Shown here piece after piece: positions 1 to 64,000 of a DNA stretch of 64,000 nucleotides. Where the stretch lies: positions 14,510,501 to 14,574,500 of the forward strand of contig OX485808.1 in assembly GCA_950295325.1 (NCBI GenBank), given 5' to 3'. Position numbers and translations under genes: made by a program. The notes below the pieces were generated by a model. It ran no database searches. It was not told where the DNA came from and worked only from the letters and a program-made list of their open reading frames with translations. Positions within the stretch are counted from its first letter, which is position 1. Each line of letters starts with the position of its first letter. The stretch comes from Polytrichum commune. Its lineage: Eukaryota > Streptophyta > Polytrichopsida > Polytrichales > Polytrichaceae.

Positions 1-570
1 CAATCCTTTTACAAGGTAAGAAGGATTCATACATTACGACACACAAAAGGTCCGTTGCCCAATCATAAATCAATCCGTAAGGTAAAAACCTCACGTGTGT
101 AGCACCTTGTTGGGTCATGCTTAGCCTTTAGCCTTAACTTAGTAAGTTTCATGACACGGGGAACTTACTCCACTAAATATTGTATTTAGTATCACTTACT
201 ATTTGAAATTAGGCAATGCTATAACTACTTACTGTATTCTCATTCTTGGTTGTCAACAAAGGTCAAATTGGTTGTTTAAACATTATGGAACATCACCATC
301 TTTACTCGGTAAAGTTTTACATCAATAGTAAAAGAAAGCAATATGTAATTCCAAATAGTGAGTGACACAAAAAAAGCATGATATTTAGTGTAATTGTTTG
401 AATCTTGAGCAATGAACACTATATTCGTTAAATTGAGACTTTTTGGGCATTTTGAGACATTCACATAAATAAGAACAAGGATAAATGGAACACATATTGG
501 AGAAAGTTGTAAGATGCGAACACTTTGAAGCAGGTGTTTAGACCAAGAACCCCATAAATAACTCATATTT
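1..570. other. Intergenic, AT-rich
   Basis: No coding region can be supported here. Around 165-215 and 220-275 the DNA resembles a dispersed repeat seen again near 45.97-46.12 kb and 58.9-59.1 kb; the shared pieces include TATCACTTACTATTTG and GTGCTATAACTA-like words. The segment gives way to the degenerate palindrome repeats that start at about 577. Confidence 0.5.
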
Positions 571-576
571 GTGATG

Positions 577-796
577 GTTTAGGGTGGGCAATCCAAATCT
601 TAGACCACATTTAAGGGGAAACCTTAAAACATTCATATTATTGCACACAAAATATTAGAGCTTGTATGAATATGGTTTAGGTAGGGCAATCCAAACCATA
701 GATCTTATTGAAGGGTAAATATGTTAACCAATATAATATTGCATACAAAATATTCCAAACTCATATTTATGATGGTTTAGGTAGGGCAATCCAAAC
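577..796. repeat. Three tandem units with degenerate 22-mer palindromes
   Basis: Three roughly 99-bp units each contain a 22-bp word starting at 577, 675 and 775. Each word begins GTTTAGGTAG or similar and ends with CAATCCAAAC or similar. It has the same length and outer bases as the GTTTGGGTCG-arm palindrome that fills the rest of region 1, with about six to eight mismatches. I read these as old copies of that palindrome and as a possible left subterminal array of the element. The spacing and outer bases are seen directly; the relationship is an inference. Confidence 0.6.
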
Positions 797-962
797 CTTA
801 GACCATATGGAAGGGGAAATCATGTCTAACTTATATTATTGCAAAAAAAAACATACAAAGTGTGGCATGTAAAATGCATATCATGCTAACACCACACATC
901 CATTGGATAGTGCGACCCAAAATGTTCTTGCCTATGGCCCAAAACCCTACGCCTACTATGGC

Positions 963-1788
963 CTATCTAGCCTCGGATACTACCTCTTTTTCTTTTGCTT
1001 CATTTTCTTTTGTTTCTTTTTCTTTTTCCTCTTTTTCTTTTGCCTCTTTTTCTTTTGCTGCAGCTTCTTTTGCTCGCATTGCTTCAACATTCCTGAAAAT
1101 CTCCGCCCCGCGACTATAGCCATTCTTGGGGTGAACGCCATCAATAACACATTTTGGATTCCGTCGGCCGCCCGAATTATACGACGAAGAATTCGAATAC
1201 GATGAAGTGGACTGTCTTGCATTTCTGGTCATGGAGTAGAAACGCTCCAACTCGATGGACACACTAGCCCGCATAGGTTTACGGGTGGGAGCAACCTGCA
1301 ACGCGTCAATGCAAGAACACATGTGTTAGTTTAGGGAGGAAGACCCAAACGTGTCACACGTTCATTTTTTAAGTGCAAAATGATTGTAATGCGTGGATAA
1401 CCATGTTTTTTTTTTTGGGGGGGGGGGGGTTCACCTTGTCACCGGGGGCGTTCCCGTTGGAGTTGGCGAGGAGGGGCAAGGCATCCCGCAAAGGAATAGG
1501 AAGGGTGCCACTCCTCGTAGGCCGACCGTCCATCCGCAACCGTCGTTGAGGTGTAATATGGCCACCGGGTCGAGAGGGCGACGTCCGGACGCATTTGCGA
1601 TCTATGCCCTTTAGCGGCGACGGGGACGCAGATCGCCGGAAGATTCGCTTGGGTGGGGGGCTATCGACGACGCCGGCGTCAAGAGGCTCCTTGGAGTAGT
1701 CAATGGTTGACGCGGCGTCGTAAACGGTCTCGTAGAAGAAGCTCCCCAAGTCTGACTCGCTGACGATGTCAATCGAGGGCTCCAAACG
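963..1788 (-). CDS. Two exons for a basic, Ser/Pro-rich and Lys/Glu coiled-coil tail
   Basis: Two minus-strand exons, 1435-1788 and 963-1295, join in phase 0. The first follows a pyrimidine-rich stretch and CAG and ends AAG before GTGAAC. The second follows TTGCAG. They read RLEPSIDIVSESDLG, then a Ser/Pro/Arg-rich part, then a basic segment with a Ser/Tyr-rich stretch (SSYSNSSSYNSGG), and end in a Lys/Glu/Ala-rich helix of about 40 residues, probably a coiled coil. No ATG opens the first exon (the open frame begins at TTG), so it is more likely a downstream exon of the FCP1-containing gene just upstream than an independent gene. I could not find a phase-0 donor that links the two. The intron carries a degenerate 22-mer palindrome at 1329-1350. 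I do not recognise the family. Confidence 0.5.
1329..1350. repeat. Degenerate 22-mer palindrome in an intron
   Basis: The 22-bp word begins GTTTAGGGAG and ends AGACCCAAAC. It keeps the outer arms and exact length of the region-1 palindrome and lies in the intron between 1295 and 1435. Confidence 0.5.
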
Positions 1789-1897
1789 CTGGAGCCGAAA
1801 TTGGAACAAAACAAAACCCAAGGAAAAGGGGGGAGATAGAGCGCGTGAAAATCAAGATACATATGAAGTGTAAATTACACAAAATGGGCGGGCGCAT

Positions 1898-1918
1898 ACA
1901 CACACACACACACACACA
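1898..1918. repeat. (CA)n microsatellite
   Basis: About ten CA dinucleotides lie just downstream (minus strand) of the FCP1-like exon, between it and the coiled-coil tail exons. Confidence 0.85.
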
Positions 1919-1937
1919 TACAAACACACGTACTGTC

Positions 1938-2750
1938 TCAAATGAGCTTGTTAAATTTCGCGTGAGATAACAACTCTCTGTACAAATGGTCTCGTGGATC
2001 CAAGTATCTCTCGCCTATGGAATTATTCCTAACAAAATTGTTTACGGGAAGTCCGCTTCCCCAGAGCGCCTGGAGGTATTTACTAAGGTCTAACAAAAAT
2101 CGGTCCCGGACCTTCTCGACCGTCCACGTAGGGCACACTATGAAGTTGGCCGTCGGGTTCAACATGTTCTTTGCGGCGCTGTCGTCCACCATGAGCATGT
2201 TCTCGCGGGTGGGGCGGACGTCGTAGGGGACGCCTATCAAGGACGGTCGCTGGTCCCAAAAAATGGGCTTCAAGACCTTGAGATATTGGGGGGAAGCGGG
2301 GTTGTTTGGTTTTTTGACGACTTTGCCGTCCTGTGTGTACAATATTCTACAGGCTTCCTGTGCTAGGACCATGCAGGGGGGCTCGATGCCCTTGAAGATG
2401 AATTCCACGACGGCATTGGTGTTCTCGGCCTTCATGGAGCTCCACACGACCACCCACCATCGTTGCTGGGCGATCTGGAGGAAGGTCCGAAGCCACGGGC
2501 GGAGGTGAACTAGCTTGCTCTTTATGAACGTGGGCGGCCCGTCGTAATTAACGTCCTCGGGCTTGCAAAAGGGCATTGTGGGGGCCCTAGGGCAATGAAC
2601 GCACTGCACGAGGACACCGTTCAGGTCTAACACCAGGAATCGTTTCTTCGGCAGCGGGGGCGGGGCGGGTAAAACCGGGGGGGCCGCCGTGCTGCCTTCT
2701 CCGCTCTTTGGAGAAGAGCGTCGGGGAGCCGCTACGCTATGCTCCGAGCC
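1938..2750 (-). pseudogene. FCP1/SCP-type HAD phosphatase-like domain exon
   Basis: This minus-strand exon follows a good acceptor (ATCAACAG) and opens with a Ser/Pro/Ala-rich linker, then PKKRFLVLDLNGVLV. That is the HAD motif I of FCP1-like CTD phosphatases, with the nucleophile Asp kept and the second Asp replaced by Asn (DLNG). LVHLRPWLRTFL, then VVVWSSMKAENTNAVVEFI (motif II, SS) and NMLMVDDSAAK-type motif III with its DD pair follow in the expected order. The end, VRNNSIGERYLDP, resembles the usual C-terminus of NLI-interacting-factor-like proteins. The family dephosphorylates Ser/Thr on nuclear proteins such as the RNA polymerase II tail; the Asn would be expected to alter activity. 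Phase 0 at the acceptor fits the donor at 3260, so this is probably the C-terminal part of the ParB/methyltransferase-like gene. A separate captured host exon is the alternative. Confidence 0.7.
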
Positions 2751-3216
2751 CTGTTGATACGAGGGAGAGAAAACGGGGGCGACTTATGTCATGCTATGTC
2801 CAAACGAAGCATTAAGGAAACGAGTGTTCTTGGTGCAAACACAAAACCAATTGATTCATTTTGGAGGGGGGTGCAACAAGGGATACAAGAGAGACAAGAG
2901 CATACAAAATACATTCAAACACAATATACAAGTATATAGGAGTAAAAAATGGTGATTGTATTGTATACAATGCTCTATGTACATCTTGATTGGGGGGAGC
3001 CGCGTTGAACGATGCGTTCAAACTAGCCTAGTTCTACATCTAGCAAAATTTGAAGAGACGTTCCGCCGTGATGAAGACTTCGTCGCAAGCCGGGGTAGGT
3101 GGACGAACGAATGGTCGCTGGGGGTGACAAAGGGCACGAGTGCCGGGGGGGGGGGGGCGCGTAAGTTCGTCCTAGCTAGGGGACACGACCAAGGCAAGAA
3201 GACAAAGACCCATGGA

Positions 3217-3238
3217 GTTTGGGTCGACCGACCCAAAC
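3217..3238. repeat. 22-mer palindrome in intron 3
   Basis: Perfect 10-bp arms GTTTGGGTCG and complement surround the centre AC. It lies between the donor at 3260 and the acceptor at 2750. Confidence 0.9.
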
Positions 3239-3520
3239 TGAGTGGGGTCAGTGCATTACCTCGCCTTGGTCGTGCCTTGACGACGTTGATGCCGACATCG
3301 CGTGCGCTGCCCCACCTTTGTCACCGCCGCCTCCGACGACGACGTCAGCCGCAACCTGCTCCTGCAAAGGCTGATTGTCAGGCCTTTGTCCCAACCCAAC
3401 CTCCGCATGCGCATCATGCATTGGTTCATCGACTGGGTTAGGAGTAGAGGTATCACCAGGCCCTTGCGGGCCTTCAACATCTAACATGGGCTCGTCCACC
3501 GGGGTCTGGTCGGGGACGGG

Positions 3521-3611
3521 GTTTGGGCCGGCCGACCCAAACCCTGCTGCTTGGCGAGCGTCGCTCTGGGACGCTGCAACGTCGGCACTGTTTGGGTTGG
3601 ACGACCCAAAC
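3521..3611. repeat. Two 22-mer palindromes within exon sequence
   Basis: Copies start at 3521 (one arm changed to GTTTGGGCCG) and 3590 (GTTTGGGTTG arm). They lie inside the Pro/Gln-rich exon of the ParB/methyltransferase-like gene and are translated as VWVGRPK- or FGSxxPN-type peptides, depending on frame. Because 22 is not a multiple of three, a simple insertion here would shift the reading frame. Confidence 0.8.
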
Positions 3612-4795
3612 ATGTGGGGGTCGTCCCGCTAGTGGTGTGGGGGCGAGAGGATGGGAGGCCGGAGCGGCGGGGGCGCCAACGAGCTGGACGCTCCGGGGAC
3701 GCGCCAAAGGTTGGGGTCGTCCACCTGCTAGACGGGCGTGCGGCTGCAGCAACTGTGCGAAGCTGAAGGAATGCTGCAGCGTGGGCCGCGGGGCGATATC
3801 CTGTGGCGGGAAGCCTGCGGGCAAGTGCGGGAATGAACTCGGGGGAGCCATCACCAATCCCTGCGCCAGCATGCCCTGGATCACTTGCGTGATGAGCTCC
3901 GCTTGGGACGGAGGTTGGGCCATCGCCCTTTGCCGCTCCTGCTCCAACAGGAGAGCCCTCAACTCCGCGACTTCGTTGCGGACCGAGGGTTCCTCGGCGG
4001 CAGCCCTCTGCAGTCGCACACGCTGCTCCTCGTCTCGGAGCATTTTTGCGTTCGCCTCCTCCACGGTGAGGACCTCCGGTTTCACCCTCACATTCCCGGC
4101 GAACGCTCTGGGGGAGGCAGGATCCGACCTCAGCCTCTTGGCGAGTTCCATGTCGTCCTCGTCCTCTGAGCTTATTGCGATCGTCTCCTCCACCGCATAG
4201 TCGCCGTACAGCTTCTTCCCCTTCATCCTTCTCCGCTCCCTGAAGGTGGCTGTCGCGTCCCTCGAGTACATGTCTTTCGCGTCGTCCACCGTCAACGCGG
4301 GTACCAGCCTGCTCTACGGCGTGGCAGCCCACATGGCCTTCTTCCGCTGAGGGGCCTCGGATTCTTGAGTGAATCCTGTTGCCCCTTCCTCCACCTCCCC
4401 CTCCACTTTCTCTGCTTCCTCCTCCTCCTCCTCCCCCTCCTCCCCAACCTCGCCACCTGCTCCCATCGACGGATTGTCCGGATGCAACCCGATGAGCGGC
4501 TCTGGCAATTGAACGGGGGCACGCATGGCGAATTCACCCGGGTTGATTCGCCTCGCCATATCCAAAGGATTCTCGCCCCCCTCGACTATCTCTTCAACGT
4601 AGGATCCGGGTATCCAGTCGAGGATGTCCATTTTCTTGGCCAGTGCCTTCTGGGTCCTGTAAAATTGAACATCGGCATCCTCCACATAGGAGTAGATGTT
4701 CAACCCAGACATCTGCACAATCCAAATCAATAGTATTAGTATCAACTAATGAAGAGTAAGGAAAAATGACATCCAAAACAAAATAAGAATAGTTA

Positions 4796-4888
4796 GTTTG
4801 GGTCGAGCGACCTAAACTAGGGGATGCACAGTTTGGGTCGAGCGACCCAAACTATGTTTGCCCCTAGTTTGGGTCGCTCGACCCAAAC
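4796..4888. repeat. Three 22-mer palindromes in intron 2
   Basis: Copies start at 4796, 4831 and 4867 (spacing 35 and 36 bp), with centres AG, AG and CT. All lie within the intron bounded by the donor at 4923 and the acceptor at 4712. Confidence 0.9.
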
Positions 4889-6316
4889 CGTCCATATAGG
4901 GCCTTCAGGGTTCTTTGCTTACCATTACTGCAAAAATTGGTTTGGATCCCCCGAAAACGTTGAAGATGCAGTCCCCTCTCTTGGTGAGGGTCCTCATCAT
5001 CCGCAGGTAGAACTCCATGCGCAGCTCATCCGCGGGGTAGTTGGCGTACTTTGCCTCGTCATACAAGCTCCTGCTGGTACCCAACCCTTCTTGGACTTGG
5101 AAGAGTTTTTCCATCCTGGCTATAGGATGGTTGGGCACCTTAAGTAGATCAGCTTTGTACACGAAGTACAAGCACAACACGTTGACGATCTTCGTCTTCT
5201 TGTCTTTCAACGTGCTATACGCCCCCTCCACCGGTGCAGCAACGTAGTGAGATTTCGAGACGGCATACTCCGGCTGCAATTTGCGCACGATCTCGTAAAC
5301 CTGCTCTGCCCTCCTGTCCTCGACAATCCAGAGCCAGACGTCGACCTCCCTGAATTTGGGGCTCGCGTAGTCCACGAACTTCGACAAGAAAGGATCGTAA
5401 AAAGGGGTGCTCATAGTCCCCTCGAATGAGGCTCCATGGATATTCCTGAAGTCTATCATTCCGAAGGGGAAGCGGTCCCCGGCTTTAGTCCTGATCGCCT
5501 TCCTGGACTCAGAGCCCGGCCAACCTTGGATCCTGAGAGGCTCGACGGTGACCATGTTGAATTGCGCATCGCCTTCGAAACTGACGATCTTCTTCTCCTT
5601 TATGAAGTTGGAGAAGGCCCGCGCTGAGTGTTCGGGAAGCACCCGGTTCCTCCCCCCCTTCACGAGCTTGGATCTGAGGAAGTCGTCTCCCGCCTCCCTC
5701 ATGAGTGCCGCCATGGACGCACTGGTGAATTTATATTCGGCTTTGAAGGCCCTCCAGTGCGCCTCTTGGACCTCCCCGTCCACGATGAGCTTCTTCTCAG
5801 GCACCAGCTTGTGCAGCTCCTGGACGATGGTCGTCTTCTTCTTCCTGTTCTCCGTCCATTCCTTCATGGTGTAGCATGAAGGGACAAAGATCTTGGGTTT
5901 GGTGAAGACGATCTTAGGGTGGACCCAACATCTCTTCGCCGTCGTCTCCACGTGTATGATGTGGGACGCCGTTTTTCCCATCTCTGTCTCGGAAAGACCT
6001 TGAAGCGCTCTGAAGAACTCCCTCACCAGAGGCTTCATTTGCTTGAAGCGCGTAGTCTGGTTGAAGAGCATGCCGGTGTCGGGGTCCATAAGGTCCCCCG
6101 TCTCGTGTTTCTCAAAAACACTCCTCCATTTTCCCCACACGGAGTCGGACGCGGTGATCAAATATATTTCTCCTCGCAACTCGTTATACTTTTTTTGCTT
6201 GTGGCTAGCATTGTCTATCGAGGAGAATTTATTGATCATCTGATATTTGAAATCCTGCACACGTAGCCAACAATTCATGTTAGACAACATCTCATGGAAT
6301 AACAAATGTAACAGCA

Positions 6317-6452
6317 GTTTGGGTCGATCGACCCAAACTATAAACCTGGTAAAGACAACAAAGCCATGCAAGAGTTTGGGTCGACCGACCCAAACTATGA
6401 AATTGTTGAAGACAATAAAACAATGAAAGAGTTTGGGTCGGTCGACCCAAAC
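6317..6452. repeat. Three 22-mer palindromes in intron 1, exact 57-bp spacing
   Basis: Copies start at 6317, 6374 and 6431, with centres AT, AC and GT. The spacers between them are similar (ACTATAAACCTGGT..., ACTATGAAATTGTT...). They lie within the intron between the donor at 6461 and the acceptor at 6254. Confidence 0.9.
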
Positions 6453-7950
6453 ATACTCACCTCCCATTTGGGGTTCTTATCTTTAGCATTCTCCCTTTCC
6501 CTGGGAGGCCTGCCATAAAACTCCCACACCTCCCTCGAGGCCATGATGTTTCTGATCCACGATGCCTGATAGGCCCTCTTTTTGTTCCCCATGTTGAAGA
6601 ACCTGGAGATGTCGCTGAGGACCGTCTCGTTGTCCGACCAAACCACCAATGCCTTCCAAACTTTTAGTTTCTCCTTCTGGTTGTTCGGGTCGTTCCACTT
6701 GGTCATCAACTGGATTTTTTTTTATGCCTCCACACTGTGCTGCCCGTCAATCAACCAAAAGTCTCCTTTGGAAATTGTCGGCCACATATCAGGCGTCGGC
6801 ATTCTCTTCAACCCTTGTGGCATGACAACAATCGTCTGCCTGTCGTCCTTGAACTGCCCGCCCACGATTTGAGCGACCATCCAGTCGACGTAGGCGTCCT
6901 CCTTGGCTCGGACACATTTCTCAGGTGGCGCAAGGTGGCACTGCGCAATGTTGACCTCGAACTTGAAGTCCCTGCCCATGAAGAAGCAGTGCAGGCATTT
7001 TGTTTCGAAGTTGGTGTTTATTTTTTGTATTTCGCCTGAATCCACCTCCTGGCCAGGCTTCGGCATCCGGAGCACCGGGGAAACAGGCTCGTCAGTCATC
7101 ACCGATGACTCTCTTCCCCTTTTGAAAGGGGTCGTTTGACGGCTTGTTGATGGCGTTGGCGTCTCGCTGTCAGCCAGCGTTGTTGTAGTACTTGTCCGTC
7201 TCGACTCTACAGGGACCGCCCGCGGTTTCCTCACAGTTTGTGGTCTTGAGGACCCTGCGCCTTCTTCCGTCGTTGCCTTCCGCCTCACAGGCTGCTGTGT
7301 CTTGGGTTTGCTTTGCAACGCCTTGTTTAGAACCGTGATGGCCTGTTTTAACTTCATGAACCTGCTCGCAACCTTCGTGTTGGTTACACTGCCATCTATG
7401 AATATGGCCTCCGGTTGTATGGTTTCAGGGTCGACGCAGGTCTCCTTGGCGTACATGGGGTCGAAGGGCTAGGAGAACTGGTGCATGAACAAGTGGACGT
7501 TCTGCACGGCGGAGTTCTCCAGTATGACGTCTACGTAGTCCCCGAGGGACTGGACGGACGCAACCTCCCATCCCGTCAGCGTTGCCCAGGTGTGCTGCTC
7601 GTGGGTCCCCACCTTCACCACGAATAGCAGCTTGAACATGGATGCCTTCACCACCTGAACGGACCATGCCAAAACGACGCCATCTTTTGGGACGTAAGAA
7701 TCGTCCTGTGGAGTTTCATACTCCTGCCAAAGGTGGTCTGGCGCGAGCATGAACCACCTTTCACCTGGTCTCTTTTTAGGGGCCATCTGCAATCCAAGAA
7801 ATCGAAACTGTGAGTTTCGGTCGATCAACCCAAAGTATTGCAATGTGCATTTAACATTTGGAGGATTGACCCAAACATTACTTAATTTTCAAAGTCATTT
7901 TAAAAGATCTTTTAGATTTTAAAGTGCGGTTTAGGTGGTCACCCTGCAAT

Positions 7951-8750
7951 GTTTGGGTTGAGCGACCCAAACATGATGAGGCTGCAAATTTAGGTAGTTT
8001 AACCCATTCATTTCAGACTACAATGTTTGGGTCGAACGACCCAAACATTTACTTAATTTTTAAAGTTCTTTTATATTTTACAATGTGGTTTGTTCTTCTC
8101 CCTGTAATGTTTGGGTCGAGCGACCCAAACATGATGAGGCTGCAAATTTAGGTAGCTCAACCCATTCATTTCAGACTGCAAAGTTTGGGTCGAACGACCC
8201 AAACATGTACTTAATTTTCAATGTTCTTTTATATTTTACAATTTGGTTTAGTTCTTCTCCCTGTAATGTTTGGGTCGAGCGACCCAAACATGTTAGGCTG
8301 CAAATTTAGGTAGCTCAATTCAATCATTTCATACTGCAATGTTTGGGTCGAACGACCCAAACATTTACTTAATTTTCAAAGTTCTTTAATATTTTACAAT
8401 GTGGTTTGTTCTTCTCCCTGTAATGTTTGGGTCGAGCGACCCAAACATGATGAGGCTGCAAATTTAGGTAGCTCAACCCAATCATTTCAGATTGCAATGT
8501 TTGGGTCGAACGACCCAAACATTTACTTAATTTTCAAAGTTCTTTAATATTTTACAATGTGGTTTAGTTCTTCTCCCTGTAATGTTTGGGTCGAGCGACC
8601 CAAACATAATGAGGCTCCAATGTTTGGGTCGCTCGACCCAAACAAGAGGCTGCAATGTTTGGGTCGAACGACCCAAACATTTAGTTCATTTTAGGCTGCA
8701 ATTCAAATATTTATTATATTTTAATATGAGTTTGGGTCGTCTCCCCAAAC
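7951..8750. repeat. Dimeric array of 22-mer palindromes, 158-bp period
   Basis: Twelve copies start at 7951, 8025, 8109, 8183, 8268, 8341, 8425, 8499, 8584, 8622, 8657 and 8730 (the last is degenerate). Copies alternate: those at 7951, 8109, 8268, 8425 and 8584 have centre AG, and those at 8025, 8183, 8341, 8499 and 8657 have centre AA. Each series has a 157-159 bp period. Spacers contain GGCTGCAAATTTAGGTAG and ACTTAATTTTCAAAGTTC. An extra copy at 8622 (centre CT) splits the last unit. The array lies just upstream of the ParB/methyltransferase-like gene, so it may be its promoter side, an element end, or both. Two more degraded copies may lie at about 7812 and 7856. Confidence 0.92.
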
Positions 8751-9239
8751 TACTGTGTTTCCATATGCATGTTTAATGCTTCGGCAACATATACAATGCT
8801 TATGCATTGTATATGTAACAGGAACCTAAAGGGAATGATGCAAATTGTGTGCACTGATGCAAATTGCTTACCTTGTCTTTCAAACTCTTGAAAGCTGCTC
8901 TCACAATCTGCTTCTTAGAACCAGACTCAAAAACTCTGTTGTGGCACTAAAGAACAACTCTCACAAAGACCTCAGAAACACAATGAATCTCTCAAGCACC
9001 CTAAAACTTTCTCACAAACCCCCTGAATCTTGCAAACTCAGGCCTAATTTGAAAGACCTCTACCTTTCTATCACACTTGACCGTGCTCACTTCTACTCAA
9101 TCTAAAATCACTCCATGCATGAAATTTACAAAACAAGTAAGGAGTTCAACACAATAAACCGCTCCGAACTCACTCAAAGCTAACACTCTGGACCAAGAAG
9201 AGAGAATAACAAGAGGAAGACAATAACAAGAGGAATAGA
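8751..9239. other. No gene recognised
   Basis: Moderately AT-rich DNA with many CTC/CAC words (TGAATCTCTCAAGCACCC and similar). It has no domain, splice pattern or repeat partner that I can identify within the window. Short open frames here do not look coding. Confidence 0.4.
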
Positions 9240-9720
9240 ATGAGAGAAGAGGAGGAGAGGAATGAAGGAGAAAGAAGAATGAAGGGAAGCGGCGCGACCA
9301 AGACAAAAGCAAAAGGTGCGAAAGGAAGCGCTTGGCACGGCGCTATGGAAAGCGGCGGCGGCGTTTCCAACAGCGGCGCTTGGCGCGGAGGAAGAGAGGA
9401 AGAAAAAGAGAGAAAAAAAAAAAAGGAGGGGAGAGAAGGAGAGAGCGGAAGGGGTCACCCTAAACCCTCGAATCCGGGCCATTTGATTGCGCCGGGCCCA
9501 TCAACGGCTCAGAAGCCTCGCGGGCCAACACCCTGCCAGGTGTCGACACCTCCTTGGTTTAGGTGGTTGCCCGCGAGGCTTGTGGTGTTGACACCTGCCA
9601 CCCTAGGTAGATTGCCTTCCTGGTTGTCCTTGCCCCTAGGTGCGGGACATAGGAGGGCCGGCGCCTCTCTTGGCCGCCCGGCCCCGGCCTTCTAACCCGC
9701 TATTCATTAGCGGCAATTCA
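9240..9720. other. GA-rich then GC-rich segment with small hairpins
   Basis: A purine-rich tract (GAGGAGAGGAATGAAGGAG style) is followed by GC-rich DNA. An inverted pair, GCCTCGCGGG near 9515 and CCCGCGAGGC near 9571, could form a hairpin. CCGCTATTCATTAGCGG at about 9698-9714 is a second perfect hairpin with 6-bp arms. The composition is sharply different from both flanks, which suggests a separate insertion or a CpG-rich regulatory piece. No gene is recognised. Confidence 0.4.
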
Positions 9721-10230
9721 ATACCACTCAAAAACCTACGTGGACTAAGGTATTCCACAAAATTAACACCATCGCCAACTCATATTTTAATGGTGTTCAA
9801 TTGAATGATCACCCGTTGGAATTGATAACATCGTAGAATGTAGCCATTATCGTTTTGGTGTATGAATAATGTAATTTATGGAATCATATGAGAGTGTTAC
9901 AAAGTCTAAGAGGAGTAAATCATAATTATATTGCAATCCACAAAGGCAATTACATGGTGCAATAATATAAATATGGTAACCATTCACATGGTTAACAGTT
10001 TAGGATTATGTATTGTAATTTATATGATAGTTGTTGGTAGAGGACAATGCTCTAGTCTATAATGGATACCCTAACAAGTAGCATTAGAGTGAACATTAAT
10101 ATATGTACTTAGAAGTTCACATTTGAAGTACATGGGAGAAACAAATGATTACAAATGTATCTACTGCAACCCCATGGAGTTCACATATCATATGAAGTCA
10201 TTTAAACATTCAGTTTGATGTTTGATGATG

Positions 10231-10252
10231 CCTAAACCCTAAACCCTAAACA
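10231..10252. repeat. Interstitial plant telomere repeats
   Basis: Three consecutive CCTAAA(C) units, the Arabidopsis-type CCCTAAA telomere motif. The run is too short to be a telomere. It may mark a repaired break or simply be chance in a promoter (telo-box). Confidence 0.6.
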
Positions 10253-11058
10253 ACACAAACCATAACTGGATGGCACATAGGTCAAATGACATGGGCCTTG
10301 GTGCTTGTAGTTTCCAATACAAATGTATATTGTCATCACAACATCCTAATTCAAAAACGTGAAAGATGGATGTGTGGTTTTTCACGAATGAGCGCACTAA
10401 AGGAAATAAATGATATTGTGCTCACAAGTAGGTGATACAATATTAACCTATAACCTTGTCACCTGGTAAGAAGAGCATAAGAACTAGATTATAATAGATA
10501 GGATGTTGTTCATGTTAACATGTTATTTGGAATAGTGAAATATTATATATTAATTTAAGGTAGATTTCATATTGTGAATGATATGAGGACATACCTTTTG
10601 AACTTTGCATGTTTTGCTCACACACATTGCTAGAGTTCAAGGGACTTCACGATAGGTTCAAACATTCTTGAAAGATTGAACGTGCCAAATGTCATTTGTG
10701 GTTTATGGTTCCATTAATGACTTCCACATAGGTACTAGGTTATTGTCACACTTGGAGCCTTGAGGATGAAGCAATATTGGGTGCACACATTACAACACAA
10801 CATATGTTCTTTTAATTAGCGGAAATTGAAAGTTGGCCAAATTATTCAAGTTTGTCATGGCATTAATTATTTGTTTTCAAAATATAAGTCCTCATGTGAG
10901 AGTGTAAGTAATTGCATTAACTATTATATTTAGTGACTTTTAGTATATGAAGTTTTGTAATACATGCACATCTTTTGTCAATATATTGTTTGAAATATAC
11001 CATAATGTTTGACTACAAGTAGAGTAAAACCCCTTAATAGATATAATCTTACATATTG

Positions 11059-11194
11059 TCATAGGGTTATTGGTATTCAGTGTATGCGTTCATATGTAGT
11101 GTATCAAAATCTTTATATCCTTTTTAGTTATATGATAGTTAGTGTTTGATACACTTAAAACGAACGCATACACTTCCTATTACTAACCCTATGA
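11059..11194. mobile_element. Fold-back MITE, about 136 bp
   Basis: A left arm beginning TCATAGGGTTATTGGTATTC and a right arm ending CCTATTACTAACCCTATGA are near-perfect inverted repeats of about 50 bp. They share GTGTATGCGTTC/GAACGCATACAC and TGTATCAAA/TTTGATACA. This short hairpin has no coding capacity. Confidence 0.75.
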
Positions 11195-11502
11195 GAGTAA
11201 GTAACATTAAATGTAAACTCAAACACTAAATATCCACTATGGTGATATATGGAAGTTATATGTAGGAATTTAGTATTAGTAAGGATGTGAGAAAAAAATA
11301 CAACAATGATAAAAGGAGAAAGGAGATGGCAATAGGGAAGGTGGTGGTGTATTCATGTATAAAACTAATTATGAAAGAGTTGAAGAATAGTGTTGACCAA
11401 GTTAGGGTGGTAACAACTTTAAATATATGTTGAATTATTCATTTGATGGTTGGGGCAACGAAGAGCCAAACTAAATATACATTGTCTATTATTGACAAGA
11501 AG

Positions 11503-11601
11503 CGGGAAATTGAGTCAGAAGGTTTGAATTAACGTCCAAAGGAGACCAGGCGGGAAAGGCATCCAAAGAGGATGCCCAAAGCGGAGGCGGGTAGTATAAA
11601 G
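11503..11601 (+). promoter_or_regulatory. Candidate promoter: two E2F-type sites and a TATA box
   Basis: GCGGGAAA at 11503-11510 and again at 11550-11557 match the E2F consensus (TTTSSCGC on the other strand). TATAAAG at 11595-11601 follows 38 bp later, and then a C-rich likely start region. This is the nearest promoter-like block upstream of the DUF7869-type gene on the same strand, about 1.5 kb before its first ATG. The intervening DNA is mostly the palindrome array, which would then be transcribed as leader or intron. Confidence 0.45.
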
Positions 11602-11815
11602 AGCCCAACCCCCCCAAATGCTAGTTCTTTCTTTCATGTCCCAATCCTGAGATTGCTGCAAGCTCTCTAAGTTGGAGCTGTAATACACAGTTTGTGTACG
11701 CTTCCATTCATGAGCAGCTAATTACAACAAGCATCTACGAGTTCAGTTGTTCCAAATAGGTTATATATAGATTAATAGAGAATCACCCGAATAAATAGGC
11801 GGATTTTGCGGAATT

Positions 11816-12905
11816 GTTTGGGTCGGTCGACCCAAACCCAGCCTTACAGTGTGGGTGCTCTCTGTTGTGAGCCTGAACCCATCCTGCCTCAAGGTTTGGG
11901 TCGATCGACCCAAACCCAGCCCTACAATGTGGGTGCTCACTGTTGTGAGCCTGAACCCATCCTGCCTCAAGGTTTGGGTCGATCGACCCAAACCCAGCCC
12001 TACAGTGTGGGTGCTCACTGTTGTGAGCCTGAACCCATCCTGCCAAAAGGTTTGGGTCGGTTGACCCAAACCCAGCCCCAAAGTGTGGATGCTGTCTGTA
12101 GTGAGCCTGAACCCATCCTGCCTCGAGGTTTGGGTCGCTCGACCCAAATCCAGCACACTAAGTATGGGTGCACCCTGTCGTGACCTTAAACCCATCCTGC
12201 CAAAAGGTTTGGGTCGGTCGATCCAAACCTAGCCCCTAAGTGTGGATGTTGTCTGTAGTGAGCCTGAACCCATCCTGCCAGAAGGTTTGGGTCGATCGAC
12301 CCAAACCCAGCCCTACAGTGTGGGTGCTCACTGTTGTGAGCCTGAACCCATCCTGCCAAAAGGTTTGGGTCGCTCGACCCAAACCTAGCCCTGAAAGTGT
12401 GGGTGCTCTCTGGAGTGACCCTAAACCCAGCCCCCTAAGTATGGGTGCTCCTTGTCGTGACCCTAAACCCATCCTCCCAAAAGGTTTGGGTCGCTCGACC
12501 CAAACCCAGCCCCAAAGTGTGGATGCTGTCTGTAGTGAGCCTGAACCCATCCTGCCTCGAGGTTTGGGTCGCTCGACCCAAACCCAGCCCTCTAAGTGTG
12601 GGTGCTCTCTGGAGTGACCCTAAACCCATCCTGCCAAAAGGTTTGGGTCGCTCGACCCAAACCCAACACACTAAGTATGGGTGCACCCTGTCGTGACCCT
12701 AAATCCATCCTGCCAAAAGGTTTGGGTCGGTCGACCCAAACCTAGCCCCTAAGTGTGGATGCTGTCTGTAGTGAGCCTGAACCCATCCTGCCAGAAGGTT
12801 TGGGTCGATCGACCCAAACCCAGCCCTACAGTGTGGGTGCTCACTGTTGTGAGCCTGAACCCATCCTACCAAAAGGTTTGGGTCGCTCGACCCAAACCCA
12901 GCCTC
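11816..12905. repeat. Array of 14 palindromes with 78-79 bp period
   Basis: Palindromes start at 11816, 11894, 11972, 12050, 12128, 12207, 12285, 12363, 12484, 12562, 12641, 12720, 12798 and 12876. Steps are 78 or 79 bp except one of 121 bp, where a partial unit lacks the palindrome. Spacers are related to each other (CCCAGCCCTACAGTGTGGG, GAGCCTGAACCCATCCTGCC) but not to the spacers of the 7951-8750 array. Centres vary: AT, GT and CT. The unit is 26 codons long and has few stops on either strand, so it creates long spurious reading frames. It ends about 200 bp before the DUF7869-type gene. Confidence 0.95.
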
Positions 12906-13110
12906 TAAGTGTGGATGGGATCTGGATGACAGTGTGGCCACTGGCCATCCGAAACCTTTACGAACCCAATGGCATATCAGTCATATGAACTTGTATGAGC
13001 ACTGAGTATTTGCAATTTTGTTTATATATGATGGTTTTTGTGTTCTTCGATTTGAACCTACAATTTTTGTGATTTTTTGACAATGTTCAATGTTCATGTG
13101 TGTAGGCATA

Positions 13111-16100
13111 ATGGATGGGTTTAGTGAAATAGGGGATTGGTCATCTGATGACATGGCCACTTGGCCATCTGCATCTGATGATGACTTAGACATTGTCGGG
13201 GAGGCTACTATGGCTGACAGTGCGGATGAAGATCATTTGGATTTACCTTCGTCTTCCGTACCGCAGTGTCCCATTAATTGTTGAATGTACGGGACTTTCA
13301 AGGGCTTCGTGGGTGAATTTGGAGGTGATACTTCTTAACGATAGTGGAGTTGTTGTGGTGGAGGGGATTTGCCGTAACACCCATCCGCAAGATTGCATTG
13401 ATGAAAACCCGCTTGGCACCGAGGACGTTGGGGTTGTCATATTGGAGTCGGTCGTTCATTCCGAGGTGGATCCCACTCATAGGTTCTCCCTCCGCAGGTG
13501 GCCATTGAGGAATGTCACAATTGATGGAGTTAGCTTGTGTGAACATGAGCAACGACACATGCAAATCGAAAAGGAGGTGCAATCAAACATGCGGCCGCGC
13601 AAGGGTCAAAGAAAGTACGATACATTGGCACGTCCTGCTCCGTCTGCAACTGATTGTAAACGTCAAAGGTTGCTCGGGGAGGAGTCCATTAGAGAAGTTG
13701 CCACAAAGGATTGTTGTGTGCATTGTTGTTGCCAATTGTTTCCAAGGGATAAATTGAAGGCGATCCGCGAAGAAATGTGGCTTGGAGATTTCCGTCTAAG
13801 ATCCATAAGAAAACTTGATGTCCATAGGGCGATACATGTGAATGGGACGGGTCGCAAGGTCATCACCATTGAAAGCATAGACGTGTGTTGTAAGGCATGG
13901 TACACCATTCACGGTGTGTCGAAAGCGGACTTTTATAGACAAGCTGCTTATGCCAAGGAAGGCCGCCGGTCCTGTCACCATGGTAATGTGGGTTTAAAGA
14001 AGCCTAGGGAAGCAACAAGGCAAGTAACGGCCACTCTAGCAACCATCATTGTCCCCCTTGCCGATGCAATGCCGCACAAAACACGCACACTCACAACCGG
14101 TGAAAAGGTTGTGGAGAAAGTTCTTCCCACAGGCACAAAATGGAAAGACATATTGTTGGACGTGAATGCAGTTGGCGAGAAGATTGGGTTGGAGCCAATT
14201 TCATTGTCAAAATTGAGTGCAATCAAGAAACAAAACTTTAGCGAATACATTACAAAAAGACGAGGGGACAAATTTGCCAGGTGCTCTAATTGCGAGAAGT
14301 TGAAGCGCCTCCGGGATGCACACACGATGGGTACCGAGTCATATGTAGCGCATCAATTGAACTATTTCAAGCACGTAAACATGCAAGAGGCACACCGTAA
14401 TGATTACTACACAAATAGAGCTTTGTCCATCTCCAGGCCCTTGGAGGTTCTTACGGTCATCCATGACAAAATGGACCATGCCAAAACAACCTCCCCATGT
14501 TTTGCAAATTGAATCAAGGCCACGGATGGGTTTTTTAAGTTGCCTGTATCGGTTACAGGTGAACTTCGAAACAATGTCATGACATACCCTAAATGTTGTG
14601 GTTTTTTATTCCGTGATGTACTTGAGAACATGGATTCACTCAAAATGGTTTAATTATATCTAATCACGTTGGGTTGGCATTGCAGGAATGATTGCACATG
14701 GACACAGTGATGTCAAGTTTGCTCATTATGCTCTTGATTTGTATCCAGCGGATTCAAACCACACGATAGGGTCATTTGCAAGGCTTTTACGTGATTTAGA
14801 GAAACCGCCAGCCTATTCTTCAGGATTGTTATTTGAAAACACGGGTTCAACACCTCTATATGAAGCGTTGTTGGATGGAAAAGATGTATGCTTTCATTCG
14901 TTGCCAGAGCCACCCAGTGATCCCGTGATTGCCAAAAAGTTGCCTCCCACTTTGCGTGTCCAATTGGACAATTGTGCCAAGAACAATAAAAGTAGATATG
15001 TTTTTGCATATTGGTCGTTGTTGGTTGCAAAAGGCATTTTCAAGGAGGTTTTTGTGTCCTTCCTATTGGTAGGCCACACGCACGATGATATTGATGCATC
15101 TTTTGGGCGGTGGAGCATGAAGTTGCGGGAGGAGGATTTTCCTACAATCCCGTTATTGATAAAGTCGTACATGGATTTGGATAACGTTCCGGTCATCCCC
15201 CATATGATTGAAGAGGTGCCAGACTTCAAGGCATTTATAGAACCTTATATTCGAAGTGGAGCTCACCGATTGATCGGGCATACGAAGGCACAACAATTCC
15301 GCTTCTATATGCGTGACGATGGTGTCCCGGCCATGCAATACAAGTTGTTGTGCACGACACAAGACTGGAGCCTGCCGGAGGGTCTTCTTGTGTGGCGCGT
15401 GGATGCGGATGGAAAAACCATGTTACCGGATGGGGAGCCTAGGCATGAAGAATTTGGAGGATATTTTGAAAGGTATATCAGGCTTCATACAATATTGGGA
15501 GAATTTGAAAATAGCGGATGTTGGCGGATCATGTTGGCATTGTTATGGGAGTTGGATACATTATTGGACACGTGTTCGTGCCGCCTTGGCAGACCTCCAC
15601 CAAGATAGCCCTCATACTTTGAGGCATGGATTTTGGCCACAAATACGAGTCGATGTACAAGCTTCGGAGCCTAGTCTTTTGGGAAATGGAGAGGTTCGAG
15701 AGGAGTTTGATGTGGACGACTATTATGTGGGGCCTGCTAGTAGTCGTCCGCCACCATCTTTCCGCATTGCAGTGGATTGTCATGAAGATTACATGCTCAT
15801 TTTGCGTCCTGGAGACGAGACATATGCGAAGCCAGTGTGGGTGGCAAGAGCTTTGTCCAAACCCAATTTTGTAACTTCCAGCCCTCATTTTCAACAAATA
15901 CAAGTGGAGTACTATCGACCGACAGCAAGGAATGAAGATGTGATTCGGCATTATACAGGCTGGGATACAAACCCTAACTTTCGGTGGAAGGTGGATTCTG
16001 AGCACGGTCCATCTTGGGTAGATACAGATTCTATATTCATAGCATGGAAACCACGGAAAACCCATAGTGGATCAGTGTCCATCCCTCAAAAGTACATAAC

Positions 16101-16155
16101 TTTTGCAAAAGACAACCTTGCTCGGATTGCACAAGAAGCAACCCACGTTGAATGA
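13111..16155 (+). pseudogene. DUF7869-type, DDE/RNase H-like probable transposase (decayed)
   Basis: Plus-strand gene starting at ATG 13111 with an acidic N-terminus. A Cys-rich region follows (CCVHCCCQLFPRDKLKAI, later CSNCEKL, likely zinc-binding), then VIHDKMDHAKT, and an intron at 14559-14685 (CAG/GTGAAC, TTGCAG acceptor). After it come QLDNCAKNNKSRYVFAYW and VGHTHDDIDASFGRWS. The HDKMDHA, QLDN and GHTHDDID blocks are the hallmark of DUF7869-family proteins and supply plausible catalytic Asp residues for an RNase H fold. The C-terminus (GDETYAKPVWVARAL, YTGWDT, WVDTDSIFIAWKP) looks like a small chromatin-reader or SH3-like barrel. The copy is broken by a one-base frame change near 13.28 kb, an in-frame stop just after the first Asp block, and another frame change near 15.48 kb. 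That it is a transposase is inferred from family resemblance. It could drive the palindrome-bearing element. Confidence 0.75.
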
Positions 16156-16159
16156 GAAG

Positions 16160-17200
16160 TTGGTAGGATTGTGTTAGCATGATTATAGTTTAATACGTAA
16201 TTATAGCAATATAAATTACACATATGTGTGCTCTTCAAAATTGGGGCAGAGTTTGGGTAGAACTTACGAATACTATATTGTTTGGAGTTGGATGAATATC
16301 CATTTACTATATTTAAAAAAAAATGAAGTTCATATTATTATTATGTTTGGGACTATATTGTCGAATGAAGAAATATGCATTTATTACATGCACTTTGTAT
16401 GTTGCAATGTCTATATTCTATTGCGCATGCTAATAATAGAAATCATTTTATATGTGTTTTGGGTGAAACTTGTTTGGAGTGCTCTACCCAATGTGTTTTT
16501 GTTGATGAAGTTGGTGTCGAGTGCTCTACCATATGTGCTTATGTCCGCACATCATAGATTTGGGATATTAGAACATATAATATAATTGAGATTGTTGACA
16601 ATATAGTTTCGGGCCTCTTCAAGTTCTTTGATCCATATATTAATTTGAGACTAGAGAAAGTCTCAATTTAACGAATATAGTGTTAATGCTACTATAAGTA
16701 TACTACCCATTACTTTTGGCTTCCCGGACTTTTAATTCAATTTCATTTCATTTCACAACCCATAACATACATACATACATAGTGGACTTACATGTTCATT
16801 CTACCTCGAGGCATAGGCTATTGGCTAGGTTGTGCATGCTGCAATTATTGAATAAGAGTACCTATATTTGCATTCTAACAAAGTCGCTACTTTCAATTGA
16901 GTGGTCACATGGTTTGCATCATAAATTGAAAAGTGAAAGGGACAACCGGAAATCACATCATTGAAGTTGACACATATCCATATCCCAAGTTTAGATGGAA
17001 ATAAGTTCAAATGACAACGTAGCATCTCCCTTATAATTGTTAGTCAAATGAGGATTTTAAAAGCACCATCCTAATAAACCAACCCACTTCGTACAAATGA
17101 AGCATCATTGCAGGGCTAACAAAAATAGGAGACAAGAATTTACAAGAATTTAACAAAGCTTAAATGTGCACCTATTGAGCTCATGTACTTCTAGTGGTGC
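16160..17200. other. AT-rich spacer with no gene
   Basis: Nothing coding is supported. Near-repeats TTTGTTTGGAGTGCTCTACC and TGGTGTCGAGTGCTCTACCA at 16460-16540 suggest a small local duplication. If the DUF7869 element has a right terminus it should lie here, but I see no palindrome array or clear terminal repeat. Confidence 0.4.
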
Positions 17201-17658
17201 GCGCATGACAGCTCTTCCGCCGCTTGGCCAGGCGGAGGACGACGAACTTCATCCGGCTTTGGATGGCGGCCCTCCCTCCGCCGGCTGTGGCAGGCGAAGC
17301 GGACCATCCGCCCCAGTACGGAAGGGACTGGTCCGCCTCCATTAGCCTCACCAAATTAAGTAATAAAAAACCTCCAGGTGGTCTGACCGGCAGAAGCCAG
17401 GCTGGGGCGGAGGCGGCCCTCCGCCCATGTGCGCCGGGTTGATCTGTTTGAGGCAGGTTTGCAACAGATTCTGTAGCAATTGATCCCGGGGGCCTTAAAA
17501 AACCTCACCCCTGTAGGAGCGGGATGTTCAAGATGGGAAGAACATCTTGTCTCCGAGGTCTGCACACACAATGAGCTTCACCGAAACCGAGAAATTGTAC
17601 ATCGAAGTCTGACCCAAATTATCTGCAGCGATTTCGAGACTCGATTTGTGTTGCAGCG

Positions 17659-19620
17659 ATGGAGGGAGCTTCGGAGACGATGAGCCCCCAAATCCTTCCC
17701 AGCTTTCTCTACAACAGAACTTTCGGTGCAAAGACATCATCCCACAAGCTACTACCATCGCCACCAACCCCGACCTCCCACAGCTTTCCCTCGCAATTGC
17801 TGCAGAGACTGTACCACCGGCCAAATGCTAACAATTTCGCAAACCCCAAGAACAAATTCATGGCTCCTGCCCCCGCGGAGTCGAGAATTCAGATGTACTC
17901 CACCGACTACTTCATGGCATGTGCACTGGGCGGGATGCTATGTTGCGGTTTGACCCACACAGGTACCACCCCCCTCGACGTAGTGAAATGCAACATGCAG
18001 ATCGCACCTACAAAGTACACAAGCATCAGTTCCGGATTCACCGTCGCAATCAAGGAAGAGGGGTTCCGAGGATTGTACCGGGGGTGGGCACCAACGCTGA
18101 TCGGGTACAGCATCCAAGGTGTGGCCAAATACGGCTTCTACGAGTTCTTCAAGTATAAATACTCCGAACTCGCAGGTATGAAATCATCGTAGCATCCATC
18201 CCCGGTGTTTTAAATGGCGTTTCCTGTGAGAGGTTAATTTAATTACTTACATCCGAGTTGAGTAAACAGGATTCAGAATCTTCTGAGAAATAAACTAGTC
18301 ACATTGACCTACGTCTGGTTTTATGCATGCTTCGTATCTAAGAAAGTTAGCTCAATAGCAGGGCCAAGTAAATTGTGAGAGGTTGAGGTTGAGGTTGAGT
18401 TTATCTACATCTGATCTGAATAATATATATTCAGAGTCTTTTATAGCAATACTAGTACTTGTATTGATCTAAGTCATACTTCGTACTGAACAAAGGTAGC
18501 GAACCAATAGTAGAGGTAGAGTAAAATGAGAGGTTGATTTATCTACTTACATCCGATCTGACTAAGTATTCAGTCTTTTGAGCAACATTTTAATGGGACT
18601 TCAAGTTGGTCGGGAGCTACTCCCCTCTCACGAATTTTCATTGGTCCTTTGGCACATAAAATCAATAATTTCTTCCACTACTGGTGCATCCTTGAAGGTA
18701 GTGTTTGAATTTGAATGAAGAGCGACCTATTTCAGACGGATCAGTGAGGACCAAACTGATTTTAGCACCTCTTGGAATGTTAAAACGAGTTTGAGCCTCA
18801 ATGAACCGATATAGTATATACTTCGTTCAAACCTTGAAGCATGCACCGAAAGCTTACCGAACATAGAAGGTGGTGTATGCAAAACAACCAACTCCCGACC
18901 AAAAGTCATGTTGAGTTAAATGATGGCTCTAATACTTGGAATGATCTACTAAGTCTGGTTTTTATGCATGCTTCGTGTTTAACAAAGGTGGTTCAAATGA
19001 TAACAGGGGCCGAGAACGCTGCGAAATACAAAACATTTTTGTACCTTGGGAGCTCAGCGAGCGCAGAGATCATCGCAGACGTCGGTCTGTGCCCCTTTGA
19101 AGCTGTCAAAGTGCGAGTCCAAACCCAGCCAGGATTCGCAAAGGGTTTGGCAGACGGGATGCCCAAACTGATTGCGTCGGATGGGTTTATGGGTTTATAC
19201 AAGGGGCTTGTTCCGTTATGGGGACGTCAGATTCCTTACACGATGATGAAGTTTGCGACGTTCGAGAGCACGGTGGAGGCCCTTTACAAGTACGCGGTGC
19301 CGGTGCCGAAATCTGAGTGCAGCCAGGGCACCCAGCTCGGTGTGAGCTTCGCGGCGGGGTACATTGCTGGGATCGCGTGTGCTATTATCTCCCATCCTGC
19401 GGATAATCTTGTTTCGTTTCTGAACAATTCGCAGACGGCGACTGTGGGGCAGGCAGTCAAGGAGATGGGGATGATGGCGCTTTTTACCCGGGGGTTGCCT
19501 CTAAGGATTTTTATGATCGGTACCTTGACAGCCGCCCAGTGGGTCATCTACGACTCCTTCAAGGTCTTCTGCGGGTTCCCTACCACCGGTAGCAGCGGCG
19601 GTGACGAAGATGGACATTGA
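17659..19620 (+). CDS. Mitochondrial phosphate carrier (SLC25A3/PHT3 family)
   Basis: Two exons, 17659-18175 and 19007-19620, join in phase 1 (SELAG / AENAAKYK) to give 376 aa. The protein imports phosphate with protons across the inner mitochondrial membrane to feed ATP synthase. Residues 1-75 are a Ser/Pro/Arg-rich presequence. Carrier signatures follow in three repeats: PLDVVK (105-110), PFEAVK (202-207) and HPADNL (302-307). Family blocks such as KVRVQTQPGFA, PLWGRQIPYTMMKF and FTRGLPLRI are intact. Length and order match plant PHT3 proteins. The first ATG (17659) is chosen because it opens the presequence; a second at residue 8 is possible. The C-terminus TTGSSGGDEDGH is typical low-complexity. 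The gene appears functional. The upstream 17.2-17.65 kb is GC-rich and likely holds the promoter. Confidence 0.96.
18227..19006 (+). repeat. Intron built of tandem copies, about 150 bp unit
   Basis: Within the carrier intron, TGTGAGAGGTT or ATGAGAGGTT plus TTACATCCGA or similar recurs near 18228, 18376 and 18527. The word TGGTTTTATGCATGCTTCGT near 18315 recurs as TGGTTTTTATGCATGCTTCG near 18957, just before the acceptor. The intron thus looks expanded by three or four diverged copies of an approximately 150-bp segment that includes acceptor-proximal sequence. Confidence 0.7.
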
Positions 19621-20117
19621 TCACCCTTGTGTTCCCATCCTCATGTGTGTGTGTGTGTGTGTAAACTCTGTAAGATTTGCAGCGCCATCTCGAGCTCCCA
19701 GCATGGGCATTCTCCATAGCCATAATTCCTGACATCAGATTGTGGGGCCAGATTTCAGAACCCATCTATCGAGCTAGCATCATGTGCGGTCTTCATTTCT
19801 CCGACATCTCAGTGGTATTTTAGTGAGATTCTAGCCCCAATTCCACTGTAACATTACCAGCCCGGGACTAATTGACCTTCACATTTTCTGCACCAGATTC
19901 TTGCGTCGGTATAAGGCTGCTGATTATGTCACTGCTGATGTCCATGGCAAGTTTCCGGGACCATCAAGCATTTTGTTACTTTTGCTCCAGCCAGGTGATA
20001 ATAATTAGTGTAATCCGCTTTTGCAACCATTTAAGCAGACAGCTCCTTTTTGTATCTCAGAGGAGCCGGACTCTTCATCTCTGGATGAACTTTGATGATT
20101 TGAGTATGACAGTCACA

Positions 20118-20225
20118 TTAGTGCACTGGTTCATTTATGATTCCTTCGAGGTCTTCTTCGGGTTGCCCACCGCCGGTAGCAGCGGCGGCGACGATGACAA
20201 CGAAGATTCCAAAGGAGGACATTAA
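20118..20225 (+). pseudogene. Duplicated last-exon fragment of the phosphate carrier
   Basis: This plus-strand frame reads VHWFIYDSFEVFFGLPTAGSSGGDDDNEDSKGGH, closely matching the carrier's own end (QWVIYDSFKVFCGFPTTGSSGGDEDGH). It is followed by similar 3' untranslated sequence (TTCCCAACCTCATCTGTG against TTCCCATCCTCATGTGTG). Only the final 30 or so codons and the start of the 3' UTR are duplicated, about 500 bp downstream. It could act as an alternative last exon, but no acceptor or transcript evidence is visible, so a partial tandem duplication is the simpler reading. Confidence 0.8.
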
Positions 20226-20229
20226 TCAT

Positions 20230-23200
20230 CGTTTTTCTTCCCAACCTCATCTGTGTACGTGTCTCGGAGGAACTGGTCTCTTTATATTCCTTGAATGAAT
20301 TCTGATGATTTGAGTATAACAAGTCATATTAGTAGAATGTGCAGCTTCACCTGGAGTGGATCAAGTTTATCAGCAAGCAGCGAGCCCTTGAGATTCCCCG
20401 TTGTGAAGTGCTGCCGCATTTTTTGCTTGGAATCCTAGCAATGTCAGCGTCCAACTTCTAGTTGTCATTTCGCTCGTGAAGAATCTCACGCCTTGAATGT
20501 AGCAGTGAAGACTCAAGTTGGAGATTCAGTTTCCGAGCATTGATGTCCTGCAGTGTGGAACGACATTGGAGGAACATTTCGTAAGGGTGGAATATTCCTC
20601 TACAACTATAACATTTTACTAAAATCTCGTATTCGTTGAGGTCTGTAAATGTGGTGGACCAAGTGCGCAGAATTCTGTCACCGAATCGTACGAAGATGGA
20701 AAGCCTACCACAGGCGATCACTAATCACCCCTGCTACCATAATATCTATACCTCAGTATTTCCCTTAAAGTATGTTGTCAATAGGCTCTTAATTCCCTTG
20801 AAGGGGTCTGGAGGATAAATGAATTCCGCCACAGAGGTGTTATAACCTTAAAGATGAGATGTCGATTTTTTGGGTAAAACGCAATCGCTTTATATACATT
20901 ACCCGTTACCCTACACAGCAATTCCCACACAGCTTCGTCGCTTAATTCTGTCTCCACCAACGTAGCTTTCCCCTTCACCATAGCCAGGAAGCAACGTCCA
21001 AATCTGACAACGTGATCAATAGAAACTGAAGTTTGCGACACACGAGAAAAGATGGAGCGTAAAACGATAGTGGTGTAGAAGTACCAAAATTGATGGGTGT
21101 ATCTGCGCTGGCAGGATTTGAGTGAATTGGTACTTGCCCCTCCAACATCGCCCTGCAAGCCTGAGCCTCACCAAATTCTACAGAGCGGCTCTCCTTGTTG
21201 GGCACCTACCCTAACCCTAAGTAGCCCATCAATACCGACCACAATTACAAGAAAGTAACGTGCATAAGGAGGATGTGAAGATCAAGTGCAGGCAGGAGTT
21301 ACCAGTTTTTGACGGTGATTTCGGAAGAGACTGAAGAAATGGCAGCTCACACGGTTACAGATTCTGTGCACCTTCACACCTGGTATCGAATGATGAATAG
21401 GATCGAAGCAATCAATTAGGTGCAGAATGATTTATCTACAGCAAGTGCAGCACAAATTGGACCAATACCACAACCCTAAGTTGTACAAACTGGCATCCTA
21501 TCTTGTACGCTCTGATGAAATGGTGATTTCCACTTGAGACCTATGGACTCATCTTGTTTTCTCGACAAACAATCGATCTTGTTGTTCAAGCGACAAACTT
21601 CCCTGGAGTGATAGATTGCTGGAGCTGCGAGAAGAGCAGGTGTCACCATGTGACAAGCACATACGCATTTGCCCACTTGCCCTTGTCGTCCACCTCGAAA
21701 TCTAAACCTGAAAAAGCAGTTGAGATCCTCCCCTGCTGCGGTCGTGGTACGCGTTGAAAATCATTCGAACTGCGCCCCACTCTCGAATGCCCTAATTGCA
21801 ACGGAATGCTAGTGTCGATTCATGATGACTCCCAAATTTGAAACTACACACGGTACACCATAATCATGATAGCAAGCAAGACTCATATCAACCATGACGA
21901 GACGCCGCCAACATTTTCAGAGGATGTGACAGAATCCAATCTAAGGTCTTGGTAGAGCTCGAGTGGAGAGCTCAAACCTGCAATTTTCGGGAGTATGATA
22001 CTTGGATTTGACAAGCTTTGAATCTATCCAAAGCGCGAACTGTTAAGAGCTTCATTAATCTTCAAGCTCTCAACGAACGGTTCAGTGAGCATGTGTAAAG
22101 TAGCCATACGAAATGGAGTACTAAACGAAGGAGAATTCATGACAAAACCAAAGAATGCTTAAAAACTATTGGCTTGGGGCCCACGAAACAAGAGCTTGAA
22201 CCTTCGACATTTCTATGCGACCTCCATAGGATTTTGATTGAGAGCTTGTCAAAATCTACCGAGAGCTTGTCATACTCGTTCCACATGGGATCCGTGACGG
22301 TGCCATGTAAGCATTATAACCTCGGTGAATAGTTCATGCTCTTAAATCGAAAGCTCAAGTATAAACCGGACTTGATTAAACAATACGTAAGATGCTCCCC
22401 GCCAATGAGAAGGTTCTCAATCTTTGAGCTGTCAAACCTCTGGTGTAAAGGGGTCAAAAAAGTTAGCTGTTCCAGAATGAGCAGATGTAAGCTTTTAGGG
22501 TTATTAGTCATCATTGTAGTCCAAGTTGCCCTCTCTACACAAGATTCGAAAATACGTAATGAGCAAGAATACAAGCGTGCGGAGTGTGGGTGGAATGATG
22601 TCATTTACCGAAGGTGATCCTGATTCCCGACATTTTCTACACGTGGTTCCAGCAACAGAAATGGAGGGAGAGAGAGAGCACTTAGGAATCGATAGGGCCA
22701 CTCATCAATGGAAACCACTCTTCCAACCTTGCAAAAGAACAGAAATCATAGATGTACAGGAATAGGAAAGAATGGAACAAATCGCGGATATCATGGGGAA
22801 GAGTTATGCGAAATTATAAGAAACAGATCTACATATATCTTCACGGGATAAGATCCCCAGTAACAAGGAAGGCAACCAGAACTGTAACCACATCCAACGA
22901 CTACTAGTTTCCGATTTAGAACGAGGGCAGTTGACAATTGAAACGAGCAAATGTGAAAGTAAGCATCCATGATAAATTACAAGCTTGTCTTTGGAGAAAA
23001 CAGGGAGAGTGATTGATCACCTCTGAAACAGAAACCCTAGATCCCTTGTAATCAGCCAAAATGAAAGGTCCTGTGACGACGTTTCCAGTTACTCTGCAGC
23101 CAAACGTAGCTGAGAGTATCTGGCTAAACAAAACTCTGACACAAAATGACCGACTCCTTATTTGTGTGCCGCCTATTTGTTTCGACCCACGAGCTGTATG

Positions 23201-23805
23201 GGCTCGAGGGACATGGTGTAGTTTTTGGAACTTTTGTTCTTTGGTTTTCTGTAGTTTCTTTTGGTATTAACTAGGTATGCGTTTTACTGAGAAAAATCCA
23301 CCTTGCAATAATGAGAAGCACAATTAAGTTAGAGGACAAAAATTGCTGCTCACAAGCTGCAGTATCACCCATCCTGCATCTTGACGAGTAGGGCGCTGTA
23401 GCCGTGGTCGTGACGGTCTCAACACCCCTGTTGGTTACTTGCACATACACCAGCTTGAAATATAGGGAGGAACTGGGATTACCGGTAACCCACCGATGCA
23501 AACAGGCTCGACTAAGTGCTACGACGACAGATCGAAGGCCATGGCCAGCGCTCCATGGACCTTTGATGTTGACTGCTCAAAATCATCTACCTGCCTGGGT
23601 GGGTCTTAGAAGTGCAAAATCTCCTGTTCCATCCGTGCCTTGACACGCAGTTATTCCCCGCCTGACAAAATACCCCTGCCGATACTCTCCCAACAAATCA
23701 TCAACCTCTACAATTGTCGTAAGAATCATCGCCAATCCAGCTCTGCTGCACCACAGTAAGATACTTTCGGGAAAGGGCTCACGGCACCCTCTTCTCTCAC
23801 CTGGA
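20230..23805. other. No gene recognised between carrier and B3 gene
   Basis: Short minus-strand open frames at about 20458-20721 (IFVRFGDRILRTWSTTF...) and 20975-21205 (NKESRSVEFGEAQACRAMLEG...) have coding-like composition, but no recognisable domain or convincing exon chain. The part nearest 23.8 kb is probably 3' untranslated sequence of the B3 gene: a strong donor-like CCTTCCAG/GTGAGAG follows its stop codon, which hints at a 3' UTR intron. Confidence 0.4.
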
Positions 23806-23809
23806 AGGT

Positions 23810-26800
23810 TCAACGTAAATAGCAACTTGCAAAGCCGGGAGAGAAGAACTTCTCGGGAACCCACCACTTAACGTCATCATACTCTCGAAGGCCTCCGCAT
23901 CCATCACTCTGGAGCACCGGACCATCCAGCTCTGTGAGAAACTGTTTCTCGTTCCTGAAGTACCTCTTCTTGTGGATTTTGACCACTCGATAGTAATTGC
24001 CTTCCTCGGGTTCCGAATCCTCGTCATTGACAGGAAGGGGTATCACAACTCTTTCGTGAACTCGTGGCGTCTGCTGTTTTCGCCTTTTCTTCGCAGTGGT
24101 CTCTCGGTTTTGCAAGTTCTCCTGTTCACTTAGCGGTGAATCTCGACTGATGGAACGCAAATCCTCACAAGAGGGAAACCCTGGCTGTGCAGGGCTTTCA
24201 GCTCGTACTTCCGTATCCATCTCCATGGACGCACAGTTGATGGCAAATTTCTTGCTGGGCGACTCCGGCGCTGGGTCCAGGTTCAGGTTCAGGTCGAGGG
24301 GCTCCTTTCGACAGCCTGAGAAAATAGCTTCATTCATCTCCTCTTCGATATACTTTGCCCTGGCTTTCCGGATGGCTCTGTACAGTGTTCGATGAGCATT
24401 TCTCAATCGTAATTGACCTGTCATATTAGGAGGTCTTTCTGAATCGGATTCTCGTGGCTCCTTGTGGCTGCTCGATCGAACCGTCCGCCCAAGACCACCC
24501 TGACAACCTCCGGAAATAACACGGTAGTGGTCCCGATAGCTCACCCCAATGCAATTAATATCGATCACACGAAAAATGTGGACAATTAAGGTCCAGGATG
24601 TTGCATCTTTGAGCTCGAAAACACAAACATCACCTTCTTCGAGCAGGTGTTGGATGGAGAACTGCTCCCACCCTGTTGTTATGCCCCTTTGGGTGATAAG
24701 AGCTCTTGTTTTGTTTCCAGTGCCATCACAGAGGAATATATTGAGAGTTTCACCAGATGAGAGTTCTCGGGGAAAACTGGGTGGGAGTTCCTGCATCCAC
24801 AATTCAGATATAAACTATGTCTTAGTCTCACGAATGTTTTCGCCATGCAGCTCCTGTCCCGCTCTGCTTTTAAGGAGGAATAAGCACAGGACGACTGACT
24901 ACCTCCGACTCCTAAAATGCCTCCCTCACAAAAAATTGAGGAATGAGCTGCTGAATCTTATCTCAAAGACACATTTCGGTCCCAGGAAATGACAAGATAT
25001 TACTGACAAGGGTACAATTACCATGAATTGAAAAGAAAATTGGGATGGAAGTCCGTAACACATTTTGCATGACAGAGAGGTCATAGATTTGAATTCGTCC
25101 ATTCCTCTTCAGTTGTCTGTTCTGTAACCAGGGACCCAGAGTTAAACATTCTACTCACCACAGTGAATTTCTTATACACATGTGAGTTCTTCAGAACTAC
25201 CAAAGCAGTTGGATTCTCAGTTTTCAGCGCCCAAGCGGCCTCCTTAGCTCGTTCCTTAGCATCCTCTGTCACAGGAGATCGTCTGGAAGCAAGATACAAT
25301 GGCGATTTGCCCTTACAGGCTTGCGCCTTCCGTTTCTGTGCAGAGCTCGGTGTACACCATGCCCAGCCCCAGGTCCTTTTCTTTTTCGGTTTGTCATGTT
25401 TGCGATAACGTTTTCGCGTTTTCGCCCATTGATTTGGTGTACTGCAGGCAGGTTTCACGCCTTCTCCGCTTGTAAGTTCAGACAAGCGCTCAATAGACTT
25501 GAGCACACCGGTGTGGCTGTGGTCCTTCCACGCTGTGCATTCTTGGGGAAGCTGAGCTCCTCTGGATCTCTGTGCATCCTGGGGACGCACTTTCTCATTG
25601 TTGTGGTCAGCTATTTCAAAAGTAGGAACCTCTTGAGGTGCCCGTCTGGCCGTGTAGTCTCCGCAGATCTTTGGAGTATCTGGATTGATGCATCCCGATG
25701 ACATCTGACAAAGAATCTCACCGAAGGCTGCTTCCTGCACCTTGCTTATGTCGCCATCATTTCGATTGCCATTCTCTTTACTGCATCTTTCCAAGAAACT
25801 CTGTGATTCCCCAGTGAATGTTCTCACCTTACTTTGCTCTTTGGTTGCCCACAAGGACAGTGTCTTCAATCGTTCCCGGCCTACGGAATTTACTGGTGAA
25901 ATATCCCGTCGCTTAATGCCTAGTTTGCTGGGTCTCGTAGAACTAGTAACCGTCATGCGATGAAACGCGTTGTACAACACCATTTTGGACGGCATACACG
26001 GATGTTGTCCTTCTGCGGTTGCCGATAATATATCCTTAGTTACGAAGGGTTTTGGTTTTTTCTTCCGACGTTTCTCCTGCTTCTCTGAAGATTTTCGCTT
26101 CCTCTCATACGACTTTTGATGGCCAGATCCCGACTCCGGCCTCTTCGGTTTAGCGATGATGAGCTGGGTGTTGTCTCTTGGTTCCGTTGAACGGAAAACA
26201 TGGACGCGCAATGTTAAATAGTTTAGCTCAATGAGCTCAAAGACACACACATCCCCTTCGCAAAGTCCCTCTGCAAGGCAAAATTCTCTCCATCCCCGTG
26301 TGAGCCCCATATGAGTCTCGTTGTCACGAAGCCATGACATTGGCCAGCGATGTCCATTTTCGTCAAGCAAGTCCATTGGAACAGTTTTCCGAGGCATGTG
26401 CTGTTTCCCAAAGGTGACTGGGAATCTCTGTTACTCACAAACAACCTTCGTCTTAGTAATTGATGAGCTCCTTCAGTCATTCAGAACTGAAAACCATTGA
26501 TAGAAGAGCTGACTCTCGCTTCAACTGTCAAAAAGGATTCACCGGACGGGAGTATCTTTCTTATTGCACTACTTGACAATTGACCTGTCGAGACTCTTAT
26601 TAAGCTCCAATCACTCATTACACAATGTTCAAGGGCAATCGCAATCTTTTAAGCACGTCTACAAATCCTACAGCAGCGTTAGACCTAGATTGTCGAAATC
26701 GAGGGGTTTTCGCAATCTGTTTCAGTCCTACCAAACTTATCATCGAGGTTTTCTTCACTGAAAATCTATTGTCAATATCATACTGAAACTTTCAGTACTC

Positions 26801-29629
26801 AACAATTGTATTAAGAGATCTGTGACAACATTTATCCTCGTCATATTAATCAATGAAAGAAATGGCTTGTCGAAAAGCTTACCACGAAAGCACGTCCGTG
26901 AACATGGAATGCCCGCAGAGCAACCAAATGAGAAGGTCTATCAATGACTTGCTGAGCACGTCGTGCAAGCTCCACAGCCTTCTCCCTTTCCAAAAGGACC
27001 GCCGGGGACCTGCAGAAACAGAGTTGAATGCATGTGAATATGGCCCACACCTCCATGAAAAATCTCAGGGTATGGAAAAAATTCATTCGGTAAAGTTTAC
27101 TGGTCCTACTCGGAGTTTCACTTTTCGGAGAAATTGTGACTCTGACAGGTTAGCAATTGTCCGAACTGAACGATAAAGAGAATGCTCTTAGAGCAATATA
27201 CTGGTTAAATGTCACGTTTGCTTACAGCAATGGGGGCCCAACAGCTTCTCCAAAATGCTCCCTGTTCAAATCAAGATTTGGGCAATTGTGTTCGGAAGTT
27301 ACAATAGCTGCAACAGTGCTCTGTCGGTGAAGAAATTCTGAGGACCTCTCCTTCACAGCGTCCATCACTGGCCTCCTCTGTGAAGCAAACCTAGTAGCTG
27401 GTCCGCCCCCTCCAGATGCACACTCCTGTTTTGATATTTACCACTTAGTGATGTTCCAATTATGCTGAATTAGGTACAGTGATCTTAATTCTTACCACTT
27501 GATCAAAACTCTATCCCTGACTCGAATGAAAGATGGAAAGAGGATCTTGCATGGAAAGACGAAAATTGTGATTCACACCATGATGGCAAATTAGAAAAGC
27601 CGACTGGAGCATCAGCAACACAGTGAGGACAAGGCCATTAAAAAGAAGAATATAAGGGGACAGCGTAGAAATAAGGCAACAAATTGTCAACCTACTGCAA
27701 TCGAGATATCGTCATATACCAATTTCCAAGTTTCCATGGAGTTGAGGTACACCTGAGATTTCGGCAGTCCCTGTAAATTAAGGCCATCTTCTCCGATATC
27801 CTGACTGCGTATGCTGAGTGGATGGGGTTGGAATACCACACCAGAGGCATATCCTTGCAAAGTCCGAGCACCCACAACATCCATCAAGTGATGGTGCACC
27901 TCGGCAGAATCCTTTTCAGCCCCATTCGCTGAGTTCTGAAGTAAATACAGGGGTTGCGCGTTCAGATCAAGCAAATTACATTCTCTGTGAGGGACAGGAG
28001 AACTAGCAGCGCTGTAATGTTGTAGTTTGGGCCGTCTGTGATGCGCTGTGCTTCCGTTGCGAAATATATCCAAGGGAGGATCGGACGTACTTTCCATCTG
28101 CATCCCTTCATTACTGTAAAAGCAGATCCGTTTAAGTTCAGCTGCGTTTTCTTCATCTTCTCTTTGTTTCCTTTTCTCGACTAGCACTGGAGATCGGCTA
28201 TCATAACAGCCGGTATTGGTAGCTGTCAGGGCACATTCCTTTTCGAGGCATGTTTTACTATCAAAGATTTTCACTGAGAACTCAGACTTGCCGACAAGAG
28301 TAAAAACAAGGAAATCGCCCTTCTCTAATCCATTGTCTGCAGCAAACGTTCGCCATCCAACTCTGAATGCTACCCATTTAGGTCGACCCACCCCGACTTG
28401 CCAAGTATTGCCACTAGGCCCGTGTAGGACCGCCGAGTTTCCAACCTCATCGCCATAAAGCTTGAGCCAGGCTGATGGAATGACCTGTCATACATACAAG
28501 GGCCGAAGTGAATTTATATTGCCTTCACTACGTGAGGCGTTTGCGGAAGCAAATTTGAAAAAGGACTGCCATGGTCACAATCGATTGCTTGCAGAATGCC
28601 TGGATAATGTTCAGGAGTAAGTAATGTGCAGAAATCAAGAAACAAAAATGAAGCCTCCTATGTGGATCTAAGTCAACACAGATACTACGGAGCAACAAAA
28701 TAATCTCCGATAATTGAAAGATGATGTCAAATAGAATCGAGCGCATTACGTATAACTGCAATCGATCTAAATAAATAAGGCACCAGTCCAGAGGCTTCGC
28801 TTCGCTTTGCTTGAACTTATAATAAGACAAAATTGACAAACGTAAGAAGACACCTGTTGACGACATCGTGGATTCATAACAGAATGATAACCACTTCTCC
28901 TTTATCTCATAGTCATTTAGAATCATGTAGAACGGTCTTAACTTATGAAAGCTGCGAATCGCTTAAAACAGTACGCAGCAATAGCCGTGCAAAATCAGAT
29001 ACATACATGCAGGATCCAAAATAAAATATTCAATTGGGTAATTTCTTCACGTCCAGGTGTTTTCACCATATGAGTCACTAATGGTGATAACAACAACAAC
29101 TAATTCTTGAATCTTGGGGAGGACTCAGAAGTTACAACTAACTTCCTCTTAAGTACGGATGGCTTCTCTGTGGATCGAGAAAAGAAACCGGTTTAAATAA
29201 TCATTACATTTTCCCATCCAAACTCATTATGGCACCAAGAAACTCCTATGTCACAAATTCTAAGATCAAGCCACTTTGCTTATACCACGATTCGTTGAAA
29301 TTTTAGAATCGGAACAATACGTGAACTGTTAAGGAAGGATTTGATGTGTATTCTCAAAGCTCAAATGATTTGCCCTTTGCAGAGAAAGGGAGAGCGCCGC
29401 ATAAATTGGTGGCTGCATCTGACATCACAATTCGAAAGAACGCAGGGGAAGAATTACCAAGAGCAGACGAAATCCACTTCAAAGATATAAAGTCTACCCA
29501 AAGATATCAGGAACTTACCATCCAACATGTGGCCATAGTTGCTAGGTTGCTATCACATAACGCCTTCATGAAACACGGGGGTCGGAGTGAGTCTTTACGG
29601 GTACATCTGTGCTGCATCTTTCCATCCAT
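23810..29629 (-). CDS. Transcription factor with three B3 DNA-binding domains and an EAR motif
   Basis: Six coding exons on the minus strand: 29519-29629, 27696-28484, 27226-27425, 26883-27009, 25159-26427 and 23810-24790. All have GT-AG borders in matching phases, giving about 1158 aa. B3 domain 1 (about residues 18-115) spans PPCFMKALCDSNLATMATCW, then VIPSAWLKLYGDE and GWRTFAADNGLEKGDFLVF. Domain 2 (about 394-490) spans LVALRAFHVHGRAF, then VPMDLLDENGHRWPMSWL and GDVCVFELIE. Domain 3 (about 812-907) spans ALVVLKNSHVYKKFTV, ELPPSFPREL and GDVCVFELKD. Each B3 is split after its first strands by a phase-0 intron. LDLNLNL after domain 3 is an EAR-type repression motif, and LDLN recurs twice earlier. 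The C-terminus (EYDDVKWWVPEKFF) is unrecognised. The family (REM/VRN1-like B3) binds DNA in the nucleus; repression is inferred from EAR. ATG 29629 follows an in-frame stop. Confidence 0.88.
28490..29510. other. Intron 1 of the coding part of the B3 gene
   Basis: This is the 1-kb intron between donor ATG/GTAAGT (29519/29518) and acceptor GACAG (28485). It is AT-rich. An open frame on the minus strand inside it is hydrophobic and unrelated to B3 proteins, and I leave it out. Confidence 0.6.
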
Positions 29630-31031
29630 ACATCAACAGTTGGAATCAGTCACAGGAAAACGAACGCTAGACCACATTCTGAAAAGTCAGGTAATAATCG
29701 CCAAGAAATCCACAAGAAACTGATTTGAAAATTTCTAATAAGCAAATACAAAAAGTCCTAGCGCTCTTCGTCTCATTACGATGCGCTGTAGAAAGCTTCT
29801 AATTTAGACTTGGCCAAAACTTCGAAACTGAATTCAGACCTCGATACAATAAGCCTTGAGCAAGAAGGAAAAGGTTTATTTAATTAAGGTGATTGATATT
29901 AGTCTAAATGGAGAAGAATCACCTATTAATTGAACAACAAGGAAGAAAATACAATAGTAACTCTCTCTATATATTAAAGACAAATTCTGAGAGTAAGAGA
30001 CAAGACTTTTTCCAAGCAAGGAGGCCAAGAATAGAAGTGTACTTTAGAACTGGAGAGCGCTCCGACTGCTCCAATTCTTGTCGCATGTCGCAAGTAAATC
30101 AGTTGTGAACTAGATCAGCCGCTTCCAAAGAGTCGGCGATATGTGAGTCTACCAACCTCTTGAATCAAGAAAACTGGCCTGCAAATACACAAACTGGGAA
30201 ACAAGCTTTAAATTACTAGAGTTCCTGCAATGTTTTGCATGCGAAGAAAAAGAAGTACTAAAAGTAACAGCTAGCTACCGCGGAGATTTCTAGAGACTAA
30301 TGAAGAAACAGTAAACAAGACAAGACAGCTTGCGCCAAGAAACTCCAAGAAACCTCACCTGCGTGCAACTAACAACCTAACAAACTAACAAACCAAACCA
30401 CAGGTGTCTCCACTTTTGCCTCGATTTCCTCACCAGACCACAAGCACTATAGCATGCAACAACATCTAACGACGTAAAACCCGAAGAAACACCTCCAATG
30501 CGCCAAGAAAACCTCCCCGTAGCCCCCCGATCGCCTAAAACATCACAATAAAAACACAAACAAAATAACAACCTCCAGTAAAAACAATGAACCTCTTCCC
30601 TAATCTCACACAGCCCACTCGGCACTATCACATACGCAAACATTTACGCAACAAGAAAACATCAAGCTCTTATTAACTTTACTGCACCTGGCTAGAAATT
30701 AGCAGAAAAAAACATAAACACAAGCCACAAACAACGAAAAAACTATTGAAAAACCTCAAGTAGAATCAACGAAGCTCGATCTTTCGTTCTCTCACGCAAC
30801 GCACGCTCTATGCATACGCAATTACGCAACCAAAAAAAAAACAAAAACTTTTGTTAACTTGAATGCAACCGGCTAGAAAACACGCACAAAGAAACACAGA
30901 AAAGCGTGAACTCGACGCAGAAGCGTTCCAATTTTGTTCATTGATTTATAAGGAGAGTAGGTGAGAGAATTACTGACTAGAAGAAGCAATCCATCGAGGG
31001 AATGGAGGTAATTAAAGCTCGGGAGCTCACC

Positions 31032-31380
31032 TGAAGCATCGATGGGCGAGAAGTTTGCGGAGACTATTCCAAATTTCGCGCTTAATGGCTCATCATGTAG
31101 CTGAGGTCGTTGCGCATTAGAGGAGTGGTTATTGGCGGTGTGAGGTGCGAGGCAAGAATGGAGAGGTCACGGCCAGCAAGCGAATGCAAAGCTGATGCGG
31201 GAAGGACACACACAAGAGCAAGAGCTTCACAAGAAAATGGCTTTGCGCAGGCGGCTGAGGCGGATCGCCGGCCGGGCCGGGCGACCCGGCCCGCGACGAA
31301 AACTGACTCGATCCAACGGCAGGGGTGCGATCCATTGTGCGGGTAGGCTTCTGGTGACGTGGGATACGGTGACGTGGCGT
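31032..31380 (-). promoter_or_regulatory. Non-coding first exon and GC-rich promoter of the B3 gene
   Basis: On the minus strand CATCGATGCTTCAG/GTGAGC places a strong donor at 31032/31031 with stops in all useful frames before it, consistent with a 5' UTR exon. Upstream lies a GC-rich block (GCCGGGCCGGGCGACCCGGC) unlike its AT-rich surroundings. TGACGTGG, the ACGT-core site of bZIP factors, occurs at 31355-31362 and 31370-31377. The transcription start is inferred to be between about 31060 and 31250. Confidence 0.55.
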
Positions 31381-32540
31381 ATTGGTACTCGTGGGATTTT
31401 GAGAGAATGACTCTAGCATGCGGAGTGTTAATTATATTCAAGTAGATTGGATGATGTAAGGATGCAATTCAATTTAGCATCACAACAATGGTGTTATGTT
31501 GAAATAATAATTTAGTATTGAAATAATATCATAATTCTCAAATTAATGAAGTTATTCTTAAAGTCTCTCAAAAACTCAAGTTTTGGTGGGTACTTTCATC
31601 CAACTTCTAACATAATTTTACAATAATTAAGGGGTGTTGAAACTGCCAATTTTGGTGACATGAAAGGGAGGCGTTTGACTTTGGGCATAGTCAAGCACCT
31701 CCACTTTGATTCACCAAAATTAGGGGTTCCGATACCACTTGAACACCCCTTACACTTTTTAGATTGTCAAAAGTGGGGCAAAATTTCTTTGACAAACCAT
31801 GACCCAAAAAATAATAATAATTAAAAAAAATTAATTATCAAGAGCACTAGATAAATTTCATGACAATTGCATGATTGTTGTATTTTCTTCTACTATGTGC
31901 CATGTCAAACTACAAGGAAGAATATTTTCACAAAAATATATGCCTACCCACTCCTCTAATAAACCATGAGTCAACACCTAGTTTGTACAGATAGGAGGTC
32001 AAGAGGCCCAATGCAAACTCTCCCAATTCAACGGCCAACTATCCATCCATTCTGCCAACACCTTTCCAATGATTTGGCCTCTCGGTACTCCTGGGGTTTG
32101 GAGAATGACTCCAGATGGGGAGTGTTAATAATATTCATGTGAATTGAACTATGCAACAATACATTTCAAATTGGCATCACACCAAAAGTGTTATGTTAGA
32201 ACAATACAATGTTGAAATAACATTGTAAAGCTTCAGTAAATGTCATGCTAAATGCATGATTCTTTCATATCTACTAGTCTGTTGCATAATATGCAACTAA
32301 TCTTGAAGAATATTTCTACATAAAAACATGTATACTGACTCCTCTAATACACAGTGAGTCAACACTTATATATAGAAAAGGAGGCCAACTAGCCCAATGA
32401 AAACTAACTCCATTCAACAGCTAGGGTTTGATCCTTGAGCGGGTACCTTTGGGTGACGTGGGGTCTCCATACTGGTTGGAATCAATAAAATATCCTAGAT
32501 GGGGAGTAAGAATATAATCAAGTGAGGATATACATACATG
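31293..32540. repeat. Promoter-upstream segment present in three diverged copies
   Basis: Approximate copies lie at 31293-31530, 32005-32240 and 32393-32540. They share ATCCAACGGCAGGGG or ATTCAACAGCTAGGG, GCGGGTA, GGTGACGTGGG, GAGAATGACTCTAG or GAGAATGACTCCAG, and GGGAGTGTTAAT. The TGACGTGG site occurs in the first copy (twice) and the third (32454-32461). A related leader (CACTCCTCTAATAAACCATGAGTCAACAC) precedes copies two and three. The duplication moves regulatory sites 1.1 kb upstream. Confidence 0.75.
31629..31751. mobile_element. Fold-back MITE, about 123 bp
   Basis: Inverted arms: AAGGGGTGTTGAAA, CCAATTTTGGTGA, GGGAGGCGTTTGACT on the left; the right arm reads AGTCAAGCACCTCCAC, TCACCAAAATTAGG, GAACACCCCTTA. 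TTAA/TTA at the borders is compatible with a TWA-type target site, but the direct repeat is not exact. It interrupts the promoter triplication. Confidence 0.75.
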
Positions 32541-33067
32541 ATGTGATGAATCGTTTCTTGCAATCATTTGGGAAACTTCTACTTCATTAATATTAGTAAA
32601 AATTGCAATGAACCATCTAGGATTAAGTTCAACACTAGAAACTATTACCAAATGGGGCTTATTTAATTAACTATATTCAACACAAGCATGAAGAAGCTTT
32701 TTATAAACAAAGATACCTATGGGTACAACACACATTCAGATCATATTTGACTTTTTGGTAGTCCATATTTCATCCACTTTACAATATTATTATTTGTTTT
32801 TGCTAATAAAAAGTTTTAGAAATTTTTTTTGATGAACTTAGATATCCTCACAATAACCTACTTTAAGTTCCATCAACTGTATCAATGGATCCAACCAGAT
32901 TGAACATGTTTTCTATACTTGATTTTCAACTACACGCGGAACATTGCAAGTATGCAAAAACATGTCACATCATTTACCTAGTCTAGTGAGGTCCAGTTTT
33001 TCCAAACACCAAAATTCAATTTTGCTCGAACCTTTGTTTTCCTCTTTGGTACATTGATTATGGTATC

Positions 33068-33471
33068 TACACTAAGTATTGTATTTAGTGTCACCAATGC
33101 TATAATTTGAAGCCTTGCTTAATACTGATCGTAAACCACCCATGTCATGTCACCAACACTAATTATGAACCTGAAACTTTTTGTCATTCCTTGTAATAAA
33201 AAAAATCGGACATCATAGATTTACAATGTTGCAATTGTTATCATTTACAAAGTGTCTTTCATCCAAATTTCAATCAAGCATGACAATGTGTCATCACATA
33301 CATGTTAGGATGCAGAAAATGCCAATCTTTGTTTCAATCTCAGACATTTGGATGACCTAAAAGTCAATTAGGATGACAATATTTGTAAGCTAGTTCAACA
33401 AAAAATGCCACTACAAAAACTACCACCATGACATAAAACACCGTATGACACTAAACACAATATTTCGTGTA
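33068..33471. mobile_element. MITE family 1, copy 1 (TACACTAA ends)
   Basis: This copy of about 404 bp begins TACACTAAGTATTGTATTTAG and ends ATATTTCGTGTA, inverted ends of TACACTAA type. Internal words (CCACCCATGT, ATTGTCATTCCTTGTAA-like, GATTTACAATGTTGCAATT) match the copy at 38578-38978 in the same order and orientation, with many substitutions. No coding capacity. Confidence 0.75.
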
Positions 33472-33837
33472 GTCTTCATTGTTACTTGGAGTTATCCTAA
33501 GTAAACTAAGCCAAAAAAATTGATTCCCATGAACCTTCTAGATATTTCTACGAAACCTATAGAAGAGTTCATAACCCTTCGTATCTCCAACTGGCCACCA
33601 CATTAATTGGCATGAAATAATCATATCTATAATTAGTGTCGCTCCATGAAAAATACTACGCATTAGAAATAATGACACTCACAAAAACTTCCAATAAAAT
33701 ATGAGAACACAAATATTTTTCCTATATTTAGTAAGGAAACCAATTTGAATCATCATTTAAAAAACTTATTGAATAATGGAAATTCTCATTCCATGATAAT
33801 CCACCTCACCACACCCTCATTGCCCCTAAGTTGGGCT

Positions 33838-34441
33838 TAGGTCCTTAGGATAGAAGCGAAGACAAAGACTAAGGGTTTGCACTAGGGTCCAAGACCAAAA
33901 AAAGCTTCAGAGTAAAATTTGGATCCCAGGAGTTTACAGTAGGGTCCAAGTCCAAAGTATAAAAAAAATTGAAGTGGTGCTAATGTGGCAACCACTTTCC
34001 TGCCAAATTTTTGTTAGATCCCACTCAAGAAAACACTCCTCTTATTAGGGAAAGTTTACATTAATGTCCAGGTCCAAAGAACTTAGGATTCAAACCTTTC
34101 TTCCAACTTCAAGATTAGACCCCAACTAGAAGATCGGTTTCTCAATTCTGGAACACAACTTTCTTGAGTTCACCCTGACAAGATTTGGCGGGAAAATGAT
34201 GCCACATCAGCGCCACATCCATTTTTCCTTCATACTTTGGACTCGGACCCTACTGTAAACTCCTTGAGCCCAAGAGTTTGCTCTCGACCAATAGAATAGC
34301 TCGACTTTGGAGTTTCTTTGATTCTGGACCCGAGTGTCAACCCACCCCTTAGTTCAAGTCCTAATCTTAAGTCCAAAAGTAAAGTCCATTAAGGAGTATT
34401 TTAGACCCTAGGTTTTTTAAACTCGGGCCCTAATGTAAACA
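33838..34441. mobile_element. Long fold-back element with repeated arm motif
   Basis: The left arm contains GTTTACAGTAGGGTCCAAG (33929) and GTTTACATTAATGTCCAGG (34047). The right arm contains the complements GGACCCTACTGTAAACTCC (34251) and GGGCCCTAATGTAAAC (34425). Outer parts (AGGTCCTTAGGA, CACTAGGGTCC, CTTCAGAGT) also pair with AAGTCCTAATC, GGACCCGAGTG and ACTTTGGAG. This makes a fold-back of about 600 bp with no gene. The internal parts TGTGGCAACCACTTTCCTGCC and GGCGGGAAAATGATGCCACA also pair. Confidence 0.65.
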
Positions 34442-34467
34442 AAACTTGAGACAGAAAACCAAACTTA

Positions 34468-34978
34468 GAGCCACTTCACACACGAGCCAAGAGCCGTGAC
34501 CATGAAATTGTGAGAGCTGAAAAGAAAATGTCCAAAGGCCGTCCCAACACACCTCCCCTCCAACATCATTTAGTGTGGTCACATACCCTCAAGTGTAGTG
34601 TGAAGTCATATGTGACCGGGCCCTCAACCAAATGCTATCTCAATGAATTTCTATTCATGCGGGTCCTCACACATGATAAAATAAAATAAATCAACGGTTG
34701 TGAGCGTTCGGAATGCCATGATCTCCCGGTTTTGTATTAGGCCTACCTCCACCAGGTGGTTTTTAAGAAGAGTCCATGTGACCATGAGACATGATCCATT
34801 CGATGCCATGTAGGAATCCATCCGTGTAGAATTTACATCCATCTTGCATTCACATACTCCATTGGTCCCTCAAGCGTAGTGTGAAGTAGCGAACTTGGAC
34901 CGGCTCCGCCTTTTCCACCAATGAGAGTGCTTGAAGTGTAATGGTCATGGGCTCTCAGTCTCGTGTGTGAAGTGGCCC
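34468..34978 (-). mobile_element. PIF/Harbinger-like MITE, copy A (511 bp)
   Basis: Ends GAGCCACTTCACACACGAG and CTCGTGTGTGAAGTGGCCC are inverted repeats of about 37 bp, flanked on both sides by TTA, the 3-bp target duplication typical of PIF/Harbinger. Copies B and C share the whole length. It contains a 63-codon open frame on the minus strand (34651-34842, MDVNSTRMDSYMASNGS...). Confidence 0.88.
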
Positions 34979-35689
34979 TTATTGTATAAATGAACACTTG
35001 AATTCAATATATTTCCAACCACCATTCTTTAATCTTCCAAATTAACCTTTGGGCCCAAGGAAGAGCTTCAAGTGAGGGAGGGCCTACTAGACTTTTGTAG
35101 TAGGTGTGGAAGTGAATTTATTATCGCATGCAGTGTTGTATGAGTTACATGTAGAATGTCAAAATCAAAGTTAATGAGTCACCAAAAAGCGCAAGTTGCA
35201 ATTTAAACCTCACACTATAATATTGTTGGCAATGATTAGTGCATGTGAGTCTTCCATCATTCAAGTGTGGACTCGTTTAATAACGTAGACCAATGATTTT
35301 AATTTCAAGTTTACAAGAGAGGAGCAGCATTGACTACGACTAATGGAGTGACTAATGAAGCCCCATTTGGATGGTTATGCAGATTTTCATCCAAATTTGT
35401 ACATATTCATCCAAAACTTGGGATCTTTTTGGCTATTTCAGCTGTGAAATTCATAGAATATTAGTAGAATATCACTTTTCTATTTTTAGAAGAAGAAGAA
35501 ATGCCGGTGAATACCCGGATTATAAATTACTAAGGTAGACATGACTAGTTTTCAATATAGCACTAATTTGGACACATATAGTTTGAGTGTGTATGTGGTT
35601 AGGTGTTGATCTAAGGGTCATGACCATAGAAATCTAAGGGTCATGAGCTAAGATCCGAGAGTCGTGACCATGGAAATCTAAGGGCCCTT

Positions 35690-36113
35690 GAAATTCAACC
35701 AAAGGCCATACCGTATACATTAGGAATCCAATTTTGCAATCCATGGGCCCTCAAGCTCAATCTTAAGTGAAAGTGGACCATGTTAAGGGACCGCAACATA
35801 TGTTCGTCCCCACCTTGGTAGTATAATATTTCTAGGAGCCAATGGGAATTTAATTGATTGCCACTGCCCCTACTTTTATGTGAGACCCACCTTTTTTTGA
35901 TGGACCTAATGCAGTGTCCAGTTTATCATGAAACATTATTCAATCATTGACATGTAAGATGTCATGCAGAGTTTTCATTCACTCCTATTTATTTGGTCTC
36001 TTAGGCTTTCAAAATCTAGTGTAAAGTGGACTTGGACCGTCTCAAGCTTCTCGACCAATCACACGATTTGTATAGCATGGGTCAAGGGCCCTCAAGCTAC
36101 GGTGTAAAGTGGC
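35690..36113. mobile_element. Old, degenerate relative of the same MITE
   Basis: Words such as GGGCCCTCAAGCTC, AGTGTAAAGTGGACTTGGACCG, GACCAATCACACGA and a terminal TGTAAAGTGGCCCT follow the order of copy A, but with heavy divergence. The left border is uncertain. Confidence 0.45.
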
Positions 36114-36119
36114 CCTGAA

Positions 36120-36310
36120 TACAAACACCAACAAGACATGTGTTCATAAGAGATTGGATTGTATGCTCAAAATATGCTACCTATGATGGTAGGGTTAATA
36201 GTGAACATATTGAGGGGATTTTATATGACCATTTAATAAGGACATAATCTTCACTTTGATACCAAATAAGATGTTCATATGATCTTTGCAAATTATGTGG
36301 CAAATGGCAA
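36120..36310. repeat. Dispersed repeat R2, copy 1
   Basis: ACAAGACATGTGTTCATAAGAGATTGG...GCTCAAAATATGC...AATAGTGAACAT...ATGACCATTTAATAAGG resembles 57541-57690 in the same orientation. Parts of it are the complement of the R1 family at 45.4, 49.1 and 60.8 kb. Confidence 0.55.
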
Positions 36311-37902
36311 CGGGTCCAATTTGGATTTGCCAATCATCTACCACTAGTTGTGTGTTTCATCCACGTTTCATTTCTTACTAGAAGTGGATGCAGAAAGAAA
36401 AGTATCCTAATTAGGCACGCATCTACCTTAGCACGTCTTGAGTATTGGGTCATCAGATCAAGATCAAAATGAGACTTATTTAAGTATGTGGGTGTTGTTC
36501 ATTTTGTTTTTCATGTTCTCCAACTTCTACCAATTAGATTCACCACAACGAAACTTGTGTTGCATTAGCAAATCTACAATGAAGTGTTAACAAGAACCAG
36601 ACCTCCCCCCTACTTAGTTATGGTTATCATCAAAAGTGCAATTTTGTTTGATACTTTATCAGAATACATTTGTGTCGACTATTCGGTGTGGAGTAATTCA
36701 ATACAATTTGAAGAAGTAGTCCTATCTCTTTTGTAGATGTGTCATTATGGTGCTTGTTCTTTGAACCTTACCAAACCATACACCAATCAAGTTACAGGGG
36801 TCCAATAACCAACTCGGTGAATAACATCCACACACCTTAAGCATACAAAGGAACAACATGTATTCAAAAAAGGGATTCAGATATGCAAACCTGACTCTTT
36901 ACTTATCTTAATTGGACATTAAAAAACAATAGGCATATTTCATTGTATACCTCACCTTGATTGGACACCTCTATTTGAGTGGAGTGTGTGGATCTAAGAA
37001 CGGACATCAAAAGAACATGTGTTAAAAAAACGATTGTCTTTTATCTTCTTATTACAATACAACAACCAAGATTTGTGAAGACTTGAATCATGACTACAAA
37101 TTTCATTTGTATCAAAATGAGGCTACACACATCCTCATGGGCATACCACAAAGATACAAAGGGTCATAATTGTGCGTTACCATCAAGATCCAAATGGTTA
37201 AGGAAAACATTATCATCATATCACTCTTTAGTAACAAAACATTTTCTTGCATGTAAGTTTGCAGTTGAGTGGGAAGCACATGAATCATGTCAAAAGCGGC
37301 CCTTACTAACAACCACACTAATTAGGTAGTTATGAAGGTACGCGATCTTGAACAAGGCTCTAGTAATAGTGTGATGAGTGGGAAAATGTAACGTAATCTA
37401 ATGTTATAAAGTCAACTTCACATTCAAATGACATGCCTAATCATAATAATGAGTCTACTCCACATAAAAAAATCAAGCTAAACGAACATCCGTGTAACAC
37501 GTTCAAGCAACTCTTGAAACCTCAAGTCCGTTGGTTCTATCCCAAACTTAGGAACATATTGTATGACACTTTGCATTCTTTAGTATTTGAAATCAATATG
37601 TGGTTCCAAAAAGATCATCATCTTAGAAAGCGTTTAAGTAGTGGATTAAGCCACCGCATATTACATTACCTCTCTTTCACACTCTCACAATATGATAATA
37701 ATAAAAACGAGGCTCTCAATAGTACCATAAGCATGCAATCTTTACCTCAACTCTCTTCAAAGTGTCAATCCATCACATGTCGTGTAGTCTAAAGATTAAA
37801 TGTCATTCATACTAGCCATTGGAAGGAACCATAAAATTGAAAATTTTGAAAAATAAAAAGTCAAAGTCACAAGTACCTATGTATTATACATGCAATCCGA
37901 TG

Positions 37903-38082
37903 ATATACATAACATTATTCAGACCCATAACAATGCTATGTGGGATTGACAATATTCCACAAAAAAAAAAAAAAATTGATACTCCCCACATTCAGTCCAA
38001 ATGTGAGAATATCAAAGAAAATTCCGTGGAATACTGTTAGTCCCACATAACATTGTTATGGATCTGAATAATGTTATATAGA
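37903..38082. mobile_element. Snap-back element with 55-bp arms
   Basis: Left arm ACATAACATTATTCAGACCC...CCCACATTCAG-side ends at GACAATATTCCAC. The right arm begins GTGGAATACTGTTAGTCCCA and continues CATAACATTGTTATGGATCTG to ATGTTATATAG. The arms pair over about 55 bp around a loop that starts with a poly(A) run. Confidence 0.75.
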
Positions 38083-38520
38083 AGCAAATTGACCCCCAAA
38101 ATTTGAAGTCATAGAACTGTGAATAGAACAAGATAAAAAAAACATTGTGCTCATCTCCAACTTATTGATAACCAATAAATCTATCATCCTTATTACAAAC
38201 GCTACGATCCAACAACCATGTACATCGCTCTCACATATTAAAATTCGCAAGTCATGTGTGGCAATCACGTACCATTGGGTACAAACATTTCTCAAATAAC
38301 GACCCTTCATGTGTTGAAATCCGTACACCTTCCTTTTACCTTAGGTGGGGCTCCTATGCATGCCAATACACTAGGTTTTCTTCCAATTACTCGTGCCCGA
38401 GGGTTATCATTCATCCACCCATACATACATAGGAATTGGTTATTGGCACTTGAGCTCGCGAGGAATTTGTTTCCACAATCATAGCCCAACTAGAGTGTAC
38501 TCCCCATATCTATCTATCTA

Positions 38521-38541
38521 TATATATATAGAGAGAGAGAA
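38521..38541. repeat. TA/GA microsatellite
   Basis: A short TATATATATA run passes directly into GAGAGAGAGA. It abuts MITE family 1 copy 2 to its right. Confidence 0.7.
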
Positions 38542-38577
38542 TCCTAGCCCATAGAAAGGATGTCCCTTTTAAAGGCG

Positions 38578-38978
38578 TACATTAAATATTGTATTTAGTG
38601 TGACCAATTCTATTTGTCTTGCTCAACACTAATTATGAACCGCCCATGTTGTAACACTAAAATGTAAACCTGGCATTAATTGTCATTCCTTGTAAAAAAA
38701 CATTTGGGCATTATGGATTTACAATGTTGCAATTATCATGACTTACTTATCAACTTTTCATCCAAATTTTAATCATCCATGATAATATTTTATTATATAC
38801 TTATTAGGAAATAAAAATCTATAAAAAACACTTTATTTCAATAATTGGCATGGATTTCATTCAAATTGCAATCCTCCATGACAATGTTTGTAAAGTATCA
38901 TTCATAAGAAGTGTCATTAGAAAAGTTGCCATGGTGACATAAAAATACCATTTGACACTAAATGAAATATTTAGTGTA
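38578..38978. mobile_element. MITE family 1, copy 2 (TACACTAA ends)
   Basis: This copy of about 401 bp begins TACATTAAATATTGTATTTAG and ends AAATATTTAGTGTA. It is homologous through its length to 33068-33471 in the same orientation (AACACTAATTATGAACC, GGATTTACAATGTTGCAATT, ATGGTGACATAAAA). Confidence 0.75.
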
Positions 38979-39061
38979 GTAAGGAGCTCCACAATCTACA
39001 ACCCGGATAGTATAGATCTACACAATTCTTATAATTCCTCACCAAGTTTGAGAACATACCA

Positions 39062-39085
39062 TTATATATATATATATATATATAT
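39062..39085. repeat. (TA)n microsatellite
   Basis: About 11 TA dinucleotides. Confidence 0.9.
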
Positions 39086-39464
39086 GGGTTTGAAATTTGA
39101 TTTATTAGTGTAGTGTGTTGAGGCAAAATAATAAATACATTGATTATCAATGTATTACGTGTCAATTGCTTTTGCAATCAAAGACACCCAAGTTGTGCAT
39201 ATGAATCTGAGTCTTCAATTGCATTCATATATTTGAGTGTTTCAAAAAGTGCACTCAGTAAATAAGATTATTCTAGAGAAGTGACTTTTGACAAATTAGA
39301 TTGAAACAAAACAAAAGTATGTGATTCAAATACAAGTTTTTTTTTGTTCTTTTTAAATGTCGAGACTCAAATGCTTAAGTATAAGCCCCTAGCAAGTTCC
39401 CAAGAAGCCAAAAGTGACAACAAATTCTAGAATTCGTGATCTAGAGGTTCGAGATGACCCTAAT

Positions 39465-39760
39465 CTACTGGGTGATAGTGCAGAGGTACGCATTTCCAAT
39501 TGGAGTGGTTGGTAGTTCAATTCATGCTGTGAAATCTTCTCTCTACTTGATGGAAAAAACTAGCTATGTAGGTAGGAAGCCAAGAGCCCGCCCATTGCAA
39601 GGTAGACAGTAAACCCCACCCTGCACCAAGAGGATTCTTGAGCAAGGTTGGACCAACAGGCTCAAATTCATGTCAGATTGCCTGACGTTGGTTATTTCTT
39701 TGTTTCGTGATCTACTCACTTACCTTCTAATGTCCATTACAAAACAAACAAACAAAAAGG
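39465..39760 (+). mobile_element. Candidate tRNA-derived SINE
   Basis: GGTGATAGTGCAGAGGTACG near 39471 resembles a polymerase III A box. About 35 bp on, GGTAGTTCAATTCATG near 39511 resembles a B box (GGTTCRANNCC). About 200 bp of non-coding body follows, and the element ends in an A-rich tail (ACAAAACAAACAAACAAAAAG). This layout is that of a tRNA-derived SINE. Target-site repeats are not clear. Confidence 0.55.
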
Positions 39761-42700
39761 GAAGAATTTTCCCTTGATTTCCAATGATTACTATTTTGTT
39801 TTGAAATTGAAGTTGATAAATGCTCATGGGGAAATTTCTAATCCATAAACTTAGAGTTGGTCAATACACTACATATGGCAATGTGTAATACTACTTTTGT
39901 GTCTTGATGTCTCCAACTTTTGTAAGACTTCTTTTAAAAAATAAATTAAATAAATACTCCTTATAATACATCTATGTTTGGGATCACTAAAAAGTTGGAT
40001 GAAGTTGTAGATTTTGCCATAGTTCTAAGAGTAGGCATCCACAACACCTTTACATTGCAAGCCCTCCCACAACATCATAATAAGTGGGAATCACAAAATT
40101 CAAAGCCAAAACTTTCTAAAACTAACATAACTTGTTTTTCATCCCAAATTGGTTCAATCTTGTCATCCACCCAATCAACCAAAGTCATGTGAAATAATTT
40201 GTCCTATTGCTAACTACAACTAACACCATGAACTACTATAGTATGATCTTTCACATGTTGACACTAGGATAGATGGCAATTTCAATCCAAGTTTTTAACT
40301 CTATGGTTGTTTAGCCTTGCAACTTTAAGTGTCCATGCAATCCTAGCAGACGACCACAAAGATGGGAGATTTGTTTACAAACTTGAATTAAAATACAATA
40401 GTTGCGACTGTTGGGCTTTATATTTGCATGGGTCATGGACAATCATTCTTCATCTGCATGGATGAAAACCAATCTCATGACATATGGTTAGGTTCATCTA
40501 TCATGGAGAAGAATACTACAAAGATTCTTACAATTCATCTATACTAGTGTTGGAATGCAGTTTCCCGCAAGTGGGTCTCAACCAATGTAGGAATGACATG
40601 TGGCATAATCTAATGGGGAGTGGTTGTTTCTAGCCGAAATAGAGAGCCTTCTATGGTACCCCCAAGTCCCCAATGTAAGGCCACCTTATCTTTGTCATTT
40701 ATGTACATCTAGTCACCATATTAGTAGATTGTCATTTTTGTCACCATCAAAGTGCGGCTCCTCAGTCAAAGTCCACCTTTCATTGAAGTGAACCCTTTCG
40801 ATTGTACCTAGAAAGAGCACAAAAACACTTGTAGAATGTACTTACTTATGCAAGTAAAACTAGTAAGATTGTATCCAATTTGCAATACGCATAAAACTTG
40901 AATTACAAGAAAGATTCCCAACAAAAATCATTTCATCCCTTAAGGTATAGCACCCCACTCAAAACCAACACTCTAAAATCTTGCACAATAAGTATAACTT
41001 GATCATTGTCAATCATCTTAACATTAGGTTCCCATGTTGGTTTCAGATCATCTACCAATGAAACTTCAAACCAAGTTTATGATTTTTGCATATGAAGTTG
41101 AAATAAGACGTATTGTGATGCACTAAAATATCTTATCAATTTCTAGCAAGAATCATTCCAACTTTTTACTTTTTTGATATTATTATGTACACCTCTCACT
41201 TCTAATGCCAGTTTTAGCAGCACCTACCTTAATCCTTAAAGCCCCAAGAGGCCTATTTTGGACTTGAAAATGTCACATAGAGGGGTATAAGTTTACTCCT
41301 TGATTTTAGTTTGAAATGCTAGAAATACTCAAATGGATTACTTTTATCATGATCAACTAACCTCATGAATAAGTAACATTAAACACCTATGGACAATATC
41401 TTGAAGCCCATTGAATGGGCTTTCTGAACCTTTAAGGGTTAATAGGCTGAAGTTTTTGTGATATCTAGACCCTGCCTAAGCAAACTCATTCATTGGGAAG
41501 GTAAAAACGCAACGAGCTATTCTATATCATGATTTTTATTTTTTATTTTTTGTATTCAACTTATTTGATTGTAAAATTCACATCAATACTCCTAAATCGG
41601 TCTAGTGAAATCCAGTCTCAATGAATTGACCGTTGATATATAAGATTTAAAAATTATATTAAAAATTAAAAATTAAAAACTAGCGCCCCTTCATCCATAA
41701 TGGATTAGTTTCTCTAGATGTCACAATCCCAAGTCCATCTTAATGAGCATGGTTCTCTATTTGAATTGGATCTTGGGGTGTTTCAAAAGTCTTGACTCTC
41801 CAATATCCATGCTTGGTAGATTGGGGCCTCGGGAGTTAGATGACGTGGCCTTTTAAGGATGATGTGGCTTTTTTTTAAGATGGCCTTGAGGACTTGGTGA
41901 TCAAGTGGAGGGTGGAAAAATATCTTGGGATATGCTTTAACTACTTTTAGATCACACAATTATTACGAGGCATGATCCGAGTGTCCTTCCTTGCAAAAAA
42001 AAAAATGTGTGTGAATCATATGTAAGTTACTAACTATACACCAATACACTAAAATTTGATGAGTAAATGTGGGGTGCTATTTTAGATTTTATGTGGTACG
42101 ATAAAATAATATTATATATCTTGATATTAATGAATATAACATAAAAAAACTAAATTATATGTGTATGACTTCTAAGAAATTGCATAACTGCACCAAGTGA
42201 AGATTATAGCATTGCATAACTTTGATTGGGTAGTGCGCATAAGTTTATGGTATGTTGTATAGTGTGAGAAAATGGGTTAGTTTATCATGAGTATTTAGAA
42301 GAGACATATTTGGTTCACTATGAGACTATACTTTGTTCATGTATAGTGAATTGTTAAACAACCAAGACTTCGTGGTTCCATTATGAACTCGTCCATTATG
42401 AAGGCAAAAATGCAGTACAAACTATTCAGGTACAATGTTGTGACACCATTGGAGAGGTTGAAAACACATAGGAATATTGTATAGCCCAGGGATTTCTTAT
42501 TTTTGGTTTATCAAAATTTTAAATTGGGTGAGAGACCTTGATTAGTAAACTATGACTTGGTTGATATTAATTGACAACAAATTTGGGAGGGACGGAATCT
42601 TGTTTTTTCTCCCCTCCATCCAAAATGAAGAAATTACACATATCATTGCCCTAGGCAACTTCGATGGATATTCAATTATTCCATGAATATGAAAATTGGT

Positions 42701-43319
42701 GGAATTTTTATTTAAGAAAAAATATTTTGAGGAAAAAGGAATGTCAATATAGTATAAAGAAGACTTAGACGAGGTTGAGTGTTTTTGATGAAAATAAAGA
42801 AAGAACTAAATAACTACATATAAAAGAAATTACTAAAATTAGAATAACTTAGAATAAAACGTTTCTAGAGGATAAGATATTCTTTAAATAGGTTTGGGGG
42901 CATGGTGGTCTCCAATTTTATTGTGACGACCTATTTAGGTGCTTGCATTGGGAATTTGGGTGACCGCTGAACATTATCCGATTCTAAATACGTATTCCAT
43001 GCATATCTAAGTGGCATATGACAAGGCTTGGAGTTGAAAACACGCAGCAGAAAGGAGATTGGACTATGTGTTCAAAATAAGGACACCGTTTTTAGACTCA
43101 ATCGTTAACACAATTGGGAGGGCCAGCGTCACCTCTCAAAGAGAAAGAAAACTTTACAAGAGAAAACACCACTTGGGATCAACCACTTTCGGGTGCCATT
43201 GAGTAAACCGATTTGTGTGGATTCGTACACAGAGTAGGATACTTGGATGCCCAAACTAGGGAGACTCCACAATACAAGCAAGGGGCTTAGCTTACTCACC
43301 TCCTAGGGGAAAATGTAAC
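39761..43319. other. Intergenic; no gene supported
   Basis: AT-rich DNA without supported coding regions. A fragment at 42545-42610 (GACAACAAATTTGGGAGGGA) recurs at 47845-47870 and 48210-48245 (CAACAAACTTGGGAGGGG, CAACAAACTTGGAAGGGG), so it is a dispersed repeat. 43010-43090 resembles the R2 repeat. Confidence 0.45.
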
Positions 43320-43644
43320 TACACTAAATAGGTAGATTAGTGTTAGATGCAATAGTTACCTAAAACACTAATTTTCAACTGATATTACAATTAGTGTTTG
43401 AATAGGGTTTGAACAAATTATACCTTTTACGAGGTTCTCATATTCTTCTTCCTTCAATTCTTCATTCCAAGATTTACAAAATATCATCTAACACTAAATG
43501 CGCTCATGTAAATATTTAAAGTTACTACTTGGTACAAATAGTGTTAGAGTTGACATTTAGTGTTCTAACACTATAGAGACAATTTACATTTAGCGTTTTC
43601 ATCGACTATTAGTGTTTCCAACACTAATCCACCTATTTAGTGTA
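43320..43644. mobile_element. MITE, 325 bp, TACACTAAATAGG terminal repeats
   Basis: Begins TACACTAAATAGGTAGATTA and ends CTAATCCACCTATTTAGTGTA; the inverted ends match at about 24 of 25 positions. The interior holds several ACACTAA/TTAGTGTT words in both orientations. TA at both ends could be the target duplication, as in Tc1/mariner Stowaway-like MITEs. The ends resemble family 1, but the interior is different. Confidence 0.75.
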
Positions 43645-44140
43645 CTTACTTACATGGAATCAAATTACAAAAACAAAAACTTGCATTCCTCATCATTTCC
43701 TCTACTCCATCTCTATAAAAGAAAATTGCACAAATTTTCAAGCCACTCTTTCTAATTCCGAAGTCGCTTATTTGTCACCGTTTTTTTTTCTTCTTCTTCT
43801 TCCGTATTTCTACCTTGGAAAGGTGGGGGGGGGGGGGGGTAATTTAGCTTCGTAGCCCATGCAAGGAGCGAGTGAAAGAGTGGGTGGGTGGGTGAGAGGG
43901 GAGGGGAGGGGGGGGGGGGACCATCATGGGGAGGCATGGGAAGGCTCGGGGGCCATGCCCGTTCATCACGACCACCCCAAAGCACTCACAATCTCCCACT
44001 CCACAATACTCATGGTCCCAAATCCCTTGATTGTGTGGCTCGTACAACTAACTTAACGTGCTTCTTCCGATGGACAAGTGGGACTCCAACCTCACAAAGC
44101 TTTCGAAACAAAGAACCAAAGTGTGTGCCTAAGTGTTCGT
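43645..44140. other. Low-complexity stretch with poly(G) runs
   Basis: Runs of G at about 43826-43839 and 43900-43919 sit in a GGTGGGTGGG context that could form G-quadruplexes. A (TTC)n stretch is just upstream. No gene is supported. Confidence 0.5.
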
Positions 44141-44198
44141 GTCGATTCTTCTCGTCGATTCTTCTCGTCGATTCTTCTCGTCGATTCTTCTCGTCGAT
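44141..44198. repeat. 13-bp minisatellite, about 4.5 copies
   Basis: The unit GTCGATTCTTCTC is repeated exactly four times and then starts a fifth. The rest of the surroundings is not repetitive. Confidence 0.92.
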
Positions 44199-44199
44199 T

Positions 44200-45350
44200 T
44201 GATGACTCACTAATACTTTCAATTGAAATATGTAAGGTGAGCAATTTTGAACAAGGGCCCGAGATTAAGTTGTTTAACACCTTCACGATGTGTGTGTGAA
44301 TGTAAAGGAATGTGTTTGAGGGTTGGTGGTAGCGTGAGATTTAGGATTTTTAAGTACATATGGACAAAAGGGCTTTGTTCCGGAATTAATAATGCATCTA
44401 AGAGTTTTTTTTAATTTAATTTTTTTAGCACGGGTTAGACATGCGCATTGCACAACAGATTATTTGAAGGAAGAAACTAGAATTGTTTATGATGAAAATC
44501 TCAATTATACATACTTTTAGAAGCAATAGGATCGAATGTCCCCTCTAGATGTGTTATTGTGTGCAACTAATACGTGCTACAACAAGAGATGCACTTCACG
44601 TCTAGGAGTAGTTGCTGACATTTTTATCGTAGGGTCTACTCATAGAAGTGCACATGTAAATTTTTATTTTGTCCAGATCTCATGAGAAAGTCTAGATTTA
44701 CTTGAAACGTAGTTGTTACTTTATTTGTTGGGAACACGGAAAGTTTTTATCTAACTCTTTGGATCAAACTACAAGTTATTTTGGGAACTTATGCATAAAA
44801 CGCCACAACGTTTATTACGACTTAGATTAACAATATGCTAAGTTGACGAGTTAATTTAAAATTATATATTTTTTCTAGTTTGTCATATTAGAGGGTTGGT
44901 TTCAAGATTAAGTTTTGATGACAACAACGACAACACTTAAATAAACTCTTACTATAAAAGTCCCTTAGAAAGGCACCGAACAAGTGACACCAAACTCCTT
45001 CCTTGATGCCTCTTTGAAGGACTTTGCATGTAACTTTGATGCAATCTCCCAATCTGAAAGAGAACAATGCAGGAATTTTCATTGGATATATCACCTCCAA
45101 AATTTTATTTTTTTGGTAAACATGGCCCCTTCTATTATCCATCACAACCTCACACATCTCACATGTGATTTACATGACATTTCATGATATTAGTTACTTC
45201 AAATTTTATATCACTTCTTGTGCCATCACAAGGCCATAATGCATCCCTACTTATCAACAATACCAAGAAACCCCCCGTCAAGTGACACATTGAAGACAAT
45301 GTATGAGTAATATTTCAATACCTAAGGTAAACACACCTTAAAACATACAC
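44200..45350. other. Intergenic; no gene supported
   Basis: AT-rich DNA with no recognisable coding region or long repeat. Confidence 0.4.
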
Positions 45351-45351
45351 T

Positions 45352-45715
45352 TTTAGCTCTTAGACACCCACTTCTCGTAGGATATGAAACACACAATTGG
45401 TATGAGTGGATTAGGAGATCCAAAGAATTGCTCATAGCTATTCTCCTCATAGTTTCCAAAGCTCATGTGAATATCTTATTCATCATCAAAGTGATTAGAT
45501 CCTCTTACTTATTGGATATCTTAACCCCCCCCCCCCCACTCCCTTCCTTTAGGTTGAGCCTAGAATGATTAACAAATAATGAACATGTAGTCCAACCTCT
45601 TTCAAATACGTGTTTTTTTTAGTGACTGTTCTAAGATCCACACCTAACCACACACAACTCAAATACAAGTGCCCATTTAAAATGAGTAACCGACTTAAGC
45701 CCACTTACCTTATAG
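45352..45715. repeat. Dispersed repeat R1, copy 1
   Basis: The copy contains ATAGTTTCCAAAGCTCATG, a poly(C) run at about 45526-45538, TTGAGCCTAGAATGATTA, CCAACCTCTTTCAAATACGTG and ACACACAACTCAAATACAAG, ending near CCCACTTACCTTA. The same word order occurs at 49062-49385 and 60739-61085. Confidence 0.7.
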
Positions 45716-46262
45716 CAATCACACTGGATCTAAGATGATTATGAAGGTCCACTTGATCTTTAGACAAAGTGCGACCTAGAAATTAAACATGTACCTTCAA
45801 AAATTAGGGTAACTCACGTTAAATACAAATAGAGTGCAAGGTGTTCATGCTTTATCCAATCGGTGGAGATCACAATTACACGAGTCCAATGTCATTGTGA
45901 TGTGATATGTGAACACTAATGCAATTCAAAGGGTTCACACTAATTCCGAACTCATAACCATAGCAAACACATTGTTTAAGGTAATTAGTATCACTTACTA
46001 TTTGCGTTGACACGGTGCTATAACTATGTACCCACTCATAACTAAAGACATTTATGCTCTATATTGTTCAAAACAACCTATTTAACCTTTGCTAATAAAA
46101 TTCGAATTCTAACATCATAATTAGCTATTACATTGCGTCACATGATTCTAAATAGTAATCGTCGCTAAATACCCTAAACGGTGTTAGTGGATTATGTTGT
46201 CATGCAACAATAGAGAATCTTCAAGGCATCACAAACAATGAATGGGGAGAACCGGCCACTTA
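45715..46262. other. Intergenic with a dispersed repeat fragment
   Basis: 45970-46115 (TATCACTTACTATTTGCG, GTGCTATAACTATG, CAACCTATTTAACCTTTG) matches fragments near 190-260, 58960-59110 and 61820-61940. No gene. Confidence 0.45.
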
Positions 46263-46770
46263 GAGCCACTTTACACACGAGCCAAGAGCCGTGACCATGA
46301 AATTGTGAAAGCCCAAAAGAAAGTGTCCAAAGGCCGTTCCAAGGCACCTCCGAAATCATGCAGTGTGGTCACGGACCCTCAAGTGTAGTGTGAAGTCATA
46401 TGTAACCGGTCCCTCAACCAAATGCTATTTCAAGGACTGTCTATTCATGCGGGTCTTCACACATGATAAAGTAGAATAAACCAATGGTTGTGAGCGTTCG
46501 GCGTGCCATGGTCTCCCGGTTTTGTGTTAGGCCTACCTCCAAGAGGTGGTTTTTGAAAATAGTCCAAGTAACCATGAAACATGATCCATTCGATGCCATG
46601 TAGGAATCCATCCATGTGAACTTTACATCCATCTTGCGTTCACAAACTCTGTTGGTCCCTCAAGCGTAGTAGTGTGAAGCGAACTTGGACCGGCTCCGCC
46701 TTTTCCACCAATGAGAGTGCTTGAAGTGTAATGGTCACGGGCTCTCAGTCTTGTGTGTGTGAAGTGGCCC
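46263..46770 (-). mobile_element. PIF/Harbinger-like MITE, copy B (508 bp)
   Basis: Same ends and orientation as copy A, flanked by TTA on both sides. It carries the same 63-codon frame on the minus strand (46441-46632, MDVKFTWMDSYMASNGS...). The right end abuts the orphan coding fragment. Confidence 0.88.
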
Positions 46771-46799
46771 TTAGTTACAAATGAACTGGTTGAGTTTGA

Positions 46800-47292
46800 G
46801 GAATAAGCGGTTGGAGTTCAAGACTTTGAGATAATTACCGATCATTCTAGAAGAATCTATGGAATATACCTCAAAGTTAATAAAGAAAACCCGAAAGATT
46901 TAACCGGTTGGACTTGGCTCTCAACCGATCATGCTCAAAAGGTGATGGGAAAATCTATCTCAAACGCCATGTTGCACAACATGGCAGGTATTTTGGATCA
47001 TGAGCGTAAATGTGGGGTTTTGCTTCACATGTGGTTGCACTATTATGTAGCCTTGGGATGGTACACGAAATTTGTTTGTACTAAAGTTATGATGAACGAT
47101 ACAAATAGAAAACCAAGTGAGTATCTTAATATGATGTGGAAACCACTTAGAATCAAGTACCACAACAACACACTGCTTAAGTTATTTGCGATGAGAGAGA
47201 GGGATTGGCAATTATTGTATGCGATCGTGTACCTCTCATTCATCCAACATAAAGACATGAAATATGAGGCATGCAACCCAGAGGTTACTTAA
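46800..47292 (+). pseudogene. Orphan coding-like fragment, unrecognised
   Basis: One plus-strand frame reads DFEIITDHSRRIYGIYLKVN, then KENPKDLTGWTWLSTDHAQK, AMLHNMAGILDHERKCGVLL and HMWLHYYVALGWYTKF, and ends ...HKDMKYEACNPEVT before a stop. Amino-acid composition and the Trp/Tyr/His-rich blocks look like real protein, not noise. A stop lies upstream of the Asp-Phe-Glu start, and no initiator or splice site is obvious. It is probably a relic exon of a gene or transposon that I do not recognise, lying between a MITE and a minisatellite. Confidence 0.45.
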
Positions 47293-47305
47293 TTTTTAGT
47301 TGATT

Positions 47306-47590
47306 TGACATCAAAATTAGTTTGTTCAAGATCATTTGACACCGGGATTAGTTTTAAAGACCCAAAATTAGTTTGTTCAAGGTCATTTGACACCGGGATT
47401 AGTTTCAAAGACCCTTAATTAGTTTGCTCAAGACCGGGATTAATTTCAAAGACCCAAAATTAGTTTGCTCAAAATCATTTGACACCGGGATCAGTTTTAA
47501 AGACCCAAAATTAGTCTGCTCAAGATCATTTGACACTGGGATTAGTTTTAAAGACCCCGAATTAGTTTGCTCAAGATCATTTGAGATGAA
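47306..47590 (+). repeat. 51-bp minisatellite, about 5 copies
   Basis: The unit contains ATTAGTTTGTTCAAGATCAT, TTGACACCGGG and ATTAGTTTTAAAGACCCAAA. One copy is shortened. As 51 is divisible by three, part of the array is open (KLVCSRSFDTGISFKDP per unit), but it starts in no recognisable gene. Confidence 0.9.
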
Positions 47591-47839
47591 TATGCAACAA
47601 ACCTATAGGGGGTCAAGTTTTTGTGTTGGATGGATGAGAGGTACGCTTTCGTATGCGATAGTTCCCTCTCTCCTTTGCTAGGGGACAAGTAGTGACTTTG
47701 GCTATTCACAATCCCTCCAACCATACCACACCAGGAAAAGCATTGTACACCTTGGTGGTTCCTACTTTGAGAAACTTTGACCCCTGAATTTGGGGTCCAA
47801 GATCCATAGGTTTGTTTAATGGGACCCAATTGAAATGAT

Positions 47840-48331
47840 CCAACAACAAACTTGGGAGGGGTAGGTTTTTATTGCGCGAATGTTTGGCAATCCTAAATTC
47901 TTTCTATAAGATTATCGAGTTCCAGCTTTGAAACCTAACTATTCACAGTTGCAAGAGTTATTCACAATGAGAATCTTGATCTCGATGATTTCTGTTACTA
48001 AAGACCTCATCTCCTAAGTTGGGGTTAAAGACACTACAAGCATACGAGACCTAGGCAACTCATCTTACGTTGGTGAATTTTCTTGCAAATCTATGAGGCT
48101 GGTAGATCTAGAAATTTTAGTGACACACGACAATTTTCATGGATGCAAGGTGAGTTGCCCAAGTCTCATGTGCGTGTAGTGAGACCTCAATTCAGTGTAG
48201 TGGGACCCAATTGAAATGTATTATCAACAAACTTGGAAGGGGTGGGATTCTAATTTTGAACTATGAGTGAAACTCTTTTGAACCTCCTCTTAATAGGATT
48301 TGACCCATGAGACTTAGCTCAGCTTATCTAA
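47840..48331. other. Intergenic; no gene supported
   Basis: It contains two copies of GGGACCCAATTGAAATG followed by CAACAAACTTGG(G/A)AGGGG (about 47821 and 48198), a small dispersed repeat. Otherwise nothing is recognised. Confidence 0.4.
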
Positions 48332-48835
48332 GGGCCACTTCACACACAAGACTGAGAGCCCGTGACCATTACACTTCAAGCATTCTCATTGGTGAAAAAG
48401 GCGAAGCCGGTCCAAGTTCGCTTCACACTACGCTTGAAGGACCAACGGAGTATGTGAATGCACAATGGATGTAAAGTCTACATGGATGGATTCCTACATG
48501 GCATCAAATGGATCATGTTTCATGATCACTTGGACTATTTTCAAAAACCACCTCTTGGAAGTAGGCCTACCACAAAACCAGGAGACCATGGCACTCCGAA
48601 CGCTCACAATTGTTGATGTATTCTATTTTAACATATGTGAGGATCCGCATGAATAGAAATTCATTGAAATGGCATTTGGTTGAGGGCCCGGTCACATATG
48701 ACTTCACACTACACTTGAGGGTCCATGATCACACTAAATGATGTTGGAAGTGTCTTGGGACAGCCTTTGGACACTTTTCTTTTGGGCTCTCACAATCTCA
48801 TGGTCACAGCTCTTGGCTCGTGTGTGAAGTGGCCC
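48332..48835 (+). mobile_element. PIF/Harbinger-like MITE, copy C (504 bp, inverted)
   Basis: Begins GGGCCACTTCACACACAAGA and ends CTCGTGTGTGAAGTGGCCC, flanked by TAA on both sides. It is the reverse of copies A and B. The 63-codon frame is on the plus strand (48465-48656, MDVKSTWMDSYMASNGS...). Confidence 0.88.
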
Positions 48836-49061
48836 TAAGGCTGTCTAAGCATGACAAGCTAGACAACCAATTTTTATAACCAGCCCTGCTCACCCAGAAT
48901 TTGACCCAGAGAATTTACATATAACTCTAATGTTTGCAAATTCAACATCAATGTCAAGACTCCAAAAGTGAATAATATTTACTTACTTTTTGACATTTTC
49001 TTTTTTCTTTCCCTACAACAAGATTGGTAGATAGGTCTTGAATGGTTACTTCTCCTAACTA

Positions 49062-49385
49062 GCTCACTACTCATAGAATTTGAAACACACAATCAGTACA
49101 AGAGGGTTAGGAAATCCAAATCAACCTGTAACCGCTTTTTTCTCTCATAGTTTTCGAAGCTCGGATAAACATCTGATCATTAAATGGTCATATATTCCCC
49201 CCCCCCCCCAAAATTATGTTAACTATTGAGCCCTGAATGGTTATTTTATTTTAGGCACGTATTTCAATCTCTTTAAAACACATGTCTTTTTGGTATCCAT
49301 TCTTGGAGCCACCCCTTTCCACATAACACTCAAACATAGGTGTCCGATGAAAATAAGTAACCAAATTAGACAGGTCTACCTTCTA
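49062..49385. repeat. Dispersed repeat R1, copy 2
   Basis: It contains ATAGTTTTCGAAGCTCG, a poly(C) run at about 49197-49209, GAGCCCTGAATGGTTA, AAAACACATGTCTTTTTGGT and ACTCAAACATAGGTGTCC. Same orientation and order as copy 1. Confidence 0.7.
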
Positions 49386-50638
49386 TATGTACATGACCAT
49401 GCTGGCCACACGGGGAACATCCTGTCAGTCTGAATAGAGTTGCAATGCTTGCTACCATGATTTCGATCACTAGATTGGTAAAATGTAAGACACCCGTGCT
49501 TACAATTTCCACATTTTCTGAGCAATTTAGAACGCACACTGCATGCTACCTTCTTTTGAATGGGAAAAACTGCGAGATTTCAAACTAAATCTTTGAAAAC
49601 AGTGTTTATGGAGATTCGTGATAATCTTGAACTTACCCTTGCCACTTCACCTTGCTGCACTGTCCTTGTACAGCCTGAATTTCTTCCGGGCACATTGGTC
49701 CACACATAGTGAGTAACTCTTTTGAGCTTAAATAAACTCTCTAAATTGCTAGCCTCAACCTTCTCCAGCCTGTCTTTCGAAAGCCACAATCATCTACTAG
49801 TCCTCGGTTGGGAAATCATCTGCAATGGTATTGGTGAATGAATAGACTTTACCTTGAGCGATTTCAAATAAGACATATATAACTGCCTCTTGACTTGAGT
49901 AGGAGTGCAAAAGCTTCCAAGACACACTCAATCCCATTTGGTTGGTGTAATAATGTAAATTTCAACAGTCTATACACGTGCAGAAACACCACACATCATA
50001 GAACCCTGAACTTTCAGGCCTACTCAAGTCCGAATCTGAATTACAGAACCAGAATCATGAGCAACTATCTTGCACTTCGACACCCAATTTGATGAATGAG
50101 AAGGTCGTACTTGACGCTTCAGCTGGCACATTGTACACATGTGCGGTGAGAAGTGAATAGCAACAATTGTGCCTCAGTAATCTCAGTCAGAACATAGTCG
50201 CGAGGCTCTTACTCTTGTACTGGAAAGGTTGTTCAACTGAGTCAACCTTCTGAGACTCTGCCTTCACCCCAGCACGCCTGCCTTTGCCTGAAACAGTCTT
50301 TACTTCGCCTCCAATGCTTCTGTATTAACCTGAAACAATTCTGCCTTCACCTCGTGTTCTACTTTACCTGGGAAAGGTTTTATTGGCCTGTCAACCATCT
50401 GACAAAACAGAAGAAAAGAATTAGATCTTCAGACACTGGTTCTATCTAGAAATGTAACCAACCAAGTAAAGATCATACGCTTCTTAGATGTATGTCCCTT
50501 TCCAGTTCACAGAACATCTTGATCTTCAATTTGAAAGCTTGGTCCATTGAGTGACTTACTAAATCCACACATATTCAAGTACAAAAGACAAACCTCATGC
50601 TCTCTGCTCCCAAGAGCCAGGAGATATATTTGAATAAG
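49386..50638. other. Downstream of the methyltransferase gene; no separate gene
   Basis: Probably holds the 3' UTR of the minus-strand methyltransferase gene. Pyrimidine-rich stretches, such as CTGCCTTCACCCCAGCACGCC near 50260, have no coding support. Confidence 0.4.
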
Positions 50639-53600
50639 CTACTTCTTCTTGGACGGCTTTCTCTCGCCCTTTTCTGGAGCTTTTGGGGCACCCTTATCCT
50701 CCTGTTAAAGTGAAAGGACCAACCCTCTAGGTTCGTTAAATGAACCACAGTTCCTTAAACTTAATATTAATGCCAATAAATTATGACCTACTACATGAAT
50801 AAGGGCCACTTAGACAGAGGCCCTAACCCAAGAAAATGTTGATCCAGGAATCCACCTTTGTCATACCCAAAAACTTGGGTTGGATTATTAAAGGTGTCCT
50901 TATTCTGCATTCAACGCCGAGAGTTCTCACCTTTTTGGGTGCTCTAATAGGATTTTGGCGACTTCAGCCTTGGGCCTTTATGTGAAGGGAAGGGAAGGCA
51001 AAGAATTGGTCTACCAACACGCATTCAGCATTCTTGGGTCAACATTTTCTTGGGCCGTTGTGTAAAGTGGCCTTAGGATTAGCTACTAGAAAGATATATT
51101 GACTCATGTGAGAAAGTTTGACTGTTTATTGGTTTTACTCAATGATCTTGATGATCGTAAGAATTTACATAAGATGGACAGTTAGACTGCACAACGCTGC
51201 TTTAGACAGTGGTGCCCTGATCCAAATGATGTATATAATTCATACCTTTGTACAAACATAAACATAATGCAAGTCAGGGTCTTCAAGGTTGAACTGTGGA
51301 CCCAAAGTCATATCTTCCCCAAGGGCCACAGGATCTGTCACTGACCGTGAGCTGCCTTCATGTGCTCTTCGTGAGCCAGGTCTTGCTGAAATTCACAACA
51401 TAGTTCATTTTCAGTCAATTTTAGTAATAATTTGCAAAGGATTCTGAAGGCAAACACATAAATCAACACGTTACGAAGCATTCAATGCATGAGGCCCTCG
51501 AATATGTAGTACAAAATGCTATGTAAGGGAGGGGTGGACGGTACATACGTATTACATGGAGTTTGACATCCCACAGAAATTCTTCTGTCTTCAAATGAGG
51601 TATTCGAACACGTGGATCACCATAAGTAATCTGCTCAAATTCAATGAGTCAATTTTAAGTACCCTCAATGCAATCAAGAAGCTCTTGTAAGACAAATAGA
51701 ATGGACTATCTCTGCAGGATGTGAATAGAGGGCATTTACTAAACAGCAGCATATTCACAGGCAGCCAGAGACTGATCGGCCCAAGAATGCAAATGAGTGC
51801 ATGAGAGGTAAAACAGGCTCTCATATCAGAACTGACTATATGCCACACGATTCACCAAAAGTCTGACTCAAAAGCTCATGGAAATAGGGAGAAGACGAGG
51901 TGTTTAGTTTTGTAAGGATGCATACTAGCATGTAAACGCCTCCTGGTTTCAAAACCCTGCATGGATAAAAGTAACAATTAGAATTAACTTTTCCTGAGAT
52001 GTAAGAACATAGACCTTGCTTTGCATCTTCAGTGAGAAGAGACTGAACAACTAAACACCCTTACGGTCCAATGGCTCCCTCAATATGCAGGACACAACTG
52101 CTCATTCTGGGATCATGTACAATAAAGAGCTGTCATGTCAATCCTGTCAACTTCACACTATAAAAGAACCAAAGTTGCATCAAGACTCCCTTTAGACTTT
52201 CTGTGTGGAACAACCTTTATATAATGTTATCATGCCTATAGAGCGGAAAAGTTTTCACGAGTGAGAACCTGCGAACCTCTGATAGCATTGCTTGAGCACT
52301 ATGCGGTGCACTAGCTCCACACTGCTCTCATCCACATTCGACCCACATTCAATCAGCCACTAAGACCCAGAAATTTGATCCTAAAATTGTATATATTCAT
52401 CTTGGTTAATCATCCTCTCCTGACATTTTCAAGAAATGCTCTCATTTACTTCGCAGCAATGTAAACCCAAGTTCTTGCTGAAATCACAGCCACAACCAAG
52501 GACTGAGATATGCTGCTTTTGACACAAAGGATAAAAGAATGAAGTGCAGCCTTGATGAAGACTGACATCTCATAAATTGTCGGTCACAAAGAAGCCCCTC
52601 ACACAAGTGAAAAAAGAGAAACAAAAAAGTAAAAATAAAAATGAATGTCATTGGACAATGAAACCTCTTGCACTTGAAGTTCCAAGACAATATCGGCAAG
52701 CAACCAAGAGGAGCAAAGGAAATACACTGAGGGCAGAAGAATAGAAACCAACATTGAAAGTGAAAAACGTGCTAAATAGTGCTTCAAGTCGGGAACCAGA
52801 TGAAAATACCAGAAAGAAGCTCAGTGACGAACAAGATGAAAGCATGAAACAGGATAATAAGCAAATGATGACAGCAAGCAAGAACCAACTATACAATTTT
52901 ATTTTTTCCCTCACTGCTTTACATATTGCAAAATGAATGAATCAACGCTTACCATCAATGAGTCGAACATGCCTGCAAAACAATTGCACAAAACATCTCA
53001 GAACGAGGTGGTGGCAGGACTTTGCTATAAGGATTGTGATAAGCATCTCACAAGTCAATGCTGCAATGACAGAAATTACAACTTCAAGCAGAAGAGTAAT
53101 GCACCTACTAATATGTAAGTACCAAATCTGTGTACTTTATATGCAAGGGGCTTTTAGATTAGGCTGCACCTTTATCCAATACTGAATCAAACATTCCCTC
53201 CTTGAAAGCCTTCATGTCCCGAACATCCATTCTTTGGTCTGATGTCATGAGTAAATCATTGTGCACCCAATCATCCCAGACATGATGAGCTCTTTGTAAC
53301 CATGAACAACTGATACTGCCAGTATTGACAAGCTACCAAAAGCACCCACTGGTTCCTTTGAACTAGAAGCCTAGAAAACACCAAGTATTCGGTCCACAAG
53401 GATGTCCTCAAATTAATCTTAAGACTTCCTTAAAGGCATGAAGAGACAGGGAACAATTCCCATTGAGAGTTTGTCAATCAAGATACAGCATCTGAAAGAT
53501 TTGACAACAATTTGTATAAGATATTAGACGTTACATTGCACTTGCGCCATGTCCTTGTATTTTTCCGCCATGGCGTCAATCACAACTTGAGAGATGTCGA

Positions 53601-54262
53601 TATTGCAAATTTCTTGGTAGCCGTCATGTACCATGTCCTCTGTAATGACTGCCAAGATCACAAACTACCACCTGCCTTTAAGAAACTCTATTCAAAGAAA
53701 AATCATATCACAAAGTTCAGATATAATGTCGTGTATTGAAACAAAGTAGAAGTAGGACCTTTGGAAGGTTGAAAAGAGGGAGAACATGTGCGACTTCTGT
53801 GTGAGCAGTATAAAGGTTGTCCATTACAAATATTAATTACAAAGAACAAACTGTGTAGATCAGAAAACTAAGAAAACAAGACTTTCTGGCTAAAAGTAAC
53901 ATTCAAATGTATACGATCAAAAAGCTGTTTCTCTCATTATTTAGGATGACCCAATTTAACCTGAACATCGCTACCAATTATCAGTGACAGAAAAGTCAAT
54001 TGTCCCCTTTTACTTATATTCGCAGCTCATTCCAAGGGAAATCTATTTCTCTCCAGTCTCACAATTCACGAGAGTGAGTCAAACCTGCATTTCCACATCC
54101 AACCATCAAGACAGAACCTGTCTTCGGGAGATACATGGTGATAAGTGGTGCCAAGCCAGAATAGCGCTGGTACCAATCAAATGAACCCGCATCTTGGCTA
54201 TATCTGTTATCCCAATAAGACTCTTCTCCATAGGCTTGTGATTGACCTTTTCCTTTTGTCAT
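50639..54262 (-). CDS. SAM-dependent methyltransferase, METTL13/EEF1AKMT4-like
   Basis: Nine minus-strand exons: 54085-54262, 53535-53648, 53170-53238, 52953-52972 (20 nt), 52269-52321, 51926-51956, 51549-51630, 51246-51385 and 50639-50701. All phases agree, giving 249 aa. The start (MTKGKGQSQAYGEESYWDNRY) matches the conserved YGxxxYWDxRY opening, then FDWYQRYSGL. SAM-binding motif I is VLMVGCGNA (51-59). The acidic residue of motif II is in NIDIS (D77). MDVRDM and FDSVLDKG follow, then VRRVLKPGGVYMLITYGDPR and HYVYVCTK. The C-terminus is Lys-rich (KPSKKK). Relatives methylate lysines of elongation factor 1A or are uncharacterised plant methyltransferases; the substrate here is unknown. For exon 2 I chose the acceptor at 53648, which gives VITEDMV as in the family; another 9 nt downstream would drop three residues. 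The gene looks intact. Confidence 0.92.
50803..51072. mobile_element. MITE of 270 bp inside the last intron of the methyltransferase gene
   Basis: Begins GGGCCACTTAGACAGAGGCC, with AACCCAAGAAAATGTTGATC inside; ends AACATTTTCTTGGGCCGTTG, then TGTGTAAAGTGGCC. The arms pair over about 45 bp. Outer bases resemble the PIF/Harbinger-like MITEs A-C, but the interior is unrelated. Flanks are TAA and TTA rather than an exact direct repeat. It lies wholly in the intron between 50701 and 51246. Confidence 0.75.
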
Positions 54263-56300
54263 TTTTTAATAGCATGCAAACACTGTCAACCTGAAAAATA
54301 CAGAAAAAGAAACAGTCCTTTAATTTTCTCAAAGTCCTCCAATTCTATTCCCTATGAAGCTTTGATAGATACTGCAACCATGTTATCTTCTCATAGGCCA
54401 AGGCAGATGTATGGACACCCTCCGTTAGTAAAAAGAATGAGTCGGCATCGGCATCTCTCTTTTTAATGCTATTCTTCCCAGTTGGATTACTTTCATTGTG
54501 TCAAAAACTGATGATGCCTTCTCCAAGGGTACGCGTATACTTAAGTCTTTCACGCATGAATTTATTTTGAGGCCTATGCCCATTTAAAGCCTCCTCCAAA
54601 TTCAAAAGATATACATTCAGCCTTTAGTCTTCAGGATCCCTTCCAAAGAAGCAACAGTTAGCGATTGCGTCTCTCTACCTCTTTTCCACAAAAAAAAATC
54701 ACAACCTAAACCAACGCGAAGCATATACACTTCAGTAGGGAAGAAACCAAAAACTTCAGGCATACTGTTTTCGGCTGAAATCACACGAATTTTTCTCTAT
54801 TAATAAGCACTTGCCATCTGCTCAACAATAAGAAGTCCAAGAATATTCGAAAAGAGGAAAAATAACATATCAATTTTTAACTGACACAGTGATCAGACCT
54901 AGGTAATTACGTGGCCAACAGAAAAGCTCTAGGTAAATGTCACAAGGTACAACTCTTAAAGCACACGCATGGAAGGGCACGAGGCAAAGTAGCTGACGTG
55001 GAGGGTATCGTGAGATCCTTCCACTCGTGTGCCATCAAGTTTATCATTATTGCGGTACTTGAAATTTGAAGGCTTTGAAATTGAAACCCGCCAGAGAAAA
55101 AGTAGACCTACGCAATAATCGTCGTTCGTGATGAACAACCAGGGATACTATTTAGGCATAGTTATTATATATATTATCTTTCCGTGTTAACGGACAACGA
55201 GGATATAGTAACAATGCATATAGCATACTATTTACGCGTGGTTATTATATATTCTGAGAAGCGAATTCAATCTTTCAATGTTAATGGACAAAGAGGGTAT
55301 GGTAACATTGGATACAGCATTTCCTCTTTATCTGCCTATCTCCATTCTGTTGCATCTTAAGAATTTTGTCTACCAAAACTACATAGATAGCACTCATCAC
55401 AGAAACGACTAATATTCCTCACAAGGAAGCCATGACGTCACCAATGAATGAGAAGAGCTCCAACGATCAAGAAGACGTGAATCCAGAACAATGAATCTCT
55501 CAACTTATGCATCAAATTTTGTCATATTACACACATTCATATCAGAATAAACAAATGAACTCCATATGACCAGATCCAATTTCCACTATACTTCATCCCG
55601 GCCAACATCTTCTTTTCTTCCGACGACTTCGAGAACATTCTCGATCACCATTCAAAGCAGAACAGAAGCTTCCAGATCATCAAATACAACGAATCTTTTC
55701 GTCACTATTCCTGCAGTTCCCTCCAATCTCAAACAAGAACGTGGACATAATGCAGGTAGAGTAAGCATCCCTTGCGCTCCAGAATCAACCTAACAGTCGC
55801 TAAGCAATAGACCGAGCAGTCCTTAAACTTCCAGACAGCTCATGTATCACACAACTTCGATAAACCTCGTACCGACCGCCATCGATCCAAGAGCTACGAA
55901 ATTTTTGACACATCGAAATCGGAAATGAAACCACGTATTCAAGAGCAGCGAAGAACGCACCGTTTAATAAGGGTTGAGATCTCCGGCTTGTTGGAGAGCT
56001 CCAACATGAAACAAGCCTCTGCGGATTATTCAGTGAGATTTCATGCAGCCAAATCGGTTCCAACTCCAACTGCAAGGTCTTGCGAGCCCTAGAACGGTTC
56101 AAATACAAGTTGATGCGGAATGCAGGTGCCACAAGAGACCCAAAAACAACCGAAATTTTGCAAAATCTGGCGTGAGGAGTGCAAGGAAGCAACCGAGGAT
56201 GCTTGTAGCAGTAGAACGGTTCACCGATCGCTGAATAAGTAATTACACTAAAACGGGAGTTGCAGAAAAAACAAACAAACAAACAAACAAACCGCACACA
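54263..56300 (-). other. Upstream region of the methyltransferase gene
   Basis: No coding exon is supported. It may hold 5' UTR and one or more leader introns leading back to the GC-rich block at 56.3-56.5 kb. Long open frames near 55.8-56.3 kb do not resemble any protein family. Confidence 0.4.
55147..55320. repeat. Diverged tandem duplication
   Basis: Two successive copies each contain ACTATTTA(G/C)GC(A/G)T(A/G)GTTATTATATA, TCTTTC(C/A)(G/A)TGTTAA(C/T)GGAC and GTAACA..GCATA-like words. The second copy has an insertion of about 14 bp. Confidence 0.65.
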
Positions 56301-56470
56301 CAAGGCGGGGAAGCCTCCGATGAAGAAGTGTGAAGAAATGGGCAAGAAGTGCTCTGCCGCGACCTGACGCCGAGACGGGCGCTGTCGCGCGTGAGCGGCG
56401 CGGCCGGGGCAGGAATCGGGATGGGTCCCCTGTGAGTCGCTGACACGCGTCCTCGCCTCTCTACGTTAGT
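56300..56470 (-). promoter_or_regulatory. GC-rich block, candidate promoter of the methyltransferase gene
   Basis: A CpG-rich island (GACGCCGAGACGGGCG, CGCGCGTGAGCGGCGCGGCC) stands out from AT-rich flanks, as does the block at 31.26-31.31 kb upstream of the B3 gene. Both lie 1.5-2 kb upstream of the first ATG of a minus-strand gene. The promoter role is inferred. Confidence 0.4.
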
Positions 56471-56633
56471 ATTGGGCCCACGACCACGAACCCACCCAAG
56501 TGCCAGCTGGATATATTTAATGTTCCACCTATGACTCATCAGGCGATATATCCAATGATAGTATTTATTTATTACTAGCATGGTGGCCTGGTGCATTGAA
56601 ACTCAGATAGACCATTTGATATATCAACTATGA

Positions 56634-56886
56634 GCCCACCCACACTTACTAGTGTGGGCCACCAGTGAATGGTTCCTACCAGCACTGCTCACATTCAGTG
56701 GCTCTCACTAGCTAAACCAACTCTAAAAGTGGTCGTTATTGGTATTGGGGCGAACCAACACGTACATTGGTTCCTTGGAGGCAAGGATTTAGACATCCAA
56801 CAAGGAACGAGTGTATGGGTTGGTTCGCCCAAATCCTTCTACTGGTAGGAACCATTCACTGGTGGGCCGCATTAGTAAGTGTGGGC
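56634..56886. mobile_element. Fold-back MITE, 253 bp, nested inverted arms
   Basis: Outer arms: GCCCACCCACACTTACTA...CCACCAGTGAATGGTTCCTA against TAGGAACCATTCACTGGTGG...TTAGTAAGTGTGGGC. Inner arms: GGGGCGAACCAACACGTACA against TGTATGGGTTGGTTCGCCC. No open frame. Confidence 0.85.
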
Positions 56887-56889
56887 GGA

Positions 56890-59800
56890 CTGTGTATTAA
56901 GTAAAACTAGAGTAGATAGACTTGTTTCCCTTCACTCAAGTAAGTTTCGCATGGGTGTAGTACATGTGTGATATTGGGGTGACTTTTCACATGTGTAGAA
57001 AATTTAACAAAAAAAATCACACTTTATTTTCAAGTTTTGAAATTATTGTAAATTTTTCAAAGGAAACAATTCTCTCCCAACCCATCTATTCACAACATTG
57101 GTCGACTTATTTCCGATAACTGAGAGATGAAAACTTGAGTACAATTAGTGCCATTTTCAAGGAACCCAAATCCGTGCCCTTTTAACTTACTTTTTCCATC
57201 ACGTTAGAAAATGACAACTATTATGTGTGTGGAACTTCACAAATTTAGGGGACTCTATGTATTAAGATTGGGGGAGGGAGGGGGGGTATCGGATACGGGT
57301 TTGTGTACTCTATATTGTATGTAAAAGTATGAATGTAAACCAACCTCATCAGCTCGCCTCAATCACCCTCATTAATATTTTATAGATGTAGTACTTCTAG
57401 GTTGATTATTAATTTAGTTGAGTCGGGCGTTTCATATTTGGACACTTGAGTGCCAAATGAGGTAAGCATGTGGGCCTCATGTGGTCCCTCTTCTTAATTG
57501 GTACATTCATATTTAGGTTATTTATGGTAATAAGTATAGTGAACACCAAAAAGGACATGTGTTAGAAGGGGATTGGTCTATGTGCGCATAATATATCATC
57601 CAATTGTCCTAGGCTCAATAGTGAACATGGTTATTCAGAGGGCTACTATGTGATCGTTTAAAGAGAGAGATGTCTACTTTGCATCCTTGTGACTAATGTA
57701 TTTCTACTTCGATTTTGAAACCTGAAATGATAATTTGCAAGGTTTGCAAATGTGGACCAGATAAGACAATTTCCAAGCCAATCCAACGGTTAGGAAGTGG
57801 ATGTGGATTGTGTAGTTGGAAGTGCTCACAAGAGGATCGTGCACCTTATCTAGACTATGGTTTTAGGAGCACAATGATGATAACCTTGAGTTTTGAGAGT
57901 TTTTGGAATAAAATTTATGTAGGATTTTTGGTTTCATGTTCAAGGTATGCTCAAACGATAAGTTCCACACACAACCACTACCATCCACCTAGACTAACCA
58001 CCCAAGTGTCATTAATCTCAAAGCAACCCACTTGAATCCCGTGCACGTTCACCCATACGAGATTCTAGCCTACTAGATACCGTGATTTGAAAGCAATAGA
58101 GTGAACCCTCTTCCAACATACACATGCGTTATCATAGAACCACCCTTGAGCAATGCAACACTAACATGATCATATTCCACTATAACAACACACATCTTTC
58201 TTGACTAGGTTTTTTTACTTCCACAAGTGAGAAAACACAGACTTCACTGCCGTTAAAAACGATCAGTCGCTTTAGATAAGCAGTCAAGTATGGGCCTAGT
58301 CATGTCGGACATGACATTCCCATTGGACACGTTCCTAATGGCAATGAAGTTTAGTTTACTACACCTACGTTACTTCATAAAGTAATGTCCGTCTTCACTA
58401 CACCTCGTCGATATAAGTAAGAGAAGACACACCTCCCTATGACTAAACCTAGTGATATCCTAACACTAGCACCAATCATAAATGCAGTGTAGGATAATTT
58501 GTACTTCACTACACAAAGTCACATCATGTGCAATGCATAGACATACCAACCAAAGTACAGGTCAATAAGAACAATATGGTTTATACATTGATGCAAATAC
58601 TGATCTTGCTTATTTATTTCATTCATTCATTAAATTATCATGGAACCATGGTTGGTTGCCCATCGATTAAGAAAATCAATTGAGTTTTATAATTGTCGAA
58701 TCTTGAGGAAGTATGGTTTTGGACCATTTTTAAAGGATTCAAATTTCACAAGTAGCGTATCCTAGATGCCATCAAGAGAATTGAAAGTAGGCTCTAGAAA
58801 TTAGACACACCGAACTACGGTAGTAGGAGGCGGCTTTAATAGAAGTTGGGTAAATCTTCTTACAAAGCCCTGTTAAATTAGAAGGTGGATAAATATGTTA
58901 CGGTAAATGTCATTGTTATGGAGTCCTTGATACTCAGTGAAGGACAACTAATGTGCATTACTACTATTTGGAGTTACGTAGTGCTATAACTATTTAATGA
59001 GGATGTAATATTTTATCAAGCAAAGTCATTTATGTTCTACAATGTCCGAATAACCTATTTAACTTTCGTTTGTAAAAAAATGAATTTTCGAGTAAGATGG
59101 TTTTGCACTATGTAACTTCAAATAATAACACACATTATTTAAGATAATCAGTGTAGTCTCAGGTATGAGCTCCCGGCTATGATCAAGGTGAAGTGTCCTT
59201 CATTTCTTCCTAGCATATTGGGCGTTCTATTAATATAATTTACTCTTTGGTAAATAGTTTAGGAAAGAACAACCTTCATACAAACATGTCACAAACACTA
59301 AGTACTTTGTTGTAAAAGCTTCGAGAAACAAGTAAGGCAAAGTCATTGTCACCAACAACAAGCCTCAACGCGCAACTTATGTGTTGCTTGCAATCTAGAT
59401 TTCCTTAGAATGGCTTATTATAATAAATATTACAACTACTATTATAATTACAATTATTTCATTAGAATATAATGCAAAATGACAATCAAGCATATTAAGA
59501 ATACCATGAGATTTGAACAAAAATTCCTTATACAACTAAGAAATCAACCAACCTTCAATTGTAAATGAAGCTCCTAAAGATATGTGTCAAGTATTACAAA
59601 CTTAAGGAAGTGCTTCCTCTTTCACAATGCATATAGTATCTTAGGCTTGTGACTCAATTCGATTCAACAAACTTGCAATGTGTTGAATGATGGTTGAATA
59701 GCCAAAAAGGCACGACTCCTCAACAAGTAGCCTTGAATTTCTCGAAGGAAGGAGACAATTCGACTTCCACTACCACAATCCACATAAACAATTATTGACA

Positions 59801-60110
59801 AGTGCATACCATTTGAAGTTCGCTTAAGATTTGAAGAAAGAGACTCCAAACAAAAGTCGTGAAGCAATGGCGATTAGACAACCTTTGCTTGACATGAATA
59901 AATTTCCTTGTCCACACCGTTCTCAACACACACACTTGCTTTAAAGATTGCACCACAATTCAACAAGATTTTTGACGATGGGAATAAATTAGGTGAAGAT
60001 TGTGGCAATCATTGGCTCTCACAATTATATTTTATCAAGAACTACTCCTCCCATTCATCATACTTTTTCATCAATCGCCATATCTAAATTCGCTCACAAT
60101 AAGGAGCCAT
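56890..60110. other. Intergenic; no gene supported
   Basis: 57541-57690 is a copy of dispersed repeat R2 (GGACATGTGTTAGAAGGGGATTGG, GGCTCAATAGTGAACATGG). 58890-59110 matches other dispersed fragments (GTGCTATAACTATTTAATG). 58340-58400 has a small inverted pair around TTCATAAAGTAA. No gene is recognised. Confidence 0.45.
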
Positions 60111-60116
60111 GTGGAG

Positions 60117-60117
<1 letters not shown>

Positions 60118-60176
<59 letters not shown>
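60118..60176. repeat. (CT)n microsatellite
   Basis: About 29 uninterrupted CT dinucleotides. It produces spurious Ser/Leu and Arg/Glu repeat frames on the two strands. Confidence 0.97.
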
Positions 60177-60178
<2 letters not shown>

Positions 60179-60738
60179 CCGTGCCTACAACAATTTGAAT
60201 GCTTTGAGACAATCAAGATAATGGTTGTCCTCCCCACCTTCCAAGTATAGGATTGCAAGCCCAAACCAACCACTACCATGTCTTTGCACGGCACTTGGTG
60301 CAAGGACACTACCCCACCCCCGGAAAACCAGCTAGCCCTCCCCCTCCCCCCCTTGGGGTCAATCATAGGGTTGGCCCTGTAAATATATTCACCTTGCCGC
60401 CCCCCGAGTAATACCACCTCTAGAAGTTTGCATTGTGGACTAGTGAGGCCTCGTGATCATCTAAACAATTTGGTTTGCATATGTGGGAATTGTTGTGTAC
60501 TACATAGATACCATTGGATATGAAAATGAGTCTTTGGAGTAAATCATGAGTTTGTCTCCACTATAAGTGTGGGCTAGATTATTTGCACACAAGATTATGT
60601 GTAGTCCAAATTTAGCAAATATGCAAGTCAAAGGTAGGTGGAACTTATGCTCCCAAGTCCCAAACCTTATCAAACCACACAAAGACTATTTCTACGTTTT
60701 GCCATATAAGGTATGCGGGTGTTAAATGGTCACTTTGA

Positions 60739-61085
60739 GCTTTGCACCCCACGTCTTGTAGGTGGTGAAACATGCAAATAGTGTGCTCGATGATTGCCAA
60801 TTCCAAATCATGTCCATTTGCCTCGTGATTTTCAAAGCTCGTTTGAGTATCTTATTATTGTCAAAGTGAAGATTCTCAATGTATTAAATGGTCATATAGT
60901 CCCTCCTCCCATCATGTTGATTATTAAACCTAAAATGATTATCATGTTTTGAGAAACGTAATCCAACCTCTTTTGAACACATGTCTTTTTGGTGTGTGTT
61001 CTTCCATTCACACCCAACCACAAAACCATTCAAACATAGCTGCCCAATTTAGGAAAAACCAACCATGTTCAAGGCCCACTTACCT
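60739..61085. repeat. Dispersed repeat R1, copy 3
   Basis: It contains TTCAAAGCTCGTTTGAGTATC, TTAAATGGTCATATAGTCCC, CCTAAAATGATTATCATG, CCAACCTCTTTTGAACACATG and CATTCAAACATAGCTGCCC, in the same order as copies 1 and 2. The poly(C) run seen in the other copies is only CCCTCCTCCC here. Confidence 0.7.
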
Positions 61086-61089
61086 TATT

Positions 61090-62732
61090 TCATGCTAGTT
61101 CATGTTTCACTAGGGGGCTACAAATTCAACTCTAAATTTTGAACAAATTTTGTGAAAACAAGAGAATCAATAGAATCGTCAAAAATGCAAGTGTTCATAT
61201 GTCCAAAAGCCCTTAATTTTTTGCTCCTAGAATGTACGTTGATGCAACTGAAACAATTTCAATTGGTTGAAACTTTCATTCAATATAAACCATTGATCGT
61301 TTATTTACAAGCTGAAGCTTCTGAATTTTGATTGATAATGCATCTTGAGGTGGGTTGGTGACGCCTTGTGGTGGATGTAATACATTGCTTTGAAACCACA
61401 TTACTCCTCAATTGGAAGAAAGAGTGTGGACTTGCTTGAAGTAATTGTTGACAAGGAGTGTGGTGTTGTCAAAGTGGTATATTTTAAGAAGAGTTTTGGA
61501 TACAAGTATAGATGAAATCATCTTACACAAACTGTAGCTCTTTAGCAACTTGGGTAGAAAATATATAATTTTAAAGGTGCTCAAATTTATGGGATATTAT
61601 TGAGTGCCATAGATGAAATTAGGAAAACCATCCATAAATTATAGAAATGACTTGGATGAATGTCTAACTTACCTTAAATTACTTTTTGAATACGCCCAAT
61701 TTTAGAATATTGTTTTTTGAGATGCCTAAGTTACTTTTGCACTTTAATTAATTATTAGGCAGAAAGGTGCCCAAGTTGCTGGAAAACTACGGTATCAATG
61801 CACCTTATTTCAATTGATGCAGATTATCATTTGGAATTACAAAGTGTTGTAACACCTCACAAAGACTAACACATCTTGGCATAAGAGTTTTGTTATATTC
61901 TATAAAGTGCAAGCTACCTATTTGTTATGTTTTTCAAAAATCCACTTCCACAATTTTATTTTATTTCTAGCACCTATGTAACTCCAAATGGTGATTTACA
62001 TTAAAATTTGTAGGAAAATACCTTCATAGAGACCCGATTGGAAAGCGGAGCATGATTCAAATCCCACATAGGCATGTATAGGACTCCACCTTCCACTCTC
62101 ACACTTTCATATCCTCGAAATCTCTTTTAGGAATATCCGTACTCACAAACCATAGACGCTTGTGTTAAAATACTGTGACTTCCTTGACAAGTTCCTAAAT
62201 TCTTTGGTCACGGATTGCACAATATTATATTACAAAATCCAAGTTCTCAATGCATTGCTATTCCAATGAAGAAATCCATGTGTAAGATTGAGAGCACACA
62301 TAATGGAGAGAGAAATAGACAAATTTTGGGAACAATTGGAAGCACTTGCTTGGATAAGTTGCGCATAAGGGGCTCTATTGGATGGAAGGACGTTAAACCT
62401 TCCCCCTATGAGCTTTCAAGGGAGGTGGATAGGAGGTGGGGTAGCCCCCAAAGAAGTTTCAAAATTTTCTGATGCCGATCGAAAAATGTTGCCCGCCCTG
62501 CCCAACTTATAAAAAAAATAAAAAATAGAAAACATTGCCCTTGCGTTCTTGAAGGTTGCTTGTCCACAAAACTCGTCTTGAGTGCACTTCACCTTCAAAG
62601 TCCAAAATCCAATATATATGTGCACTTCCACTTAGTAAATAAGCAAATGATTGAGATTTCATTTCCGGAGTGAAACCGTCAATAAAGCATGTTATTCACT
62701 TGGAAGTCAAAAACATTACGAAACTCTCAATA
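61090..62732. other. Intergenic; no gene supported
   Basis: AT-rich DNA; 61800-61960 carries a fragment of the dispersed repeat seen at 190-275 and 58.96 kb. Nothing coding is supported. Confidence 0.4.
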
Positions 62733-63360
62733 GCATTGAGGTTATAATTTTGTGACTTACCATTTGAAAGGGTCCTTGTCATTCTAAAACAAAACTTATT
62801 TTTCTATAATATTTTAGGTATTGCCTTCTACTTTCACAAGTATTCATAACATGCAAACTGATTAAGTGTGATTAAATATAATCAAGCTTATTTAGCCTAA
62901 TTAAGCTTGATGGACCTAATTAACCCTAAGTAAATCAGAACTATGCTTACCAAACTACTTGAGCCTAAAAAATTCTAAAATGCGCTTTCTTGAATTAATT
63001 ATTATTTAAGTCAGAAATTAGAATTGATGAGCTTCATTACAATTGTTTAGGCTTTATTAGGCTTTATTAGGTTTAATGTGCTTACTTGCACTTAATGAAA
63101 CTTAATTACTTTGAATGTCTATGAATACTTGTAGAAACTTAGGCCTTGCGCTCAATTACGTGTAATTACGGTTATTTACGCTTGATTAAATTTAATCACA
63201 GTTAATTAGTTTGAATGAGTATGAGTACTTATGAACGTAGAAGGTATTACCTAAAATACCCGAAAACATGCATACTAAAAATAGAACGCTAATTTAAGTT
63301 CCAATTTAGAATGACAAAGACCCTTTCAAATGGTAAGTCACGACAATTGTAACCTCAATG
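62733..63360. mobile_element. Fold-back element with an AATTAAGC-rich core
   Basis: The left arm begins CATTGAGGTTATAATTTTGTG, then TGACTTACCATTTGAAAGGG and GTCATTCTAAA. The right arm is the complement (TTTAGAATGACAAAGACCC, TTTCAAATGGTAAGTCACG, ACAATTGTAACCTCAATG). Arms of about 115 bp enclose a core of short words such as TTAAGCTTGA, CTAATTAAGC and GATTAAAT in both orientations. No coding capacity. Confidence 0.75.
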
Positions 63361-64000
63361 AAATTGATTTTCAAAGTTTGGGAAGTCAAAAAGGCTGATG
63401 AGAGTGAATGTACATCAAGATGGTTTCAAACTAGCTAAATCTCTAGAGTGGCGGACTGTGATATCCTTCATGAGATAGAGGCTAATGTCAACTTGACGGT
63501 CCAATTGAAAGAAAGATTTGAGGCTCCCTAGAACTACATTCTCAAATAGTGATGCAAACTTATTTTTAATGGGGTTATATAGGGGACATTATAACACGAA
63601 ATGTGCCTCATTTTCAATAGCATTACAAGAGCACAAGTGGCACAATCTAGTATCTCTAGAGATAGGAATAGTCGTCCGTCATTCAATTTCAATGGCAAGT
63701 CTATGGTTCAAGGTGCAATAGGCAATAATGAATTGGCGTTGTAGTGGTTGTCAATGGTTGCTTCAAGTACAATCCATTTTCTTATTTGAGAAAATCCACA
63801 AGATGGAGGTTATCTAGTTTCTACCCTAAGAGATGGGAAGAGTTCCACTTTTTAGTAAAAATACCTCTTTGGTATCATCATATCGATGATGGGGTCGATT
63901 AGGGTTCGGTATTTGTCTTTTTTTGGATAGTATATCATCTTTGGGGTCTTTGTCATGGCAGAAAGCAAATTTTAATACCCGGAACAACGATGAAGGTGGG
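63361..64000. other. Window end; no gene supported
   Basis: Short open frames only. No domain, splice pattern or repeat partner is recognised. Confidence 0.4.

Follow-up and report, generated by a model that had tools for sequence, protein, structure and literature searches.

In the window, the whole stretch of 64,000 nucleotides analysed here (from a genome of 408 Mb in 64 contigs), we found a complete DNA transposon of a group that we call family A. It contains two divergent genes, a DUF7869 gene on the plus strand and a ParB-like gene on the minus strand, and many copies of a 22-bp palindrome, GTTTGGGTCG-NN-CGACCCAAAC, with arms of 10+10 bp and a 2-bp centre. Splice sites in the minus-strand gene were assigned by eye, and this gene has further exons beyond A-D. 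The features are listed by window position, with the strand where there is one.

415-16684: complete copy of the family A DNA transposon (16,270 bp), with AATG at 411-414 and 16685-16688
415-439, plus: left TIR, AACACTATATTCGTTAAATTGAGAC (inverted-repeat search and sibling comparison)
560-830: tandem repeat with a 98-bp unit close to the left TIR, its palindrome-like units imperfect and degenerate (675 and 775, 4 mismatches each)
1941-2783, minus: exon D, NLI-interacting-factor-like phosphatase domain (Pfam PF03031, E 3.1e-15)
3217-3238: 1 palindrome, exon C/D intron
3261-4712, minus: exon C, with a linker FGSxDPN spelled by two palindromes
3521-3611: 2 palindromes within coding exon C, encoding FGSxDPN
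4796-4888: 3 palindromes, exon B/C intron
4923-6254, minus: exon B, conserved family, by eye resembling a beta-class DNA methyltransferase without DPPY
6317-6452: 3 palindromes, exon A/B intron
6461-7786, minus: exon A, N-terminal beta-rich domain and predicted ParB-fold domain (FWLIDGQHSVEA); stops in this copy, fold taken from a sibling, splice by eye
7814-8678: 12 palindromes in a 158-bp tandem (3 mismatches in the copy at 7814), in the minus-strand gene's 5' leader, probably within a leader intron
11816-12897: array of 14 palindromes with a spacing of about 78 bp, in the DUF7869 gene's 5' leader or an intron of that leader
13106-16152, plus: DUF7869 transposase-like gene, frameshifted here (PF25273, E 1.2e-42; start by eye)
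16660-16684, minus: right TIR (inverted-repeat search and sibling comparison)

The TIR recurs in three siblings on contig C1, one of which has 3 mismatches in it at one end. All 4 family A elements examined have TIRs and a TSD of 4 bp (AATG in the window; AAGT, CCTT and ATAA). This bears out an earlier sequence-only reading, which had assigned the palindrome to a mobile element and linked it with ParB-like and DUF7869 genes, both of them encoded in the family A element. A genome search for the TIR at up to 2 mismatches gave 595 matches in forward and 601 in reverse orientation, against none for the control. The window copy is decayed: exon A is interrupted by stops, and the DUF7869 gene has lost its continuous frame through shifts. 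The siblings have parts that are better preserved, yet each contains broken pieces. The DUF7869 domain itself lies at about 14931-15356 and scores 146 bits with PF25273, against a curated cut-off of 26. From 1,491 candidate places of DUF7869 in the genome, 150 were scored, many of which share one open frame of 502 aa. The genes had been described as decayed, which is correct for this copy but not for the family, with its roughly 600 TIR ends per strand and many open 502-aa DUF7869 frames.

The family A element that carries the palindrome encodes a protein with a predicted ParB fold. For a sibling copy of exon A, structure prediction and fold search gave an N-terminal domain of the ParB/sulfiredoxin type (pLDDT is below 50 beyond residue 412). 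Sequence searches of Pfam, NCBIfam and PDB leave this domain unnamed, the ParB Pfam models have no match in the exons of family A or of the sister lineage described below, and no relative of the protein was found in IMG/VR. For exon B, Pfam scans give no methyltransferase family.

Some other sequences were observed in the window. The NIF phosphatase-like domain at 1941-2783 (minus strand) is part of the transposon's own ParB-like gene. An imperfect hairpin lies between the divergent genes at 11038-11215 (82 nt, 74% complementary, arms separated by 14 nt), and there is a short CCCTAAA run near 10232. About 1 kb past the transposon is a mitochondrial carrier gene (17659-19620, plus strand), followed by three ORFs carrying B3 DNA-binding domains (23810-28391, minus strand) and a tandem repeat with a 51-bp unit in 5.5 copies (47312-47584). 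Telomere-like repeats, genes rich in introns and the ORFs with B3 domains point to a plant as the host.

Copies and geometry of the palindrome

Allowing up to 3 mismatches, the window contains 35 palindromes spanning 3217-12897, and 100 shuffles contain none, in agreement with the previous count of about 34 and the range given for good copies. The degenerate copies said to start at 577 are weakly supported: raising the limit to 4 mismatches adds just 675, 775 and 1329, the first two inside the 98-bp tandem. In the siblings, similar 4-mismatch units are present near the corresponding element end. The four family A elements have 35, 40, 26 and 36 palindromes each (up to 3 mismatches).

The repeat had been thought confined to one 12-kb region, which is true within the window but not of the genome, where 9,231 exact copies exist (reversed-pattern control, 0). 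The first 100 of these (C1:438279-2159887) all lie within five mapped elements, one of them broken up by other insertions, which total about 116 kb within the first 2.16 Mb of C1; the assignment of palindromes to elements is thus based on 100 of the 9,231 exact places. Neither IMG/VR nor the GTDB contigs gave a match to the exact palindrome, although records of this very genome were possibly excluded there. A purely decayed local repeat was also considered for the palindrome and ranked low.

When exact half-sites face each other in the five elements at a gap of 0-15 bp, the gap is 2 bp in 115 of 115 cases, as expected from the dimeric-site geometry that had been proposed; each family A element also has one solo half-site. 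The six centres reported before (AT, GT, CT, AG, AC, AA) are all present, but the centre is not free: it has A first or T last in 124 of the 128 exact copies from the stretches examined, the sample on which this rule is based and in which tandem copies are not independent. On the canonical strand there are 48 AC, 30 AG, 24 AA and 22 AT, and 4 others; of these exceptions, three lie within coding exon C and the fourth belongs to a family B array. The site is therefore best read as GTTTGGGTCGA, a half-site of 11 bases, opposite a 10-base half-site, and this arrangement places TCGA in nearly all copies (124 of 128).

Aligning the minus-strand gene across four family A elements, which fall into two clades, shows where changes accumulate. 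Comparison of one clade with the other gives differences of 3-9% in the arms, 38-42% in the 60-bp flanks, about 20% in the remaining, mainly exonic sequence and 55-60% in the centre. Inside each clade the values are lower, 2% and 1% for arms, 11% and 7% for flanks, and 35% and 6% for the centre. Array spacing is about 78 bp for the window element, as for one of its siblings, and mostly 56-66 bp in the others, with the palindrome unchanged. The palindrome is a paired 10+2+10 site, conserved while its surroundings change.

A crossover core or integration site of a serine recombinase, which had been put forward speculatively, has the 2-bp centre alone in its favor and seems to us extremely improbable. 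No recombinase family was found among the 17 element ORFs scanned, the centre varies between tandem neighbors, and each element has dozens of copies.

Palindromes of other elements and relatives

The same arms are found in a second element type, family B, represented by a 12.3-kb element at about C1:2151953-2164288 with palindromes spaced by 32 bp. Its TIRs (about 61 nt) differ from those of family A while the palindrome arms are identical, and one copy has a candidate TSD of about 10 bp, AGTTGGCATG, with one additional base on one side. One gene encodes a transposase with a weak, SWIM-like match; in another, a ParB-like motif, WDGNHRFFAW, was recognized by eye. Of the palindrome arrays, one occupies the leader of this ParB-like gene, and a second separates two ORFs of the transposase gene. 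The ParB-like profiles of families A and B align solely at the motif (E 0.18), and CB_ParB_C has a weak match (E 0.16) in the family B relative P0064. Mutator-like elements have TSDs of 8-11 bp. Family B resembles them in its TIR length and in the weak SWIM match, and perhaps in the candidate TSD of that one copy, and differs in that Pfam gives no match to the MULE transposase.

We consider it very unlikely that the palindromes are transposition sites to which the DUF7869 transposase binds. In favor of it, a DUF7869 gene is present in family A and also in the sister lineage. Against it, the palindromes stop 2.7-5.6 kb before the ends of family A elements and occur inside introns as well, and tblastn with the proteins of family A gave no match at E 1e-3 in the stretches of family B that were searched (C1:2150001-2170000). 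Subterminal transposase-binding repeats were ranked low too, as the sites with up to 3 mismatches end about 2.3-5.6 kb from the element ends, and only 4-mismatch units are nearer, at one TIR.

In the sister lineage, the frame of the DUF7869 gene is 692 aa long and shows 40-52% identity to family A. No GTTTGGGTCG palindrome occurs in the 8 kb around this gene (up to 4 mismatches), and a different one, CCCACGGGTG-AA-CACCCGTGGG, stands in tandem 5' of it. Across the genome this sister palindrome occurs exactly 644 times (control, 0), with a centre of AA/TT or AT in the 50 sites listed of these 644. From the positions of the sister palindrome and the layout of family A, a ParB-like exon was expected just before an intron copy, and 600 bases at a distance of about 17 kb from this DUF7869 gene were chosen accordingly. 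They contain VVNGQHTLAA within an open frame of 199 aa, which aligns over 183 columns with the family A ParB-like profile (hhalign, E 4e-8); its ParB-like identity comes from this alignment, and that of family A from the fold search. In a 6-kb stretch between the exon and the DUF7869 gene (L054), neither the sister palindrome nor a match to family A proteins was found. We infer rather than observe that the exon and the gene belong to one element. A short telomere-like (GGTTTAG)n run was seen near the sister-lineage gene (L053 5891-5922).

It is quite unlikely, in our estimation, that the ParB-like or methyltransferase-like proteins modify the sites, for instance at TCGA, as a self-mark. The near constancy of TCGA would fit, and so would an N6_N4_Mtase-like domain in family B (PF01555, E 7e-4), which at 20 bits is below the curated cut-off of 26.7 and depends on exons joined by eye. 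Against it, no DPPY motif was seen by eye in family A exon B or in family B, and the sister palindrome has GTGA in place of TCGA.

Since the gene predictions of protein relatives extend into introns, the palindrome appears there as peptide signatures, which we found in 35 of 89 family A relatives, in 0 of 30 family B relatives and in none of 20 shuffles of these 119 proteins. Five proteins imply, from their peptides, GTTTCGGGCG arms on both sides; this variant has no exact match in IMG/VR, where records of this very genome were possibly excluded. In trees that include 31 of 42 exon A relatives and 33 of 47 exon B relatives, the GTTTCGGGCG-type proteins form clades with 100/100 support, three of them in the exon A tree and two in the exon B tree, each clade including one extra member without signature. 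Label shuffling matches this clustering in 4 of 500 trials for exon A and in 25 of 500 for exon B. A further variant, GTTTCGGTCG, is unclean: P0094 also has a main-type signature, P0092 is mixed, and P0028, the sister of P0029, is of the main type. Motif turnover between lineages is seen in DNA for the sister palindrome and read from peptides for the other relatives, from which we infer that motif and element protein may diverge together.

Alternatively, a host transcription or chromatin factor could bind the palindrome, acquired by unrelated transposons as a promoter or intron enhancer. The identical arms in two element types with different ends favor it, as do arrays lying, by eye, directly 3' of TATA-like sequences. 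We regard it as unlikely, considering that the 100 exact copies listed of 9,231 (first 2.16 Mb of C1) are all inside five elements, that the sister lineage has other arms in a similar layout, and that the arm variants deduced from peptides track clades of the element protein.

A possible role and comparison with known systems

We give about an even chance to the palindrome being a cis-acting recognition site of its own transposon, bound by the ParB-fold protein and with an anti-silencing role. A dimer of this protein would bind the palindrome with one subunit per arm, one half-site reading the eleventh base, A. The dense sites in leaders and introns would concentrate the protein on the element's own genes, perhaps as a clamp of the ParB type, and the concentrated protein would keep these genes transcribable against host silencing, as VANC does for VANDAL in Arabidopsis. 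The data suggest that the DNA of each transposon family is marked for a regulator belonging to that same family, by which the elements might evade plant silencing.

According to Hosaka 2017 (PMC5735166), VANC21 and VANB21 carry VANC motifs in their introns, whereas VANA21 has them upstream; the motifs are in tandem and differ between related copies. VANC anti-silencing proteins and the motifs in VANDAL transposons are also treated in Sasaki 2023 (PMC10398659). Both systems have a short motif that is dense and in tandem in non-coding parts (introns and upstream regions) of one element family, evolves fast with variants between related copies, and is accompanied by a second element-encoded protein. 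Since the layout of the palindrome repeats that of the VANC motif, anti-silencing appears to be its likeliest role, over self-methylation and a host factor. The differences are a 22-bp palindrome with a 2-bp centre instead of a 9-base motif in one orientation, a second protein with a predicted ParB-type fold, and one motif common to two element types. With Sola2, as described in PMC3627910, family A shares a 4-bp TSD and short TIRs; unlike there, three of the four family A TSDs are not AT-only.

In the open-licence literature, Arabidopsis VANC was the sole precedent found for sequence-specific anti-silencing by TEs, and nothing relevant was found on DUF7869 or on ParB-like proteins in plant TEs with palindromes. 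Among the open-licence matches listed for ParB with methyltransferase, transposon, moss or adenine methylation, nothing was relevant either.

A broader proposal, which we advance only tentatively, is that at least two types of plant DNA transposon run a self-recognition like that of ParB-parS, in which a ParB-fold protein would load at lineage-specific 10+2+10 palindromes, spread and prevent silencing, with site and protein co-diverging. If true, this would be a second, independent anti-silencing system, based on the ParB fold in two transposon types with diversified palindromes, and self-marking would evolve repeatedly. Tests could then also be made on a eukaryotic ParB for which nature supplies many sites and several specificities.

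The bacterial ParB-parS, Noc and KorB systems have, like the one described here, a palindromic site near the gene. Ours differs from them in residing in a plant transposon, in having dozens of sites per element and in the other domains of the gene, which are not ParB-like, but it shares with these systems of bacteria and plasmids the predicted ParB N-terminal fold of the element protein.
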